From: Saprospiraceae bacterium
Lineage (GTDB): Bacteria; Bacteroidota; Bacteroidia; Chitinophagales; Saprospiraceae
Reading direction: 5' to 3'
Length of the DNA stretch: 64,000 nt
NCBI GenBank assembly: GCA_026129545.1
Contig: JAHCHX010000002.1
Span: 1 to 64,000 of the forward strand
Shown: one piece after another, positions 1 through 64,000 of the stretch
Position numbering within the stretch: position 1 is the first letter of the stretch
Layout: each line of letters starts with the position of its first letter
Program-made: the position numbers and the translations under genes
The notes under the pieces: generated by a model
What the model was told of the DNA's origin: nothing
What the model saw: the letters and a program-made list of their open reading frames with translations, nothing else
The model's database searches: none

Positions 1-49
1 TAGGGGTTGTGAGACTTTCGGCTCTTTTTTAGCTGCGCGGGCAAAAATG

Positions 50-862
50 CTAAACGCTCAGCAAACCAGCCATTTCACGCTGCATTTTCAAGGCTTCCGC
101 CCGTGCTTTTTCGGCAAAATCAGCCCCCGACGAGGCGTAAATAATGCTCCGCGATGCGTTCACCAAAAGGCCGCAGTCGTCGGTCATTCCGTGTTGGCAA
201 ATAGCCGCCAAGTCGCCCCCCTGAGCGCCCACCCCCGGCACGAGCAGAAAGCTGCGCGGCGCGAGCTCCCGGACGCGCAGGAACGCGTCGGGATGCGTGG
301 CCCCCAACACAAACATCAGATTGTCGGGAGTGCCCCAGCCCTGCGCGACGCGCATGACCTTTTCCCACATCAGCTCGCGGCTGTCTTCCAGCCAATCGCG
401 CTGAAAATCGCTGCTGCCCTTGTTCGAAGTGAGCGCCAACACAATCGCCCATTTTCCCTCGAAGCTCAAAAAGGGCGTCACGCTGTCCTCGCCCATATAT
501 GGAGCGACGGTGACGGCATCAAAATTCATTTTTTGAAAAAACGCTTCCGCGTACATCCGGCTCGTGTTGCCGATATCACCGCGCTTGGCATCAGCAATGA
601 CAAAGTGTTCGCGGCCAATGTAGTCCACCGTTCGGGCGAGGGTCTGCCAGCCATTAGGGCCGAGGCTTTCGTAGAAGGCCAGATTGGGTTTGTAGGCCAC
701 ACAAAGGTCGCGCGTGGCATCAATGATGTGGCGATTGAACTCAAAAACCGGGTCGTCAGAAGCGCGGAGATGCGGTGGGATTTTTCCCAGTTCGGTATCC
801 AGACCGACGCAGAGAAATGATTTTTTTTGAAAAATGGAAGCAACAAGGGTGGCGCGATTCAT
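50..862 (-). CDS. pyrF: Orotidine 5'-phosphate decarboxylase (type 2 PyrF)
   Basis: Decarboxylates OMP to UMP, the last step of de novo pyrimidine synthesis, in the cytoplasm. The 270-residue product is of the longer 'type 2' class. The catalytic Asp/Lys cluster DAKRGDIG is seen at residues 91-98 (Lys93, Asp96), the N-terminal GLDTEL strand at 20-25, and a phosphate-binding Arg in the near-C-terminal RSIIYA segment. The frame is open back to an ATG at 901, but I chose the ATG at 862. The protein then begins with the usual MNRATL-type segment, and a -7-like box (867-874) lies just in front, inside the longer version. The gene stands alone, divergent from the barrel gene on the other strand. 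No oddities. Confidence 0.95.
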   Translation of the reverse strand: MNRATLVASIFQKKSFLCVGLDTELGKIPPHLRASDDPVFEFNRHIIDATRDLCVAYKPNLAFYESLGPNGWQTLARTVDYIGREHFVIADAKRGDIGNTSRMYAEAFFQKMNFDAVTVAPYMGEDSVTPFLSFEGKWAIVLALTSNKGSSDFQRDWLEDSRELMWEKVMRVAQGWGTPDNLMFVLGATHPDAFLRVRELAPRSFLLVPGVGAQGGDLAAICQHGMTDDCGLLVNASRSIIYASSGADFAEKARAEALKMQREMAGLLSV

Positions 863-866
863 GGCG

Positions 867-874
867 CGAAGGTA
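867..874 (-). promoter_or_regulatory. Predicted -7 box of pyrF (TACCTTCG)
   Basis: Read on the minus strand this is TACCTTCG, one base off the Bacteroidota -7 consensus TAnnTTTG. It ends 4 bases before the chosen pyrF ATG, which would give an essentially leaderless transcript. No clear TTG -33 element is seen. It also argues against the longer start at 901. Confidence 0.4.
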
Positions 875-985
875 AGGCGGGGAGGGCAAAAATTGCATCA
901 CGGAGCATCAGTACCCCCTCATTGCCCACATTAAACATCCCCCGATTTTTCTGGTCTCACACGATTCGACTAATCGGAGAAAACC

Positions 986-993
986 TACCTTCG
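986..993 (+). promoter_or_regulatory. Predicted -7 box of the outer-membrane barrel gene (TACCTTCG)
   Basis: TACCTTCG resembles the Bacteroidota -7 element TAnnTTTG and lies 49 bases before the ATG at 1043. No convincing -33 TTG was found at 17-23 bases upstream, so this is a weak call. Confidence 0.3.
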
Positions 994-1042
994 CTTTCCA
1001 GCGTATTGTCTGGCTCCCGTCGGGAACACAAAACAATTACAC

Positions 1043-3874
1043 ATGACTACTACCCTCGTTCGTTCTTTTGCCCTGCTCGGCTGCCTCTTCGTTTCGTTCA
1101 CCCTTGCGGCCCAAGATGGGGCCACTTTGTCGGGAAAAGTGATTGATGCCAAAGACGGTGCGGCTCAATTGGGCGTAAGCATCTTTCTGCTCAACCAAGC
1201 AGATTCGTCGCGGCGCGGCGCCATCACGGATTTGGACGGCATCTTCTTGATTCGCAATGTGCCGCCCGGCGACTACCTGTTGAGCACTTCCTTCATCAGC
1301 TACCTGCCCACCGAGATGCAAGTGACGGTGGATTCCTCCGACATTGACTTGGGCAGGGTCTATGTCGCGCAGGATGCCAACTTGCTGAAAGAAGTGCTCG
1401 TGCAGGATAAGCAAATTCGGGTGCAACAACTGGGCGACACCACCCAGTACAACGCCGATGCCTACAAGACCACCCCCAACGCCACGGTGGAAGATTTGAT
1501 ACAAAAAATGCCCGGCATCACCGTGGAAGGCGGCGTGGTGAAGGTGCAAGGTGAGGAATTGCGCAAGATAACGATTGATGGCGAGGACTTTTTCGGCGAC
1601 GATGCCACGCTCGCCCTGCGCAATCTGCCCGCCGAAATCGTGGACAAAATTCAGGTGTTCGACCGTTTGAGCGAGCAAGCGCAATTCACGGGATTCGACG
1701 ATGGAAACACACAAAAAACGCTCAATATCGTCACAAAAAGTGGCAAGGCCGATGGGCGTTTCGGCAAAATCTACTCGGGCTATGGCACCGACAACCGCTA
1801 CATCGGCGGTGCCAGCCTCAACTATTTCAAGGGCAAGCAGCGCATTTCGCTGGTGGGGCTTACCAACAACATCAACCAGCAAAACTTTACTTCGCAGGAT
1901 TTGCTCGGCATCACGAGCGGCGGCGGCAGCACTGGTGGCCGAGGCGGTGGCGGCGGTGGTCGCGGCGGCGGCGGAAGGAGTGGTGGGCCTTCTGGCGGAG
2001 GCGGCGCTTCTGCCAACAATTTTTTGACTGGCCAACAGCCCGGCATCAGCTCGGTGAACTCGTTGGGCTTGAACTACACCGACCGATGGGGAGAAAAATT
2101 CAGGGTGAACAGTTCTTATTTTTTCAACAACAACTCGAACGACAACACGAGCCGACTCTCCCGCGCGTTTTTCCTGAGCGAAGGCCTCAACCAACGCTAC
2201 GACGAAGAAAACACCACGGAAAGCGACAACTTCAACCACCGCTTCAACGCCCGATTGGAATACAACATTGATTCGTCCAATTCGCTGCTCATGCAGCCCC
2301 AATTCAGTTTTCAGGACAACTCCCGCACGACCAACTTTTTCGGGCAAAACTATTTTTCCATTGACAACCCACTCAATATCACCGAAAACAACACCCGCTC
2401 CGACAACGCGGGCTACTCTTTTTCGAACAACTTGCTCTACCGCCACCGCTTTGAAAAAAGAGGGCGCACCTTGTCGCTCAACCTCGGCACCAGCCTCAAC
2501 GACCGCACAGGAGAGCGCCGCCTTTTTTCTCAAAACCAGTTTTTCAACGGCATTGACACCACCCAAACCCTCGACCAACTGACTGAATCGGAAAACAACG
2601 GCCTCACACTCTCGTCGAACTTGGTTTACACGGAACCTGTCGGCGAGTTTGGCCAACTGCAACTCAACTACACGCCCTCCTTCAACCAAAACCAATCAGA
2701 CCAGCAAACCAACAACCTCGACACCCTCACAGGCGAATACAGCCGCCCCGACTTGCTCCTGTCCAACCGTTTTGAAAACAAAGTGACCACCCAAAGGGCA
2801 GGTACGAGCTATCGCCTGCGCAAGGAAAAAATGTTTTTCACCGTCGGGCTGAATTACCAAAACGTCCGCCTCAACAGTGAGCAGGTGTTCCCGTTCGCCC
2901 TCACGGTCAGCAAAACCTTCCAGAACCTGATGCCCGACGCCATGTTCAACTACCGCCCCTCAAAGACCGAAAACCTGCGCCTCATGTACCGCACCTCCAC
3001 CAACGTGCCAAGCGTGAGCCAGCTCCAAAACGTGCTCGACAACTCCAACCCACTGCTGCTCTCCATCGGCAACCCTGAATTGAGACAACCTTTCACGCAT
3101 TCGTTCACAGCCCGTTACAACAAGACCAACCCGGAAAAAGCCACCAGCTTCATGGCAAACGGCTTCATCGGTTTCACCGACAATTTCATTGGCAATTCAA
3201 CGCTGATTGCCGCAAGAGACACTACCGTGCTCGACGACATCACGCTGCTCACTGGCACACAACTCAATCGCCCCATCAACCTCGAAGGATACTGGAACGC
3301 CCGCAGTTTTTTCACTTACGGCCTCCCCGTCACAGCCATAAAAAGCAACCTGAACCTGAATATCGGGTTCACCTACCAACGCTCGCCCAGCCTCATCAAC
3401 AGCGTGCAAAACTTCGTGAAATCATACACCACTAGCACAGGGCTAGTGCTAAGTAGCAACATCAGCGAAAAAGTGGACTTCACGCTTTCCTACAATGCCA
3501 ACTTCAACGTGGTGCGCAACACCTTGCAGCCACAATTGGACAACAACTTCTTCTTCCACAATGCCAACGCGAGAGCCAATTGGGAAATAGTGAAAAAACT
3601 CACGCTCAGCAGCGATGTCTCCCAAACGCTCTACACTGGCTTAGGCGATGATTTCAACCAACAATTCTGGCTCTGGAATGCCGCCATCGGCTACCGTATG
3701 CTCCACAACGAATCGTTGGAGATACGACTCGGCGTATTCGACTTGCTCAACCAAAACAACAGCATTGGCCGCAACGTGACCGAAACCTTCGTGGAAGACT
3801 CCGTGACCCAAGTGCTGCGCCGATTCTTCATGCTGACAGCGACATACACCCTCCGCAATTTTGGGGGGAGATGA
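1043..3874 (+). CDS. Outer-membrane beta-barrel protein with carboxypeptidase-regulatory domain (TonB-receptor-like)
   Basis: A 943-residue envelope protein. A signal peptide (to about residue 24, LAAQ cleavage region) is followed by a carboxypeptidase D regulatory-like beta-sandwich (about 27-110, GKVIDAKDG...). A plug-like domain follows (about 120-235; ATVEDLIQKMPGITVEGG, KITIDGEDFFGDD). The rest is a long barrel rich in alternating aromatic/polar strands, ending in a short strand near the C-terminus. This is the architecture of Bacteroidota OMP-beta-brl_3 proteins related to SusC/TonB receptors; the substrate is unknown and no SusD partner is adjacent. A striking Gly/Arg/Ser-rich stretch at about residues 291-322 interrupts the first barrel strands and is presumably an exposed or periplasmic loop. 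A 66-base gap precedes the subtilase gene in the same direction. Confidence 0.85.
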   Translation: MTTTLVRSFALLGCLFVSFTLAAQDGATLSGKVIDAKDGAAQLGVSIFLLNQADSSRRGAITDLDGIFLIRNVPPGDYLLSTSFISYLPTEMQVTVDSSDIDLGRVYVAQDANLLKEVLVQDKQIRVQQLGDTTQYNADAYKTTPNATVEDLIQKMPGITVEGGVVKVQGEELRKITIDGEDFFGDDATLALRNLPAEIVDKIQVFDRLSEQAQFTGFDDGNTQKTLNIVTKSGKADGRFGKIYSGYGTDNRYIGGASLNYFKGKQRISLVGLTNNINQQNFTSQDLLGITSGGGSTGGRGGGGGGRGGGGRSGGPSGGGGASANNFLTGQQPGISSVNSLGLNYTDRWGEKFRVNSSYFFNNNSNDNTSRLSRAFFLSEGLNQRYDEENTTESDNFNHRFNARLEYNIDSSNSLLMQPQFSFQDNSRTTNFFGQNYFSIDNPLNITENNTRSDNAGYSFSNNLLYRHRFEKRGRTLSLNLGTSLNDRTGERRLFSQNQFFNGIDTTQTLDQLTESENNGLTLSSNLVYTEPVGEFGQLQLNYTPSFNQNQSDQQTNNLDTLTGEYSRPDLLLSNRFENKVTTQRAGTSYRLRKEKMFFTVGLNYQNVRLNSEQVFPFALTVSKTFQNLMPDAMFNYRPSKTENLRLMYRTSTNVPSVSQLQNVLDNSNPLLLSIGNPELRQPFTHSFTARYNKTNPEKATSFMANGFIGFTDNFIGNSTLIAARDTTVLDDITLLTGTQLNRPINLEGYWNARSFFTYGLPVTAIKSNLNLNIGFTYQRSPSLINSVQNFVKSYTTSTGLVLSSNISEKVDFTLSYNANFNVVRNTLQPQLDNNFFFHNANARANWEIVKKLTLSSDVSQTLYTGLGDDFNQQFWLWNAAIGYRMLHNESLEIRLGVFDLLNQNNSIGRNVTETFVEDSVTQVLRRFFMLTATYTLRNFGGR

Positions 3875-3940
3875 GATGTCGCACGAGGAAAATCCCCAGC
3901 AGCATGCACAAAATCCCCCCTTTCCCGTTTATTTGTCAAC

Positions 3941-5587
3941 ATGAAAAAATTGCTTTTCACACTGTGGATGGTCGGTAGCGCCGCCGCGCTTCCCGCTCAA
4001 GAACTCAACAAATACTGGGTAGAGTTTACTGACAAAGACAACTCGCCTTATTGCACCTGCCGCCCAGCAGAATTCCTCTCCGCTCGCGCCATAGAGCGCC
4101 GCGCACGGGCGGGTATCGCCGTAGTAGCAGAAGATTTGCCCGTCAACCCGCACTACGTCAAGGCTCTGAAAACAAAGAGCGTAAAAATCCACAACACATC
4201 GCGTTGGCTGAACGCCGCCACCGTCACCGCCGATTCCGCCGGGGCAGCGCGACTGCTCGACTTGCCTTTTGTCAAAAACGTGACATACATCGGGCGGCAC
4301 ATCCCACCCAAAAACCCGCCCAACCACCCGCCCAAAAAACGAGAGACCTTGCTGGACTACCCAAAGCCCGGTGGCGACGACAACCCGCTCGGCTACGCCA
4401 GCATGCAACTCGATATGCTGGGACTGCCTCCTTTGTATGCCGCCGGGCACCGCGGCGACGGGATATGGGTGGCTGTGATGGATGGCGGATTCACCAACAC
4501 CGACACCTTGCCTTTTTTCGACAGCGTGTCCACACAAGGCCGCTTGTTCCCCGGTTGGGATTTCGTGGAGGGCGACGGAGCAGTGTATGAAGGCGCACAC
4601 CACGGCACCGCCGTCCTATCCGTGATGGCTGCCAACCTGCCGAGCTACTTTGTGGGGGGCGCGCCCGAAGCCACCTATTTCCTGCTCAAAACCGAAGACA
4701 CCGGCGGCGAATACCCAGTAGAAGAAGCCAATTGGGTGGCTGGGGCTGAATGGGCCGACAGCATCGGCGCCAATATCATCAACGCCTCGCTCGGCTACAC
4801 GCATTTCAACGATACCACGCTCAATCACAACTACTCCAAGCTTGATGGACGCACAGCCATCGGCTCGCGGGGCGCGGCCATCGCCGCTCGCAAGGGCATG
4901 GTCGTCTGCAACAGTGCAGGCAACGAAGGCGATGACTGGTGGAAATACATCGGCGTGCCAGCCGATGCACCGGGCCTGATAGCGGTGGGCGCCGTGAACG
5001 CCAAGGGCCGACGGGCGGCCTTCAGCTCCGTCGGCCCCACACCCGACGGTCGCATCAAACCTGACCTCGTCGCCCCCGGCGACCAAGTGGTAGCAGCGGG
5101 CAATTTCGGCACCCAACTTGGTCTCTCCAGCGGCACCTCCATGGCCTCGCCCATGCTGGCAGGCGGCTTGGCCGCACTCTGGGGCGCCTTCCCCGAAAAA
5201 ACAGGCTCCGAAATCCTCAATGCCGTGTTTGCCACCACCGACCAAGCCCTCCCCAACAACGAACGCGGCTATGGACTGCCCAACCTCACCGCCGCTTGGC
5301 TGCGCTTGGGCAACTTTCATACTGGAAGCCGCTCGTTGTTTGCTTTCGACCGCGACAAAGGCGAGATGCAATTTCTGCTGACCCACGACTATTTCCGCCC
5401 CGGCGATGTGTTTGAACTGCGCGATATTTTCGGAAAAAAAATAGACGACATCGCGGTTAGCATTTCTGGCCACCTCATCACCACGCTGTGCATCAGCGGG
5501 TTGGATGATTTGCCTGCGGGCATATATCAGGTGGTGCTGCGCAATGGGACGCACTCGGAACGGTTGATGGGCGTGGCATGGCGGTGA
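3941..5587 (+). CDS. Secreted S8 (subtilisin-like) serine peptidase
   Basis: A 548-residue subtilase. A signal peptide (MKKLLFTLW..., cleavage near ALPAQE) leads into a propeptide-like segment with two close cysteines (YCTC) and a Pro-rich linker (about 125-140). The S8 catalytic triad is visible: Asp in VMDGGF, His in HHGTAVLSVM and Ser in SGTSMASPM, with the oxyanion Asn region NSAGNEGDD between them. The last ~80 residues (FELRDIFGKKI... LPAGIYQVVLRNG) look like a T9SS type A sorting domain or a related beta-sandwich, suggesting cell-surface delivery; that is inference. It follows the barrel gene by 66 bases and may be co-transcribed. Transcription then runs into a 500-base repeat region. 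Confidence 0.92.
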   Translation: MKKLLFTLWMVGSAAALPAQELNKYWVEFTDKDNSPYCTCRPAEFLSARAIERRARAGIAVVAEDLPVNPHYVKALKTKSVKIHNTSRWLNAATVTADSAGAARLLDLPFVKNVTYIGRHIPPKNPPNHPPKKRETLLDYPKPGGDDNPLGYASMQLDMLGLPPLYAAGHRGDGIWVAVMDGGFTNTDTLPFFDSVSTQGRLFPGWDFVEGDGAVYEGAHHGTAVLSVMAANLPSYFVGGAPEATYFLLKTEDTGGEYPVEEANWVAGAEWADSIGANIINASLGYTHFNDTTLNHNYSKLDGRTAIGSRGAAIAARKGMVVCNSAGNEGDDWWKYIGVPADAPGLIAVGAVNAKGRRAAFSSVGPTPDGRIKPDLVAPGDQVVAAGNFGTQLGLSSGTSMASPMLAGGLAALWGAFPEKTGSEILNAVFATTDQALPNNERGYGLPNLTAAWLRLGNFHTGSRSLFAFDRDKGEMQFLLTHDYFRPGDVFELRDIFGKKIDDIAVSISGHLITTLCISGLDDLPAGIYQVVLRNGTHSERLMGVAWR

Positions 5588-5624
5588 GCGCAAGCGGTGG
5601 ATATATTCATCAGGCAAAAGGTTT

Positions 5625-5808
5625 TTTTGCCGTTGTTGGCGTCCCCGCCAACAACAAGCGGCGGAGCTCGATGCCAACAAATTGAAGAAGGTACTTGCCC
5701 AGCGTCCTGCGAGGTGTTTTGCCGTTGTTGGCGTCCCCGCCAACAACAAGCGGCGGAGCTCGATGCCAACAAATTGAAGAAGGTACTTGCCCAGCGTCCT
5801 GCGAGGTG
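5625..5808. repeat. 92-base direct tandem repeat, two copies, each with a hairpin
   Basis: Copies 5625-5716 and 5717-5808 appear identical. Each contains the palindrome GTTGTTGGCG-TCCC-CGCCAACAAC, a 10-base stem with a 4-base loop. The second copy is followed by diverged material (GCTGCCGAGGATGCCAGCAACGG) that looks like a decayed third unit. Perfect identity suggests recent duplication. Confidence 0.9.
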
Positions 5809-5874
5809 TTGCTGCCGAGGATGCCAGCAACGGCGCAAATGGCCATGTCACTACCCCTACCCTCGCCAGCCAAA

Positions 5875-5922
5875 TTGGACGAACCGTCCACTCAAAAACA
5901 AAAAAGTGGACGGTTCGTCCAA
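5875..5922. repeat. 18-base perfect inverted repeat with A-rich loop
   Basis: Arms are 5875-5892 (TTGGACGAACCGTCCACT) and 5905-5922, with a 12-base loop of C and A only. Each arm is itself partly palindromic (GGACgaacCGTCC). A third, partial copy of the arm sits at 5946-5961. No T-run follows on the plus strand, so a simple terminator is unlikely. It resembles a dispersed palindromic element. Confidence 0.85.
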
Positions 5923-6093
5923 AAACAGTTTGCAAGAGTGTTGTTAGTGGACGAACCGTTCAAAAATAGTTTTCAGAGTGGACGAGATATCCAATGAAAT
6001 ACTTGGAGGCAGGTTTGGCAGTGCCGATTTTTGTATCCGAAGATACGCCTCATATTCCTCATCTTTTCTTTCACGCTTAAACATGTTTCCACC

Positions 6094-6696
6094 ATGAAAA
6101 AAATGCTCTCTCCGCCTGCAAAGGCAAATACGTTGTTGCTAATGCTTGTGGCCTTGTGGCTGCTCGCCTGCTACAAAGACGCCCCCCCGCCGTATGTGAA
6201 ACCCGACCCCTGCCCTTGGCCTGAAATCACGACTCAAGGCTTGAACACCTTCGGCTGCAAAATCAATGGCAAGGAGTGGGTGCCTTGTGTGGATATTTAT
6301 GGGGCGGTGGTCGGTCTTCGACCTATTGATTGCACTCTACGGGAATCGGATAGAAGCAATTTTCTGGGCGTTGATGCCAGTTACTCTATGTCTTCAATTT
6401 CCGATACAAGCAATCTTTTTTTCTTAGGGTTGAAACCCTTGAAAGAGGGAGTCATAAATCCGCAAGATTTGGCACATCTTCGAATAAAGTTTAGCCTTTC
6501 ATACAACGGTGGGCTAAGCTCTACATCTTGGTCTGCCGACAGTTCTGGGATTGGTACGACTATAGAAATCTTACGACTTGACACTTCCCAAAATATCATA
6601 GCAGGAAAGTTCTCCAGTTTGCTATTCGCTAACGCTGGTGGCGACACTCTTGTATTAACCGATGGCCGCTTTGACCTCAAATACTATCCACAATAA
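6094..6696 (+). CDS. Hypothetical lipoprotein
   Basis: A 200-residue predicted lipoprotein: a basic start, a hydrophobic stretch and the lipobox LLAC near residue 26, followed by a Pro-rich linker. The mature part has two clustered cysteines (FGCKINGKEWVPC) early on and a beta-rich remainder. The opening GCKINGKEW is the kind of start seen in small Bacteroidota DUF6252-like lipoproteins, but I do not assign it firmly. I took the ATG at 6094, which begins the signal peptide, rather than the earlier ATG at 6031. The stop lies 18 bases before the degraded hydrolase gene, so the two may once have been an operon. Confidence 0.7.
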   Translation: MKKMLSPPAKANTLLLMLVALWLLACYKDAPPPYVKPDPCPWPEITTQGLNTFGCKINGKEWVPCVDIYGAVVGLRPIDCTLRESDRSNFLGVDASYSMSSISDTSNLFFLGLKPLKEGVINPQDLAHLRIKFSLSYNGGLSSTSWSADSSGIGTTIEILRLDTSQNIIAGKFSSLLFANAGGDTLVLTDGRFDLKYYPQ

Positions 6697-6714
6697 CTTT
6701 AAAACTTCTCAGCC

Positions 6715-8046
6715 ATGAAAAAAATCCTCTTCTTTCTCTTTTGCGCATTTGCTGCGTTTTCCCTCAGTGCCCAATCAGGCAACAGACTCCCTGAGGTGCT
6801 TAACCACTTGACCGCTCCTCTCAACAAAACTGAAATTGTCTCCAATTTTCTCTGGGACAAAGGCCTCAACGGCCTTGCTGAACCAGCCATATTCGACGGC
6901 ATCATGCGTGATTCAGTTTATCTACAGCCTGCCACCTTCGGTTTCCTGTATGCTCAGGCGCGAAACGCTTATGCAGGCATGGGAGCAAATCCTTTGCCCC
7001 ACCCGGACGTGTACATGAACTATGTGAACCGCTACACCAGCACCGACACCGTCCCGCTTGCCGCGCTTGCCCTGCGCTACCACCGCATCCACAAAGACGC
7101 GCTGCCCAACCACCTGCTTACCCTGCAAAACGAGCAACTGTCCGACGTGCCGGGGCGCACTCAAAGCCCTTATCGGCAGGATACGCTGCTTGCCTTCGCG
7201 CCTTTAAAATCAGATGCTTGGCATACTACGGTGCATTTTACGCTACCGACCGACCTCTTCTGGCAAAATTTGGGCTAGACTAATCCTTTGTTGCAAGCCG
7301 ACTTCGGCGACGGCCAAGGCTGGCGAACGCTCACAGCAGGTCAGACCTACACTGTCGAGTACGATTCCGGTGGAGTGAAGACCATCTCGACCCGCATCCA
7401 ACAAGGCAGTACAACACTCGAAGGGCAGTCCATTTTTTTCGTGGCAGAGCAAGCCGTTCAAGAGCGTGGCGAAGGCCTAAATTATCCAATAGACCCAGAG
7501 GATATTATCCCGGTAAATGCCGGTGCTGACCTCCGCATTTTTTATGGTTCTCCTTGCAACAAATTACTCAAACCGTTTGTCATCGTGGAAGGGTTTGAGT
7601 TGGTGAATGACCCATCAGTTTTTCAAGACCGTTTAAAGCGATTGCTACAAAAAGGAGATGCTATTACTGGCACTTCTCAACCCCTCGGCGAGTGGCTCTA
7701 CGCCCAAGGCTACGACATCGTGTGGGTCAACCTGACATACATCCAAGACTACATCCAGAACAGCGCCGAAATGGTGAAAGCCTGCGTGCAAGCGGTGAAC
7801 AACATCAAAGCCGCCAACGGCAGCAGTGAGCCGAACATGATAATGGGCGTGAGTGCCGGAGGCATCATCACCAAGTACATGCTGCTCAAGGCGCAGCAGA
7901 CGGGCTTCGACCACCAGTGCGAGAAATTTTTCTCCTACGACGCGCCGCTGTGTTTTGGGCATGGCCAAAAGCGCAATCTGTTCAAAATCAGGGAGAGCGA
8001 GCATGAGCATCTGACAAATCTTGGAGAATCAAGGTATAAAAGCTAA
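6715..8046 (+). pseudogene. Broken secreted alpha/beta hydrolase (in-frame stop, truncated 3' end)
   Basis: One frame runs from a signal-peptide start at 6715 to 8046 but is interrupted by an in-frame TAG at 7276-7278. The residues on both sides join naturally (WQNLG-stop-TNPLLQADFGDGQGW), so this is one gene of about 443 codons rather than two. The downstream half holds a lipase-like nucleophile elbow GVSAGG and the following SYDAPL segment typical of PGAP1/lipase-like hydrolases. Immediately after SYDAPL the frame enters an 86-base dispersed repeat (7953-8038) and stops. The rest of the hydrolase fold, including the expected catalytic His, is therefore missing. Two independent lesions argue for a pseudogene rather than a sequencing error. 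Confidence 0.85.
7953..8038 (+). repeat. 86-base dispersed repeat, copy 1 (truncates the hydrolase)
   Basis: From TTTTGGGCATGGC to GAATCAAGGTATA. It aligns without gaps to the reverse complement of 21571-21656, and I count about 20 mismatches by eye. It replaces the 3' part of the hydrolase gene and supplies its final residues and stop. The outermost 13 bases at each end are the best conserved part. Confidence 0.8.
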
Positions 8047-8126
8047 ATTTTTCCAAAAACGCAACCCCGACGGGAGAACATGCTGTCTATGTCAGCATTC
8101 GTTTACTCACTAAATTCTCCCAAGCT

Positions 8127-8849
8127 ATGCACAACAAACACCTGGGCAAACTCGCCCTATTGCTCCTCCCTGCCCTCCTATCCATCGTCGCTTGCGACCC
8201 CACTGCCATCAGAGGCAACGGCGACCTCGTGACCGAAAAACGCGATGTCGCGGATTTTGCCGGCGTACACGCTTCCGTCCCCGGAAAAGTCAACGTGCTC
8301 TCAGGCATGAAGCACAATGTGGAAGTAAAGGTCGAGGAAAACCTCCTGCCTTATCTCAAGACAGAAGTCGAATCCGATGGGAACCTGCACGTCTATTTTT
8401 CTCGCAACGTGCGCGATGTGGACGGCCTCGTGGTGACCGTGACCATGCCAAACCTGAACGCGCTCTACCTCGCTGGCAGCGGCGAGATAACGACCCAAGG
8501 TGCCTTCAAAGGGCAATCGCTCCAACTGGATGTGTCTGGCTCCGGCCACATCAAAGCAAACGACCTCGACTACCATTCCGTCAAGCCCCGCTTGAGCGGC
8601 AGCGGTCACATTGACTTGCAAGGCGAGGGCGGCATCATGCAGGCCAACCTATCCGGCAGCGGCTTCATCAACACCCTTGATTTCCCCGTGAAAGATGCGG
8701 AAGTGAAAATAAGCGGCTCCGGAGTGGTCAAAGTCAACGCCTCGGCAACGCTCAACGTGTCCATTTCGGGCAGCGGAGAAGTACGGTACCAAGGCAGCCC
8801 TTCGATAGAAACCAATATCTCGGGTTCGGGAAAAGTGGTGAAAATTTGA
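8127..8849 (+). CDS. GIN-domain (DUF2807) lipoprotein, putative auto-transporter adhesin head
   Basis: A 240-residue lipoprotein. The signal peptide ends in a lipobox at SIVAC (Cys about residue 23). The mature part is a right-handed beta-helix-like DUF2807/GIN domain: an opening RGNGDLVTEKRDVADFAGV, the V..G....V.V strand signature, then six regularly spaced SGSG turns from about residue 115 to the C-terminus. Members are surface or periplasmic proteins of unknown biochemical role, common in Bacteroidota. It is preceded by the broken hydrolase and has no obvious operon partner. The following small membrane-protein gene is on the other strand. Confidence 0.9.
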   Translation: MHNKHLGKLALLLLPALLSIVACDPTAIRGNGDLVTEKRDVADFAGVHASVPGKVNVLSGMKHNVEVKVEENLLPYLKTEVESDGNLHVYFSRNVRDVDGLVVTVTMPNLNALYLAGSGEITTQGAFKGQSLQLDVSGSGHIKANDLDYHSVKPRLSGSGHIDLQGEGGIMQANLSGSGFINTLDFPVKDAEVKISGSGVVKVNASATLNVSISGSGEVRYQGSPSIETNISGSGKVVKI

Positions 8850-8870
8850 GGCCACACCCCTTGCCGTTGC

Positions 8871-9140
8871 TCAGCGCGTTCTCAGCCAGCGCAACAAACC
8901 GTAGAGCGCGACGAGCAGCGGCAAGGCTGCCAGAATGGTCGCCAGAATCGTCAGCCATTTCACTTTCAAAAGCAGCATCAGCGCACACAGCGCGACGTAG
9001 ATGCCCAGCGTCAATACATAGGCTTGCCCCAATCCCCTACCCGCCGCGTCGGCGCCGTTCCTCGGAAATATTAGGCTCCACAACCAGAGCAGCACAAGCA
9101 AAACATCCAGCGCGATGAGGGTCCAAGCGAATTCGTACAT
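8871..9140 (-). CDS. Small hypothetical membrane protein
   Basis: An 89-residue protein with three predicted membrane segments: about residues 5-25 (very Leu/Trp rich), 40-60 and 63-82. It ends in a basic RWLRTR tail, suggesting a cytoplasmic C-terminus. I do not recognise a family. It is convergent with the GIN-domain gene (22-base gap). The ATG at 9140 is the only plausible start for the whole hydrophobic protein. Small size makes this less certain than its neighbours, but composition argues for a real membrane protein. Confidence 0.6.
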   Translation of the reverse strand: MYEFAWTLIALDVLLVLLWLWSLIFPRNGADAAGRGLGQAYVLTLGIYVALCALMLLLKVKWLTILATILAALPLLVALYGLLRWLRTR

Positions 9141-9324
9141 ACCGAGATAGTGATGAATGGTAAACGATGATGCGTGATTCTACCCTTGTTGGCAAAGGTA
9201 CCGACTATGTGTCCGATTGGGAAGCAAGATACGCGAATGTATGTTTCCGACGATAGCGCCAGCTTTATTTCAAAACATTTCTTTTCATTTTATTTCGGGA
9301 ACAAACAAAAAGTGAAATTCGGCC

Positions 9325-9332
9325 TACATTTG
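9325..9332 (+). promoter_or_regulatory. Predicted -7 box of rmuC (TACATTTG)
   Basis: An exact match to the Bacteroidota -7 consensus TAnnTTTG, 20 bases before the rmuC ATG. No good TTG at 17-23 bases upstream. Confidence 0.45.
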
Positions 9333-9352
9333 TCAGCAAAACGCTCGACATC

Positions 9353-10669
9353 ATGGACAGCACGTTCTACTTGTTGCTCGGCGGCATCCTGCTCGTATTG
9401 CTCGTGGTGCTATTCCAACGCCGCCCCTCTTTCACCCCTCAGGCCGCTGGCGAATTCGTACCGAAAGCACTTCACGACACCATTGCCGCACAGGCAGAGC
9501 AGTTGCGCGGCGAAATCGCTGCCCGCGAACAGGAACTCCGCGACGCACTCGCCCAACTCGCCGCCCGCGAGCAGCAGATTTTTCACCTCGAAAACAACCT
9601 GCAAAACCAAAAAGCCGAGGTGGAACAGCTGCAAGCACGATTCAAAACCGAATTTGAAAACATCGCCAACCGACTGTTGGAAGAAAAATCGCAGCGGTTC
9701 ACCGCCCAAAACGCACAGCAATTGCAGTCGGTGCTCAGCCCGTTGAAAGAAAAAATCAAGGAATTTGAGGAAAACGTGGAGCGCAAGTTTTTGGAGGAAA
9801 CGCGCGAAAAAACCAGCCTGAAAAAAGAAATCGAGCAGCTCCACCAACTCAACCAACAACTCAGCCACGATGCCCACAACCTTGCCGCCGCGCTCAAAGG
9901 CCAAAGCAAAGTGCAGGGCGACTGGGGCGAGCTCCAACTCGAAACCCTACTAGAAAAATCAGGCCTGCAAAAAGGCGTGCACTTCCTCACGCAAGTCACC
10001 TACCGCGACGACGACGGTCACGCCAAACGCCCCGACTTCATCATCCATCTGCCCGAAAACAAGCACCTCGTCGTGGATGCCAAAGTGTCGCTCACCGCAT
10101 TCGAGCGGTATTTCAACACAGACGACCCCAACGAACGCGACCAACACCTCAAAGCGCACGTCACCAGCCTTCGCAACCACGTCGAAAACCTAAGCCGCAC
10201 CAACTACCAGATGCTTTACCAAATCAACACACCCGATTACATGCTCCTCTTCGTGCCTTTGGAGGGCGCCCTCACCATAGCCGCGCAAGCCGACCCCAAA
10301 CTCTTCACCGACGCGCTAGAACGCAACATCGTGCTCGTCACCACCAGCAGCCTGCTCGCCACCATGCGCACCGTCGCCCATCTTTGGAAACAAGAAAAGC
10401 AAACCCGCTCGGTGCTCGAAATAGCGCGGCAAAGCGGCCTGCTCTACGACAAGTTCGTGGCTTTCGTGGAAGACCTGCGCACCATCGGCAACCGACTCGA
10501 CAACGCCCGCACGGCCTACGACGATGCCATGAACAAACTCACCAGCGCCGCCCGCCCCGGCGACACCCTCATCGGCAAGGCCGAAAAAATCAGAGAACTT
10601 GGCGCAAGAGCCTCCAAATCACTGCCCCATGAACTACTGCTCGACGAGGAATCAACAAACCACCAATAA
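9353..10669 (+). CDS. rmuC: DNA recombination protein RmuC
   Basis: A 438-residue member of the RmuC family, implicated in limiting DNA inversion and recombination; the C-terminal part is related to the PD-(D/E)XK nuclease fold. An N-terminal membrane anchor (about 5-22) is followed by a long coiled coil rich in Gln, Glu and Ala (about 40-180). The conserved core then shows KGQSKVQGDWGELQLETLLEKSG, the HLVVDAKVSLTAFERYF segment, the YMLLFVPLEGAL segment and TRSVLEIARQSGLLYDKF. Length and domain order are normal. It stands alone, with a -7 box 20 bases upstream and a repeat-rich gap downstream. Confidence 0.95.
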   Translation: MDSTFYLLLGGILLVLLVVLFQRRPSFTPQAAGEFVPKALHDTIAAQAEQLRGEIAAREQELRDALAQLAAREQQIFHLENNLQNQKAEVEQLQARFKTEFENIANRLLEEKSQRFTAQNAQQLQSVLSPLKEKIKEFEENVERKFLEETREKTSLKKEIEQLHQLNQQLSHDAHNLAAALKGQSKVQGDWGELQLETLLEKSGLQKGVHFLTQVTYRDDDGHAKRPDFIIHLPENKHLVVDAKVSLTAFERYFNTDDPNERDQHLKAHVTSLRNHVENLSRTNYQMLYQINTPDYMLLFVPLEGALTIAAQADPKLFTDALERNIVLVTTSSLLATMRTVAHLWKQEKQTRSVLEIARQSGLLYDKFVAFVEDLRTIGNRLDNARTAYDDAMNKLTSAARPGDTLIGKAEKIRELGARASKSLPHELLLDEESTNHQ

Positions 10670-10710
10670 CCCCCCCCCCCGCCAGGACAAACGCACCAGA
10701 ATGGCACAAA

Positions 10711-10881
10711 CCTCGGAGAGGTCAAATGTCGGTAGAAACGCCCCATTTTCGCGGTGTTTACGACCCCGGCGGGGTCGAATGTTGGTGACCTTTGCTGCGA
10801 TAGACATTTGACCTCTCCGAGGTCGTGATAATTATCACAAAAACACACCATTTCTACCAACATTTGACCTCTCCGAGGTCG
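10711..10881. repeat. Cluster of GACCTCTCCGAGGTC-type palindromic repeats in a geneless stretch
   Basis: The 321-base gap 10670-10990 holds no gene but three copies of one unit, read as TTTCTACCRACATTTGACCT followed by CTCCGAGGTC. One is inverted (10711-10738) and two are direct (ending 10825 and 10881). Between them is a related palindrome CGACCCCGGCGGGGTCG (10761-10777) followed by AATGTTGGT. A degenerate relative lies at 35777-35806. The core is self-complementary, so each copy can form a hairpin. There is also a C-homopolymer just after the rmuC stop. Confidence 0.85.
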
Positions 10882-10966
10882 GTTGTATTTTGATGCGTTT
10901 GCCCTGCCACCCCCCGCCCGAACAGATGTTCGTCCCGGCGAACATAGGCCAACATCCAAAAAACAC

Positions 10967-10974
10967 TAACTTTG
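10967..10974 (+). promoter_or_regulatory. Predicted -7 box of the TPR histidine kinase (TAACTTTG)
   Basis: An exact TAnnTTTG match, 16 bases before the ATG at 10991. No clear -33 element. Confidence 0.45.
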
Positions 10975-10990
10975 TCGCAAAATATCAGCC

Positions 10991-12895
10991 ATGCACGGCT
11001 CCGAAACAGCAGTAATGTCAGGCAAAATCAGCGAAGCACCTCCCTTACTCCGTTTTCAATGCGAGCAACTTTCGCGGTTGTCATTCACCGATTTTGAGCA
11101 GGCGTGGGAAATGCTCAACGAAATCAGCACCCACGTCACGCCACAATCGCCCTTTGAAATTCGGCTGGCCTATCACCAAAACGCCTCGTTCCTCAACAAC
11201 CAACGCCATCGGTACGAACCAGCGCTCGAACACGCCAAGCAAGCCATCGCCATCCTCGAGAGCCTCGCCAAAGCCGACTCGCTCGCCGAAGCTTGGGCCG
11301 ACCTCGCAGCCATTCACCTCAATCGCCGCGATTGGCGAGCCGCCGAAAAAGCCCTCGACCGCGCCCGAAAATATCTCAACAAAAACGCGCCACCACACCT
11401 TCGCGCCCACATAGCCTGCCGCGAAGGCTTCCTACACCTCCATCTGGGCAATCAGCGCCAAGCACTCGACGCGCTCATGGAAGCCCAAAGAGGAATGCTT
11501 CGGCTCGACGAGGACAAGGGCACCCTCAAAGACTTTTACATTCAAACACTCATTTTCAGTGGATTGGGCGACCTCCACGAACACCTTGACGAGAAGGCCA
11601 AAAGCCTCGAAGCATACCGTCGGGTGCTGCCCATCGTGGAGCGCCACGGGCTGCAACCCCGTCTGGCCTGGCACTACCTCAACGCCGGGCGTGCGGCCAT
11701 GGCCCAACAAGACGTGGGCCAAGCAAAAGCCTGTTTTGAAAAAGTGCTGGAAGTGGCAAGCGAGGGCGAGAAAGAGGTACGCACCCATGCGCTGGGCAAT
11801 CTCGGCATTCTGGCTTTGCTCAACGATGACGTCAAGCAAGCCGAGGCGCTGTTCGATTTGGCCGCAGAGCAATACGAAAAACCACTCAAACCCACCGATT
11901 TCACCAACATTTCCAAAATAGAAAGCTGGCGCGCGGGCTTGTTTTCTCAAATCAACGACCTCGAAAAAGCCGAAGAATCGTTGAAAAATTCTTGGGAAAT
12001 GGGGCAAAAAGGGCAAGACCTGTATCATTTGAGCCAAATAGCCCAAAATCTCGCCGCGCTAAGGAGCCAAAAAGAGGACTACGAGGAAGCGTACGAATGG
12101 CAACGCAAGGCCACCGACTTGGCAGCGCGACATTTTCATCAACTACGCGACCGCGAACGCGAGGAAATAGAAGCTCGGCACCAGCTCGAACGCAACCGCC
12201 AAGAAGCACAAATGGCCAAGCTGCGCGTCGCCAGCCTCCAACTTCGCGCCCTTCGCGCCCAGATGAACCCCCATTTCATGTTCAACGCGCTCAACGCCAT
12301 CCAAGGGTTGATTACCTCCGGACGCAACAACGAGGCCGAATCCTACCTCGCCAAGTTTGCCAAAATGATGCGGCACACCCTCGAATACTCCGACCTCGAA
12401 GTGGTGGCCTTGGAGCAGGAAATCGAATTTCTCGACCGATACTTGGACATCAACCGAAAGCTGAGATTCCGCGACAGGCTTTTTTACCAAATCATCCCGC
12501 CAGCAGGAGCCGACATGACCGACCTCCAAGTGCCGACCATGATTTTGCAGCCCTTCGTGGAAAATGCCATCGAGCACGGCTTGCGCCCTCGACAGGAAGG
12601 CAACCTGCGCATCGAATTCCAACTCGCGGAAAACGGCAATATGCTGCGCTGCCTCATCGAGGACGATGGCGTGGGATACAACAAAGGCAAGGAAAAACAA
12701 AAAGAAGGAGCCGCCTTTCAGTCGCACCGCTCGCGTGGCATGGACATCACCCGCGAACGCCTCAGCCTGCTTCATCAGCTCCAAAAACACGAATCGGGCG
12801 ATTTTATCCGCATCAACGATCTAGGCGACCTCACGTCAGGCGAACGCACGGGCACCCGCGTCGAGGTGCTGCTGCCCCTGCTGGAAGGCGACTAA
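10991..12895 (+). CDS. TPR sensor histidine kinase, LytS/YehU type (HisKA_7TM-less)
   Basis: A 634-residue protein. Residues about 30-385 are alpha-helical tetratricopeptide-like repeats (several A..N.G.......A...F..A units). A charged coiled coil follows (about 385-420), then a His_kinase (PF06580-type) box LRAQMNPHFMFNALNAIQGL with the phosphorylatable His at 428. The HATPase module shows the N-box region PFVENAIEHGL and the glycine motif EDDGVGYN. I see no signal peptide or membrane segment, so unlike most of its relatives it seems cytosolic. No LytTR response regulator is adjacent, making it an orphan kinase. The partner must be elsewhere. Its start is supported by a -7 box 16 bases upstream. 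Confidence 0.88.
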   Translation: MHGSETAVMSGKISEAPPLLRFQCEQLSRLSFTDFEQAWEMLNEISTHVTPQSPFEIRLAYHQNASFLNNQRHRYEPALEHAKQAIAILESLAKADSLAEAWADLAAIHLNRRDWRAAEKALDRARKYLNKNAPPHLRAHIACREGFLHLHLGNQRQALDALMEAQRGMLRLDEDKGTLKDFYIQTLIFSGLGDLHEHLDEKAKSLEAYRRVLPIVERHGLQPRLAWHYLNAGRAAMAQQDVGQAKACFEKVLEVASEGEKEVRTHALGNLGILALLNDDVKQAEALFDLAAEQYEKPLKPTDFTNISKIESWRAGLFSQINDLEKAEESLKNSWEMGQKGQDLYHLSQIAQNLAALRSQKEDYEEAYEWQRKATDLAARHFHQLRDREREEIEARHQLERNRQEAQMAKLRVASLQLRALRAQMNPHFMFNALNAIQGLITSGRNNEAESYLAKFAKMMRHTLEYSDLEVVALEQEIEFLDRYLDINRKLRFRDRLFYQIIPPAGADMTDLQVPTMILQPFVENAIEHGLRPRQEGNLRIEFQLAENGNMLRCLIEDDGVGYNKGKEKQKEGAAFQSHRSRGMDITRERLSLLHQLQKHESGDFIRINDLGDLTSGERTGTRVEVLLPLLEGD

Positions 12896-12958
12896 GCATG
12901 AGCCAACAAACTTTACGATAACTTAAAACGAGAAGCACAGCACCTACACACGAGCCAC

Positions 12959-12966
12959 TACCTTTG
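12959..12966 (+). promoter_or_regulatory. Predicted -7 box of the PiT-like permease gene (TACCTTTG)
   Basis: An exact TAnnTTTG match, 39 bases before the ATG at 13006. No convincing TTG -33 element. Confidence 0.4.
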
Positions 12967-13005
12967 CCGTCAAATTCACGACCACACCCTATTTTTTCTC
13001 GAAGC

Positions 13006-14142
13006 ATGGCGAAAAAAGACATCCCTCAAAGCCCCACCAGATACGGGCGCATTTACCTGAACGTGTTGGACTTTTTCGTCCAAGACAGGTTGTTTCTCAT
13101 CATAGCGGGTTGCGCCTTCATCGTGGCTGGTTTTGCCGTGCTCGACCCCAACACCGCCATGTGGTTCGGTTTTCTCTTTGCGGCTTACGCGGCAGTGGCC
13201 AACGACAGTATCCAATCGCTCGGCACCTTCATCGAAAGTAACCGAAAGCGCAAATGGTATATCCTCTGGATGTTCACGGGCCTCATTTTTATCGTGGTCA
13301 TCGCGTTCAGTTGGTTTTATTTCAATGGCGATGTCACTTATCAGCGCCTACTGGATGACAAAGGCAACACCAAATACCCGCATCCGCAGCAGTTTTCCTA
13401 CTTTCAGGTGATAGCCCCGGTCGTGTTGCTCATCCTCACCCGACTGCGGATGCCGGTTTCCACCACCTTTTTGCTGCTCAGCGTGTTTAGTGCCGATGCC
13501 TCTGGGGTCACATCCATCGTTTACAAAAGCGTGACAGGCTATGTGCTGGCGTTTGTGCTTTCATTCCTTGTGTGGCTCGCCAGCTACCAAACCATCAAGA
13601 AGTATTTCAAAAAAAGAAAAGCGCACTATCTCTGGACGGTGGTACAGTGGACGGTGAGCGGCTCCCTATGGGCCGTTTGGCTCATGCAGGATGGCGCCAA
13701 CATCGCCGTGTTCTTGCCGCGCACGCTGAATTTCACGCAATTCCTCATCTTCACCGTCGTCATCTTCTTGGGGCTTGGGCTGCTGTTCTATTTGCGCGGC
13801 GACAAGATTCAGAAAATCGTCAGCGAAAAGACCCGAATATCCGACGTGCGCGCTGCCACGCTGGTGGATTTTACTTATGTCATCCTCCTCATTTACAAGC
13901 TGCTCATCAGCAACATCCCGCTGAGTACCACATGGGTGTTCCTCGGTGTGATTGGCGGTCGAGAAATCGCAGTCAACTATATGCGGAAAAAGAAAGGGAA
14001 AAAGCACATCAAAATGGCGGTTTACTCGATTTCAAGAGACTTGCTATACGCGCTCATCGGGCTTGCGGTCTCCGTTATTTTGGCCATGGGAGCCAATCCG
14101 CTTATCCGCCAGTCGGTAATCGGAGCAATTTCATTGGAATAG
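13006..14142 (+). CDS. PiT/PHO4-family-like inorganic phosphate permease
   Basis: A 378-residue polytopic inner-membrane protein with about ten hydrophobic segments. Two internally related halves each carry the PiT signatures in degenerate form. In the first half a VANDSIQSLGTFIES segment (about 63-78) and a later RMPVSTTFLLL (about 147-157) stand for GANDVANAFGT and PVSTTH. In the second half QDGANIAVFLPR (about 227-238) and IPLSTTWVFLGVIGGRE (about 302-318) repeat the pattern. That pairing is why I place it near PiT phosphate or sulphate permeases; the substrate is inferred. A phosphate-selective-type porin lies convergently just downstream, which supports an anion/phosphate uptake role. 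I chose the ATG at 13006, as the upstream extension from 12964 overlaps the -7 box. Confidence 0.65.
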   Translation: MAKKDIPQSPTRYGRIYLNVLDFFVQDRLFLIIAGCAFIVAGFAVLDPNTAMWFGFLFAAYAAVANDSIQSLGTFIESNRKRKWYILWMFTGLIFIVVIAFSWFYFNGDVTYQRLLDDKGNTKYPHPQQFSYFQVIAPVVLLILTRLRMPVSTTFLLLSVFSADASGVTSIVYKSVTGYVLAFVLSFLVWLASYQTIKKYFKKRKAHYLWTVVQWTVSGSLWAVWLMQDGANIAVFLPRTLNFTQFLIFTVVIFLGLGLLFYLRGDKIQKIVSEKTRISDVRAATLVDFTYVILLIYKLLISNIPLSTTWVFLGVIGGREIAVNYMRKKKGKKHIKMAVYSISRDLLYALIGLAVSVILAMGANPLIRQSVIGAISLE

Positions 14143-14236
14143 GAGAATAAGTTTTTTTCACGTTCAGCATGGCGCTATGTTTCCAGATGGGCATGCCACA
14201 AGGCCGCCCCCTGCGCTGTTTTCAACCAACAGCAAA

Positions 14237-15427
14237 TCAAATCCCCATCTCCACCTGAAACCGCCATTGAAAACCCGAGCCAGCGCCAGTAGTGGTGGCT
14301 GGGTTTTTCAAATGCTCGTAAGTAAGGTCAGTCTGAACCTTCACCCTGTGTTTGTTAAGGTATTTTCCCAAGCAAATCCCGTATTGCATTTTTTTGAGCT
14401 CCACATCATACAAGTCACGTTGAGGCTCCAGATACGAGTGACGCAGGGCGAGCTCCCACATTTGTCGGGTGCAATAACTAAATTGGGTATTGATTCCCTG
14501 ACCAGCATACACATAGCGAAAATTCAAGTCATTGTCGAACGTCTTAGGCTTGTCGCTACTTCGCTTCAAGTATTCGCTCGAAAGCGCCCAGCCATTGTAT
14601 TTGAAAAGCAAGTCCAAGTGTATGCTGAACAAGTCGCGAGGCTCGTAAAGAAAAGGCCCCAACTCCCCCCCGGTGCGTTTGGCACTTTCGTTAAAATGCA
14701 GCGTACCTGCTGCTGATAGTTTAGGGCGAGGCTCATGCAGCAAATCACCCTCGAAGTAGTCACTCCTTTCGGAAAAAGGCCCCAAGGGCAACAATTCCAG
14801 CCGAGCGGTGTAGGCCAATCCTTTGTCGGATGGCAGCGCGTTCCGCCCCTCCCCCGCGGTGACGGCTGTTTTCACCCTGTATGCAAGGTACCCCTTGTCG
14901 GAGGCATAATTGACAAAAATGCCCACGTCGCGGTCGAGCGTAAGCATATTGTTCACGATAGAACGGTCAGCAAATTGTTGTTCGCCGGAAGAAATGACAC
15001 GCTGCCGATTGCCGGGCAATTTTCCCTGGCCAATGCCGATAGTGAAACCCTGATTGATTCCATACCATATCATGGCATCGCGCAGCACATTCGGCACGTT
15101 GCTCACATCCCAATCTTGGTCGGCGCGAGAAAACGATAATTGCACATGGTAAGAAAATTTCGGATTTAGCAAAAAACCCTCAAACCGCAGACGCATCCGG
15201 CGCACCCGAAGGTCAAACTCCTGCACATCTGAATCCGGGCCTGAAAAATGATAAAATCCAACGCGGCTCTGTACGCGAAAACGCAAAGCGAGCGAAAAAG
15301 AAGAGTCAACCGCCGCAAACCGAACACCATTGTCAAGAGTCGTTCTTACTCCTTGGGCATTAGGTTGAAATGGCAAAAAGGACAACAAGGCCCCGCAAAA
15401 AGCGATAGCCTTTGCATTAAAAATCAT
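14237..15427 (-). CDS. Phosphate-selective porin O/P-family outer-membrane protein
   Basis: A 396-residue predicted 16-strand-type porin. The signal peptide is about residues 1-25 (PNAQG). The early motif SLALRFRVQSRVGFYHFSG and the segment DLRVRRMRLRFEGFLLNPKFSYHVQLSFS are the hallmark of the OprO/OprP (PF07396) family. A downstream GIGQGKLPGNRQRVISS segment and aromatic-rich strands follow to the C-terminal WRFQVEMGI. It would let phosphate or other anions cross the outer membrane. It is convergent with the PiT-like permease, with their stops about 94 bases apart. Phosphate specificity is a family-level inference; no Pho-box-like element could be defined by eye. Confidence 0.85.
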   Translation of the reverse strand: MIFNAKAIAFCGALLSFLPFQPNAQGVRTTLDNGVRFAAVDSSFSLALRFRVQSRVGFYHFSGPDSDVQEFDLRVRRMRLRFEGFLLNPKFSYHVQLSFSRADQDWDVSNVPNVLRDAMIWYGINQGFTIGIGQGKLPGNRQRVISSGEQQFADRSIVNNMLTLDRDVGIFVNYASDKGYLAYRVKTAVTAGEGRNALPSDKGLAYTARLELLPLGPFSERSDYFEGDLLHEPRPKLSAAGTLHFNESAKRTGGELGPFLYEPRDLFSIHLDLLFKYNGWALSSEYLKRSSDKPKTFDNDLNFRYVYAGQGINTQFSYCTRQMWELALRHSYLEPQRDLYDVELKKMQYGICLGKYLNKHRVKVQTDLTYEHLKNPATTTGAGSGFQWRFQVEMGI

Positions 15428-15629
15428 AGATCAGGAATTTTCGATACAGCGCCGCAAGATAGGTGAACAAGTTTTTTCTGCCGATAAAAACCTTTTCTCA
15501 ACAAACAATGCCCCGGCCTTTTGGCAGAAAAAAACACACAGAGGCGTGTAGTAGATAAAGACTTGTCGCCCAATCACCTGTAATACGCAAAACACGCACG
15601 ATAAATCCCCCTACCGCTTTCAACCTCAT

Positions 15630-16073
15630 TCAACCCCTCCCCTGCTCTCGCATGATTTCCAGCAGCCTGACCATCAGGTAAGACAAAATCAGGCTGGCCG
15701 CGATGCCCTCCACAAGAATAAAAAGACTGGCCGTGACAGGTGTGAAGTATTGGCCAATTGGCGACTCGTTCTGGATGTTAGCCAAAAACGCGGGGCTGTA
15801 AGCCAAGAACAACACCATGAATATCGTGAACGGAAGCACCCCCACGAAGGAAGTAAACATACCCATGATGACACCGGACGTGTAGTCGTCGGAAGGCTCG
15901 TGGTGGTCGCGGTACCATACACGCAAAGCCATCCAAAGACAGCCAACGTGGATTACGGCGTTGAAGATGCGCAGATAATAGTTTTGGCTTAAATCAAGGA
16001 GGTGCATGAGGAGGAAGAACACTGTGAAGCCCAGAAACATCCAAAGGCCATAGCGAAGAGCGATGTTTGTCAT
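15630..16073 (-). CDS. DUF4199-like four-helix membrane protein
   Basis: A 147-residue inner-membrane protein with four hydrophobic segments at about 5-27, 32-52, 68-95 and 110-140. The second is followed by RVWYRDHHEPSDDYTSGVIMG, a layout typical of DUF4199 proteins in Bacteroidota. Function is unknown. The frame extends upstream to 16157, but I took the ATG at 16073 because it begins just before the first membrane segment and the extension is basic and AT-rich. It lies upstream of the porin gene on the same strand with a 200-base gap. Confidence 0.72.
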   Translation of the reverse strand: MTNIALRYGLWMFLGFTVFFLLMHLLDLSQNYYLRIFNAVIHVGCLWMALRVWYRDHHEPSDDYTSGVIMGMFTSFVGVLPFTIFMVLFLAYSPAFLANIQNESPIGQYFTPVTASLFILVEGIAASLILSYLMVRLLEIMREQGRG

Positions 16074-16343
16074 AACCCGAACTGTTTTGGTGAAAAAAAG
16101 TGGCCGCTTGAAATTCGGGCTAAATTTACGATTTGTTTTTATTTTTTGACAAAACAACTATTCAAGTAATCATTGTGCAAAAACATCTTTTTAAAAGCAT
16201 AAAAAATAAAGGAAGCGTTTTTTTCAAACAATAATTCCAATTAACACAAGCCGTTGCCATTGTTGATATCCTTGCTAATGTCGGCAGGGATAGCACTGTT
16301 ACCACATTCTTGAACTCGTCCCGAACTTCGTACATTGCGCTTG

Positions 16344-17186
16344 TCACTCCCCAACGAACCTTTTCAAATCGCTCCGGCGAAATTTCCACTCTGGTGTTTC
16401 CAACACCTCGCCAAAATCAGCCGAATACCACGGGCTTAATCGCCCGTCTGACGAGTTTTTTAGCACCTGAATTTCCTGTGCAGGCATATAACTCTGCGCC
16501 AATAAGAACACTTTTTGACCTGCCTCATTGGTGGCCATGTCCACCACGATGACTGCATGGCCGGGCGAGCCGCCTTGTATGAACACATCTCCGATTTGCA
16601 TGGTTGCCACATCCACCGCTTGCATTTCCTTCGACAGCGACAGGGTGCCGGCATAAGTGAACACCAGCTCGAGGTATTGCCAGAAGGTCTCGTAGGAGTC
16701 GGATGGAGCCGACTTTTGCTCCCAGCTCGTCCGGTTGCCCGTCACTTTCACGCGCTCGCCTTTGCGCCAGCGCTCGTAGTCCACGCGGAAGCCGTTGGTC
16801 AGGTTGAAATGGATGTCGCGGTATCGCCCCTTTCGCCACAGATACTCCGCCCGCAGCCGGATGATGGCATCGGCGCATTGGTGCAAGTCTTTTTTGCCAA
16901 TAGGCATATCCACCACCGCGTCGTACACGCCGGAGTTGCTTTTCTCCCTTCCATCATGCAAGAGGACTTTGCTGCCGACTGGCTTGAGTGGCAGGTAGCG
17001 CAAATAGTGCGCGAAAGCGCTGGAATCAGCGGTGACACGCTCATAGCCTTGTGGCGGGGAAAATCGCTGGCAGAGCAATGAATCGGGGGCAGGCTGGGGG
17101 GCTTCGGTTGTTGTTTTCGTGTCGGATGGGATTGTTTGAAAGCAAGTCCCGATGAAAAACAGGAGCGGCAAGCAGGATATTTTCAT
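16344..17186 (-). CDS. Secreted DUF4846-family protein
   Basis: A 280-residue secreted protein, possibly a lipoprotein: its short hydrophobic start leads to FIGTCFQ, a weak lipobox. The mature part begins with the RFSPPQGYERV segment, then FAHYLRYLPLKP, the DMPIGKKDLHQCADAIIRLRAEYL block and IGDVFIQGGSPGHAVIVVDMA. These are the conserved blocks of the DUF4846 family. The GSPGHAVIVVD element looks like a catalytic or metal-binding loop, but no activity is established. Its 5' end is followed by an inverted repeat (17234-17295) and a DUF1990 remnant on the other strand. Confidence 0.85.
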   Translation of the reverse strand: MKISCLPLLFFIGTCFQTIPSDTKTTTEAPQPAPDSLLCQRFSPPQGYERVTADSSAFAHYLRYLPLKPVGSKVLLHDGREKSNSGVYDAVVDMPIGKKDLHQCADAIIRLRAEYLWRKGRYRDIHFNLTNGFRVDYERWRKGERVKVTGNRTSWEQKSAPSDSYETFWQYLELVFTYAGTLSLSKEMQAVDVATMQIGDVFIQGGSPGHAVIVVDMATNEAGQKVFLLAQSYMPAQEIQVLKNSSDGRLSPWYSADFGEVLETPEWKFRRSDLKRFVGE

Positions 17187-17233
17187 AGATAGTTAACGCA
17201 AGGCATCACCCCTCATTTTGAGCGAGTTCAAAT

Positions 17234-17295
17234 AATGGACTTGTTGCGGTGGAGGGCTTCCCTTCGCCAAAGGCCTCCACCGCCATAAGTCCATT
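17234..17295. repeat. Imperfect long hairpin (AATGGACTT...AAGTCCATT)
   Basis: The outer 9-base arms AATGGACTT/AAGTCCATT and the inner arms GCGGTGGAGG/CCTCCACCGC are separated by small bulges and a loop of about 16 bases. It lies between divergent units (DUF4846 gene and DUF1990 remnant). A smaller relative with the same GGACTTGT-GCGG core occurs at 58977-58998. Confidence 0.75.
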
Positions 17296-17351
17296 CAATA
17301 GAGCAACGAACTTACTGCCTAAATAACCGTTTCTTTTGAAAAACACCCAAT

Positions 17352-17683
17352 ATGCTCCTCTTTTCCCGACCCAATGACCCCCTCATTCGCGCTTTCCTTG
17401 ATGCTGAAAAACAACTCCCGTAAGTTACCCGGAAATAGGACGTAGCCAACACGAAGACCCTGTGGCAGGTTATGATAATGATTTGAACACCATCGAACTG
17501 GGGCGGGGCGAAGGCGTTTGGCTCGCTGCAAAGGAGGCCGTCAGGCAATGGAAGATGTTTCCCGGCGGCTGGTCCTACATCACCAACATGAAAGTCTGGC
17601 ATGGCACCTTGAATGCCGCAGGCTTTGGCTGGCTGGTGCTGCATGGCTGGGTGCAGGCATCGAAAGCACAAGAGAATGCCTAA
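17352..17683 (+). pseudogene. Frameshifted and truncated DUF1990-family gene
   Basis: An ATG at 17352 opens MLLFSRPNDPLIRAFLDAEK and would stop at 17421. In the -1 frame the protein continues as VSYPEIGRSQHEDPVAGYD, then NDLNTIELGRG and AAKEAVRQWKMFPGGW to a stop at 17683. Together these give the conserved N-terminal two thirds of DUF1990: the S-YPEIG block, the LGRG block and the A...W.MFP.GW block. The C-terminal third of the family, including its FAYGTLPGH region, is missing. The break sits at or just after a run of five A's (17407-17411); one extra A would restore the frame. A homopolymer indel (real or sequencing) is therefore likely for the frameshift, but the missing 3' end argues for genuine decay. 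Confidence 0.7.
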
Positions 17684-17688
17684 ACCGC

Positions 17689-17696
17689 TACTTTTG
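17689..17696 (+). promoter_or_regulatory. Predicted -7 box of the thioredoxin-lipoprotein operon (TACTTTTG)
   Basis: An exact TAnnTTTG match, 63 bases before the ATG at 17760. No convincing -33 TTG. Confidence 0.4.
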
Positions 17697-17759
17697 CCCG
17701 CTCCCTGAACAACTCGCCCGCCGCCCTGTTTCAGCGGCAGTTTCTCAACAGTGTTCAAT

Positions 17760-19058
17760 ATGCACAAATATTTGGCTTTCAGTATGCTCATGGTGCTTGC
17801 CGCGGGCTGCGTCACCACTGACACGAGTTTCACCCGCGTAGCGCCCGGAATGTGGCGCGGTGTGTTGGAGTTGGAAAAATACAAGGTGCCCGTGCACGAC
17901 AAGGATACCATTTTCGTGCTGCACGACCTGTTCAAGGAAGGCGAGTTGCCATTTAATTTTGAGGTGACCTATCTCGACGAAGAACAGTTTTATGTGGAAA
18001 TCATCAACGGCAGCGAACGCATCCGACTCGACAGTATCCAATATGGACGCGACCGCACCCGTGCCCGCGACACGCTGAACATCCATTTCCCCGAATATCA
18101 AACCTACCTGCACGCCGAGGTGCGCGGCGGCACCATGCAAGGCGAATGGGTGGTGACTACCCGCGAAAATTACCGCATCCCGTTCTACGCCCATGCCGGA
18201 CGCGACTATCGGTTCACCAACCTGACCCAAAAACCCGACAAAGACCTCAGTGGCGAATGGGCCACGCTCATCGGCACGGACACGGACAAGCCGACCAAAG
18301 CCATTGGCGAATTCAAGCAAACCGGCAATCGGCTGGAAGGCACATTCCGCACAGAAACAGGCGATTATCGCTATCTCGAAGGCACGGTGCAGGGGCGAAA
18401 ATTCTGGATGTCCAACTTCGATGGTTGGCACGCTTATCTGTTTAGTGGAAGCATTCGGGGCGACTCGCTGAACGGCGAATATCGCTCCGGCAAACATTAT
18501 CGCACGCTATGGTCGGCTTGGCGCGACCCGAATTTCAAGTTGGGAAAAGCCGATTCGCTGACAACTTTGAAGACGGGGACGAATTTTTCTTTCCAACTTC
18601 AAACACCGGATGGCCGCGATTTGGCGTTTCCCTCGCAAGTATTTGATGGAAAAATCAAAATTTTCACCATCATGGGCACTTGGTGTCCCAATTGCCGCGA
18701 CGAGCAAATGTTTCTCAAGGAATACTTGGCCCAGCACCCCGCAGCCGCACAAGACATCGCGGTGGTGAGCATTGCCTTCGAGCGCCACAAGGATACCGCA
18801 CAAGCCAACGCCCATTTGTTGGAATACAAGCGGAAAATGGGCATACCGTTTGAAATAGTATATGGTGGAAAAGCCGACAAAACCGAAGCTGGGAAGGTGT
18901 TTCCAGCGTTGAGCGAAGTGCTGGCTTTCCCCACGATGATTGTGGTGGACAAACAAAATAAGGTGCGCCACATCCATACCGGATTCGACGGGCCCGCCAC
19001 ATCGAAATACGAGACGTTCAAAAAAGACTTTGCCTCATTGATGGAAAGTCTGCGTTAA
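17760..19058 (+). CDS. Thioredoxin-fold (TlpA/ResA-like) lipoprotein
   Basis: A 432-residue lipoprotein with the lipobox LAAGC at Cys17. Residues about 30-275 form a beta-rich domain of the kind found before TlpA modules, possibly lipocalin-like. The last ~150 residues are a TlpA/AhpC-type thioredoxin fold with the redox motif TWCPNC (Cys309, Cys312) and the cis-Pro segment LAFPTMIVVDK. It probably acts as an extracytoplasmic thiol-disulfide reductase. The frame could start at a GTG at 17751, but ATG 17760 gives a standard signal peptide. Only 10 bases separate its stop from the TIR-TPR-SDR gene, so the two are very likely one transcript. Confidence 0.88.
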   Translation: MHKYLAFSMLMVLAAGCVTTDTSFTRVAPGMWRGVLELEKYKVPVHDKDTIFVLHDLFKEGELPFNFEVTYLDEEQFYVEIINGSERIRLDSIQYGRDRTRARDTLNIHFPEYQTYLHAEVRGGTMQGEWVVTTRENYRIPFYAHAGRDYRFTNLTQKPDKDLSGEWATLIGTDTDKPTKAIGEFKQTGNRLEGTFRTETGDYRYLEGTVQGRKFWMSNFDGWHAYLFSGSIRGDSLNGEYRSGKHYRTLWSAWRDPNFKLGKADSLTTLKTGTNFSFQLQTPDGRDLAFPSQVFDGKIKIFTIMGTWCPNCRDEQMFLKEYLAQHPAAAQDIAVVSIAFERHKDTAQANAHLLEYKRKMGIPFEIVYGGKADKTEAGKVFPALSEVLAFPTMIVVDKQNKVRHIHTGFDGPATSKYETFKKDFASLMESLR

Positions 19059-19068
19059 ATACGAAAAC

Positions 19069-21465
19069 ATGAACCGAATTATCCTCGCCTACTGCCATGA
19101 CAATGCCGAACTGGCCGAACAAGTCGAACACGACCTTAGCCGTATCGGTATCCCTTTTGACCACCTCACCAACCAAACTGGCGAAAAGCCGGGGCATCTA
19201 AGCATCCGCCTGCACAGCGCGGAAGACCCCGTCGTGCTGTTCGTCACTGATAATTTTTTCAAGAGCCGCGACTGCATGGATGGAGCCTTGGCCGCCGTGC
19301 AAGCCCTCCAACGCAGTCAGCGCCTGCTCGTGGTGGTGGCCGACGGCAAAATAAGCCGCGACGGAGGCACCACCTTCGAGCGCGTGGAGACGCACTTCGA
19401 CCGCATGGTGTACGCCTTGCAATACATGAACTTCTGGCAATCCGAATGGCTCGCGCTGAGCGACCGCTACCAGCAAAGCGAGGGCAGCGCGAAAGCAACG
19501 CTGGAACTCGAAATGAACGCCTCTCGCAACATCGCCAACGAAATCGGCGAGCTCATCGGCGTACTGCGCGAAGGCGGCTATGTGAGTTGGGAGCAATTTT
19601 TGGCTGACGACTATATGCTGTTTTTCAAACAATTCGGCCTTCAAGAATGGCACGCGCAGTATCGCTTGATTGCCAAGGATTCATACATCCCACAAGACAG
19701 CACTCCGCCCATACCTCCCACTGCGCCGATGCGCCCCTTGTCCGAAACGCCCATCGTGGCGGGCGGATTGGTGCCAGCACCCACGCAGACCGACACGCTT
19801 GCCACTGGCAGCGACTTTGCAGCGTTGAATTTTGCGCTTGAAACTGAAAAAAGCGACACCAACGGACATTTCAACAACAGTGAAATCACTACTCCCACGC
19901 CCGCCGACGACTTGCCGCCGCAAACCGATTGGGATTTTGCCAACATGGATGCCCTCCATTTTGACGAGGAAACCGAAAGCCCCATCCATGATGCCGAAGA
20001 CCAAATCGAACACGCCATCCGCGATGCGTGGGTTTGGATAGAGCAGGGCTACACTGACCGGGGCATCGAGCTGCTTCAGTTCACGCTGGAGCAACACCCC
20101 GACAATCTGCGGATTCAACAGGAATACCAACTCGCTTTGGCAAAGACAAAACCTCAGCCACCCGCAACCGAGTCTTGGGCCGCTCCAGAACCCCCACCAG
20201 CACCCATTGAGGTCGCTTCCGCAGAGCCGAGCCTCGCGGAAAACGAGTGCCGCTCCTACAATCTCATGGGCGACATGGCCGCCGAGAAAGGCGACTATCT
20301 TTTTGCCAAATACTGCTGGGACCGCGTGGCAGACCTCAACCCCGATTTCCCCGGCATTTTCCGAAAACTCGGCCTAATGACGAGCGAGCACCTGCGCGAC
20401 TACCGCGAGACCGCTTTGCATTATCTTAAAAAATCCCTCGAACACCAACCCGACGACGCGGAAGTGCTGCTCGCCGTAGCGCGCGCCTATCAAGAAAATG
20501 ACAATGCTGCCGAGGCCAACACGCACTATGCCCAAGCTGTCATGCTCGCCCCAAGCCTCCGCTCTGCCGAACTCGACCAGACATTTGGCTACGGTATCGC
20601 CACCACTGCTTCGCCAGAGGTGGCACCAGAAACCCCCAGCGCGTTGGCGCCCTCGTCCGGCGAAATGGAGCCTGCGCCCCAGCCAGTAGTCGAGCCGCGC
20701 GAGGTGCTGACCGTGCTTGTCACAGGAGCCACATCAGGCATCGGTCGCGCAACGGCTGAAGTGTTTGCTCGACACGGCCACCGCGTCATCCTGACGGGCC
20801 GTCGGGTAGAGCGTCTGGTGCTGCTGAAAACACAATTTGAGGAAGAACTCCGCGCCGACGTACTCATGCTGCCTTTCGATGTGAGAGAGCCGGGCACCGT
20901 GCAAGCCGCGCTTGACAACCTGCCGGAGTCATGGCAAAACATTGACATTCTGGTCAATAACGCCGGCCTCGCCAAAGGTCTCGCGCCTATCCACGAGGGC
21001 GACATCGCTCATTGGGAGCAGATGATTGACACCAACATAAAGGGATTGCTTTACGTCACCCGCGCCGTCGCGCCCGGCATGGTGGCCCGCCGCCGGGGTC
21101 ACATCATCAACATTGGCAGTAGCGCAGGGAAGGAGGTGTATGCGAACGGCAACGTCTATTGCGCCACCAAATTCGCCGTAGAAGCCCTCACGCGCGGCAT
21201 TCGCCTCGATTTGCACAAGCACAACATCCGCGTCAGTCAGGTCAGTCCGGGCCATGTGGAGGAGACGGAATTTGCTATCACCCGCTTCGACGGCGACGCT
21301 GAACGCGCCCGTATCTACGACGATTTCCAGCCACTCAAATCGAGCGACGTGGCCGAAGCGATTTATTGGCTCGCCACCCGTCCGCCGCACGTCAACGTGC
21401 AGGATATTCAACTTTACGCAACACAACAGGCGAGCGCGACGGTGGTGAATAGGAGTGGGAGGTGA
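19069..21465 (+). CDS. TIR-like / TPR / short-chain dehydrogenase (YdfG-like) fusion protein
   Basis: A 798-residue three-part cytosolic protein. Residues 1-92 fit a TIR fold: an opening strand MNRIILAYCHDNAELAEQVE, then IGIPFDHL and DPVVLFVTDNFFKSRDCM. The catalytic Glu expected near residue 72 is not present there (Asp71, Gly72). About 310-500 are TPR-like helices separated by Pro-rich linkers. From 546 a complete classical SDR follows: TGATSGIG (552-559), NNAG, Ser684, and YxxxK at Tyr697/Lys701. Its stretch from ILVNNAGLA to HIINIGSSAG closely resembles YdfG, the NADP-dependent 3-hydroxy acid / L-allo-threonine dehydrogenase. No stop or frameshift breaks the joins. TIR proteins bind or consume NAD and this partner uses NAD(P), but with the degenerate site I expect a scaffold or sensor role. 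The substrate is unknown. Confidence 0.8.
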   Translation: MNRIILAYCHDNAELAEQVEHDLSRIGIPFDHLTNQTGEKPGHLSIRLHSAEDPVVLFVTDNFFKSRDCMDGALAAVQALQRSQRLLVVVADGKISRDGGTTFERVETHFDRMVYALQYMNFWQSEWLALSDRYQQSEGSAKATLELEMNASRNIANEIGELIGVLREGGYVSWEQFLADDYMLFFKQFGLQEWHAQYRLIAKDSYIPQDSTPPIPPTAPMRPLSETPIVAGGLVPAPTQTDTLATGSDFAALNFALETEKSDTNGHFNNSEITTPTPADDLPPQTDWDFANMDALHFDEETESPIHDAEDQIEHAIRDAWVWIEQGYTDRGIELLQFTLEQHPDNLRIQQEYQLALAKTKPQPPATESWAAPEPPPAPIEVASAEPSLAENECRSYNLMGDMAAEKGDYLFAKYCWDRVADLNPDFPGIFRKLGLMTSEHLRDYRETALHYLKKSLEHQPDDAEVLLAVARAYQENDNAAEANTHYAQAVMLAPSLRSAELDQTFGYGIATTASPEVAPETPSALAPSSGEMEPAPQPVVEPREVLTVLVTGATSGIGRATAEVFARHGHRVILTGRRVERLVLLKTQFEEELRADVLMLPFDVREPGTVQAALDNLPESWQNIDILVNNAGLAKGLAPIHEGDIAHWEQMIDTNIKGLLYVTRAVAPGMVARRRGHIINIGSSAGKEVYANGNVYCATKFAVEALTRGIRLDLHKHNIRVSQVSPGHVEETEFAITRFDGDAERARIYDDFQPLKSSDVAEAIYWLATRPPHVNVQDIQLYATQQASATVVNRSGR

Positions 21466-21469
21466 GGCA

Positions 21470-21571
21470 TTATTTGAGCAACTCGAAAATTAGCGGTGCA
21501 TTCCTCCCTACCGCCAACTTCGACACATCACCAACTTCCTCTCTCGTCGCCACGTTTTTTGCTTTTGAAAT
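21470..21571 (-). pseudogene. C-terminal remnant of a second GH13 gene
   Basis: Read on the minus strand, 33 codons and a stop encode ISKAKNVATREEVGDVSKL and then a tail ending in FELLK. This matches the last residues of the intact GH13 gene nearby (FSKAKNVATGEVLSDISKI... VLELLK) in content, frame and stop position. Nothing upstream continues the GH13 protein; the frame runs straight into the 86-base dispersed repeat. It is best read as the leftover end of a tandem paralogue whose body was lost. Confidence 0.75.
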
Positions 21572-21656
21572 ATACCTTGATTCGCTGGGATTTGTTAGAT
21601 GAACATGATTGATGTTCTTGATTTTTGGCAGATTGCGATTGCAGCCATGCCCAAAA
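21571..21656 (-). repeat. 86-base dispersed repeat, copy 2 (borders the GH13 remnant)
   Basis: On the minus strand this runs from TTTTGGGCATGGC to GAATCAAGGTATA, the same length as 7953-8038 and about three quarters identical by eye. Its right end abuts the GH13 remnant exactly where that homology stops. Confidence 0.8.
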
Positions 21657-21672
21657 CCTAACGGCGCGAAGT

Positions 21673-22137
21673 ATGGAAGGCGTAATGACTGACCCCTCAG
21701 CGCGAAGGTTCGTTTTTCAAAATTTTCATTTTTTCCCGGAAGCCTCTGACGACGGGAGTGTCATGCTGTTTGGCTGGGACAACGAACGATTCATCATGCC
21801 CCGACACCAAAACATAATTATTCAGGTGGGTAGAAACGACCAAGCATCTTCACGCGAACTGACGTTTCAAATACCAAATGAGATGATGCAAAGACCCTTC
21901 TTTCAAATGCGTTATCGAACGCAGTTCGTAGAAAGCGAATCGGAGGCTGCCATCGAAATAAACGGCTACCGGTTTCCATTGACCGTTTCAAATCAAAACA
22001 GTGAACCTCAATTGCTCGAGATACCTATAAAAGCGCTTCGACGCGGGCAAAATGTTTTTAAATTTCTCTACAATGAGAATTCCCGGGCGGAAAAGTTTAA
22101 AGGGTACATCATTTACTATCTTGAGTTTGTTCCATAG
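21673..22137 (+). CDS. Hypothetical protein
   Basis: A 154-residue protein of unknown family. The frame is open from a TTG at 21625, but those first codons lie in the dispersed repeat, so I start at the ATG at 21673; an ATG at 21685 is equally possible. No signal peptide. The sequence is beta-rich (QNIIIQVGRND, ELTFQIPNEM, AAIEINGYRFPL, LLEIPIKALRRGQNVFKFLY), reminiscent of a single beta-sandwich, carbohydrate-binding-like domain. It sits on the opposite strand between a GH13 remnant and an intact GH13 gene, with its stop 9 bases from the GH13 stop, so it may have arrived with the rearrangement that destroyed the second GH13 copy. Reality as a gene rests on composition. Confidence 0.55.
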   Translation: MEGVMTDPSARRFVFQNFHFFPEASDDGSVMLFGWDNERFIMPRHQNIIIQVGRNDQASSRELTFQIPNEMMQRPFFQMRYRTQFVESESEAAIEINGYRFPLTVSNQNSEPQLLEIPIKALRRGQNVFKFLYNENSRAEKFKGYIIYYLEFVP

Positions 22138-22146
22138 GAAAAAGTG

Positions 22147-24054
22147 TTATTTCAGCAACTCCAGCACCACCGATCCACCTTTGCCCAAAGTTATTTTTGA
22201 AATATCACTCAGCACCTCGCCCGTCGCCACATTTTTCGCTTTTGAAAAACTGCTCATCCGCTCGGCGAAACGTTTGGTTTCCAACGAAATATCTTTATCG
22301 GAGAAGTTGAGCGCCATCATCACTGTCTTTTCGGCGTCGTAGCGGAAATAAACGTAAGCGCCATTTTCCGGCACGAATTGCATGAGTTTTCCCGTCTGTA
22401 AAGCGGGCGTCGCGTTGCGGTAGCGAATGAGCGTACGGGTGAAATTGAAGGCGTCATTTTCGGCGGAGGTACGGCCTTCGGCGGTGAATTTGTTGCTCGC
22501 ATCGCCGGGCCAGCCGCCGGGAAAATCCTTGCGGATATTGCCGTGTGATGGCGCCTCAAAACCTGTGTCAAGGATTTCCGTCGCGTAGTAAATCTGCGGG
22601 ATGCCGCGCATGGTGAGCAGGAAAGCCATGCCGATTTTGAACTTGTCGAGGTTTTCGCCGACATGAGAGAAAATCCGCGTCATGTCGTGGTTGTCGAGCA
22701 TGATTTGGTTCTTGTAAGGGTCTTTGTAAAAATAATCTTGCGCGAGGGTGTAGTAGATTTTGGCCACGCCGTCAGACCAGCCTTCGCTCTTCACAAGGGC
22801 TTCCCGAACAGCGAAACAGAGTTGAAAATCAATAATTCCCGGCAAATTGGAGTCGAAATTCGCCCGGCGCATCGGTTGGTCGTCGGCAAAAAAACCTTGA
22901 AGTGGCACCGCGTATTCCCACGCTTCGCCAAACATTCCGAGGTTCGGATATTCTGCCAAAAGCGTCGTGACCCAGCGCGTGCAAAAATCCTGGTCGGAGT
23001 AGGTGTAAGTATCTATGCGCAAATCGTCCAGCCCCGCCCACTCAATCCACCAAATCGCTTGTTGAATCAAATAATTGGCCACGTGCGGGTTGCGCTGGTT
23101 GAGGTCGGGCATTCTTTTGTCGAACCAGCCGTCGCTGAACAGTTTTTTGTCGTATTCCGAGGCGTAAGGGTCCACGAGCGTTGGGGCGCGGTAGGAAGTG
23201 CGCGTGAACTCCGGCCACTGGTTCACCCAGTCCTTCGTAGGCAAATCCTTCATCCAGTAGTGGTTGTCGCCGATGTGGTTGAGCACCACGTCGCGGATGA
23301 CTTTGATGTTTCGTTTGTGGCACTCGTTCACGAGGTCGCGGAGTTGCTCATTGGTGCCGAAACGCCTGTCCACGCGGTAATGGTCGGTCACTGCATAGCC
23401 GTGATAAGAGGCTTCCAACTGGTCGTTTTCGAGTTCAGGATTGAGCCAAATCGCCGTGATGCCCAAGTCTTGTATGTAGTCCAAATGGTCTTTGATTCCC
23501 TTCAAATCTCCCCCGTGTCGCCCGGTGAGTGCGTCGCGTTGGAGGCCTTCGAGCATACCCGGCACGTTGTCGTTCGAAGGGTCGCCGTTGGCGAAGCGGT
23601 CGGGAAAAATCAGGTAAATCACGTCGCGGCTGGTCACGCCCTGTGCTTTCACCGAGCGATTGCGGGCAAGAATCGGGTACTCGTGCGTGAAAGTGTTTTC
23701 TCCTTTTCCAAAAACAATCGGCACCTTCTGCGCGGGCGCTTTGGGGCTGATTTCCAGCGTAACGAAAAGGTAGTTGGGGCTGTCGCCTTTTTCGACTTTG
23801 AGCAATTTCACGCCGTCGGTTTTGCCCAATTTCACCTGATACGAAGCCAAATCGGCACGTTGAAAGAGAATTTCCACCTGATTGTGCTTCATGCCGGCCC
23901 ACCAGTTGGCGGGTTCCACGCGCAAGTCGCTGCTTGTGGTCGGCACCACGCGCGGCGGCAGCGGCGCAGGGTGCGGGTTGCCGATGAAGTTTTTGCAAGA
24001 AGATTCAGAAAAGGAAAAAAGGAGGAGAGCGGAAAGGAGTAGGGAGCGGGACAT
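22147..24054 (-). CDS. GH13 alpha-glucan hydrolase (cyclomaltodextrinase/neopullulanase-like) lipoprotein
   Basis: A 635-residue exported glycoside hydrolase. From the ATG at 24054 a signal peptide ends near FSESSC (a possible lipidated Cys19). An N-terminal beta-sandwich (about 30-125, VEPANWWAGMKHNQVEILF) is typical of cyclomaltodextrinases and SusA. The GH13 barrel shows the four conserved regions: DVVLNHIG, DDLRIDTYTY (nucleophile Asp), MFGEAW (acid/base Glu) and MLDNHDMTR (transition-state Asp). A small C-terminal beta domain ends in LELLK. It would split cyclodextrins, pullulan or maltodextrins in the periplasm or at the surface. The frame continues upstream to 24177, but that part is in a dispersed repeat. 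No sus genes adjoin it. Confidence 0.93.
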   Translation of the reverse strand: MSRSLLLSALLLFSFSESSCKNFIGNPHPAPLPPRVVPTTSSDLRVEPANWWAGMKHNQVEILFQRADLASYQVKLGKTDGVKLLKVEKGDSPNYLFVTLEISPKAPAQKVPIVFGKGENTFTHEYPILARNRSVKAQGVTSRDVIYLIFPDRFANGDPSNDNVPGMLEGLQRDALTGRHGGDLKGIKDHLDYIQDLGITAIWLNPELENDQLEASYHGYAVTDHYRVDRRFGTNEQLRDLVNECHKRNIKVIRDVVLNHIGDNHYWMKDLPTKDWVNQWPEFTRTSYRAPTLVDPYASEYDKKLFSDGWFDKRMPDLNQRNPHVANYLIQQAIWWIEWAGLDDLRIDTYTYSDQDFCTRWVTTLLAEYPNLGMFGEAWEYAVPLQGFFADDQPMRRANFDSNLPGIIDFQLCFAVREALVKSEGWSDGVAKIYYTLAQDYFYKDPYKNQIMLDNHDMTRIFSHVGENLDKFKIGMAFLLTMRGIPQIYYATEILDTGFEAPSHGNIRKDFPGGWPGDASNKFTAEGRTSAENDAFNFTRTLIRYRNATPALQTGKLMQFVPENGAYVYFRYDAEKTVMMALNFSDKDISLETKRFAERMSSFSKAKNVATGEVLSDISKITLGKGGSVVLELLK

Positions 24055-24095
24055 GGTAGTTTTTTCGTCTTTTTTTGGGCACATGATGAAGTTTG

Positions 24096-24184
24096 TTTTT
24101 TGACAGGATTTACAGGATTTGGAGGGGATTCCGCTCAAAACGTGCAAAAAGCCTGAAAATCTTGTCAATCCTGTCAAAAAAACA
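24096..24184. repeat. Inverted pair of TTGACAGGATTTACAGGATT-type repeats
   Basis: The left arm at 24096-24120 (GTTTTTTGACAGGATT then TACAGGATT) pairs with the right arm ending at 24184 (AATCTTGTCAATCCTGTC then A-run) over about 25 bases with two mismatches. The same sequence family recurs at 46666-46736. It lies between the GH13 and GlsB-like genes. Confidence 0.8.
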
Positions 24185-24217
24185 AATCAAGTCAGTCAGT
24201 CACAAGTGCGTTTGGGT

Positions 24218-24484
24218 TCATCGGCGGCGGCCACCTTTTTGCACCAAACCAATCAAGAAAAGCAAGACCAACGCACCCACGACCGCCGTCACGATATGGC
24301 TGACAATGCCGCTGCCGACTCTGATGTTCAATTGCTCAAACAACCAGTTGCCAATGAAGCCGCCGAGTATCCCGATGACGATGTTGCCTAACAGGCCGAA
24401 GCCATAACCTTGACGGATGAAACCAGCCAACCAGCCGGATGCCGCACCAACGGCGAGAATGACGAGAATTGTTGATAATTCCAT
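24218..24484 (-). CDS. GlsB/YeaQ/YmgE-family small membrane protein
   Basis: An 88-residue inner-membrane protein with three hydrophobic segments and the Gly-rich pattern of the GlsB/YeaQ/YmgE (transglycosylase-associated) family. Visible blocks are ASGWLAGFIRQGYGFGLLGNI, IGILGGFIGNWLFEQL and a last segment ending VQKGGRRR. Members are general stress-associated proteins of unknown mechanism. It lies 49 bases downstream of hmgA on the same strand and may be read through from it, though no functional link is obvious. Confidence 0.88.
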   Translation of the reverse strand: MELSTILVILAVGAASGWLAGFIRQGYGFGLLGNIVIGILGGFIGNWLFEQLNIRVGSGIVSHIVTAVVGALVLLFLIGLVQKGGRRR

Positions 24485-24533
24485 TTTGTGATGATGTTAG
24501 GTGAAAAAGAAGTTGGTTTACAAAATCAAAACC

Positions 24534-25733
24534 TCACGGCGTAATATCGGCGTGCTGCACCCCATTCCCCGACACTGCCTCCGGTATCCACGAATGATAG
24601 TACTCCGGGTCTTCGATGCCGGCGGCGTATTCGGTCATCAGGAGCGGGCGAAAGGTATCTACCATCACGGCAAGTTCGCGGGTTTCTTTGGCGCCGATAC
24701 TTTTTTCCACCGTGCCGGGGTGCGGGCCGTGCGGGATGCCGCCGGGGTGCAAGGTAATCATGCCGCGCTCCACGTGTTTGCGACTCATAAAGTCACCGTC
24801 CACATAGTAGAGCAACTCGTCGGAATCAATGTTCGAGTGATTGTAGGGCGCAGGAATCGAGAGCGGGTGGTAGTCGTACATACGCGGCACAAAGGAGCAA
24901 ATCACGAAGTTGTGCCCGTCGAAAGTCTGGTGAATCGGCGGCGGCATGTGGAGGCGGCCCGTTATCGGCTCGAAATTGTGGATGCTGAACGCGAAAGGAT
25001 ACACGAAACCATCCCAGCCCACCACGTCGAAGGGGTGGTTGAGATAGTGATAGGGGTAAATGTTGTCCTGCTTTTTGATATAAAAAAGGAAGTCGCCGCG
25101 CTCGTCGAATGTCTCTAAATCAACGGGTTTGCGAATGTCGCGCTCGCAGAAGGGCGAATGTTCCATCAACTGGCCGTAGTGGTTGCGGTAGCGTTTTGGC
25201 GTGGTGATGGGGCCGTAACTTTCCACGATGAGCAGGCGGTTTTTGTCGCTGTCGAACTCCAACTGGTACGTCGTGCCGCGCGGAATCACGAGGTAGTCGC
25301 CGTATTCAAAATTCAGCGAGCCGTACATCGTGCGCAGCGTGCCGGAGCCTTCGTGGACAAAAAGCACCTCGTCGGCGTCGGCGTTTTTGTAGTAATAATC
25401 GGTCATGCTCTTGCGCGGCGCGGCGAGGATGACTTTGCAGTCGTTGTTCACCAGCACGGGCTTGCGCGACTGGAGGTAATCGTCCTGTGGCTCGATTTTA
25501 AATCCTTTCAGGCACCTGTGCTTCAACTGCTTGTCGTGCACGGTCTTCGGCGCGACGCTGTACGGCTCGCCGACTTGCACGATTTGCGTGGGCGCGTTGC
25601 AGTGGTAGAGCAGCGAGTAGTTGTTGCTGAAACCCTCGGTGCTGAACAGCTCTTCGTGGTAGAGCGAGCCGTCGGGTTTGCGGAACTGGGTGTGGCGTTT
25701 GGGCGGTATTTTTCCAAGAGCGTGGTAGTGCAT
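24534..25733 (-). CDS. hmgA: Homogentisate 1,2-dioxygenase
   Basis: A 399-residue non-haem iron dioxygenase that opens the ring of homogentisate to maleylacetoacetate in tyrosine/phenylalanine breakdown; cytosolic. It shows the cupin-type halves of the family: DADEVLFVHEGSGTLRT, GDYLVIPRGTTYQLEF and YGPITTPKRYRN. Also seen is PYHYLNHPFDVVGWDGFVYP, and the iron-site region NHSNIDSDELLYYVDGDFMS with TLHPGGIPHGPHPG (His and Glu ligands expected here). The length fits the shorter bacterial form. It starts at an ATG divergent from the NmrA-like gene. No other catabolic genes of the pathway are in the window. Confidence 0.93.
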   Translation of the reverse strand: MHYHALGKIPPKRHTQFRKPDGSLYHEELFSTEGFSNNYSLLYHCNAPTQIVQVGEPYSVAPKTVHDKQLKHRCLKGFKIEPQDDYLQSRKPVLVNNDCKVILAAPRKSMTDYYYKNADADEVLFVHEGSGTLRTMYGSLNFEYGDYLVIPRGTTYQLEFDSDKNRLLIVESYGPITTPKRYRNHYGQLMEHSPFCERDIRKPVDLETFDERGDFLFYIKKQDNIYPYHYLNHPFDVVGWDGFVYPFAFSIHNFEPITGRLHMPPPIHQTFDGHNFVICSFVPRMYDYHPLSIPAPYNHSNIDSDELLYYVDGDFMSRKHVERGMITLHPGGIPHGPHPGTVEKSIGAKETRELAVMVDTFRPLLMTEYAAGIEDPEYYHSWIPEAVSGNGVQHADITP

Positions 25734-25840
25734 GAGTCGGGTGGTTGTGGATGGTTAGTGGATTTGGCTCTTTGGAGTGGTAAATATAGGAAGGTTCTGG
25801 GTTTTGAGTCTGCACGCTATTTTTGCAAAAACATTTCAAG

Positions 25841-26593
25841 ATGAAAATAGCCATTATAGGCGGCACTGGCCTTATCGGCAGCCAATTGGCAACCATGTTA
25901 CAAGACAAGCACGAAGTAGTAGCGGCATCTCCAAGTACCGGGGTGAATACCCTTACAAAAGAAGGTTTGGATGAGGCGCTTCAAGGCGCAGATGTGGTGA
26001 TTGACGTTTCCAACTCCCCCTCATTTGCGGATGATGAGGTGATGGCCTTTTTTAAAACATCCACAGAGAATTTGCTGGCAGCCGAGGCCAAAGCCGGCAT
26101 CAAGCATCATATTTTGCTTTCCGTAGTAGGCACTCAACAACTTCAAAAAAGTGGATATTTCCGAGCCAAAAATGTGCAGGAAAAACTCGTGAAAGCGTCG
26201 GGTATACCTTTTACCATTGTTCATGCTACTCAATTTTTTGAATTTGCCGGCGCCATAGCCCATTTGAGCAGTCTTGGCGGAAAAGTTGTGGTGCCTGATG
26301 CATTTGTTCAGCCTATTGCCAGTGCAGAAGTGGCTTCTTTTCTGGCAAAGACAGCCACTGAAATGCCTGCCAACAGTGTTGTAGAAATTGGTGGGCCCAA
26401 GCGTGTCGAGATGGCTAATTGGATAAAACAATACCTGGAAATGATGAAAAATCCCGTCGAAGTAGTAGCGGACAGCAATGCGCTTTATTTCGGAGCCTCC
26501 ATCAAACAAAGTACTTTGGTACCCAATGCGCCAATATTTTGGGGAAATATTACCTACGCTGAATGGCTTTCAAAAACAGAAAACCGACGCTGA
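25841..26593 (+). CDS. NmrA-like NAD(P)-binding protein (atypical SDR)
   Basis: A 250-residue Rossmann protein. It opens with the nucleotide-binding motif IIGGTGLIG (residues 4-12) of the NAD(P)H-binding/NmrA group. ADVVIDVSNSPSFADDEVM, the KHHILLSVVGTQ strand and PFTIVHATQFFEF follow in the usual order. There is no YxxxK catalytic pair, so it may be a redox sensor or an oxidoreductase acting on an unknown partner. I chose the ATG at 25841 rather than 25823, since the protein then begins directly with the first beta strand. Its stop codon touches the first 48-base direct repeat that brackets the Bro-N gene. Confidence 0.85.
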   Translation: MKIAIIGGTGLIGSQLATMLQDKHEVVAASPSTGVNTLTKEGLDEALQGADVVIDVSNSPSFADDEVMAFFKTSTENLLAAEAKAGIKHHILLSVVGTQQLQKSGYFRAKNVQEKLVKASGIPFTIVHATQFFEFAGAIAHLSSLGGKVVVPDAFVQPIASAEVASFLAKTATEMPANSVVEIGGPKRVEMANWIKQYLEMMKNPVEVVADSNALYFGASIKQSTLVPNAPIFWGNITYAEWLSKTENRR

Positions 26594-26641
26594 CTTTGGA
26601 AGCGGCAAGGGTGTTGGCGAGGTAGGAGTTTGCGCTGAATA
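26594..26641 (+). repeat. 48-base direct repeat, left copy, before the Bro-N gene
   Basis: CTTTGGAAGCGGCAAGGGTG onward to GCTGAATA. It matches 27673-27721 with about six differences. In one frame both copies read EAARVL(A/V)R followed by a stop and E(F/Y)(A/V)LN, so they may be relics of the same coding end. It begins immediately after the NmrA-like stop codon. Confidence 0.8.
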
Positions 26642-26712
26642 TTTTTCCAGATAGTGGAAAAAAGGTCAAACGATGTGGAAAAGTTGTTTTAAAAAAAGCC
26701 GCCACAGCACAT

Positions 26713-26720
26713 TATTTTTG
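26713..26720 (+). promoter_or_regulatory. Predicted -7 box of the Bro-N gene (TATTTTTG)
   Basis: Matches TAnnTTTG, 44 bases before the ATG at 26765. Being AT-rich it could occur by chance. Confidence 0.35.
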
Positions 26721-26764
26721 AGCCTTTCTGCGAGATTTCCTTCCACCAAACTGGACAAACCATA

Positions 26765-27619
26765 ATGAGCGAGGAACAAAACAAAATCGTCGTTTTTCAG
26801 GAAAAACAAATCCGCCGGGTCTGGCACAACGAAGAATGGTGGTTTGCTGTAGTAGATGTCATCAAAGTGCTCACGGAGAGCACAAATCCTGCGGTTTATT
26901 GGAGAGTGCTCAAAAAACGACTGAAAGATGAAGGCGCAGATGAAACCGTTACAAATTGTAACGGTTTGAAATTGCTTGCGCCAGACGGCAAAATGCGAGT
27001 AACGGACTGCGCCAACACCGAAGGCATTTTTCGTATCATCCAGTCCATCCCATCGCCGAAGGCAGAACCGTTCAAACGCTGGCTGGCCCAAGTCGGCTAC
27101 GAGCGCGTTCAAGAAATCGAAAACCCGGAACTGGCCGCCGAACGGGCGCGGCAGTATTACCGCGACTTGGGCTACGACGAAAAATGGATTGAAACCCGCC
27201 TGCAAGCCATCGCTATTCGCGGGCAACTCACCGATGAATGGAAAGTCAGAGGCGTTCAGGAGGGGCGCGAATACTCCATCCTCACAGCGGAGATTTCCAA
27301 AGCAACCTTCGGTCTGACACCTTCCGATTACATGAAAGTCAAAGGATTGCAGCGGGAAAATCTGCGTGACCACATGACAAATCTAGAACTGATTTTTACC
27401 ATGTTGGGCGAGGAACAAACCAAACAAGAAGCGGTCAAGCGAGATGCGCAGGGTTTTGATGAAAACAAGGACGCGGCCATCGAAGGCGGAAGCGCCGCGG
27501 GCGATGCACTGCTGGCCTTCGAGAAACGCACGGGCGACAAGGTCGTGACCGGCGGGAATTTCAAACAGCAAATCGCAGAGGCTAAAAGGCAGAGAAGGTT
27601 GCAGCAGCCGAAAGAGTAA
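26765..27619 (+). CDS. Bro-N (phage antirepressor-like) domain protein
   Basis: A 284-residue protein. The N-terminal ~115 residues are a Bro-N domain: RRVWHNEEWWFAVVDVIKVL, then AVYWRVLKKRLK, TDCANTEGIFRIIQSIPSPK and FKRWLAQVGYERVQE. The rest is a helical, charged C-terminal region (RGQLTDEWKVRGV...EYSILTAEISKATFG) seen in stand-alone chromosomal Bro-N proteins related to DinD. Such proteins are often linked to phage or DNA-damage functions, but a role for this group is not established. The gene is bracketed by 48-base direct repeats (26594-26641 and 27673-27721), suggesting it entered as a small cassette. No integrase or other phage gene is nearby. Confidence 0.82.
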   Translation: MSEEQNKIVVFQEKQIRRVWHNEEWWFAVVDVIKVLTESTNPAVYWRVLKKRLKDEGADETVTNCNGLKLLAPDGKMRVTDCANTEGIFRIIQSIPSPKAEPFKRWLAQVGYERVQEIENPELAAERARQYYRDLGYDEKWIETRLQAIAIRGQLTDEWKVRGVQEGREYSILTAEISKATFGLTPSDYMKVKGLQRENLRDHMTNLELIFTMLGEEQTKQEAVKRDAQGFDENKDAAIEGGSAAGDALLAFEKRTGDKVVTGGNFKQQIAEAKRQRRLQQPKE

Positions 27620-27932
27620 GCATAAGGCAGTTCGACAAGGACGAATTGCTCCCCAATTCGTTGCGGGAGCATCTTTCGGAAGCGGCGAGGGTGTTGGTGA
27701 GGTAGGAGTATGTGCTGAATACCTCATGCGGGTGTGGCGGGGGAAAACACCTCGGCGTGGCGGGGAAACCAAACTCAGGTAGCCCAACGACGAAAACAGT
27801 CGCCCAACGCCATCCACCGCAAAAATCAGGTTGTCGGTCATCGGGGGGCGGCAGTTGCGACACTTTCCGTTTTTCAGGCTAAGACACGGGGACACTTTTG
27901 TAAAAAATTCAGTTCACCAAAACTTTTTAGTC
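27620..27932. other. Intergenic region with the right direct repeat; otherwise nothing recognised
   Basis: 313 bases. The first ~100 read in one frame as a short tail (FDKDELLPNSLREHLSEAAR) ending at the repeat, which hints at a lost gene end. The remainder is G/C-rich with degenerate GTGGCGGGG direct repeats, then AT-rich just before the secreted-protein gene. The frames open on the minus strand show no protein features. Confidence 0.55.
27673..27721 (+). repeat. 48-base direct repeat, right copy, after the Bro-N gene
   Basis: CTTTCGGAAGCGGCGAGGGT onward to GCTGAATA, the partner of 26594-26641 in the same orientation, about 1.08 kb apart. One extra base and about six differences. Confidence 0.8.
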
Positions 27933-28364
27933 ATGAAAAACAAAGCAGTGCATTTGATGTACCTGACCCTCCTGATGCTGTTGCCAGCCGGCTTCCTGTC
28001 CAGCAAATCCGTTCCAGCCACCACTCCGGCAGCCGCCATCGAGGCTGATTACGGCGGCGCTTATGTCGTTTTTGCCGGAAAATTCGGCGGCGACATCACC
28101 CGTAAGGAAATTGAAAGCAATACCGAAGTAAAGGTGGAGGGCTGCGCGAAAGGCTCGCGGATTTTTCAGTTTACCCTAAGCGTCACGAAAAGCGGCAAAA
28201 CAAGCACATTGACGAATCAGTCCAACGCCCTCACCGACGAAATGGCCGTTCAGTTGAAAAGCCTGTCGAAAGGCGACTCCTTCGAGTTTCTGCAAACAAA
28301 GGCCTACTTGCCCAATAGCAAAGACGTGGTGGACGTGCACGGGAGGAAGTTTGTTGTGGTGTAA
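27933..28364 (+). CDS. Small secreted protein resembling a GldM C-terminal domain
   Basis: A 143-residue secreted protein. The signal peptide runs to about residue 25. The mature part (YVVFAGKFGGDITRKEIES, FQFTLSVTKSGKTSTLTNQS, LKSLSKGDSFEFLQTKAYLP) has the strand order of the last beta domain of gliding/T9SS protein GldM: a F.L.V..SG stretch, then L..L.KGD...F...KA. That likeness is by eye and may be distant. The ATG at 27933 begins the signal peptide; the frame continues upstream without signal features. It is convergent with fabH across a repeat. Confidence 0.6.
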   Translation: MKNKAVHLMYLTLLMLLPAGFLSSKSVPATTPAAAIEADYGGAYVVFAGKFGGDITRKEIESNTEVKVEGCAKGSRIFQFTLSVTKSGKTSTLTNQSNALTDEMAVQLKSLSKGDSFEFLQTKAYLPNSKDVVDVHGRKFVVV

Positions 28365-28389
28365 GTACCGAGCCAAGATTTATGGATTC

Positions 28390-28460
28390 ACCGCAGAGGC
28401 GCGGAGACGCAGAGTAGTTACTTACAGGGTGACAAATTTGCATCTCTGCGCCTCTGCGGT
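28390..28460. repeat. Inverted pair of CTCTGCGCCTCTGCGGT-type repeats
   Basis: ACCGCAGAGGCG(CGGAGACG)CAGAG at 28390-28414 pairs with CTCTGCGCCTCTGCGGT at 28444-28460, the left arm carrying an 8-base insertion. It sits between two convergent stops (28364 and 28479). The sequence type is a very widespread dispersed repeat and is related in style to the CTCTGTGCCTCCGTGTCTCT repeats at 38952-39191 and 44839-44915. Confidence 0.8.
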
Positions 28461-28478
28461 TTAATCTTGTTCAACTAC

Positions 28479-29468
28479 TCAATACGCCCACCTCAAATAC
28501 AACGCCCCCCAAGTAAATCCCCCGCCGAAAGCGGTCAGTATCACGTTGTCGCCTTTTTTCAGGCGGTCTTCATATTCCCAGAGGCAAAGCGGGAGCGTGG
28601 CGGCGGTGGTGTTGCCGTATTTTTCGATGTTCACCATCACGCGCTCCATCGGGAAGTGCAAGTGTTCGGCCACAGAGGTGATGATGCGCATATTGGCTTG
28701 ATGCGGAACCACCCACTGCACGTCGTCGGTGGTCATTTTGTTGCGGCGGATGACCTCTTCGCAAGCCCCCGTCATGCCTTTCACCGCTTGCACAAATACG
28801 CGCTTGCCATCCTGCCATGCGAAGTGTTCGCGGGCCATCACCGTCTCCACAGTGGCTGGGCGGAGCGAACCACCAGCCTTCATGTGCAACAACTCGCGCC
28901 CCGAGCCATCGCCGCGCAGCAGGAAGTCAATGATGCCGTTGCCATCCTTGCGAGGTTCGAGCAGCACTGCCGCAGCGCCATCGCCAAAGATGACGCAAGT
29001 GTTTCGGTCGGTGTAATCAATGATGGACGACATCATATCGGCTCCGACGACCACAACTTTGCTATACGTTTCATTCTGAACGAATTGGGAAGCTGTGGCC
29101 AAGGCAAACAAAAACCCTGAACACGCCGCGTTGATGTCGTATCCAAAAGCGTTTTTTGCGCCGACTTTGTCGCAGACGGTATTGGCCGTGTCGGGAAACA
29201 CCATGTCGCCCGTGACGGTGGCGACGATGAGCAGGTCTATTTCGCCGGGTTTGGTGCCCGTTTTTTCGAGCAGTCCCTTCACCGCTTCGGCGCACATATC
29301 GCTGGTAGCCCAGCCGGGAGTTTTCAAGATGCGACGTTCGCGGATGCCTGTGCGAGAGACTATCCATTCGTCGTTGGTGTCCACCATTTTTTCGAGGTCG
29401 GCATTGGTGAGTTTGGTCTCAGGTACCCAGCCGTGTACGCCAGTGATGGCCGCGTGTATTTTGCCCAT
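28479..29468 (-). CDS. fabH: 3-oxoacyl-ACP synthase III (KAS III)
   Basis: A 329-residue condensing enzyme that joins acyl-CoA to malonyl-ACP to begin fatty acid synthesis; cytosolic. The catalytic triad is visible: Cys116 in NAACSGFL, His256 in PHQANMRI and Asn in KYGNTTAATLP. The family's DEWIVSRTGIRERR N-terminal block and GDGAAAVLLE are also present. The frame extends upstream to 29633, but that part crosses a palindrome and a -7 box, so I chose the ATG at 29468 (MGKIHAAITG). It stands apart from other fab genes. It is divergent from a UbiA gene. Confidence 0.95.
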   Translation of the reverse strand: MGKIHAAITGVHGWVPETKLTNADLEKMVDTNDEWIVSRTGIRERRILKTPGWATSDMCAEAVKGLLEKTGTKPGEIDLLIVATVTGDMVFPDTANTVCDKVGAKNAFGYDINAACSGFLFALATASQFVQNETYSKVVVVGADMMSSIIDYTDRNTCVIFGDGAAAVLLEPRKDGNGIIDFLLRGDGSGRELLHMKAGGSLRPATVETVMAREHFAWQDGKRVFVQAVKGMTGACEEVIRRNKMTTDDVQWVVPHQANMRIITSVAEHLHFPMERVMVNIEKYGNTTAATLPLCLWEYEDRLKKGDNVILTAFGGGFTWGALYLRWAY

Positions 29469-29494
29469 TACGATGGTTGAATTTGTTTCGGGCG

Positions 29495-29502
29495 CAAAAG
29501 TA
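29495..29502 (-). promoter_or_regulatory. Predicted -7 box of fabH (TACTTTTG)
   Basis: On the minus strand, an exact TAnnTTTG match 26 bases before the fabH ATG at 29468. It supports the shorter start. Confidence 0.45.
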
Positions 29503-29521
29503 GAAAATTGGTTTACGAACA

Positions 29522-29553
29522 CGATTACGAAACCTTTGCAGGTTTCGTAATCG
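29522..29553. repeat. 14-base perfect inverted repeat between fabH and ubiA-like gene
   Basis: CGATTACGAAACCT, loop TTGC, AGGTTTCGTAATCG: a strong cruciform or hairpin in the divergent promoter region. It could be an operator or a dispersed palindrome; no second copy is seen in this window. Confidence 0.8.
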
Positions 29554-29635
29554 CAACTTTCACAAGGCAAAATGGAAGCAATGTCGAAAACTGTGTTTGG
29601 CAAATGGAGTTTTACCTTCGGATATTTGCGCAACC

Positions 29636-30499
29636 ATGAAAAATTACCTTTCGCTTGTCAAGTTTTCTCACACCATTTTTGCGATGCCTTTCGCACTGAC
29701 GGGCTTTTTTATCGCTGTTTCGCAGCAAAGCGAGGGCATCAACTGGCTAAAACTCGCGCTGGTGATACTCTGCATGATTTTCGCCCGCAGCGCGGCCATG
29801 GCTTTCAATCGCTACCTCGACCGCGACATTGACGCTGAAAACCCACGCACGAAAGTCCGCGAAATCCCGGCGGGTGTCATTTCGCCCAAAGCGGCGCTTG
29901 GGTTTGTCATTGCAAATTGCCTTTTGTTTGTCGCCACCACTTGGTTCATCAATTTGTTGTGCTTTCTCCTGTCGCCAGTGGCGCTTGCGGTGGTGCTGGG
30001 CTATAGTTACACCAAGCGTTTTACTTGGCTGTGCCACTTGGTGTTGGGGCTAGGGCTGTCGCTTGCGCCAGTGGGGGCCTATTTGGCCGTCACGGGGCGA
30101 TTCGATTGGATTCCAGTGCTGTACGGGTTGGCGGTGCTGCTGTGGGTGGCAGGCTTCGACGTGATTTATGCGTTGCAGGATGAGGAGTTCGACAAGTCGC
30201 AGAGGCTATATTCGATGCCTTCTTTTTTCGGGAAAAAACGCGCGCTCCGCATCTCCGAATGGATGCACCTTGGCACGGCGGCGCTCATGGTGTACGCGAG
30301 CAATCGGCTGCACTCGGCAGTGCCGGAAACGGGCTGGCTGCTTTGGAGCGGCACTACCATTTTTTTGGGGTTATTGCTTTATCAGCACTTGCTTGTGAAA
30401 CCAAACGACCTGAGCCGCGTCAACATGGCGTTTTTCACCACCAACGGCGTGGCGAGCCTAATTTTTGGAGTGTTTACGATTGTGGATTTGTTGATTTGA
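29636..30499 (+). CDS. UbiA-family aromatic prenyltransferase (menaquinone pathway, MqnP-like)
   Basis: A 287-residue inner-membrane prenyltransferase with about eight hydrophobic segments. Both Asp-rich motifs of the family are present: NRYLDRDIDAENPRT (about residues 62-76, with the following REIPAG) and YALQDEEFDK (about 180-189). Close relatives in Bacteroidota are annotated as 4-hydroxybenzoate polyprenyltransferase. Since these organisms use menaquinone, a futalosine-pathway MqnP role is more likely; that is inference. I took ATG 29636, since it starts right before the first helix (MKNYLSLVKFSHTIFAMPFA). Other menaquinone genes are not in the window. Confidence 0.87.
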   Translation: MKNYLSLVKFSHTIFAMPFALTGFFIAVSQQSEGINWLKLALVILCMIFARSAAMAFNRYLDRDIDAENPRTKVREIPAGVISPKAALGFVIANCLLFVATTWFINLLCFLLSPVALAVVLGYSYTKRFTWLCHLVLGLGLSLAPVGAYLAVTGRFDWIPVLYGLAVLLWVAGFDVIYALQDEEFDKSQRLYSMPSFFGKKRALRISEWMHLGTAALMVYASNRLHSAVPETGWLLWSGTTIFLGLLLYQHLLVKPNDLSRVNMAFFTTNGVASLIFGVFTIVDLLI

Positions 30500-30516
30500 G
30501 GATTTGTTGAAAACAA

Positions 30517-30605
30517 CCTCAATGACCCTCAATGACCTAAATGACCTCGATGACTTTCAATGACCTCAATGACCTCAATGACTTTAAATGACTTTCCGAA
30601 TGACT
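30517..30605 (+). repeat. Short tandem repeat of CCTCAATGA units across the purN start
   Basis: About ten units of 9-11 bases (CCTCAATGA, CCTAAATGA, CCTCGATGA, CTTTCAATGA, CTTTAAATGA) between the UbiA stop and purN. The last units contain both candidate purN start codons (ATG at 30588 and 30600). Such an array can change length by slippage. Confidence 0.85.
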
Positions 30606-31169
30606 CATCTTGCCATATTCGCCTCTGGCTCTGGCTCGAACGCCCGAAAAATCATCGAGCATTTCAAAAATTCGCCCGACGTGCGGGTGGCGTTGGTTGT
30701 CTCAAACAAAAAAGATGCGGGCGTTTTGGACATCGCGCGCGCACATGATATTCCGACCCAAGTGGTCGCTCGAAAGATGTTTTACGAAACGGAGGATTTG
30801 CTCGGCATTTTGAAACAACATGACATAGGGTTCATCGTGCTCGCGGGTTTTCTGTGGTTGATACCCTCGTATTTGGTACAATCTTTTGATAAGAAAATGG
30901 TGAACATACACCCGGCCTTGTTGCCAAAATACGGTGGGAAAGGGATGTTTGGCAGACACGTTCACGAAGCGGTGAAAGCCGACGGCGAAACCGAGACTGG
31001 CATCACAATTCACTATGTCAACGAACACTATGACGAAGGCGATATCGTTTTTCAGGCCAGATGCCCGGTGCGCCCGGAAGACACCCCCGAAGACATCGCC
31101 CGAAAAGTGCAGCAACTCGAACACCGGCATTTTCCGCTTGTGGTCGAACGCTTGGTTCGCGCATCATAA
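30600..31169 (+). CDS. purN: Phosphoribosylglycinamide formyltransferase (GART)
   Basis: Transfers a formyl group from 10-formyl-THF to GAR in purine synthesis; cytosolic. The 189-residue protein shows the phosphate-binding start IFASGSGSNARKI. The catalytic block is MVNIHPALLPKYGGKGMFG (Asn and His), and the Asp-bearing segment is ITIHYVNEHYDEGDIVFQ. The length is normal. The start is ambiguous: ATG 30600 (MTHLAIF...) is standard, and 30588 would add four residues. Both fall inside the tandem repeat that fills the gap from the UbiA gene. No ribosome-binding site is obvious. Confidence 0.93.
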   Translation: MTHLAIFASGSGSNARKIIEHFKNSPDVRVALVVSNKKDAGVLDIARAHDIPTQVVARKMFYETEDLLGILKQHDIGFIVLAGFLWLIPSYLVQSFDKKMVNIHPALLPKYGGKGMFGRHVHEAVKADGETETGITIHYVNEHYDEGDIVFQARCPVRPEDTPEDIARKVQQLEHRHFPLVVERLVRAS

Positions 31170-31228
31170 TCCCCACTCCCCCCTCCTTGATGGTTTGTTT
31201 TCCCTTTCAACCTAAAAGTCGAATACGA

Positions 31229-33112
31229 ATGAAGAAGTCACTACGTCTTGGAGCATTGTTACTTATGCTCGTTTCCTCCTGCCTCTTGGCACAAGAATCC
31301 ACGCCTGTCTCGTTGTTGGCCGACGAATTGATTTTGGCGGGAAAAATAGGGGAAGCAGCCGCTCAATATGAGCAAGCCGCCCGGCTCAATGGCGACAACC
31401 CGGTGATGCTTTACAAAGCCGCCGAAGCCTACTACCGGGTGCGCGACTATCGCCGCGCCGCCGCGCTCTACGCGGAGTCGAAACAAGAATACGAACGCTC
31501 CGAACTTGCCGGGCTGCGCTACGCCCGCGCGCTCAAGCAAAGCAACCGCCACACCGAAGCGGTGGAAGCGTTCAAAGAGTTCGCCCGCCGCTATAAAGGT
31601 GCCCGCAAGGCGCAAATCGTCAGCGTGGTGATGAACGAGGTGAAAGGCTGCGAAATGGCGCTCGAAATGGCACAACAACCTGCCTTGCTGGTGTTGCCTG
31701 CGGAGGTGAAAATTCTGCCGAAAGGGGTGAACAGCATCGAAAACGAGTTCGCCCCGGTGGCCTTTTCCGACGACCTGCTCTATTTCTCCACGCTCTCGCA
31801 AGGTCGGGTGCAGTTCATGCGCTCCCAGCGCAAGGCAGGGGCATGGCAATTGCCCACACCCGCCACGGGGCTGCCGGAATCTGTGGCAGCGCGTTTTGGC
31901 AGCGGCACTTTCTCGCCCGACGGCCAGCGGTTCTATTGCACCCAGTGCGACGAGCCTTCGGCAGAGGAACGCGGCGGCAATGGCCTGCGCACCCGCTGCA
32001 ACATCTTCATGCTGCGTCGCAACCCCGATGGCGCATGGAGCGAACCCGAACGCCTGCGCGACTATATCAACCTGCCCAACCACACGACGACACAGCCTTT
32101 CGTGACACAGGAGCGGGGCCGCGAGTTGTTGTTTTTTGCCAGCGACCGCGAAGGCGGGTTCGGGGGACTTGACTTGTATGTGTGCGAGCGAACCCTCGAC
32201 TCGGACGACCTTGATTTTTCATTTCCCCAAAACCTCGGCAACACCGTGAACGCGGCAGGCGACGAGGTGACACCATTTTTCGACCCGACCACACAGACGC
32301 TGTGGTTCAGCAGCAACAGCCACGTCTCGCTTGGCGGACTTGACGTGTTCAAAAGTGTGCGCTCGGCGGGCAAATGGTCGAAGCCCGAAAACGCAGGCCT
32401 GCCCGTGAACTCACCCGCTGATGATTTCTTTTTTACCTTGAAAAAAAGCGGGAATGGAGGATATTTTGTGTCGAATCGTCTTTTTGGCACGTTCAAGACC
32501 AGCACCCGCGACGAGGATATTTTTGAATTTTTCCCGAAAGAGCCGCCTATCGTATTGAATGGCAGTGTCTTGGAGCGCGGCACCAACCAGCCCGTCGGGG
32601 GCAGCTTGGTCGCGCTCTATCAATTGGATGCCAACGGCGAGCAACGGTTGCTGGAAGTACGCCCTTCTGCCAACGGGAGCTTCCAGTTCGCCTTGTTGCC
32701 CGACGCTCGATATATGCTGGAAGTCAACCGGGAAGGCTACAAAACAGGAGTAGTGAAAGTGCTGCCTGACGACCACGATGTGGTGGTATTGCTCGACCGA
32801 GTAGCGCGTTTGGTGGCCAAAGACGAGTCGGGCAGCACGCTCAACTTGGGAGATGCCGCCCCCTCCAAACCCTCCGCAAAGCCTCGTGCCTATCGTGTCC
32901 ATCTTGAAGTCCTTTCTGACTTCAATGCCGCAGCGCCACGTTATGGCGCGGCCCGTGCTTTTGGCAAAATCATCGCAGAGCCACTGCCCGAACAGGGCAT
33001 TGTGCGCGTGCTGCTTGGCGATTTCGACGACCCAAAAACAGCCAACGAAGTGGCGATTGCGCTCCGTGCGGAGGGAAGTTTCCCGCAGGCATTCGTGGTG
33101 CAGGGGGATTGA
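31229..33112 (+). CDS. TPR / PD40 (WD40-like) / carboxypeptidase-regulatory envelope protein with SPOR-like end
   Basis: A 627-residue exported protein. A signal peptide or lipobox-like start (LVSSCLLAQ) is followed by TPR helices (about 25-140). PD40 beta-propeller repeats come next (about 165-430; FSPDGQRFYCTQ, LLFFASDREGGFGGLDLYV, TLWFSSNSHVSLGGLDVFK). A carboxypeptidase-regulatory-like domain follows (about 445-530, LNGSVLERGTNQPVGG), and a final ~70 residues of SPOR-like pattern end the protein. The order TPR-PD40-CarboxypepD_reg is that of PorE-like T9SS and OmpA-family proteins, but the OmpA peptidoglycan-binding end is absent; the SPOR-like end may replace it. I used ATG 31229, where the signal peptide begins. 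The DPPR synthase gene starts 25 bases after its stop. Confidence 0.82.
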   Translation: MKKSLRLGALLLMLVSSCLLAQESTPVSLLADELILAGKIGEAAAQYEQAARLNGDNPVMLYKAAEAYYRVRDYRRAAALYAESKQEYERSELAGLRYARALKQSNRHTEAVEAFKEFARRYKGARKAQIVSVVMNEVKGCEMALEMAQQPALLVLPAEVKILPKGVNSIENEFAPVAFSDDLLYFSTLSQGRVQFMRSQRKAGAWQLPTPATGLPESVAARFGSGTFSPDGQRFYCTQCDEPSAEERGGNGLRTRCNIFMLRRNPDGAWSEPERLRDYINLPNHTTTQPFVTQERGRELLFFASDREGGFGGLDLYVCERTLDSDDLDFSFPQNLGNTVNAAGDEVTPFFDPTTQTLWFSSNSHVSLGGLDVFKSVRSAGKWSKPENAGLPVNSPADDFFFTLKKSGNGGYFVSNRLFGTFKTSTRDEDIFEFFPKEPPIVLNGSVLERGTNQPVGGSLVALYQLDANGEQRLLEVRPSANGSFQFALLPDARYMLEVNREGYKTGVVKVLPDDHDVVVLLDRVARLVAKDESGSTLNLGDAAPSKPSAKPRAYRVHLEVLSDFNAAAPRYGAARAFGKIIAEPLPEQGIVRVLLGDFDDPKTANEVAIALRAEGSFPQAFVVQGD

Positions 33113-33124
33113 AAGGCATTTGGC

Positions 33125-33132
33125 TACCTTTG
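33125..33132 (+). promoter_or_regulatory. Predicted -7 box of the DPPR synthase gene (TACCTTTG)
   Basis: An exact TAnnTTTG match, 5 bases before the ATG at 33138, predicting a leaderless or near-leaderless mRNA in addition to any read-through from the gene upstream. Confidence 0.5.
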
Positions 33133-33137
33133 CCGCC

Positions 33138-34022
33138 ATGTCTCCTCGTCACATTCTGGCGCTCATTCGACCGGAGCATTGGGTCAAAAATCTGTTCCTG
33201 TTTATTCCGGCGTTTTTTGCGGCACGGCTGACCGAGCCGGATATTTTGCGCAACGCGCTTCTGGGTTTCGTGGCTTTTTGCCTCATCGCCTCGGCGGTGT
33301 ATGTGCTCAACGACTTGGTGGATGCCCCGCAAGACCGCAACCACCCGGACAAGCGCCGCCGCCCCATCGCCAGTGGCGACCTTAGCACCCGACAGGGCAT
33401 TTTCATTTTGCTGGCCTTGCTATTGGGCGGCACCGGGTTGGCGGCCTATTTGAGCCGCGAGATGCTGCTTTTCGGGCTACTCTATTTTGTGGTCAATGTG
33501 TTTTATTCTTTTTCGCTGAAGCACATCGCCATCATTGACATATCGCTCATTGGTTTGGGGTTTTTGTTGCGGGTTTTCGCGGGCGGTGCCGTCACGGGCG
33601 TGGAAGTGTCGCAATGGCTCATCGTGCTGACGTTTTTGCTGGCACTGATTCTGGGGTTGGCCAAGCGGCGCGGCGAATATCTGGTGGAGACGAAGGGCCA
33701 CACGTTTCGCAAGGCATTGGAGGGCTACAATCTGCCATTTCTGGATGTGAGCATGGTGGTTTGTTCCACCGTCGCCATTGTGGCCTACCTGATGTATTGC
33801 TTTTCGCCGGAAGTGACCGGACGCATCGGTTCCGACAAGATTTATTTCACCGCTTTTTTCGTTGTCATCGGCATTCTGCGCTATTTGCAGCTGACGATGG
33901 TGTACAACAAGACCGAGTCGCCCACACGGGCACTGTTGCGCGACGGCTTTTTGCAAATCATCCTACTGGGATGGATTGGGTCGTTTGCTTGGTTGCTTTA
34001 TGCGAAAAAATGGTTGATGTAA
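33138..34022 (+). CDS. Decaprenyl-phosphate phosphoribosyltransferase-like UbiA-family protein
   Basis: A 294-residue inner-membrane protein with about eight hydrophobic segments. It opens with LIRPEHWVKNLFLFIPAFF and carries the Asp motif LNDLVDAPQDRNHPDKRRRP (about residues 54-73). That NDxxDxxxDxxHPxKxxRP form is characteristic of DPPR synthases, which move 5-phosphoribose to polyprenyl phosphate for arabinose-type glycan precursors. A second motif region is YSFSLKHIAIIDIS. Whether this organism makes such glycans is unknown, so the substrate assignment is by family. The ATG at 33138 is set by the first helix and the adjacent -7 box. Confidence 0.85.
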   Translation: MSPRHILALIRPEHWVKNLFLFIPAFFAARLTEPDILRNALLGFVAFCLIASAVYVLNDLVDAPQDRNHPDKRRRPIASGDLSTRQGIFILLALLLGGTGLAAYLSREMLLFGLLYFVVNVFYSFSLKHIAIIDISLIGLGFLLRVFAGGAVTGVEVSQWLIVLTFLLALILGLAKRRGEYLVETKGHTFRKALEGYNLPFLDVSMVVCSTVAIVAYLMYCFSPEVTGRIGSDKIYFTAFFVVIGILRYLQLTMVYNKTESPTRALLRDGFLQIILLGWIGSFAWLLYAKKWLM

Positions 34023-34109
34023 CGAGGGAAGGGCGAGGGAACACTTTTGGCACGATTCGTATTTTTACGCGATTCAAAGGATTGAGGTAAAATGCTGAAT
34101 ACGGGTGCC

Positions 34110-34149
34110 ATTCAGGCGGTGATTTGAAATCAGAAATCACCGCCTGAAT
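34110..34149. repeat. 16-base perfect inverted repeat after DPPR synthase gene
   Basis: ATTCAGGCGGTGATTT, 8-base loop, AAATCACCGCCTGAAT, between the DPPR synthase and Crp/Fnr genes. The stem is very stable but is followed by AAGTGTTT rather than a T-run, so it could be a terminator, an operator or a mobile palindrome. Confidence 0.8.
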
Positions 34150-34225
34150 AAGTGTTTAAGCATCGGACACAAAATAAGCCCAACCCCTCGTTCGCATATT
34201 TTAGGAAAAAACAAACACGGCAAGC

Positions 34226-34813
34226 ATGGCAGACATGGAGCCTATACGTCGGGTCATCGGTCAGATGATTTCGGCCACAGAAGCTGAATTGGACGAACTG
34301 CTCGGTTTTTGCGCTGTAAAAACCTTTAAAAAGCACGAACTTCTAAGCAAGCCATTTTCAACGCCCCAGGAGATTTTCTTCATCAACCGGGGCATTATTC
34401 GGGTGCTCATAGTGGACCAAAGCGGCACCGAACACACCATTCATTTCGGCATGGAAAATCAATTCATTGCCGACTATTCGAGTTTTATCCTGCAAACGCC
34501 CTCTTACTATGCGTTGGAAGCCCTCGAAGAAACACAAGCCGTCGTGATGCCACGCGCTGCCATCGCATGGGGCTACGAGCATCTTCAACAGGGCGACCGC
34601 TTGGGCCGCTTGGTGGCAGAATACTACTTCGTGTATCATGATAGCCGCATCAAGAACTCGTACATCCGCAGCCCAAAGGAACGCTACGACTCCATCGCCG
34701 ATTTGTTTCCCAATATCCACAATCGCGTTCCGCAGCACATGATTGCTTCTTATTTGGGCATCACGCCTGTTCATTTGAGCCGCCTGAAAAAGGCTGCTCG
34801 CAAGAAAGTGTAA
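34226..34813 (+). CDS. Crp/Fnr-family transcriptional regulator
   Basis: A 195-residue regulator. The N-terminal cyclic-nucleotide-binding-like beta-roll shows FKKHELLSKPFSTPQEIFFINRG, IRVLIVDQSGTEHTIHF and ENQFIADYSSFILQTPS. The C-terminal winged helix-turn-helix is VPQHMIASYLGITPVHLSRLKK. There are no Fnr-type cysteines and the cAMP-binding RxS pair is not evident, so the ligand is unknown. It is typical of the numerous small Bacteroidota Crp-like proteins. An SDR gene follows in the same direction after 75 bases and is its most likely local target, which is inference. Confidence 0.9.
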   Translation: MADMEPIRRVIGQMISATEAELDELLGFCAVKTFKKHELLSKPFSTPQEIFFINRGIIRVLIVDQSGTEHTIHFGMENQFIADYSSFILQTPSYYALEALEETQAVVMPRAAIAWGYEHLQQGDRLGRLVAEYYFVYHDSRIKNSYIRSPKERYDSIADLFPNIHNRVPQHMIASYLGITPVHLSRLKKAARKKV

Positions 34814-34888
34814 ACATTTGTTATCGTCATAGCCGCTCCTATGCCCTGAGATTTGCCGAACATTTCGTCATTATCTTTTGAAGCGATT

Positions 34889-35707
34889 ATGAAACTATCG
34901 GCATCGGAAAAAACACGGTTGAAAAAGCGGTACGGGCCATGGGCGGTGGTCACGGGCGCATCTTCAGGCATTGGTCTCGAAATCGCGGGACAATTGGCTT
35001 CGGCGGGTATTCACCTGCTCCTTCATGCGAGAAGGGAAGAAACACTGCGAGCAATTGCGCACGACTTTCACCGCAAACACGGCATCCAGACTCGCTTGGT
35101 AGCGTCGGATGCCTCCACGCCAGCGGGGGTAAGCGCCATCGTGGAGGCCGCGAAAAACATGGATGTGGGTCTTTTTGTTGGCTCGGCAGGTTTTGGCACG
35201 TCGGGTTTGTTCGTCGAATCTTCTTTGGAGGAGGAAATCAATATGCTGCGGGTCAATTGCGAGGCCATTCTGTCGCTCACGCATCATTTCAGCAACGTAT
35301 TTGTTCGTCAAAGGCGCGGGGGCATCATTTTGATGAGTTCGCTGGTGGGCTTTCAAGGGGTGCCTTACGCGGCGAGTTATGCCGCCACCAAGGCTTATGT
35401 GCAATCCTTGGCGGAGGCCCTCTCGGTCGAGCTGAAGCCCATGGGCGTGGATGTGCTGGCAGCGGCTCCCGGCCCGGTAGCGAGTGGCTTTGGCGAGCGT
35501 GCCAATCTAAAAATGGATGTGTCGCTGAAGCCGGAACAGGTCGGGGTGCCGATTCTCAGGGCGTTGGGCCGAAAATCCACCGTCCTGCCCGGTTTTTTGA
35601 CAAAGTTCTTGGTTGGCTCGCTGCGAACGGTGCCGCGTTGGGGCAAGGTCAGAATCATGAAAATGGTGATGGGCGGCATGACCAAACATCAACGAGCAAT
35701 TGCGTAG
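34889..35707 (+). CDS. Short-chain dehydrogenase/reductase
   Basis: A 272-residue classical SDR. The nucleotide-binding motif TGASSGIG is seen at about residues 23-30. A loose version of the NNAG loop (GSAGFGTSG) follows, then the catalytic Ser (MSSLVGFQG) and the Tyr/Lys pair SYAATKAYVQ, with PGPVASGF after it. The core resembles the DltE/YqjQ-type reductases of unknown substrate. The start at 34889 (MKLSASEKTRLKKRYG) places the first strand at the expected distance; the frame is open back to 34853. It follows the Crp/Fnr-type regulator and is convergent with ggt. Confidence 0.88.
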   Translation: MKLSASEKTRLKKRYGPWAVVTGASSGIGLEIAGQLASAGIHLLLHARREETLRAIAHDFHRKHGIQTRLVASDASTPAGVSAIVEAAKNMDVGLFVGSAGFGTSGLFVESSLEEEINMLRVNCEAILSLTHHFSNVFVRQRRGGIILMSSLVGFQGVPYAASYAATKAYVQSLAEALSVELKPMGVDVLAAAPGPVASGFGERANLKMDVSLKPEQVGVPILRALGRKSTVLPGFLTKFLVGSLRTVPRWGKVRIMKMVMGGMTKHQRAIA

Positions 35708-35776
35708 GTGCGGCATGACCGCTTTGAGGGCAATACGATTCAAGCGCCAGCGGGGCGGATGGATGGGTGCAACTGA

Positions 35777-35806
35777 TTTCTACCAACATTTTTGCCTCTC
35801 CGGGGC
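35777..35806 (+). repeat. Degenerate copy of the TTTCTACCAACATTT-GCCTCTCCGGGG repeat
   Basis: TTTCTACCAACATTT followed by TTGCCTCTCCGGGGC: it shares its first 15 bases and overall layout with the repeats at 10711-10881, with a changed palindromic core. Lies between the SDR and ggt stops. Confidence 0.65.
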
Positions 35807-35859
35807 ATCTTCGACCCTTGATTGGCACTGAATGGCGCACAGTTTCATCAGAAAAACAC

Positions 35860-37566
35860 TCAATATCCCGCCGCCGAATCGTCGCCCCGTCCATCCGCCA
35901 CACCCTGCCAACGCCCATTGGGCAGTCGTACGATGGCCTCCACGCGCCCCATGGGGCCGCGCGGCTCCACCGTGTGGCCCATTCCCGTCAGTTGCTCGAT
36001 GACCGTTTCGGAGAGCGCGCCTTCTTCTATCTGAATTTTGTCGGGCTGCCACTGATGATGGAATCTTTTGGCTTGCACGGCTTCTGGCAAGGAGCGGCCA
36101 AATTCCGTCAGGTTGACCAACACTTGAAAAACCGTGTTGGGGATGGTCGTGCCGCCGGGCGAACCGAGCACAAGCCAGATTTTGCCGCCTTTTGTGGCGA
36201 TGACGGGGGTCATGCTGCTGAGCGGTCGTTTTTCGGGCGCGATGGCATTGGCCGCGCCACCAATGGCTCCGTAGAGGTTGGGGGTGCCGGGTTTGGCGCT
36301 GAAATCGTCCATTTCATTGTTGAGGATGAAGCCTGCGCCCGCCACCACGGTGCGGCTGCCGTAGCTGTCGTTGAGGGTGGTGGTCACTGCCACCGCGTTG
36401 CCAGCTGCGTCCACGATGGAATAATGCGTCGTTTCCTCGCTTTCCTTGATGTCCACTGCTGCCACTTTTTTGCTGGGTGTCGCTTTGTCGGTCTGAAAAT
36501 CTGCCATGCGCGATTTCAGGTAGGCTGGGTCTGTCAGTCGCTTCATCGGTACTTTCCAGAAATCAGGGTCGCCGATGTGCATGGCTCGGTCGGCATACGC
36601 TCTGCGCTCGACTTCTGCCATCAAATGGACAGCGGCAGTGGAGTGCATCCCGTAGTCTTTTAGTGGGAAATTGCTTGTCATGCCAAGCATTTGTTGCAGC
36701 AGGATGCCTCCGCTACTGGGCGGCGGCATAGTGATGATGTGCAAATCCTTATGGTCGAATTCGAGCGGGGTGCGCCACACGCTGCGGTAGTTCTGCAAAT
36801 CTTGGTAGGTGATGAGGCCGCCGTTTTTCCCCATTTCTTCCACAATGAGTTTGGCGGTGCCACTTCCGTAGAAGCCCTCTCGCCCGAAGCCCGCTATGCG
36901 AGCCAGCGTCTGAGCCAGCTCTTTTTGAATAAGCCAATCGCCCGCCTGCCACATTTCCATTTTCACGAAAGCGGGCGTGAAGGTGTTTTGGCGAATAAAA
37001 TTGAACCGCTCGCTGTTGAGTGACCCCGCTTCCCGCTCGGTGATTTGAAACCCTTTTTCAGCCAGTTCGATAGCGGGGGTGACGAGCTCGCCCCAAGGCA
37101 GGCGACCGAGTTTTTTGTGTGCCTCCCACATTCCGTCCACTGTGCCAGGCACCCCGGCAGCGAGCATCCCAAAGCGGCTTTTGTTGGTCAACACATTCCC
37201 GGCTGAATCGAGATACATTTTTTCGGTGGCAGCGGCTGGCGCCTTTTCGCGATAGTCGAGCACGGCGGTTTGTCCTTCTTTACTCCTGTAAACAAGAAAT
37301 CCGCCGCCGCCGATGTTGCCAGCTTGTGGATATACCACCGCGAGCGCAAACTGGACGGCCACGGCCGCATCCACGGCGTTGCCGCCTTTGCGCAGCGTTT
37401 CAAGGCCGACTTGGGTGGCGAGTGGATGGGCCGTCACCACCATCGCGCTATCGGCAACGGCTTCTTTTTGAATGGGATAGGGGAAGGCAGGCGTTTGCGC
37501 CCAGCTATTGGTCAGCCCAAGCCACAGGATGCAGGCCAATGCAATTTTTTTGCTGAAGTACGTCAT
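35860..37566 (-). CDS. ggt: Gamma-glutamyltransferase
   Basis: A 568-residue periplasmic precursor of the Ntn-hydrolase family, cleaving gamma-glutamyl bonds such as in glutathione. A signal peptide (to about residue 23, NSWAQ) is followed by the large-subunit motifs HPLATQVGLETLRKGGNAVD and the LDYREKAP segment with the substrate-binding Arg. The autocleavage site is EE/TTHYSIVD with nucleophile Thr379. The small subunit shows GSRTVVAGAGFILNNEMDDF and the PLSSMTPVIA loop. Length is normal. It is convergent with the SDR gene, and its upstream gap contains a tandem repeat. Confidence 0.95.
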   Translation of the reverse strand: MTYFSKKIALACILWLGLTNSWAQTPAFPYPIQKEAVADSAMVVTAHPLATQVGLETLRKGGNAVDAAVAVQFALAVVYPQAGNIGGGGFLVYRSKEGQTAVLDYREKAPAAATEKMYLDSAGNVLTNKSRFGMLAAGVPGTVDGMWEAHKKLGRLPWGELVTPAIELAEKGFQITEREAGSLNSERFNFIRQNTFTPAFVKMEMWQAGDWLIQKELAQTLARIAGFGREGFYGSGTAKLIVEEMGKNGGLITYQDLQNYRSVWRTPLEFDHKDLHIITMPPPSSGGILLQQMLGMTSNFPLKDYGMHSTAAVHLMAEVERRAYADRAMHIGDPDFWKVPMKRLTDPAYLKSRMADFQTDKATPSKKVAAVDIKESEETTHYSIVDAAGNAVAVTTTLNDSYGSRTVVAGAGFILNNEMDDFSAKPGTPNLYGAIGGAANAIAPEKRPLSSMTPVIATKGGKIWLVLGSPGGTTIPNTVFQVLVNLTEFGRSLPEAVQAKRFHHQWQPDKIQIEEGALSETVIEQLTGMGHTVEPRGPMGRVEAIVRLPNGRWQGVADGRGDDSAAGY

Positions 37567-37703
37567 GGCGATGTTGTGTTAAAAATAAAAAACTGGCGCA
37601 AACCTAAAACGCTCCCGTCAGAGTGAGGGTGCTTTGCAAGACTTTTGGCAATTTTCTGCACCATTTTTAAACACTTTTGCGCCCGATACTCGTTTAGGGG
37701 AGG

Positions 37704-37746
37704 CGATTGACCATTTACGATTGGTTCGATTGACGATTTACGATTG
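37704..37746. repeat. Short tandem repeat CGATTGACNATTTACGATTG, two units
   Basis: CGATTGACCATTTACGATTG(GTT) then CGATTGACGATTTACGATTG, in the 241-base gap between divergent ggt and the next secreted-protein gene. Nothing else is recognised in that gap. Confidence 0.75.
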
Positions 37747-37807
37747 CCCCCCAAACAACATTATCAATCACTTGTAACGAAGCGTAACTGACCACAAAAC
37801 ATCTACC

Positions 37808-38863
37808 ATGACACGAATTGTTGCCCTTATCATCGGCTGCCTGTCGTCTGCCGCCTTTGCCTCGGCGCAAGCGAACGCTGACTGCTCCTCGGCGATGGAT
37901 ATTTGCAAAAAACAAGTCTATCACATTGACCGCGCCGGTGGCGAGGGGCTGGACAACACGGAGGCTGATTTTATCGCGTGTTTCATGAACAGCGTCAACT
38001 TTGGCAATGCCGAACAAAACTCGACTTGGATAAAATTTGAAGTGGCCAAAAGTGGCACACTCACCTTCGCCATCACGCCACACCGCTTGACCGACGACAT
38101 TGATTTCGTGGTGTTCAAGCTGCCGGACAACGGCGATTGCGACAACAAGCAAATTGTGCGCTGCATGGCTGCTGGCGCTCCACCGGAAGAAGCCTTCACC
38201 AGCCCTTGCATGGGCGAGACAGGACTGCGCTTCGGCGAGACCGACACCAGCGAAGACGCAGGCTGCGCCGACACGCTCGACAATGCTTGGCTCGCGCCGC
38301 TCAAAGTGGTGGAAAAGGAAAAGTATGTGATTCTGGTGAGCAACGTCACCTCCGCCGGGCCGGGGTTCAGCATTCGTTTTGGAGGCTCGGCTAAGTTGCC
38401 CTGCGACGAAGACCCCAAGCCGCTCGCCAAAAAGCCCGACACCAAACCGGCCCCCCCAAAGCCTTTGCCCAAACCGCCTGCCCCGCCACCGGCAGTGACG
38501 GAAGTGGCCAAACCAGACTCCATCGGTGGCCGTGCCGTGGAGGTGAACGAAATGCTTAAGGTGAAAAACCGAACGATTAAGCTGAAACTATGGGACAGCC
38601 AAATAGAGGACGGCGACATTGTGTCCGTGTATCTCAATGACAAAAAAGTGATAGACAGGCTCTATTTGCGCCTCCAGCCGCAAGAGTTTGAAATTCAGCT
38701 GCCTCCCGGCAAGGTGCATTATCTCACCGTCTATGCCGACGATTTTGGCAAAGCCGAACCCAACACGGCCATGATTTCCATTTTTGACGGCATCCATGAA
38801 CAGACGATTGACCTCGTGGCAGGCAGGAAAAAACAGGAGAGCGTGAAGATAGTGGTGGATTGA
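37808..38863 (+). CDS. Hypothetical secreted protein with Pro-rich linker
   Basis: A 351-residue exported protein. The signal peptide is about 1-21 (FASAQA). An N-terminal Cys-rich domain (about 22-205; SSAMDICKKQVYHID, TWIKFEVAKSGTLTFAITP, DIDFVVFKLP) is PPC-like: it has the 'not-seen-as-error' beta-sandwich pattern with W.KF....G.L.F. A Pro/Lys linker (about 210-235) connects to a C-terminal beta domain (about 255-351; IKLKLWDSQIEDGDIVSVYL, GKVHYLTVYADDFGKAEPNT). That domain type is often found at the end of Bacteroidota secreted proteins. Function is unknown and no T9SS signal is clear. Confidence 0.72.
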   Translation: MTRIVALIIGCLSSAAFASAQANADCSSAMDICKKQVYHIDRAGGEGLDNTEADFIACFMNSVNFGNAEQNSTWIKFEVAKSGTLTFAITPHRLTDDIDFVVFKLPDNGDCDNKQIVRCMAAGAPPEEAFTSPCMGETGLRFGETDTSEDAGCADTLDNAWLAPLKVVEKEKYVILVSNVTSAGPGFSIRFGGSAKLPCDEDPKPLAKKPDTKPAPPKPLPKPPAPPPAVTEVAKPDSIGGRAVEVNEMLKVKNRTIKLKLWDSQIEDGDIVSVYLNDKKVIDRLYLRLQPQEFEIQLPPGKVHYLTVYADDFGKAEPNTAMISIFDGIHEQTIDLVAGRKKQESVKIVVD

Positions 38864-38951
38864 GGGTTTGGGGATTTGAAGGCTTGGAGGTTTGAAGGCG
38901 TGTCCGGCCAAGCGGAGCGGACGGAGTTTGGGGCTTTGTCGGGAATGTTCA

Positions 38952-39191
38952 GAAAAGTGTGTCAAACTCTCACTTGCGTTTTCCATTTACACAACAGACC
39001 AAATTATCGAAAACCAAGACTCTGTGCCTCCGTGTCTCTGTGTTTTCTCATTGCCAGAACTGGGGATGGACACTCTCGAAAAGTGTGTCAAACTCTCACT
39101 TGCGTTTTCCATTTACACAACAGACCAAATTATCGAAAACCAAGACTCTGTGCCTCCGTGTCTCTGTGTTTTCTCATTGCCAGAACTGGGG
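38952..39191 (+). repeat. 114-base direct duplication in a 395-base geneless gap
   Basis: Copies 38952-39065 and 39078-39191 appear identical and are separated by 12 bases. Each contains CTCTGTGCCTCCGTGTCTCT, a common dispersed repeat core. A diverged inverted copy lies at 44839-44915. The gap 38864-39258 starts with degenerate GGTTTGAAGG-type 8-mers (38866-38898) and has no gene; the frames open across it come from the duplication. Confidence 0.9.
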
Positions 39192-39243
39192 TGACCCAGT
39201 TTTTTTGACCTTCTCGACATTCTGCGATGTTGACACCTTCGTT

Positions 39244-39251
39244 TACCTTTG
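39244..39251 (+). promoter_or_regulatory. Predicted -7 box of the 3-hydroxybutyryl-CoA dehydrogenase gene (TACCTTTG)
   Basis: An exact TAnnTTTG match, 7 bases before the ATG at 39259, predicting a leaderless mRNA. Confidence 0.5.
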
Positions 39252-39258
39252 TGCCAAT

Positions 39259-40146
39259 ATGAAAAACGTTACTGTAATCGGAGGTGGCACGATGGGCAAC
39301 GGCATTGCCCACGTTTTTGCCCAAAGTGGCTTTGAAGTAACCCTTGTGGACGTGGCTTCCGTCGCGCTCGACAAAGCGTTGGCCACTATCGGCGCCAACC
39401 TCGACCGCCAAATCAAAAAAGGTGCATTGAGCGAAGAAGACAAAGCCGCCACGCTCCGACGCATCCACCCCATGACGGACTTGAAAAATGGGGTCTCCAA
39501 TGCCGACCTCGTGGTGGAAGCAGCCACAGAAAACATCGCCCTCAAACTCAAAATCTTTGGCGACTTGGATGCCTTCGCGCCACCCGGCGCGGTGCTTGCC
39601 ACCAATACTTCCAGCATTAGCATCACCCAAATTGCAGCCGTCACCAAGCGCCCAACCCAAGTCATCGGGATGCACTTCATGAACCCCGTTCCCGTGATGA
39701 AATTGGTGGAGGTGATTCGAGGCTACGCCACTTCCAATGCGGTATGCGAGCAAATCATGACGCTCTCTCGCCAGCTCGGCAAGGACCCCGTCGAAGTGAA
39801 CGACTACCCAGGTTTTGTCGCCAATCGCATCCTGATGCCCATGCTCAACGAGGCCATCTACACGCTTTATGAGGGTGTGAGCGGCGTGGAGGAGATAGAC
39901 ACGGTGATGAAGCTAGGCATGGCGCACCCGATGGGGCCGCTACAGTTGGCCGACTTTATTGGGCTGGATGTGTGCCTATCCATACTTCGCGTGTTGCACG
40001 ATGGTTTTGGCAACCCCAAGTATGCCCCTTGCCCGTTGCTCGTGAACATGGTGACTGCCGGAAAACTTGGCGCAAAAAGTGGCGAAGGCTTCTATGTGCA
40101 CACACCTGGTTCGAAGGAGTTGGTCGTAGCCGAGCGTTTCAGATAA
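39259..40146 (+). CDS. 3-hydroxybutyryl-CoA dehydrogenase
   Basis: A 295-residue cytosolic oxidoreductase interconverting acetoacetyl-CoA and 3-hydroxybutyryl-CoA with NAD(P)H. It shows the Rossmann start TVIGGGTMGNGIAHVFAQSG and the ADLVVEAATEN block. The signature with the catalytic His is VIGMHFMNPVPVMKLVEVI, and the C-terminal dimer domain begins at NDYPGFVANRILMPMLNEAI. The length fits the single-domain Hbd/PaaH type. The correct start (39259) is far inside a longer open frame created by the upstream repeat. It is convergent with rlmI, 1 base apart. Confidence 0.95.
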   Translation: MKNVTVIGGGTMGNGIAHVFAQSGFEVTLVDVASVALDKALATIGANLDRQIKKGALSEEDKAATLRRIHPMTDLKNGVSNADLVVEAATENIALKLKIFGDLDAFAPPGAVLATNTSSISITQIAAVTKRPTQVIGMHFMNPVPVMKLVEVIRGYATSNAVCEQIMTLSRQLGKDPVEVNDYPGFVANRILMPMLNEAIYTLYEGVSGVEEIDTVMKLGMAHPMGPLQLADFIGLDVCLSILRVLHDGFGNPKYAPCPLLVNMVTAGKLGAKSGEGFYVHTPGSKELVVAERFR

Positions 40147-40147
40147 T

Positions 40148-41326
40148 TCATTCGACGTAGAGTGCCAGTCCTTTCAAATAGGCTCCCTCCGGGTGAAACA
40201 AGCTCACCGGGTGGTCAGCTCCTTGCGTCAGGTGATGCAATACCCGCACGGGCCGGCCCACCTCCATAGCTGCCGCCACTATGGTGTGGTAAAACAACTC
40301 CCTATCCACCACTTGTGAGCAGGAAAAAGTGAAGAGCAACCCACCCGGCGCTACCCTTTTGATGGCTTCCACATTGAGGCGTTTGTAGCCTTGCACCGCG
40401 TTGTGGCGCTTGTCGAGACTTTTGGCGTAAGCAGGTGGGTCCACCACCATCAGATGGTAGCGCATATCGGTATTTTTCAAAAAACGCAGCACATCGTCGG
40501 TGAAGCCTTCGTGACTGCCGGACACTGGCGCGTTCAAGGCGACGTTTTCCTCGGTCAGTTGAATGGCTTTGGCCGAAATATCCACCGAATGAACGAGCGT
40601 CGCGCCTGCTTTGAGGGCATAGCAGGAAAAGCCGCCCGTGTAGCAAAAAGCATTCAACACGGTTTTGCCAGAAGCATACTGGGACAGCAAGTGGCGGTTG
40701 TCGCGCTGGTCGAGAAAGAACCCCGTCTTTTGCCCCGATTCCCAATCCACTTTGAAACGAACGCCGTTTTCTTCTATGACCGCCCAACCTTCTGGTTGGT
40801 TTTCCGCTGACCAGAGCAAGCCATTGGATTGTTCCTCTGCATATTTTGGCGGCAAAGTGTCGGCGCTCTTGTCATAAATAGTTTGGAGTTGTTCTCCAAA
40901 AACCTGCCGCAGCGCAGCGGCAATAAGGTGGCGTTGGCGGTGCATCCCGATGCTGTGGCATTGCAACACAACGGCGCGGCCATACACATCCACGACAAGG
41001 CCAGAGAGAAAGTCGCCCTCGCCGTGGACAAGACGGTAAGCATCCCCAAGTGGCTGCACCTTCCTGACGCGCAGCGCCTGCCGCAACTTTTCCACCCAAA
41101 AATCAGCGTTGTCCACATCCGCCGCGCCAAAGCTCAACAGCCGGACAGCGATGCTGCCGTGATGAAAATGCCCCACGCCGAGCAAATGGCCGCGATGACT
41201 GAACACTTCGGCAATGTCGCCATCCGCAGGAGCGCCTTCCACACGGGCAATGGCGCCGGAGAACACCCAAGGATGAAAACGCAAGACCGGAACTTCTTTG
41301 CCGGGTTTGAGGAATACTTGAATCAT
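40148..41326 (-). CDS. rlmI: 23S rRNA (cytosine-C5)-methyltransferase, RlmI family
   Basis: A 392-residue protein. An N-terminal PUA RNA-binding domain (KPGKEVPVLRFHPWVFSGAI) is followed by a hinge region and a SAM-binding Rossmann domain. Motif NAFCYTGGFSCYALKAGAT is motif I, VHSVDISAKAIQLTEENVAL follows, and the catalytic loop is VVDPPAYAKS. LLFTFSCSQVVD ends the core. It fits the RlmI (m5C1962) group and length; site specificity is by family. It stands alone, convergent with the dehydrogenase gene and divergent from the DUF2490 gene. Confidence 0.92.
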   Translation of the reverse strand: MIQVFLKPGKEVPVLRFHPWVFSGAIARVEGAPADGDIAEVFSHRGHLLGVGHFHHGSIAVRLLSFGAADVDNADFWVEKLRQALRVRKVQPLGDAYRLVHGEGDFLSGLVVDVYGRAVVLQCHSIGMHRQRHLIAAALRQVFGEQLQTIYDKSADTLPPKYAEEQSNGLLWSAENQPEGWAVIEENGVRFKVDWESGQKTGFFLDQRDNRHLLSQYASGKTVLNAFCYTGGFSCYALKAGATLVHSVDISAKAIQLTEENVALNAPVSGSHEGFTDDVLRFLKNTDMRYHLMVVDPPAYAKSLDKRHNAVQGYKRLNVEAIKRVAPGGLLFTFSCSQVVDRELFYHTIVAAAMEVGRPVRVLHHLTQGADHPVSLFHPEGAYLKGLALYVE

Positions 41327-41419
41327 GTCAAATTGAAATTGGGGCGCAAAATCGCTTTTTTTGCCGAACCACTATGGGATTGAGACGAGCGGTTGACATT
41401 CTTCCACAATCGGTTTGGC

Positions 41420-41427
41420 TATCTTTG
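41420..41427 (+). promoter_or_regulatory. Predicted -7 box of the DUF2490 gene (TATCTTTG)
   Basis: An exact TAnnTTTG match, 4 bases before the ATG at 41432. A TTGAC at about 24 bases upstream is slightly too far for the usual -33 spacing. Confidence 0.5.
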
Positions 41428-41431
41428 CCCC

Positions 41432-42157
41432 ATGAAGCATCAAACACTCCTTTTCCTCGCCGTTGTTTTTTGTTCCAGCAACATTCTCGCACAAGCCCCC
41501 GCCCCAAGCAATTACAACAATTGGTTCACTTATTTTGGCACCTATAAATTCAGCCAGCGCTGGGGTATGCACTTCGATGCCCAGTTTCGCACCGACGACA
41601 AAGTGGCGCGCGCCAATCAGTCGTTGCTGCGCGCCGGTGTTCACTTCTACGCGAAACCCGCGCTTTTGGCCACGCTCGGCTATGCCTACGTCACCACATA
41701 CAGCCCCAATGCCTTCGACTATTTCACGGAGCACCGCGTCTGGCAACAATTGCTCTACAACCAACCCATAGGCCAAGCCACCATGACGCACCGCTTCCGC
41801 TTGGAACAGCGTTTCGTGGAAAATCTGGCACCCGAATCCGACGACTATCGCAAAGGCCATCGCTTTCGCTATTTCAACCGCGCCGTGCTTCCGTTGGGGA
41901 AAAAACAGCCGCCCAGAGCGGCCCCCTATCTGGCTTTGCAGAATGAGGTGTTTCTCAATTTTGCTTCCGACGACATCAACTCGAATGTTTTTGACCAAAA
42001 CCGACTGCTCATCGCGCTCGGCATTTTCAACGAAAAACAAACCCGCCTCGAACTTGGCTACATGAATCATCACATCAACCCTGCCTCTGGCAACAAGGTG
42101 ACGCGGCATATCCTGCATTTTTCGCTGCTGCAATGGCTGAACTTCGAGTCCAATTGA
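41432..42157 (+). CDS. DUF2490-family outer-membrane protein
   Basis: A 241-residue predicted small barrel. The signal peptide is about 1-20 (NILAQ). The mature part opens with the family pattern W..YFGTYKFSQRWGMHFDAQFR, continues with RAGVHFYAKPALLATLGYAYV, RFRLEQRFVE and FRYFNRAVLPLG, and ends in alternating strands with a C-terminal LLQWLNF. DUF2490 members are outer-membrane proteins of unknown role in Bacteroidota. The start at ATG 41432 is fixed by the signal peptide and the -7 box directly before it. No partner gene. Confidence 0.88.
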   Translation: MKHQTLLFLAVVFCSSNILAQAPAPSNYNNWFTYFGTYKFSQRWGMHFDAQFRTDDKVARANQSLLRAGVHFYAKPALLATLGYAYVTTYSPNAFDYFTEHRVWQQLLYNQPIGQATMTHRFRLEQRFVENLAPESDDYRKGHRFRYFNRAVLPLGKKQPPRAAPYLALQNEVFLNFASDDINSNVFDQNRLLIALGIFNEKQTRLELGYMNHHINPASGNKVTRHILHFSLLQWLNFESN

Positions 42158-42372
42158 GCGTTTGACATTTTGTGACTGTCAGAAAAGGCTGTCACTTCCT
42201 GATTTTTTCGCATCTTGCCACCATTCGTCCCAAAGCCTCGGGATGGGCATTTTTCGCGCCGCGGCTTTTTGTGCCGCTTTCCCCTACACCTTTTGCATCG
42301 GTAGCCTGATGTCTCCGCCACGTCAGCTGCACGCTCTACGCATTTTTTGTTTTTCTAAAAATAACTATCGCT

Positions 42373-43734
42373 ATGCTAGTAATTTCCGAAACGAAGCCAA
42401 CCTACAAAGCCTATGCGTTGAACAATTTTCGCAACATCCCTCAGATAGAGCGCCTCTCCGAATCGGAGCGGCGTGCCATCGAAATTGTAGGCCATGTGCT
42501 CCCATTTAAAGTCAACAACTATGTGATCGACGAATTGATTGATTGGGACAATTACTACGAAGACCCTATTTTCAATCTTGTCTTCCCCAACAAGCAAATG
42601 CTGCGCCCCGAACATTTTGCGGAAATGGCGCAGACCATGCGGCAAACCGACGACCGCAACGCAATCCGCGACACGGCTCACGGAATCAGGCTACAACTCA
42701 ACCCGCATCCGGCAGGGCAAGTGGAATTGAACGTGCCGGAAATTGATGGGGTGAAACTGATGGGGGTGCAGCACAAATACCGCGAGACGGTGCTGTTTTT
42801 CCCCAGCTCGGGTCAGACTTGCCACAGCTATTGCACTTTTTGCTTTCGATGGCCGCAATTCGTGGGCATGAACGAAATCAAATTCGCCATGCGCGAGACG
42901 GAGCTTTTGGTCAAGTACCTCGAACAGCACCAAGAGGCCACTGATATTCTCTTTACAGGAGGCGACCCGATGATTATGAAATTCGACGTGTTTCGCCAGT
43001 ACATCGAGCCTTTTTTGGACAAAAACAACAAGACCAACATCCAATCCATTCGCATCGGCACCAAATCGCTCGGCTTTTGGCCTTACAAATTCATTGACGA
43101 CGAAGAGGCCGACAAGTACCTCCAACTCTTTGAACAAGTGGTGAAAAGCGGCATCAACCTGGCATTCATGGCGCACTTCAACCACCCCAACGAGCTGAGG
43201 ACCCCCGCCGTGCAAAAAGCCATCCGCCGCTTGCGCCGCACCGGGCTTCAGATTCGAACCCAGTCGCCACTGCTGCGCCACATCAACGACAACCCGCTGG
43301 CATGGGCAGAAATGTGGCGCGAGCAGGTGAACCAAAACTGCATTCCCTACTACATGTTCGTCGCCCGCGACACGGGAGCCAAACACTACTTCGAGGTGCC
43401 GCTGGTGAGAGCATGGGATATATTCCGCAATGCCTACCAGCGCGTGAGTGGCCTTTGTCGCACGGTGCGCGGGCCAAGCATGTCGGCCACGCCGGGCAAA
43501 GTGCAGATATTGGGCGTGGCAGAGGTAGGCGCTCAAAAGGTGTTCGCCATGCGCTTTTTGCAAGGGCGCAACCCTGATTGGGTGGCGCGTCCGTTCTTTG
43601 CCCAATACGACGAAAAAGCCACTTGGCTGGATGACCTGAAACCCGCTTTCTCCGACAAGTTTTTTTATGAGGATGAACTACAAGCCATGTATGCGCAAAG
43701 AGTGAAGGACGAGCAAATCCCCGTGCTGGGCTGA
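42373..43734 (+). CDS. KamA-family radical SAM protein (lysine 2,3-aminomutase-like)
   Basis: A 453-residue cytosolic radical SAM enzyme. The iron-sulfur motif CxxxCxxC is CHSYCTFC at Cys150, Cys154 and Cys157, in the context FPSSGQTCHSYCTFCFRWPQ. ILFTGGDPMIM is the SAM-contact strand, and the later IGTKSLGFWPYKF and RIRRLRR... RTQSPLLRHIND blocks follow the KamA layout. Known relatives move an amino group on lysine or glutamate with PLP. The substrate here is unproven, and the family in Bacteroidota is variable. It stands alone; the 215 bases upstream contain no other gene. Confidence 0.88.
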   Translation: MLVISETKPTYKAYALNNFRNIPQIERLSESERRAIEIVGHVLPFKVNNYVIDELIDWDNYYEDPIFNLVFPNKQMLRPEHFAEMAQTMRQTDDRNAIRDTAHGIRLQLNPHPAGQVELNVPEIDGVKLMGVQHKYRETVLFFPSSGQTCHSYCTFCFRWPQFVGMNEIKFAMRETELLVKYLEQHQEATDILFTGGDPMIMKFDVFRQYIEPFLDKNNKTNIQSIRIGTKSLGFWPYKFIDDEEADKYLQLFEQVVKSGINLAFMAHFNHPNELRTPAVQKAIRRLRRTGLQIRTQSPLLRHINDNPLAWAEMWREQVNQNCIPYYMFVARDTGAKHYFEVPLVRAWDIFRNAYQRVSGLCRTVRGPSMSATPGKVQILGVAEVGAQKVFAMRFLQGRNPDWVARPFFAQYDEKATWLDDLKPAFSDKFFYEDELQAMYAQRVKDEQIPVLG

Positions 43735-43952
43735 CGAACGGTCTGCTCTCAGCAGTTATGAGCCAGTGTATATGCTGAACAGCTTAGCAGCATTCACGAA
43801 GCGACGGCAGGGCCGTGGCTATTGGCATGAAGGCAACAGGGAAATCAGTCTTTGCGCGTATTTTTGGGCATTCGGATGTGTGTCTGGCGCAGCCTCTTTT
43901 TCCCGAAAACCTGAGAAGCGCAGACACGCCATCGAGTTCTTGAGCATAAAAC

Positions 43953-44783
43953 ATGTCATATCAGGCTGTCAAAACGGTTTCTATCAGAAAGTTCAACGGA
44001 GCTGACGCTTCGGAGCAACCCGATGTGCTCGCAGTGGAAGAGCCTTTGGAAATTCGTCTCGAATACGGCCCTGCCGTCGAACGCTCCACTAAAAGCCTTT
44101 CCGTCACCATGCGCACTCCCGGAGCGGACGAAGATTTGGCAAGGGGATTCCTGTTCACGGAAGGCATTGTGCGAGAAGCTTCCGACATCGTCGGCGTGCA
44201 CGCGCAGCCATTCAGCAATATCCTGACAGTGGTGCTACGGTCCGAACTACATTTTGAGCCGGGCAAATTGGAGCGCCATTTCTACACGACTTCGAGCTGT
44301 GGCGTGTGTGGCAAGACCTCTATCGAGGCAGTGAAAACCACCGCAAACTGCGCAACCGTATCGGAGAAACGGCATTGGGAGATTCGCCCCGATATTGTCT
44401 ATTCTTTGCCCGATACCTTGCGCCAAGCCCAGCGTACCTTTGATGCGACTGGTGGGCTTCACGCCTCGGCCTTGTTCGACCCGGAGGGGAATCTGCTGGC
44501 TATCCGGGAGGACGTGGGCCGGCACAATGCGCTGGACAAACTCATAGGCCACTACTTGGGGCAAAGCATCATGCCGCTCGACCATCACATTTTATTGCTG
44601 AGTGGGCGGGCGAGCTTCGAGCTGCTGCAAAAAGCGGCGATGGCAGGGATGCAAGTGGTGTGCGCAGTGGGCGCACCTTCCAGCTTGGCAGTGGAGACCG
44701 CCGAATCGTTTGGTATCACGCTTATCGGCTTTTTGCGCGACAATAGGTTCAATGTGTATGCGGGAGGCGAGTTGGTGAGTTGA
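43953..44783 (+). CDS. fdhD: Formate dehydrogenase accessory sulfurtransferase
   Basis: A 276-residue FdhD protein. It passes sulfur from IscS to the molybdenum cofactor so that formate dehydrogenase becomes active; cytosolic. The loop CGVC (Cys116, Cys119) in YTTSSCGVCGK carries the reactive cysteines. EDLARGFLFTEGIV, GGLHASALFDPEGNL, REDVGRHNALDKLIG and LSGRASFELLQKA are the conserved blocks of the family. No formate dehydrogenase or molybdopterin gene is in this window. The DUF7009 gene follows after 249 bases including a dispersed repeat. Start ATG 43953. Confidence 0.94.
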   Translation: MSYQAVKTVSIRKFNGADASEQPDVLAVEEPLEIRLEYGPAVERSTKSLSVTMRTPGADEDLARGFLFTEGIVREASDIVGVHAQPFSNILTVVLRSELHFEPGKLERHFYTTSSCGVCGKTSIEAVKTTANCATVSEKRHWEIRPDIVYSLPDTLRQAQRTFDATGGLHASALFDPEGNLLAIREDVGRHNALDKLIGHYLGQSIMPLDHHILLLSGRASFELLQKAAMAGMQVVCAVGAPSSLAVETAESFGITLIGFLRDNRFNVYAGGELVS

Positions 44784-44838
44784 GAATTTGGAAGGGGGAT
44801 GTGAGAGCGTGTTCAGAAAATGGTGTCATCCCGAATGG

Positions 44839-44915
44839 GGCAATAAGAAAACACAGAGGTACGGAGGCACAGAGTTTTGGTTTCCAATAATTTAATCCGT
44901 TGTGTAAATGGAAAA
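44839..44915 (-). repeat. Inverted, diverged copy of the 38952-39191 repeat
   Basis: GGCAATAAGAAAACACAGAG ... TGTGTAAATGGAAAA is the reverse complement of most of the 114-base unit, with scattered changes. It lies between fdhD and the DUF7009 gene. Confidence 0.8.
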
Positions 44916-45032
44916 AATCTGGGAAGGTTTGCTGCGTTTTGCTGAACACTCCCTCCGCCGCGCTTGGCCGGGCAAACCCTCAGACTATTCAAAGGGAGCA
45001 TTTCAAACTAGTCAAACCATCTAAATTTTGTC

Positions 45033-45416
45033 ATGAAAATCAGGATTAAAGGCAATTTTGTTCGCTACCGACTTACCCAAACGGAGGTGAAGACCTTGGC
45101 AGAAACAGGGCAGCTCATGGAGGAGACGTGGTTTGGCCCCGATGAGAGCCAACGGTTTGCCTACGCGCTTAAGGCGCGAGAAGGCATCAGCGGCCTACAG
45201 GCTGCCTTCGAAGGTGGTGCCATCACGTTGTTCATGCCCGCTGAGGCGGCCAAGCACTGGTACGGTGAGGAGCGGGTGGGCTTTGACAATGAGGTGGAAG
45301 TAGCGCCCGGTATTTCACTCAAATTATTGCTGGAAAAAGATTTTGCGTGCCTCGACGACACCGACGAGGACCAATCAGACAATTACCCGAACCCCAATGC
45401 CGCTTGCAATGTGTAG
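45033..45416 (+). CDS. DUF7009-like small protein
   Basis: A 127-residue cytosolic protein of the type classed as DUF7009: MKIRIKGNFVRYRLTQTEVK at the start, then ETWFGPDESQRFAYALKA, a Gly-rich ITLFMPAEAAKHWYG and the DNEVEVAPGISLKLLLEKDF stretch. The acidic Cys-containing end (DFACLDDTDEDQSDNYPNPN) often terminates these proteins. Function is unknown. In several genomes this family is linked with molybdopterin enzymes, which would fit its place next to fdhD; that is a weak inference. The start is the ATG at 45033. Confidence 0.75.
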   Translation: MKIRIKGNFVRYRLTQTEVKTLAETGQLMEETWFGPDESQRFAYALKAREGISGLQAAFEGGAITLFMPAEAAKHWYGEERVGFDNEVEVAPGISLKLLLEKDFACLDDTDEDQSDNYPNPNAACNV

Positions 45417-45496
45417 CGTCCTGTAATTTTTTCAATGCCCACCGATACTAACAAACACACTTTCAAACAAGGCCAGAACACAGGCATCTGACCACT

Positions 45497-45988
45497 ATGG
45501 GCGAAGCAAAACAACCAGAGTTTACTCAACTTTTGCGCACACACGCAGGCATCTTGCACAAAATCATCCGCCTCTATGTGGACGACCCGGAAGACCGCCG
45601 CGACCTGCATCAGGAAATGATGTATGAGGCTTGGCGGGCGTACCCGAGTTTTCGCGGTGCCGCGGCGTTCAGCACTTGGCTCTATCGGGTGGCGCTCAAC
45701 ACGGCGCTCACCTTTCGCCGCAAGTCGCTGCGCCGCGTCGCTACCACCGAAATTGGCGCCGCCGCTCAATTGTCGGCAGAATCGCCAGAACCGCTCAGCC
45801 CGCAAGCCGAACTGCTCTACCAAGCCATTCGCCAATTGCCGGAGGCCGACCGTGCGCTCATCTCGCTGCATCTGGATGGCTACGACAACGAGTCCATTGC
45901 CGACATCACTGGACTGACCAAAAATCACGTCGCCGTGAAATTGCATCGCATCAAAACCGTATTGGAAAATCGCCTAAAACAGCAATAA
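45497..45988 (+). CDS. ECF-type RNA polymerase sigma factor
   Basis: A 163-residue sigma-70-family ECF factor. Region 2 is FTQLLRTHAGILHKIIRLYV... EMMYEAWRAYPSFRGAAAFSTWLYRVALN (the -10 binding part). Region 4 is LYQAIRQLPEADRALISLHLDGYDNE with the helix-turn-helix SIADITGLTKNHVAVKLHRIK. The next gene starts 2 bases after the stop and encodes a membrane protein, so they form an operon of the usual sigma/regulator kind. Target promoters are unknown. Two short linkers between the regions are normal. Confidence 0.92.
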   Translation: MGEAKQPEFTQLLRTHAGILHKIIRLYVDDPEDRRDLHQEMMYEAWRAYPSFRGAAAFSTWLYRVALNTALTFRRKSLRRVATTEIGAAAQLSAESPEPLSPQAELLYQAIRQLPEADRALISLHLDGYDNESIADITGLTKNHVAVKLHRIKTVLENRLKQQ

Positions 45989-45990
45989 TC

Positions 45991-46614
45991 ATGGAAGAAC
46001 TCGATAAACTTTGGCGCGAAATCAGCGAGAAAAACTGGCGGACAGAACTGGACGAGGCACCTCCGTCGGAGCGCCCTTTTTCGCCCACCTCGCAGAACAT
46101 GATGGCGGAAATGACGCGCAAGGTGCTCTACAAAGTGTGGTTTATTGTCGGGTTCATTTTGCTCTACGGAGTCTGGGCAGTCATCGCCATTGATGGCAAC
46201 CGCGAAATAATGCTCCTCATCGCCGCCATGCTGCTGTTCGGGCTGTTAAATTTATGGCTGGTGTTGCCGCCTTATCTGCGCATGAGAAAACAGGTAGGCC
46301 TAATGTCGGGCAATTTGAAGGAAGTGCTGCATTTCTATCACGAGCAACTGCACGGCATCGTCCGTCGGGAAAACATCATCGGGGGTGTTTTCACGCCCAT
46401 CGCAGCCATGTTGGGCTTTTCGTTTGCCATCATCGAGGAAGAGGGCAGTTTTTTGTTTATCTGGGAGCGCCCGTGGTTGTTGGCCACCATGCTCGTCACG
46501 GGTTTGCTCATCGGCGCATTGGGCGCTTGGATGACCGTCTGGCTCAATCGAAAAGCGTTCGGCAAGTACTTGGACTATTTGAAAGAGAATTTGAAACAGC
46601 TGGAGGAAAACTAG
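45991..46614 (+). CDS. Membrane protein in the sigma-factor operon (putative anti-sigma partner)
   Basis: A 207-residue inner-membrane protein starting 2 bases after the sigma-factor gene. A short cytosolic N-terminal part (EELDKLWREISEKNWRTEL, no zinc His-Cys-Cys motif) precedes four hydrophobic segments at about 50-70, 76-95, 130-150 and 155-178. A charged C-terminal tail ends KENLKQLEEN. The position and N-terminal helix suggest it holds the sigma factor at the membrane, but no anti-sigma domain is recognised, so that role is inference. The gene ends before a nested palindrome and is convergent with the barrel gene. Confidence 0.75.
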   Translation: MEELDKLWREISEKNWRTELDEAPPSERPFSPTSQNMMAEMTRKVLYKVWFIVGFILLYGVWAVIAIDGNREIMLLIAAMLLFGLLNLWLVLPPYLRMRKQVGLMSGNLKEVLHFYHEQLHGIVRRENIIGGVFTPIAAMLGFSFAIIEEEGSFLFIWERPWLLATMLVTGLLIGALGAWMTVWLNRKAFGKYLDYLKENLKQLEEN

Positions 46615-46635
46615 TAGGGGCTCTTTGTGAGCTGA

Positions 46636-46765
46636 TGAGGCTGTCTCACAAGCGCTAGTTGTTGGCAGGATTGACAAGATTTACAGGATTAGCGCCTTTA
46701 TTTTTGGGAAAAAACCTGCAAATCTTGTCAATCCTGTCGAAATTTAAACTTGTGAGACAGCCTCA
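46636..46765. repeat. Nested palindromes between convergent genes
   Basis: The outer arms TGAGGCTGTCTCACAAG (46636-46652) and CTTGTGAGACAGCCTCA (46749-46765) are a perfect 17-base pair. Inside, CAGGATTGACAAGATTT (46666-46682) pairs perfectly with 46720-46736. The inner pair belongs to the same family as 24096-24184. Lying between stops at 46614 and 46773, it may also act as a bidirectional terminator. Confidence 0.85.
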
Positions 46766-46772
46766 ACCGAAA

Positions 46773-48407
46773 TCAGAACCGTGCCGTCAAGCCCACCAAA
46801 AAGTTGAGGCCGACCATCGGGTAATTGTACCAGCGTTCGCGCTTGTTGTTGAGTATGTTGTTCACGTTGACAAACGCGCCGATGTTTTTTGAGAAATAGA
46901 AATTGCCTCCCGCGTTGAGGTCGAGCAAGACATCGCCCTGACGCGACACGCCCTCAATGTCTTTGAACCATATACCATCGGCGATATAGAGTCCGCCGCG
47001 CACCTCGGCTTTGCCATCAAGCACGGAGACCACGCCGTTGAAATTCCACTCGGTCTGGGGAAGCCCCCACGTTTTGCTTTCGTTTGCTGGCTCGAAGGTG
47101 AGGTTCTGGCTCAAGGTGCCGATGAGCGCAAGTGATTGCTTGAAGAGGTTGAGTTTCACGGTGCCCTGCACGTTGGTGATGGTGGCATCATCGTACACTA
47201 CCTGAAAACGTGTGATGCCTTCGGGGGTGAATTTGGTCTGGAACAATGCCAAGTCTTTGGCTTCGGCATAGGTGAACTGGCCGGAGTATTCGAGGAAACC
47301 GAGGTCGCCTTTTGCCCCTGCATAGTAGTTGCGATATTCGGTGTTGCGAAGCGTCACGCCGCGCACTTGGTTGAACGGGTTGTAATCCAACATGGTGCGA
47401 TAGGTGTTTTTGCGCAAATCCCCGCCCGCGCCACCGAAAATTTGAATGCCGTTGCCAATGAGGCGCAAGGTGAGCTCGGCGTCGGGGAAAATAGTGAACT
47501 CGTCGCGGTTGCTGGCAAAGTTGCCCCCGACCTTTATGCGAATGATGTCGGAATGAAACGTGAAAGACGGTTGGAGGTAAATGTTGTTGAGTTTTTGCTT
47601 CACCGTGTCCTCGAAGGTCGTGTTGTCGGTGCGGATGTTGAATGTGAGTGGGTGCTTTTCGGCAAACCACTTGGTGGCACCCATGTCCAATGCAAGACCT
47701 GTTTCCTTGTTGGCGTAATAGTCGTTGAGCAAATAAAACTTTGGCGCGATGTGGAAATTCAAGTCCATATCGCTGCGCTCCTTGTTGAAAAGGCGGCCTC
47801 CGAGGTCGAGTATCTTGACATCTTGCCGGGTGCGCTCCTCCGAAAAAGAAAGCGTGTCGGAGTTGTAGCCGTAAAAGTGAATGCGGTCGTAGCTATACCC
47901 CACGTTGCCTTCCACGGCGAGGTTCTGACTCAGATAAACGTTGCCGTTGAGCAAGAAATCATTGTTGAAGAAACGCTGGTTTTCGCGGTTGTCGCTGTTG
48001 TTCAAACTGTGATGACGGAACCACGCCTTGCCATCGAACTTATCCTCCGCGCTAAAAAAATAGCCCAACTCGCCCCAGAATTGCTTGGGTATGCCTGCGC
48101 CGGCTTTTGCGTAGCCATTGAAGGTGTCGTCCTTTTTGCCAGATTTCATGGCGATGGGGCGCAGTTTGGGCGTGGGGTATGAGAGCGAGAGCGGGCGGGC
48201 GGGCACTATGTAGTCCTGCTTTTGGGTGGTGGTGTCAATGGGCGGCAGGGTTGGGGTGAGGTTGATTTTGTTGGATTCCAACAGATGCGCGTCGAAATCC
48301 TTGTAGATGTCCACGCTGCCAGTCACTTTGTCCTTTTGAGCAATGACTACGTGACTGAGGGCGAGCAGTGCGATGGCGGTGAAAATTGATTTATGATTGA
48401 GTGACAT
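46773..48407 (-). CDS. Outer-membrane beta-barrel protein (TonB-receptor-like, no plug)
   Basis: A 544-residue predicted barrel. Signal peptide about 1-22 (VVIAQ). A short N-terminal segment (VTGSVDIYKDFDAHLLESNK) is followed directly by barrel strands with Asn/Asp-rich turns up to the C-terminal LNFLVGLTARF, whose final Phe is typical of outer-membrane proteins. No plug or TonB-box is seen. I took ATG 48407, where the signal peptide begins, rather than the far upstream frame start. It lies 134 bases downstream of the giant TPR gene on the same strand. An 8-base tandem repeat sits in that gap, inside the likely 5' untranslated region if the gene has its own promoter. Confidence 0.82.
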   Translation of the reverse strand: MSLNHKSIFTAIALLALSHVVIAQKDKVTGSVDIYKDFDAHLLESNKINLTPTLPPIDTTTQKQDYIVPARPLSLSYPTPKLRPIAMKSGKKDDTFNGYAKAGAGIPKQFWGELGYFFSAEDKFDGKAWFRHHSLNNSDNRENQRFFNNDFLLNGNVYLSQNLAVEGNVGYSYDRIHFYGYNSDTLSFSEERTRQDVKILDLGGRLFNKERSDMDLNFHIAPKFYLLNDYYANKETGLALDMGATKWFAEKHPLTFNIRTDNTTFEDTVKQKLNNIYLQPSFTFHSDIIRIKVGGNFASNRDEFTIFPDAELTLRLIGNGIQIFGGAGGDLRKNTYRTMLDYNPFNQVRGVTLRNTEYRNYYAGAKGDLGFLEYSGQFTYAEAKDLALFQTKFTPEGITRFQVVYDDATITNVQGTVKLNLFKQSLALIGTLSQNLTFEPANESKTWGLPQTEWNFNGVVSVLDGKAEVRGGLYIADGIWFKDIEGVSRQGDVLLDLNAGGNFYFSKNIGAFVNVNNILNNKRERWYNYPMVGLNFLVGLTARF

Positions 48408-48426
48408 GGTGACAAGTAGTTGAATA

Positions 48427-48466
48427 GGTTTGAAGGTTTGAGGGTTTGAGGGTTTGAGGGTTTGGG
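48427..48466 (-). repeat. 8-base tandem repeat (GGTTTGAG), five units, upstream of the barrel gene
   Basis: On the plus strand: GGTTTGAA, GGTTTGAG x3, GGTTTGGG. It lies 20 bases before the barrel ATG at 48407 (minus strand). A degenerate run of the same type is at 38866-38898. Copy number of such 8-mers can change by slippage. Confidence 0.85.
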
Positions 48467-48541
48467 GCGCGTCATTTTGGAGCAGCGAAAATGGAATATG
48501 CTGATAACCTATTTTCAAACTGGCGGCCCTCGTGTTGCGCA

Positions 48542-51500
48542 TTATTCGCCGCCTTCCATTTCGAGGAAATTGCTGCCTTTGGGCTGCGAGCTGTTGGGCT
48601 GCGGCGAAGGGGTTGTGTTCGAGTTGATTTGGTTGTACTTCTGGCGAGCGGTGTTCATGATGCCTGCATCGCCGCCCTTGTAGTTTTCGAGCACGGCTTC
48701 GAGCGCGGCTGAGGCGCTGCTTTTGTCGCCTTGGTCGTTGTACACGTCGGCGAGCAGGATGAGGTTGCGTGCAATCCAGTCGTCGTAGCCTGCGCTGTTT
48801 TTGTTGGCTCTGCCAGTGATGAGTTCTTCGGCTTCGGCGTATTTGCGCTGGCGGTAGAGGATTTGCCCCAAGTGGTGATAAGCCTCAGCCATGATTTCGG
48901 AGGTGGTGTTCTCGGCGGCGGATTCGAGTAGCGGATAGGCTCGTGCGTATTCTTGCCGGTCGAAAGCCAATTTTCCGAGATAGAAATTGGACAGGGCCAA
49001 ATGTTCGGAGGCTGCTTGCGGCGAGGTATTTACTTTGTTGGCGTATTCGCTGACGGCCACCGTGTTGTTGCCGCTTTTGTAGGCGGCTTCGAGCGCGATG
49101 AGCTGGGCTTGGAAGCGAGCGTTGTCGTTGGGTGCGGATTCTTCCCATTTGCGAGCAAACTCAAGGGCTTGCCCGGGTTTTTTCTCTACGCGCAGCGCAA
49201 GTATGGCGGCTCGTTCGGCGGAGCGGGCGTACCATTTGCTCGGACCACGCCCCACCACGGCGGCATAGTCGGTAAGCGCCAAGCTGTATTGCTTGATTTC
49301 GTCGGAGGCATAGCTTTCTGCCCGATAATAGTGCGCTGCGATAGCGTTGGGGCGATTGGAGAATTGATTTAGGTAATTGGTGAAGCCGTCAATGGCTTGT
49401 TTGTAGCGGCGGTTTTGGAATTGGTATTCGGCAGACTGGAACACGATGCTGTCCTGCTGGCCTTGGCTGATTTTGTAGCCGGGCACCGTGTTCATGAAGG
49501 TGATGTAGTCGTTGGGTCGGCCCCATTCGTCGTAGGTTTCTTTGAGGGCGACTTGTGCCTCTCTTGCCTCTGCCGCGTCGGGGTTGTTGGCGAACACTTG
49601 TTTGTAGTAATCGGCAGCCACGTCATATTTGCCTTGACGGAATGAGATAAGCCCCAGCTGCATATAGGCTTGAATGATGAGGGGCGAGCGCCCGCGGTAG
49701 TCCGAGATGAGTTTGCGCAGCGGCACGGTGGCCTCGCTGAGCCTGTTCATTTCGAGATATGTGTTGCCCAGCTCGAAGAGGGCATCGTCGGCATAGGTGC
49801 TGTTGGGGTACTGGTTGGCGAGGTTTTCGAGGGCCACTGCTTTGTCCACCAAACTGCCTTGCAGCCCGCGAATGATGGCTTTTTGATAAAAAGCGTATTC
49901 AAAACCTTCGTATTTTTTGCTGACTGCTTCGTTGTAGTAAGCCAGCGCGTCGGGGTACTGTTTGTTTTTGAAGTGGCAGTCGCCCGCGCGCAGCACCGCA
50001 TCGCCCAACACGCCTTTTGTGATTTTCTCCGATTGGATTCTGCTGATGTTTTTCTTGAAACCATCCACGGCGGCCTTGAAGTTGGCAAGCGCCATTTTGT
50101 GGTCGTTGAGTTTGAGGTGATTGTAACCTTGAATATAGTGACCCATGAACAGGCTGCTCTCTTCAGGCAGGTCGTTGTAGTTTTTGGCGTTGCCGATGAA
50201 GGTGGCGATGTGTTGTTTGCTGATGTTCCACTCTTCGCTCTCGTTGGCGATGGCGCCCATCCAGAATGAGGCCAAGGTGGAGAGGCGCTTGTCCACGGGC
50301 GTGTCGAGCGATTTGTTGAAATAGCGACGCGCTTCGTCTTTTTGACCATTCTGGTAGAGCTGCACCCCGCGATTGTAGGTGACGATTTGATACGCCGCGT
50401 TGACGCGCGGCGTGCGGGTTTTCACATTTTCCAAAATGCCTACGGCGCGGTCGTAGTCGCGGGTATTGAGCAGCACTTGGCTCATCAGGTTTTGTGCCTC
50501 CTCGTAGTATCGGGAGGCGGGCTGAAACTGTTGCAATGCGTCAATGGCATCGCGGTCGAATTTGAGTTCGTAGCACAGTTTGGCGTAGTTGATGAGCGCG
50601 TCTTCTCGCAGGGCTTTGTCGTAGTTGAGGTTGGCTGCTTGCCCGAAAGCGGTGCGGGCGTTGAACTTGTTGCCGGTGCGCAGGTAGCAGTCGCCGAGGT
50701 GGTAGTAGGCGTTTTGCCCCAGCAAGCTGTCTTGCTTGTTAAGCTGTTCAAAGTTCTGGATGGCCTCTTTGTAGTAGCCGCTCCGATATTGGGCGTAGCC
50801 GAGTTGGTAGTAGTCCGAATGTCGGAGGTCGGGGGAGTTCACCACGCCGTATTCGAGATAGGGCAAGGCTTTTTTGTAGTCGCCTTGCTCGTAGTAGGCT
50901 TGCCCGACGAGCAGGTTGATTTCCGCGCGATTTTTTGAGTTGGGGTCTTGCGCTCTGGAAGCGCCGTAGGAAATCACTTGGTCGTACTGCTTCTTGTTGG
51001 CGTAAATCTGCACGATGTAGTAAGGCACCACTGCTTTGTATTTGTCGCTTTTTTCGCAACGCTGGAACGAGCGGAGCGCCTCGTCGTAGCGGCCTTCAAA
51101 AAACGAACAGCAGCCAGAGTAGTAGTTGGCGGGATAGTACCATTCGCTTCCGGTGTTTTCCTTCAAGCGGGCAAACTCTGCCTTGGCCTGCGGGAATCGC
51201 TTGGTGATGAAGTAGCTGTACCCTTTTTTGAATTCTACTTCATCGCGGACGCTGCCGCTACCGCCGGGTGCCATTTCGTAGTAAGTGATGGCTTTGTCGT
51301 ATTCTTTTTGGTTGAAGTAGTAGTCGCCGATTTCGAGGGCGGCTTGGCTGGCCTCTGGCGAGGGCGAGTGTGCTCGCAGGAAATCAAGCGCGAGCTTCTC
51401 GGCCTCTGGCTGGTCGAGGCGGACGGCGCATTTGGCGTGATAGAGCTCGGCTTCGGTTTTGAGGAACCTCCATTCCGGCTCATTCACGGGGCGGAGCAGC

Positions 51501-51673
51501 GTCATGGCGGTTTTGAATTCTTTTTGGGCCAGCCCGTAGATGTGTTGGTTGAAAAAATCCACGCCGCGATGATAGGCGAGATTGGCTTCGGTATAGACGG
51601 TGGTTTGTTGTGCTTGCAGCGCGAGTGCGAACAGCGCGAGCAGGAAGGAGGAGATACCTTTGCGAAGGTTCAT
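48542..51673 (-). CDS. Giant exported tetratricopeptide-repeat protein
   Basis: A 1043-residue periplasmic or outer-membrane-associated protein. The signal peptide runs to about residue 24 (ALALQAQQ). More than twenty TPR-like helical pairs then cover nearly the whole length, with recurring A...Y..GDY..A...Y........ patterns (e.g. LLVGQAYYEQGDYKKALPYL, DALFELGNTYLEMNRLSEA). The C-terminus is Asn/Pro rich. It is the upstream partner of the barrel gene. A long TPR protein next to a plugless barrel recurs in Bacteroidota and suggests assembly or scaffold work at the outer membrane, which is inference. I chose ATG 51673 (MNLRKGISSF) over 51694 and 51718 for the best signal peptide. Confidence 0.85.
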   Translation of the reverse strand: MNLRKGISSFLLALFALALQAQQTTVYTEANLAYHRGVDFFNQHIYGLAQKEFKTAMTLLRPVNEPEWRFLKTEAELYHAKCAVRLDQPEAEKLALDFLRAHSPSPEASQAALEIGDYYFNQKEYDKAITYYEMAPGGSGSVRDEVEFKKGYSYFITKRFPQAKAEFARLKENTGSEWYYPANYYSGCCSFFEGRYDEALRSFQRCEKSDKYKAVVPYYIVQIYANKKQYDQVISYGASRAQDPNSKNRAEINLLVGQAYYEQGDYKKALPYLEYGVVNSPDLRHSDYYQLGYAQYRSGYYKEAIQNFEQLNKQDSLLGQNAYYHLGDCYLRTGNKFNARTAFGQAANLNYDKALREDALINYAKLCYELKFDRDAIDALQQFQPASRYYEEAQNLMSQVLLNTRDYDRAVGILENVKTRTPRVNAAYQIVTYNRGVQLYQNGQKDEARRYFNKSLDTPVDKRLSTLASFWMGAIANESEEWNISKQHIATFIGNAKNYNDLPEESSLFMGHYIQGYNHLKLNDHKMALANFKAAVDGFKKNISRIQSEKITKGVLGDAVLRAGDCHFKNKQYPDALAYYNEAVSKKYEGFEYAFYQKAIIRGLQGSLVDKAVALENLANQYPNSTYADDALFELGNTYLEMNRLSEATVPLRKLISDYRGRSPLIIQAYMQLGLISFRQGKYDVAADYYKQVFANNPDAAEAREAQVALKETYDEWGRPNDYITFMNTVPGYKISQGQQDSIVFQSAEYQFQNRRYKQAIDGFTNYLNQFSNRPNAIAAHYYRAESYASDEIKQYSLALTDYAAVVGRGPSKWYARSAERAAILALRVEKKPGQALEFARKWEESAPNDNARFQAQLIALEAAYKSGNNTVAVSEYANKVNTSPQAASEHLALSNFYLGKLAFDRQEYARAYPLLESAAENTTSEIMAEAYHHLGQILYRQRKYAEAEELITGRANKNSAGYDDWIARNLILLADVYNDQGDKSSASAALEAVLENYKGGDAGIMNTARQKYNQINSNTTPSPQPNSSQPKGSNFLEMEGGE

Positions 51674-51861
51674 GTTGAAATTGATTTTTGACATGAAAGT
51701 TGGGATTTCGATTGGCAAACGAACGCCGCCCTGACTGGCGGCTATTCGCTCATTGATTATTTTTTGTAAATTTTAACAGTGAAAAAACGCGAAATCGTTC
51801 GGCGAAAATATGCCGATAAAAGGAATTGAGAAAAAAGAGTGTGTGTCGGAAAAATGGAATC

Positions 51862-51893
51862 TTGGCGCGTTATCCGGCTGCTCCTTACATTTG
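51862..51893 (+). promoter_or_regulatory. Predicted Bacteroidota sigma-A promoter of the MarC gene
   Basis: TTG at 51862-51864 and TACATTTG at 51886-51893 with a 21-base spacer, inside the TTG-N17-23-TAnnTTTG rule. The -7 box is 19 bases before the ATG at 51913. This is the best two-part match in the window. Confidence 0.6.
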
Positions 51894-51912
51894 CCCTTAT
51901 TGACACTGCAAC

Positions 51913-52539
51913 ATGGAATTTTTCCTCGCCACGCTCTTCTCGCTCTTTTCCATTGTGGACCCGCCCGGCGCCATCCCTGTTTACGTCGCCATGACAGGCG
52001 ACCGACCGCGCCCCGAACGCAACAAAATCGCGCTGATGACCAGCCTTTATTTCTTGCTGATTCTGGTCAGTTTTTTTCTGGCAGGCAGCTATATTCTCAG
52101 TTTCTTCGGCCTCACTGTGCACTCGCTGCGCATCGCTGGCGGCATGACGCTGCTCATCAGCGGTTTTGGCCTCATGTCGGGGCGCTTCACTCGCAGGCGC
52201 GGCTACGACAAAGAAGCGGAAAAACAGGCAGAGGAACGCACCGACATTGCTTTTTCGCCGCTCGCCATGCCGTTGTTGTCGGGGCCGGGCAGCATTTCAT
52301 ATCTCATCACGCAGTTCAGCCAGCACCCGGAGTGGAGCGAGCGTTCCATGATTTTGTCGGCGATACTGGCCGTCACGGTGTTGGTGTGGGTGTGTTTGCG
52401 CGTGGCGCCTTTCCTGTTCCGGGTGTTTGGCGCGGGTGGCCTCAATGCCATTGCCCGCATCATGGGTTTCATCGTCATTGCCATTGGGGTGCAGTTCATC
52501 GTGGATGGGTTGGTGCATTTGGTGCTTGAGATGCGATAA
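51913..52539 (+). CDS. MarC-family integral membrane protein
   Basis: A 208-residue inner-membrane protein with six hydrophobic segments. The family signature opens the protein: FLATLFSLFSIVDPPGAIPVYVAM. Then follow RIAGGMTLLISGFGLMSGR, the AFSPLAMPLLSGPGSISYLI block and IARIMGFIVIAIGVQFIVDGL, the usual end. Despite the name, MarC proteins are no longer thought to confer multiple antibiotic resistance, and the transported substrate is unknown. It is divergent from the giant TPR gene. The acyltransferase gene follows after 27 bases and may be co-transcribed. Confidence 0.93.
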   Translation: MEFFLATLFSLFSIVDPPGAIPVYVAMTGDRPRPERNKIALMTSLYFLLILVSFFLAGSYILSFFGLTVHSLRIAGGMTLLISGFGLMSGRFTRRRGYDKEAEKQAEERTDIAFSPLAMPLLSGPGSISYLITQFSQHPEWSERSMILSAILAVTVLVWVCLRVAPFLFRVFGAGGLNAIARIMGFIVIAIGVQFIVDGLVHLVLEMR

Positions 52540-52566
52540 CAATGTTAACAGTCTAATCGTAAAATT

Positions 52567-54150
52567 ATGAACACCGATTTATCGCGCCTCGCCCAGTCCA
52601 AGCTCGCCCGCGCCAAAGTCACGCTCGACCTCGATGAGTACGACCGCAAGTTGTTGACCAGAAATCGGGGCGCCGTGTTCGTTTGCAATCAGCTTTTGCC
52701 AGGGCTTGACGAGTGGGTGATGCTGGCACTCTTGGGCGAGCACGCCGAGACGGTGAAAATCGTGTACCCCTACCCTACCCCGCCGCCCAAGGCGCTGAAA
52801 GCCATAGCGATACGCCCTTTGCGAAGCAAGTTGACCGACCGGTTATTGCAGGTGAATTTTTTTAAAAAAATCGTCAAGTCGGTCAAAAAAGGTGAAGCGG
52901 TTGCCTTGCCGATTGACTTCTCCGACAACCCGCTGAGCCATTTTGGAAAAAATCTTTTGCGCCAGCAAATTCTCAAACAACTCCGCAAGGCGCAACAAAC
53001 CATCATCCCCATCCACTTGCAGGCCGACCATCTGCCGGGTGGCTACTTGCGCAAGGCCATTCCCGGCCTGCCTTACCAGTTCACCACCGAGCCCGTGCGC
53101 ATCAATGTCAGGGTGGGCAATGCCATCACGCCCGACGACATTGCCTCGTTTTCAAAGACGCGCTTGTGGGGCAAGTTTTTGCAGGCAAAAATCTTTTCGC
53201 TCGGCTCAGCCTTCGATGTCAGCCCCGAACTCTTCGCGCAAGAAAAATCGGAGCGCCAGCAGCCGATTGCAGCGCCTGTCAATCCTGATATGGTCGCCGC
53301 CGAAATCGAGGCATTGCCACCAGCCTGCAAAATCACCTCGCGCGGCCAGTTCGATGTGTTCGTCGCGCCGTTCACCGCCTTGCCCAACACCATATTCGAA
53401 GTTGCTCGACTGCGCGAGCTCACTTTTCGCGCCGCTGGCGAGGGCACGGGCAAGCCGCGCGACCTTGACGAATACGACCTCTATTATTTGCAGCTGTTGA
53501 TTTGGGACCGCACGGAGCGGAAAATCGCAGGGGGATACCGATTGGGGCAGGGCGACCTCATTTTTCGCCGATTCGGGGTCAACGGCTTCTATATCAATAG
53601 CTTGTTCAAAATAAAAAAAGGGTTTTATCCCATCTTGCAAGATGCCGTGGAGCTGGGGCGCTCCTACGTCACGCCGGAATACCAAAAGCATCGGCTGCCG
53701 CTTTTTTTGCTCTGGAAGGGCATCCTGCATTTTTTGCTGGCCAACCCTCAATATCGCTACCTCTACGGCCCCGTCAGCATCAGCAAGGACTATTCTGACG
53801 CTTCCAAAGCGATTATCGTGGAGTTTGTGCGGCGCTTCTTTTTCGATAAAAAACTTGCCGCGCTGGTGGAGCCGCGCAAGCCCTTCAGGGCCAACATCAA
53901 ATCGGTGGATACTCGTCTTTTGGCGGAACAGCTGCGCGGCGAGTTCGATGCGCTCGAAAGCCTCGTGGAAACCATAGAGCCCGCTCATTTCAAGGTGCCT
54001 GTGCTGTTCCGGCAGTATCTGCGCCAGAACGCGAAATTCATCGCCTTCAACGTGGACCCAAACTTTGCCGACTGCCTCGACGGGCTGATGATTCTCGACA
54101 TCGCCCAACTGCCGTCGAGCACGATTGAAGCATTGCAACAGGAGAAATGA
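52567..54150 (+). CDS. Bifunctional-type acyltransferase (degenerate PlsC-like + OlsB-like GNAT), OlsF-like
   Basis: A 527-residue protein with two parts. The N-terminal ~230 residues resemble a PlsC-type O-acyltransferase (GAVFVCNQLLPGLDEWVML, KGEAVALPIDFSDNPLSHF), but the HX4D catalytic pair is not seen where expected. The C-terminal part is an OlsB/hemolysin-like GNAT N-acyltransferase: LRELTFRAAGEGTGKPRDLD, EYDLYYLQLLIWDRTERKIAGGYRLG, then ELGRSYVTPEYQKHRLPLFLLWKG. This is the two-domain layout of OlsF, which makes ornithine (or glycine/serine) lipids in some Bacteroidota. The likely role is aminolipid synthesis; whether the O-acyl half still works is doubtful. The gene lies 27 bases after marC-like. 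Confidence 0.78.
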   Translation: MNTDLSRLAQSKLARAKVTLDLDEYDRKLLTRNRGAVFVCNQLLPGLDEWVMLALLGEHAETVKIVYPYPTPPPKALKAIAIRPLRSKLTDRLLQVNFFKKIVKSVKKGEAVALPIDFSDNPLSHFGKNLLRQQILKQLRKAQQTIIPIHLQADHLPGGYLRKAIPGLPYQFTTEPVRINVRVGNAITPDDIASFSKTRLWGKFLQAKIFSLGSAFDVSPELFAQEKSERQQPIAAPVNPDMVAAEIEALPPACKITSRGQFDVFVAPFTALPNTIFEVARLRELTFRAAGEGTGKPRDLDEYDLYYLQLLIWDRTERKIAGGYRLGQGDLIFRRFGVNGFYINSLFKIKKGFYPILQDAVELGRSYVTPEYQKHRLPLFLLWKGILHFLLANPQYRYLYGPVSISKDYSDASKAIIVEFVRRFFFDKKLAALVEPRKPFRANIKSVDTRLLAEQLRGEFDALESLVETIEPAHFKVPVLFRQYLRQNAKFIAFNVDPNFADCLDGLMILDIAQLPSSTIEALQQEK

Positions 54151-54240
54151 AACCTTGACTCGTCGTAAAAACTGAGCGTGTCAAAAAAAACCTGACAATG
54201 TGATGCGCGGAAAAGGGGCGCGGGGTCTCGTCCATTTGGT

Positions 54241-54786
54241 TTAGTTGACCGTGCGGCAGAGGGCATTTTCCAAATTGGCGTCAACCCAATCCACTATCGC
54301 GCCCCGTGATTCGTCCACGCACTCGAAATGCCCGTTGTAGAGTAGCGGATAGAGGACGGGGGAAAACACATCCGGCTGTCGGGTGAGCAGTCGGGCATCG
54401 AGCAAATTGCTGATGTCAATGGTGAGCAGGTCTCGCCAGCTATCCGCGTAGAGCCGGTTGCCCGTGATGGTGAAATCGGTGACGGCGGGAATCTGGATGA
54501 ACGTCAGGTTGACGGTGTTCGAGGAGTCTTTGATGTTGAACACATGGATGCCTTTTCGCTGCTCCAACATGAAAAAGAGCGTGTCGCGCAGAAAAATCGT
54601 CCCTGTGAGGCCAATCGGCTGGGGCGGCAAGTTCTTGATGTCATCGAGGGCAGAAAACGGCACATACACGGGGCGCTTGCCCGGCCCTGTGTAGCCGCTG
54701 AGTTCTTCTTTTGTGCAGCTACCGAACAGGCCACAGCATAAGAGCATGGCCATGAGGCCGATTGTTTTGGGTAATGAATGTGCCAT
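54241..54786 (-). CDS. LVIVD-repeat-like lipoprotein
   Basis: A 181-residue lipoprotein with lipobox LFGSC at about Cys24. The mature part reads as a fragment of a LVIVD-type propeller: PPQPIGLTGTIFLRDTLFFML, then EQRKGIHVFNIKDSSN, FIQIPAVTDFTITGNRLYADS and WRDLLTIDISNLLDARLLTR. These are the usual 'found, displayed, dated' beta strands of that family. Many relatives are longer, so it may be a short member or a trimmed one. It starts 7 bases after the FkbM stop on the same strand, so the two are probably co-transcribed. Function unknown. Confidence 0.7.
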   Translation of the reverse strand: MAHSLPKTIGLMAMLLCCGLFGSCTKEELSGYTGPGKRPVYVPFSALDDIKNLPPQPIGLTGTIFLRDTLFFMLEQRKGIHVFNIKDSSNTVNLTFIQIPAVTDFTITGNRLYADSWRDLLTIDISNLLDARLLTRQPDVFSPVLYPLLYNGHFECVDESRGAIVDWVDANLENALCRTVN

Positions 54787-54793
54787 GAGGGTA

Positions 54794-55708
54794 TCAGTTT
54801 GTTTTTTTGAAAATCAGATTGTCGGACTCGGCGTTTTGAAGCCGCAAATGATTGTCCAAATCTTCCACCTTTTCCAACTGGCCATCTTTATCGAGCAAAA
54901 AGGTTCCATAACCTATCTGTCGCATCCACTCTGCGGCTTTTTTGTGTTGCGTGTTGTGCCTTTCAGGGCTTAGATATTCCATCACGATGAAGCCGTCGCG
55001 ATTGGTGTCGAGCCATTTTTTCATGCCTTGCAGCACCCGGTATTCCGCTCCTTCCACGTCAATTTTCACGATTTTGGGCTGCAATTGCTCGTTTTCCACA
55101 AACTCGTCCAAAGTTAGTGCTTCCACGATGTTTCTTTCGGGTTTATGTTTTGCAAACCATTTTTCGTTTTCAAATTGGGTTGCATCGAGCGTGTTGTATT
55201 CAGAAAACAAGACTGGGAATTCAAAAAACTGAATGGGTTCGCTTGTGTCGGACACTGCTTTGTGAAAGCAACGGATATTGTCGCTAAGCTGCGTGTTTTG
55301 GCGCAGGACGGCGAAATTGTTTTTTGAAGCCTCGAACGAAAAAACGCGCCCGTTGCTTCCCACTAATTTGGAGGCCAAAAGCGAAAAATACCCAAAATGC
55401 GCCCCTACGTCCACGAAGGTGTCGCCAGATGACAATTGGTCAATGATGAACTTGGCCAGTCGAATTTCGGAGTCGTGCGATTTCCCGCCGGTCAGGTAGA
55501 TGTCGGTGCCAGCAGGCAAAGCAACGTGCATATCCCTGCCAAAGAACGTCCTCGCCCTCACCAAGATGCCTTTCTGGGTGAAAGGGTAAACGAGGTTCCT
55601 GAATCCCACGCCGAAAAGATATTTGAAGGGATGCGACACCAGTCGCCGCAGTTTCGAGGCGCGAGCCATTTGCTCCACCTCGGCAAGTCGTCTTGTTAGG
55701 TTCTCCAT
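54794..55708 (-). CDS. FkbM-family SAM-dependent methyltransferase
   Basis: A 304-residue protein. After a helical N-terminal part it shows the SAM-binding motif DTFVDVGAHFGYFSLLASKLVG (about residues 96-117). NGRVFSFEASKNNFAVLRQN and the FkbM signature KIVKIDVEGAEYRVLQGM follow. Members O-methylate sugars, polyketides or other small molecules; the substrate cannot be told from context, although the class is common in surface-glycan regions. I chose ATG 55708 (MENLTRRLAEVEQMARA); the frame reaches 55768 but overlaps the end of the upstream barrel gene's 3' region without benefit. It leads a two-gene unit with the LVIVD-like lipoprotein. Confidence 0.9.
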   Translation of the reverse strand: MENLTRRLAEVEQMARASKLRRLVSHPFKYLFGVGFRNLVYPFTQKGILVRARTFFGRDMHVALPAGTDIYLTGGKSHDSEIRLAKFIIDQLSSGDTFVDVGAHFGYFSLLASKLVGSNGRVFSFEASKNNFAVLRQNTQLSDNIRCFHKAVSDTSEPIQFFEFPVLFSEYNTLDATQFENEKWFAKHKPERNIVEALTLDEFVENEQLQPKIVKIDVEGAEYRVLQGMKKWLDTNRDGFIVMEYLSPERHNTQHKKAAEWMRQIGYGTFLLDKDGQLEKVEDLDNHLRLQNAESDNLIFKKTN

Positions 55709-55795
55709 ACTGAGCGATTCAAAATTGAAGGTCTTTTGCAAATGGGGGGCTGACAAGTACCTGAGCACCTTTTTTCGAGCGGAGCGGATGTTCCT

Positions 55796-58204
55796 TTATT
55801 CGACCTTCACCCTTGATGTCTCGGTGTCGGAGCTCGTGTCGCGCCGGCGAGCGCCCTTGAGGTCGGTGTTGCCAAATCGGTAACTGAACGTCAGGCGGGC
55901 ATTGCGCGTATCGTTGCGCTGCAAAAAATCCACTTCGATATTGGCATAGTTCACATAGACGTTGGAGAATTGGGTGTAGAGAATGTCGCTGAGAGAAAGG
56001 GAGAGTCTGCCGCGTTTGTCCCAGAAGGTCTTCGACACCCCCAAATTCAGCCCGCCCATGGCACCGATGTCGAAGAATTCGTCCAAGAACTTGGTCATGT
56101 ACCAGCCGCCGAGCTCGACTTTGAATTCGGAGGGCAAGTTCACGTTCACTTGCCAGTAGGCCAGCCAGTTCCATTTGCTTCGCTGGAATCGCGTGTCCAG
56201 ATATTCGGCATCGTAAGCGTTGAGGATGAACTGGTTTCCGCCAAACCCGTCAATCAGTTTTTTGTATTTGATGGGGAAATTTAGTTCAAAGGCCCAACGA
56301 TTGTATGTCGCCAAATTGGCGGCAGTGGTGAACGTCTTTGTGCCTTCGAGTCGCGGGGCGTTGTTGATGATGACGTCATCGGTTTTTGAGTGGGAAATGC
56401 GGATGAAGGGCTGATTGTCGTAAGTAAGTGCGAGTTGGGCATTGTTGCTGATTTCGGGGCGTAGGGTTGGGTTGCCTTGTTGGAAGGTGAGCGAGTCAAT
56501 GAAGAACGCAAAGGGATTTTGCTGCTGAAAGCCGGGGCGATTGACCCTGCGGCTGTATGAAGACTGGAGGCCAAAATGTGGCCCAAACTTGTAGAGGACG
56601 CTGGCACTGGGGAACCACTGCAAGTAGTTGCGGTCGAGCACGGTCTCGCCAGCGGTTTCGCCTGAAATGATGGTTTGTTCCGCGCGAATTCCGGCGTTCA
56701 AGTCGAAGCGGGCGAGTTTTTTCGACAAATTCAGATAGCTTGCGTTGATGTTTTCCTTGTAGAGAAAATCGTTGGACTGGCCGGGGTCGATGGTGCTGCC
56801 GCGCAGGAATTTGAGGTCGTTGTCAATGGTGGCGAAACTCGATTTGGCGCCGATGTCGGCCTTGAAGGTCGAGTCGAGCGGGAGGGAGTAGTCCACCTTG
56901 CCCACATATATTTGGATGGGTTGGTCGAGCAGTTGTTCGGAGCGGGATTCAGGGCTGCCGAGCTCGTTTTGGAAAATGTTGAGCCGGCTCACGTTGTTGA
57001 TTTGGTATTGGCTGTAATCGAAATCGAGGTTGAGCGCGTGGCCTGTTTTAGTATCGAACTCGTGGCGCACGTTGGCGTTACCGAAGAAATTGCTTCGAGC
57101 GGAGCGAGTGTCGTTCAGCGTGGTGAAAGAGCCGATGAGTTGGCTTTGGTCTTGATTGAACACATCGGTCACGTTGTTGGCGCGGCTGTCGCCCGTGCGG
57201 TCGAAGCCGCGCAACAACACCCCTATGGTTGTTTTGGGGGTGGCAAAAAAATCGGCGCCAAAACGGTAGTTGTGCACTTCCCAAGTGGAAGGGTTGTAGT
57301 TGCGCTGCGCGTACACTTCCTCTCCGATGAAACGCTTGACGTTGATGACCGAGAAGGAGGTGCGGTGCAAGTAGCTGTAGGAGCCGAAAAGGTTCCACTG
57401 CCCCTTGCGATAATTGAGCGACAAGGAGGGGTTGACGCGATAATAGGCGCGGTCGTCGGTGTTCGCGTCGGTCTGGTCATAGATGCTGCCGCCTGTGGTG
57501 AGGGCAGCGGTGCCATTGAATCCGAGGTTGGCGTTTCGTTTTAAGATGATGTTGATGATGGAGCCGCCCGCCGCGTCGAATTGCGCGCCGGGCTGCGTGA
57601 TGAGTTCGATGCGGTCAATCTGGTCGCCGGGCAGGTCGCGCAGCACCGCGTTCATATCGGCATATTGGGAAGGTTTGCCGTCAATCCAGATTTGCACGTT
57701 CGCATTTCCGGCCAATGTGACGCGGTCTTGCACGACCAACACGCCGGGCATTTTCTGCAACATTTCGAGGGCGGAGCCACCGCTTGCCACCGGGCTATCG
57801 CTTACGTTCATGATGAGGCGGTCAGGCTTTTGCTCGAACAAGGGGCGCTTGGCCACCACTACTGCCTCTCCCAACATATTCTCGGCGGGGCGTAGTGTGA
57901 TGTCGGCGGTCACGTTTTTGCTGTCGGCCTGCACGATGAATGGCTCGGTGTATTGGGTGGCATAACCGACCAAGTTGCTGAGCATGCGGTATTGGCCGGG
58001 CGGTACGTTGGCAATGGAAAACAGGCCGGATGCGTCGGACAAGGTGCCTTTGACCAATTGCGAGTCCTGTGCATTTACGAGGGCAATGGTGGCAAAGCCG
58101 AGGGGTTGTTGGCTTTCGTCGGTGACTTTGCCGCTGATGGCAACTTGTGAAAATGAAGCGAGCGATGCGCAGCAAAGCGCGAGTAGCAGAAGTGTTTTTT
58201 TCAT
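55796..58204 (-). CDS. TonB-dependent receptor-like outer-membrane barrel
   Basis: An 802-residue outer-membrane protein. The signal peptide is about 1-20 (ASFSQ). A carboxypeptidase-regulatory domain (ISGKVTDESQQPLGFATIAL) spans about 22-105. A plug follows: EAVVVAKRPLFEQKPDRLIM, then GSALEMLQKMPGVLVV and GDQIDRIELITQPGAQFDAA. A ~600-residue barrel ends in ARLTFSYRFGNTDL and a charged Asp/Arg tail. This is the OMP-beta-brl_3 group, related to the first barrel gene of the window but only loosely similar. The substrate is unknown and no SusD-like gene is near. ATG 58204 starts the signal peptide; the longer frame upstream is spurious. Confidence 0.9.
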   Translation of the reverse strand: MKKTLLLLALCCASLASFSQVAISGKVTDESQQPLGFATIALVNAQDSQLVKGTLSDASGLFSIANVPPGQYRMLSNLVGYATQYTEPFIVQADSKNVTADITLRPAENMLGEAVVVAKRPLFEQKPDRLIMNVSDSPVASGGSALEMLQKMPGVLVVQDRVTLAGNANVQIWIDGKPSQYADMNAVLRDLPGDQIDRIELITQPGAQFDAAGGSIINIILKRNANLGFNGTAALTTGGSIYDQTDANTDDRAYYRVNPSLSLNYRKGQWNLFGSYSYLHRTSFSVINVKRFIGEEVYAQRNYNPSTWEVHNYRFGADFFATPKTTIGVLLRGFDRTGDSRANNVTDVFNQDQSQLIGSFTTLNDTRSARSNFFGNANVRHEFDTKTGHALNLDFDYSQYQINNVSRLNIFQNELGSPESRSEQLLDQPIQIYVGKVDYSLPLDSTFKADIGAKSSFATIDNDLKFLRGSTIDPGQSNDFLYKENINASYLNLSKKLARFDLNAGIRAEQTIISGETAGETVLDRNYLQWFPSASVLYKFGPHFGLQSSYSRRVNRPGFQQQNPFAFFIDSLTFQQGNPTLRPEISNNAQLALTYDNQPFIRISHSKTDDVIINNAPRLEGTKTFTTAANLATYNRWAFELNFPIKYKKLIDGFGGNQFILNAYDAEYLDTRFQRSKWNWLAYWQVNVNLPSEFKVELGGWYMTKFLDEFFDIGAMGGLNLGVSKTFWDKRGRLSLSLSDILYTQFSNVYVNYANIEVDFLQRNDTRNARLTFSYRFGNTDLKGARRRDTSSDTETSRVKVE

Positions 58205-58420
58205 TGTGAGCAAAGCAAACGGAAGTGTGTGCGCAAGCACGATGTGATAACTGGAGAATCCCGACAGCTCGGGACGGATTGTGATAATGTGCGAATAAAT
58301 TGGGCAAACGAATAGCGAACACGCAAATGCGTGAATGACACCTTCGGCGAAAAAAAGGTTGCAGAGAAGGTTGGGCTGCGGAGGCAATTCCCAACCCGGG
58401 TGGGTGCTATCCAACCCGCG

Positions 58421-58951
58421 CTATTTGAACTTGCGGGCGTAGTCCTCTATGCTTTGCTGAACGATTCGATGGGCTTTTGCCGTGTCTTGAAAGTTTTCCA
58501 CCACGACCGTTTTTTTCTCCAGCCTTTTGTATTCCTCGAAAAAATGGCGGAGTTCGAGGGTGAAATGCGGCGGCAGTTCGTCCATGCTTCGGATATGATT
58601 GACCGCCACATCGTGGGCGGCCACGGCGATGATTTTATCGTCGGCCTCCCCGTTGTCGAGCATTTGCATGACACCGATGACGCGTGCCTCCACGAGGCAC
58701 AGGGGCACAAAATCAATTTGGGAGAGAATCAGGATGTCGAGCGGGTCGCCGTCGTCGCAATAGGTTTGCGGAATGAAGCCATAGTTGGCAGGGTAGTAGA
58801 AGGAGGAATACAGCACGCGGTCGAGGCGTAGCATGCCAGTCTCTTTGTCCAGTTCGTATTTGGCGCGGCTACCCTTCGGGATTTCGATGATGCCAGTCAC
58901 TATTTCGGGGGCGCGTTTGCCTATGGGTACTTGATGCCAAGGATTGTTCAT
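58421..58951 (-). CDS. ppa: Inorganic pyrophosphatase (family I)
   Basis: A 176-residue cytosolic enzyme that hydrolyses pyrophosphate to two phosphates and pulls biosynthetic reactions forward. It shows the family I signature [10 protein letters not shown] (Asp-rich metal site) and the [26 protein letters not shown] active-site block. [24 protein letters not shown] and a C-terminal helix follow. Size is normal for the bacterial hexameric type. It is divergent from the thioredoxin/SprB gene. A -7 box lies about 60 bases upstream and a short palindrome between. Confidence 0.95.
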
Positions 58952-58976
58952 GGTCTTGTCGCTTTGTAAAGAAATG

Positions 58977-58998
58977 GACTTGTCGCGGCGGACAAGTC
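58977..58998. repeat. 8-base inverted repeat upstream of ppa
   Basis: GACTTGTC, loop GCGGCG, GACAAGTC. It shares the GGACTTGT-GCGG core with the longer hairpin at 17234-17295, so it may be a relic of that family rather than an operator. Confidence 0.6.
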
Positions 58999-59012
58999 AA
59001 ATTAAATCAGAG

Positions 59013-59020
59013 CAAATTTA
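59013..59020 (-). promoter_or_regulatory. Predicted -7 box of ppa (TAAATTTG)
   Basis: On the minus strand an exact TAnnTTTG match, 61 bases before the ppa ATG; the palindrome at 58977-58998 would then lie in the 5' untranslated region. Confidence 0.4.
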
Positions 59021-59104
59021 GTGGTTTGCAAAGCAAATTCTGTCGCCTTCGCGTCGCTGTTGAGAATTATTTTTCGAACAGGGTAAAATACTTGCAAGGT
59101 TCTC

Positions 59105-59112
59105 TACATTCG
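59105..59112 (+). promoter_or_regulatory. Predicted -7 box of the thioredoxin/SprB gene (TACATTCG)
   Basis: One base off TAnnTTTG, 41 bases before the ATG at 59154. No proper -33 TTG at the expected distance. Confidence 0.35.
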
Positions 59113-59153
59113 CTGCGCAATTTTTCACACATCTAACAACCTGTTCACCGCCT

Positions 59154-62100
59154 ATGAAAAGAGTCTTACTCTTGCTCGCCCTCTGTTTTGCTGGCTCGTC
59201 GGTTGCTTATTCGCAATTGCCTCCCGGCAGCACTGCCCCCAATTTTACCGTCACCGACTTGAATGGCAATTCTTGGAATCTTTACAACCTGCTCGACCAA
59301 GGCAAGACGGTATATATTGATTTCTCCGCCACATGGTGTGGCCCTTGCTGGAACTATCACAACACCCATGCTTTGGCGAATTTGTGGAACACATACGGGC
59401 CTCACGGCACCAATGAGGCATTTGTTTTTTTCATTGAAGGAGATGCCAACACCAATACCGCTTGTCTGTATGGACCCGTAGGCTGCGTAGGCGGCACACA
59501 AGGCAACTGGGTGGACGGCACTCCCTATCCCATTGTGGAATCGCACACCGTGCGGGCGCAATACGCGGTAGCCTATTACCCCACCATCTACATGGTTTGC
59601 CCAGCCAACAAAAAGGTCTATGAAGTTGGCCAACAAGGCATGGAAGGCTTGTGGGCCGCCCGTGAGAACACCTGCCCCCCTTTGATAGTTGATGTTACCG
59701 TTAATAACGTGAAGTCTGTCAAGTGCTACGGCACCAACACTGGCTCCATTGACATCACGCCTTCCGGCGGCAACCCGCCCTACACCTATCTATGGTCGAA
59801 TGGCGCTACCACTCAAGACCTGAACAACATCCCGGCGGGCACCTATTCCTGCTCCATCACATCCAGCAACGGCTGGCCCGGCGAAACCGGCCCTATCGAA
59901 GTAGAAGGCCCCACAGAGCCTTTGGACTTGGTCATGGTGAACCAAACGCCCGTCGGATGTGGCATCGCAGGCACCACCACCGTGGAAGGAGTAGGAGGCT
60001 GGTCGTCCAATTATACCTACACATGGAGCAACGGGCAAGCCGGACCGACCGTGACAGGCGGAGCCGGCAACTATACCGTGACCGTCACAGACGCAAACAC
60101 CTGCACGAAGACCCTGCTGGTCAATATGGCACCCGTGGTGTATCCGACCGCAAGTGTCGCGCCCCCACCAGTCATCACCTGTCTGCAACCCGTCATCGAA
60201 TTGGATGCGACCAACTCCAGCCAAGGCGACGAATTCGTGTATCAATGGACCGCATCGGGCGGCGGAAACATCGTGTCAGGAGCCAACACCCTCACCCCAA
60301 CCGTGAATGCGGGAGGCACCTACTCGTTGCAAGTACGCAGCACCATCACCAACTGCGTGTCTTTCGCCAACACCCTCGTCACGGCCACCATCAACCTGCC
60401 CGACGCAGATGCCGGGCCTCAAGGCGCGGTCACTTGCGCCCAACCCAGCACCGTGCTGCAAGGCAGCGGCTCGGCAGGGCAAAACATCACTTACCTCTGG
60501 ACGGCCTCCAATGGCGGCAACATCGTGTCGGGTGGCAACACCCTAACACCGACCGTGAATGCGGTGGGAACATACACCTTGAAAGTGACAAACACCGCTA
60601 ACGGCTGCTCTCGCACCGATACCACGCTCGTGGTGGGCAACAACACACCGCCCGCTGTCACCACGTCCGATGGCGTGCTCACTTGCACCACCAACAACGC
60701 AACGCTGACAACGACCACCAATGCCAACAGCCCACAGTTTGCTTGGACAGGCCCCAACGGCTATTCATCCTCCGAACAAAGCCCAACGGTGACGGTGTCC
60801 GGCTCCTACAATTTGGTGCTCACCGACAATAATACAGGCTGCACCAACACCGCCATCGCCACCGTGACCACCAACACCGCGCCGCCCGGCGCATCGGCCA
60901 ATGGCGGCACCTTGACTTGTGTCGTGAACAATGTGACGCTCAGCGGCGCATCGCCCGACACAAGCGCCACTTTTGCTTGGACAGGGCCCAATGGCTACAC
61001 TTCCAGCCTGCAAAACCCAACCGTCAACGCGGCAGGTCAATACATCCTCACGGCCACCAGCCAAGTCAATGGCTGCACCTCCTCTGCCAACGCAACGGTG
61101 GCTCTGAACAACACCCCACCAGCCGCTTCCGCTTCCACGCCCGGCAATCTGAACTGCAACACCCAACAGGTGCAACTCAGCGGCGCAGGCTCCTCGCAAG
61201 GCCAGCAATTTACCTATCAATGGACCACCTCAAACGGCAACATCGTGTCGGGCGGCAATACCCTCACGCCCATTGTAGATGCAGTAGGCGCTTACAACCT
61301 ACTGGTGACCAATACTGAAAATGGATGCTCCTCCACCGCTTCCACCAATGTGGCGCAAAGCGCATCCGTGACCGCCAACATTGGCGCTCAAAGCAACATC
61401 ACCTGTCACGGCCTCGCCAACGGCTCAGCATCGGTGGTGTACGGCGGCGGCAATGGCAATTTCACTTTCAACTGGAGCAATGGCTCAAACAGCGCCACAC
61501 TTTACAACGTGCCTGCCGGAACTTACTTCGTGACAGTGACCGATGGCGAAAATTGCACGGCCTCCGCGTCCGTGGTACTTTCGCAACCCAGCCCACTGGA
61601 AGCCAACGCCAGTGCCACTGCTCAAAGCGCCAACGAAGTGAACGACGGCACAGCCACCGCCAACCCGACAGGTGGCTCCCCCGCTTATGAGTACGCCTGG
61701 AGCAATGGCCAAACCACACAGACCATCACCGACCTCGCGCCGGGTAGCTATTCCGTCACCATCACTGATGCCAATGGCTGCACCGACGTGGAAACGGTGA
61801 CGGTCAACTCGTTCAACTGTGCCTTGGCCGCCAGCATCTCCGCCACCAATGCGACCTGTTTTGGCGCCAACAACGGCACAGCCACCGTCTCGCTGAATGG
61901 CGCGGCAGAGCCAGTCGTCTACGATTGGAGCAACGGCGCTTCCTCGCCATCCGTCTCCAATCTCGCACCGGGTCTCTATTCCGTCACCCTCGTGGACGAC
62001 AACAACTGCCCCGCATCGCTAAGCATCAACATCACCGAACCAGCCTTGCTGGAAGCCAATGCCACCGCAACCCATGAATCAGCCGCTGGCGCCAATGATG

Positions 62101-63713
62101 GCACCGCATCAGCCAACCCAACAGGCGGCACAGGCGATGTGAGCTACCAATGGAGCAACGATGCGACCACGCAATCCATTAGCGGACTTGCTCCCGGCAG
62201 CTACTCTGTCACGGTGACAGACGAAAATGGCTGTACCGATGAACAAACAGTGGTGGTCAATTCCTTCAACTGCATCATCGCTGTTCAGACCAGCATCTCG
62301 AACGTGACCTGCGCCGGCATCAACAATGGCGCTGTCACCGTTTCGCTCACGGGCGGCACGGCTCCCTTCACCTATCTTTGGAGCAATGGCGGCAACACAG
62401 CCACTGTTTCCAACCTGCCGGGCGGCGAATACTCCGTCTCCGTGACGGATGTGAATGGCTGCCAAGTGCTTGCATCAGCGACTGTGTCCGAACCAGAGCC
62501 TTTCTCTGACTGGACGGTGGAAACAACCCATCCATCCTGCGCGAACGAGGCCACCGGCACGGCCACAGTTTCCATCAATGGCGGCACCATGCCTTACGAG
62601 TTTACTTGGAATAATGGCCAAACATCCAACACAGCCATCAATCTGGTGGCAGGCAACTACACCGTGACGGTCGTTGACCAAAATGGCTGCAACACCAGCA
62701 CCACCGTCGTGCTGGTGGCCTTGGACAATGTGCCGCCTACCGTCGCAGTACAAAACGCGACCCTGCCGCTGAACGCCTCCGGTTTGGCTACTGTAACCCT
62801 GTCGGCATTGGCAGCTCAAGTGTCGGACAACTGTGGTGTTGCCTCGTCGAGCATTTCGCCCAACACCTTCAACTGTGCACAGTTGGGCCAACATGAAGTC
62901 ACCGTCACCGTCACCGACCAATCCGGCTTGACCTCCACGGCCACTGCCATTGTGACCATCGTGGACAATTCGGCCCCCACCGTGACTTGCCCAAGCAATC
63001 TCAGCAGATGCGCCGACGATAACTTGGTGAGCTATGGCGCACCAGTCGCGGTGGACAACTGCCTCGGCAATGGCGGGACTTGGAAGTTGGAAAATGGCTT
63101 GCCAAGCGGCGCTGTTTTCCCCATCGGCACGACCACTCAGACATACTCTTACACGGATGATGGCGGCAACGTGGGCACTTGCACCTTCACCGTCACGATA
63201 TTCGAGCCGGTAGCACTCGAGGTCGTGTCCATCGCCGACGATGTGAACAGCCAAGGCGTCGGAGCCATTGACATCACCGCTTCGGGAGGCACCGCGCCCT
63301 ACACGTTCAAATGGACGAAAGATGGCGCGTATTTCAGCGACTCCGAAGACGTAAGCGGGCTTTCTGAGGGCGTTTATTCCGTTGTGGTCACTGATGCCAA
63401 CGGCTGTGAAATTGTGAAGGAAAGCATCGTGGTAGGCAACACCGTGAGCACAAAAGAACCGGCTTGGCTTAAAGGTGTGCGTATGCAGCCCAATCCAACT
63501 GGCGGACTGACCCGCGTGCTGTTCAGTCAAATTCCTGCCTCTACGCTGGAAATCAGCGTGACGGATGCCACCGGGCGAATCCTGCTCGCTCAAATCAGCG
63601 AAGGGCAATACGAAATATCACTCGACTGCTCGCTCTTGCCCGACGGGATGTACATCGTGCGTTTCCGCACAGGTGCTGAAATAGGCGTAAGGAAGTTGGT
63701 GGTGAATCGTTGA
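59154..63713 (+). CDS. T9SS-exported surface protein: thioredoxin-like domain + Ig-like/SprB repeats
   Basis: A 1519-residue mosaic. Signal peptide about 1-20 (AYSQ). Residues 21-178 are a thioredoxin/TlpA-like domain with ATWCGPCWNYHN (Cys62, Cys65). One SprB-type repeat follows, then several PKD/Ig-like units (about 270-735) with recurring NIVSGGNTLTP and VGTYTLKVTNT segments. From about 740 come at least six more SprB repeats (C.G...G......GG...Y.WSNG... and then G.Y.V.VTD.NGC), two of them nearly twins. A HYR-like unit (about 1200-1360) carries conserved Cys. The C-terminal ~80 residues (MQPNPTGGLTRVLF... LLPDGMYIVRF) are a T9SS type A sorting signal. It is probably anchored on the cell surface as an adhesin or mobile filament; a redox role of the first domain is inference. 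Confidence 0.88.
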   Translation: MKRVLLLLALCFAGSSVAYSQLPPGSTAPNFTVTDLNGNSWNLYNLLDQGKTVYIDFSATWCGPCWNYHNTHALANLWNTYGPHGTNEAFVFFIEGDANTNTACLYGPVGCVGGTQGNWVDGTPYPIVESHTVRAQYAVAYYPTIYMVCPANKKVYEVGQQGMEGLWAARENTCPPLIVDVTVNNVKSVKCYGTNTGSIDITPSGGNPPYTYLWSNGATTQDLNNIPAGTYSCSITSSNGWPGETGPIEVEGPTEPLDLVMVNQTPVGCGIAGTTTVEGVGGWSSNYTYTWSNGQAGPTVTGGAGNYTVTVTDANTCTKTLLVNMAPVVYPTASVAPPPVITCLQPVIELDATNSSQGDEFVYQWTASGGGNIVSGANTLTPTVNAGGTYSLQVRSTITNCVSFANTLVTATINLPDADAGPQGAVTCAQPSTVLQGSGSAGQNITYLWTASNGGNIVSGGNTLTPTVNAVGTYTLKVTNTANGCSRTDTTLVVGNNTPPAVTTSDGVLTCTTNNATLTTTTNANSPQFAWTGPNGYSSSEQSPTVTVSGSYNLVLTDNNTGCTNTAIATVTTNTAPPGASANGGTLTCVVNNVTLSGASPDTSATFAWTGPNGYTSSLQNPTVNAAGQYILTATSQVNGCTSSANATVALNNTPPAASASTPGNLNCNTQQVQLSGAGSSQGQQFTYQWTTSNGNIVSGGNTLTPIVDAVGAYNLLVTNTENGCSSTASTNVAQSASVTANIGAQSNITCHGLANGSASVVYGGGNGNFTFNWSNGSNSATLYNVPAGTYFVTVTDGENCTASASVVLSQPSPLEANASATAQSANEVNDGTATANPTGGSPAYEYAWSNGQTTQTITDLAPGSYSVTITDANGCTDVETVTVNSFNCALAASISATNATCFGANNGTATVSLNGAAEPVVYDWSNGASSPSVSNLAPGLYSVTLVDDNNCPASLSINITEPALLEANATATHESAAGANDGTASANPTGGTGDVSYQWSNDATTQSISGLAPGSYSVTVTDENGCTDEQTVVVNSFNCIIAVQTSISNVTCAGINNGAVTVSLTGGTAPFTYLWSNGGNTATVSNLPGGEYSVSVTDVNGCQVLASATVSEPEPFSDWTVETTHPSCANEATGTATVSINGGTMPYEFTWNNGQTSNTAINLVAGNYTVTVVDQNGCNTSTTVVLVALDNVPPTVAVQNATLPLNASGLATVTLSALAAQVSDNCGVASSSISPNTFNCAQLGQHEVTVTVTDQSGLTSTATAIVTIVDNSAPTVTCPSNLSRCADDNLVSYGAPVAVDNCLGNGGTWKLENGLPSGAVFPIGTTTQTYSYTDDGGNVGTCTFTVTIFEPVALEVVSIADDVNSQGVGAIDITASGGTAPYTFKWTKDGAYFSDSEDVSGLSEGVYSVVVTDANGCEIVKESIVVGNTVSTKEPAWLKGVRMQPNPTGGLTRVLFSQIPASTLEISVTDATGRILLAQISEGQYEISLDCSLLPDGMYIVRFRTGAEIGVRKLVVNR

Positions 63714-63735
63714 TATTGAGTTTTTGAAAAATTGA

Positions 63736-63775
63736 GAGGGTCTCGCCACTATTGTGCAGCGAGACCCTCATTTTT
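63736..63775 (+). terminator. Rho-independent-type terminator after the SprB gene
   Basis: An 11-base perfect stem GAGGGTCTCGC / GCGAGACCCTC (63736-63746 and 63759-63769), a 12-base loop and ATTTTTCCC after it. An A-run lies in front, so it may also serve the convergent DinB-like gene. Confidence 0.75.
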
Positions 63776-63805
63776 CCCAAACCAATTATTTTACGACAAA
63801 TCAAT

Positions 63806-64000
63806 TCAAAAATACCGCTCTCGAATAATTTTCACATGATGTGTCTCGTGACCCAGAATCAAAAAACCGACCGCGCGTACCGATGCCTCCGAACGCCCCG
63901 CCGTGCCACGCCGCATCCACATTTCCTCGTCAAAACTCCTAAATAGCATCAAGGATGACTCTCGCACGGCACTATATTCCCGCAAAATATCTTCCCAATC
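63806..64000 (-). CDS. DinB-family protein, C-terminal part (continues beyond the window)
   Basis: On the minus strand the frame is open from the window edge (64000) to a stop at 63806-63808, giving 64 residues. They begin DWEDILREYSAVRESSLMLF and continue with DEEMWMRRGTAGR, SVRAVGFLILGHETHHV and IIRERYF. The GHETHH element with preceding helix matches the last metal-binding helix of DinB/YfiT-like four-helix proteins, thiol-dependent or metal-binding enzymes of varied or unknown function. The 5' end and start lie outside the window. Convergent with the SprB gene across the terminator. Confidence 0.7.
   Translation of the reverse strand, partial: DWEDILREYSAVRESSLMLFRSFDEEMWMRRGTAGRSEASVRAVGFLILGHETHHVKIIRERYF

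Follow-up and report, generated by a model that had tools for sequence, protein, structure and literature searches.

A TA-inserting repeat at two broken genes of a Saprospiraceae genome is very probably an IS630-driven MITE

Introduction

Two unrelated genes in a Saprospiraceae genome break off at copies of one short repeat, which raises the question as to whether the repeat cuts genes or lies at these breaks for other reasons. An earlier note on the stretch of DNA analysed here (the window; 64,000 nt, positions 1–64,000) had proposed a mobile element that deletes or caps genes, as opposed to an intergenic repeat. We compared the window with the remainder of its own genome (G000) and with a sister genome, the Saprospiraceae MAG ACE_BAC3 (JAHBTU01; G008). 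Based on these comparisons, we consider it very probable that the repeat is a ~105-bp miniature inverted-repeat transposable element (MITE) that is driven by an IS630 transposase, inserts at TA and has no gene-cutting role, and that its copy at 7953 served as one end of a deletion.

Results

Extent, copy number and distribution of the repeat

The two copies in the window, at 7953-8038 (+) and 21571-21656 (-), align without gaps and are identical at 66 of 86 positions, in agreement with the earlier estimate of about three quarters; no third copy was found in the window at 48/86 or more. A search of the whole G000 genome returned 40 scored matches with E-values of 4.1e-20 or better, and the two exact ends, for which the earlier note had suggested a genome-wide search, occurred with a spacer of 60-75 bases at 72 places, against none for the reversed control pattern. 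The similarity is therefore far beyond chance. Twelve copies are identical across all 86 bases. When copies were compared together with their flanks, the full element proved to be ~105 bp long with ends TATAC...GTATA, both 86-mers being its inner part, because shared sequence extends upstream of the 86-mer and reads TATACTTCGCGCCGTTAGG or TATACYTCGCGCCGCCAAG. Specifically, TTTTGGGC is not a unit boundary, since the upstream TATACTTCGCGCCGYYARG is common to other copies; the ungapped repeat was real, and its proposed length of 86 bases has to be revised.

The copies fall into two subfamilies, an old one that includes the 7953 copy and a young one that includes the 21571 copy. Alignment with other copies places the old copy at 7941..8038 (+), where it is without the outer left end TATACTT and finishes with AATCAAGGTA, followed by TA at 8037-8038. 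The young copy is complete at 21571..21673 (-), with TA at 21571-21572 and at 21672-21673. Profile searches detected 43 near-complete copies in 800 kb of G000 (~54/Mb) and 53 in 1.63 Mb of G008 (~33/Mb), giving a map of 96 copies over 2.43 Mb; by simple extrapolation from these portions, the totals would be ~300 and ~190 per genome, respectively. Some copies form head-to-tail clusters, in part with a regular spacing of ~141 bases (G008:C1:285683-285715, G000:C1:3480013-3480919 and G008:C5:101610-101977), and runs of a AATCCTGTCAATCTTG-type short repeat adjoin several copies (flanks of L008, L017, L023 and L029). A degenerate core pattern revealed no other species in the GTDB collection, in which records of the window's own genome were possibly left out. 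Among 40 relatives besides G008, G014 alone had weak, partial core matches, and searches of phage and plasmid collections gave no match to the element.

Target sites and candidate transposase

Six pairs of filled and empty sites between G000 and G008 revealed insertion at TA with duplication of the TA, the kind of target duplication that the earlier note had proposed to look for. At G000:C2:104974 the filled site reads GGCGGTTTTA[element]TCAAGCC and the empty site GGCGGTTTTATCAAGCC; at G000:C1:184090, ACTC-TA[..]TA-ATAATG corresponds to the empty ACTCTAATAATG, and the pairs at G000:C1:1650695 and C1:1938620 have the same form. The left TA duplicate at G000:C2:115925 reads CA, with one base changed, and at G000:C1:3119439 the element's first base is changed. 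Further copies, the majority from the older subfamily, occupy the same site in both genomes. Duplication of TA is a mark of the IS630/Tc1-mariner superfamily.

Four loci in G000 carry an IS630-type DDE domain. The ORF at G000:C1:3331947-3333044, with 366 codons from stop to stop, encodes an IS630 family transposase that scored 185.9 bits against NF033545 (cut-off 100) and also matched PF13358; the transposon is bounded by TATACCTCACGCCGCCAAGTTTTCAGCATGGC. The left end of the element is identical to this IS end at 28 of 32 positions and to the end of a 120-bp palindromic MITE at 29 of 32. Scores above 18 are rare among the other TATA-anchored 32-mers in 800 kb, and the 32-mers that reach them are presumably element copies. 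The right end, TATACCTTGATTCGCTAGGATTTGTC, is diverged, matching the IS end at 15 of 26 positions; the terminal TATAC...GTATA are inverted, with the remaining inverted repeat imperfect. Because its left end matches the terminal repeat of an IS630 transposon, we regard the element as an IS630-driven MITE, and the transposase at C1:3331947-3333044 probably moved it in trans. This transposon is present as one copy in G000 and is absent from G008, though G008 carries ~33 element copies/Mb; for both reasons the G000 IS may be a relative rather than the source, and the original source of transposase may have been lost. Four findings bear out the mobility suggested in the earlier note: TA is duplicated, G008 has empty sites, young copies are near-identical, and a transposase gene has ends that match.

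On comparison, the transposases bounded by different ends (L133/L135, L140 and 25 copies in G008) did not fit as partners. The 120-bp MITE is a nearly perfect palindrome located in G000 at C2:164579, 211897, 392787, 490450 and 586745, and its terminal sequence is that of the element and of the IS. A second MITE family, TATACCCAGATTAAAGAGG...GTTGACTATA, inserts at TA as well (G008:C1:213874-213962 versus the empty G000:C2:74258), with a further locus at G008:C1:~272170-272400; its ends resemble those of another G000 IS630 transposon (L133/L135), the right end at 22/27. A third IS630 transposon, with ends TTATAGCCCCGTGCAT, has 25 near-identical copies in G008, e.g., L134 and L144, and its frame is apparently divided between two ORFs (173 and 186 codons) that overlap.

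Placement relative to genes

When genes were predicted by dicodon score over the 2.43 Mb, of which ~82% was coding, 95 of the 96 mapped copies were intergenic. The exception is the copy at 7953, which counts as lying within an ORF because the frame of the truncated hydrolase passes through it. Taken together, the family is therefore not located in broken genes. This largely reverses the earlier view that the unit is not an intergenic repeat, and gene deletion or capping as a function of the element finds no support either in this placement or at 7953, where the copy was a passive end point. Insertion between genes would nevertheless not by itself lead one to expect both window copies at gene breaks.

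The two gene breaks

The 5' remnant of a large hydrolase gene occupies 6643..7950 (+), with ORFs at 6715-7278 and 7288-8046 that are split by TAG, the last of which reads ~30 codons into the element. Hydrolase coding sequence has replaced the outer left end of the 7953 copy, whose counterpart in G008, at G008:C1:285683 (-), keeps its own left end, AATACTTCGCGCCGCTGTG. At this locus G008 is collinear with the window and ~95% identical; its hydrolase has ...TCCTACGACGCGCCGCTGCGCGGGGC and then continues, and the element starts with AATACTTCGCGCCGCTGTGTTTTGGGC 4,352 bp further on. The window junction reads TCCTACGACGCGCCGCTGTGTTTTGGGC, matching the hydrolase upstream and the element downstream, and at its centre the 10 bp CGCGCCGCTG (7941..7950, +) are common to the hydrolase gene and the GC-rich left end of the element, both of which contain them in G008. 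The hydrolase also continues past the break in the homologous loci of more distant relatives, and the lost 4.2-kb G008 segment has no match elsewhere in G000. For these two reasons the change was a deletion in G000, with the element there first; transposition of the hydrolase 3' part was considered and rejected on the same lack of a match. The 4,352-bp interval was lost in G000 by a microhomology deletion, and the element was a passive end point, since the deletion fell between 10-bp copies in the gene and in the element end. The earlier claim that the hydrolase gene is broken at the element is correct, and its relatives do not end naturally at the same residue, the sister hydrolase reading past the break. 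A further nonsense codon interrupts the gene in G000 (window ~7276-7278), and G008 carries a different nonsense codon; the gene was therefore probably under weak constraint.

At the second break, remnants of two genes adjoin the element. The 3' remnant of a GH13-like gene (21467..21570, -), whose similarity reaches the element, is a copy, now diverged, of the 3' end of the GH13 gene next to it at 22147-24177 (-). On the other flank, similarity to a membrane glycosyltransferase, a family name given by eye from the sequence of homologues and not from a model match, likewise reaches the element; this 3' remnant (21674..22137, +) retains the C-terminal ~150 aa of a protein of ~650-770 aa in relatives. 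The N-terminal part was not found in G000 or G008, and G008 has neither remnant. The earlier note was right about the GH13 remnant and missed the second one. An ORF of 798 aa at 19069-21465 (+) encodes a weak TIR-like domain together with TPR repeats and a short-chain dehydrogenase domain.

Alternative explanations

The position of both window copies at deletion-type junctions could suggest that the element actively causes rearrangements, the transposase pairing the ends of two copies, or acting aberrantly on one, and so deleting or inverting neighbouring DNA. In addition, G000 and G008 differ by a ~64-kb inversion (G008:C1 ~440.8k and ~505.0k), with two identical young copies, L023 (G000:C1:1866706) and L024 (G000:C1:1933755), no more than ~200 bp from its two ends. 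We consider such activity improbable, as the 7953 junction lies inside the element end at a 10-bp microhomology and not at the TA cleavage point, and the inversion copies are direct repeats of each other, an arrangement that recombination between inverted copies does not produce; other repeats adjoin them. Moreover, other copies with both flanks in the G008 data are mostly at clean empty sites or shared in place, and synteny breaks in the first 135 kb of the contig are mostly without an element, in a breakpoint comparison of G000 and G008 that covered part of the assemblies outside G008 contig 3. It is equally hard to credit that MITE ends are preferred break points, at which the IS630 transposase would act on a single end or on mismatched ends and so cause deletions and inversions in the host; if true, the clean insertions would understate how far the family reshapes the genome. 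For the 21571 copy alone, an alternative is homologous recombination between direct-repeat copies in the GH13-like and glycosyltransferase genes, by which both 5' bodies would have been lost and a single copy kept; here we see the case as evenly balanced. In its favour, similarity to each gene extends as far as the element, TA closes both sides, and no sequence for the glycosyltransferase N-terminus was detected elsewhere in the genome. However, a young copy inserting at TA in an old junction fits equally, the copy is of the young subfamily and the GH13-like remnant is strongly diverged, and the sister genome, having neither remnant, favours neither order of events.

The repeat could also be a structured RNA or a regulatory sequence, such as an attenuator or a REP-like hairpin, that happens to be repeated. 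The young consensus does fold end to end as RNA (-27.3 kcal/mol) and contains a GAACAT-CAATC-ATGTTC hairpin. Conserved RNA folding, which the earlier note had thought worth checking, was not found: 56 diverged copies have no consensus structure on either strand, and in many copies changes disrupt the hairpin pairs instead of preserving them by compensation. DNA folds are near those of shuffled controls, Rfam 15 gave no match at or above the gathering score in window 7900-22200, and a bias of orientation towards codirectional genes in G000 (21/27) is not repeated in G008 (21/38). We therefore hold this to be the least credible of the alternatives, with almost no likelihood of being correct.

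Discussion

The preferred explanation is that of a non-autonomous MITE, a parasitic DNA element that inserts at TA and duplicates it. An IS630-family (Tc1/mariner superfamily) transposase would have moved it in trans, the candidate being the gene whose only G000 copy has the same terminal sequence. Nearly all surviving copies lie between genes, presumably as a result of selection against insertions within genes. One end of the 4.35-kb deletion at 7953 was an old copy, through 10 bp shared by chance, and we infer that slipped pairing or end joining produced this deletion. The gene breaks at 21571 likewise appear to be secondary events, caused by later deletion.

For the Saprospiraceae, these results add an IS630-type MITE family that has a high copy number and was recently active, and whose candidate transposase is encoded in the same genome. 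They also provide a base-level example of a MITE end as a partner in a gene-truncating microhomology deletion. For annotation, both oddly broken genes are ordinary pseudogene remnants.

Literature searches for a MITE of Bacteroidetes or Saprospiraceae found none described; the family is new in sequence and host, not in kind. RUP, the repeat unit of pneumococcus, has been proposed to be mobilised by IS630-Spn1 (PMC2229807). Like RUP, the present element is non-coding, of ~100 bp, with TA ends, target duplication and a partner in the genome that belongs to the IS630 family and has matching ends; it differs in phylum and sequence, in a right end strongly diverged from that of the partner, and in that this partner is single-copy. 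The Correia/NEMIS elements of Neisseria share a 105-107 bp form, TA termini, target duplication and filled and empty sites (PMC2229807), but their sequence is different, and their conserved stem-loop RNA structure was not found in 56 diverged copies of the Saprospiraceae element. REPs with REP-associated tyrosine transposases are similarly short, abundant and extragenic (PMC2817692); however, REPs are small palindromes, whereas our element has TA duplications and, as its match, a DDE (IS630) transposon rather than a tyrosine transposase. Within the same genome, the 120-bp palindromic MITE has nearly symmetric ends and a different core, yet with TATACCTCGTGCCGCCAAGTTTTCAGCATGG at both ends it shares its terminal sequence with the element, and therefore its likely transposase.
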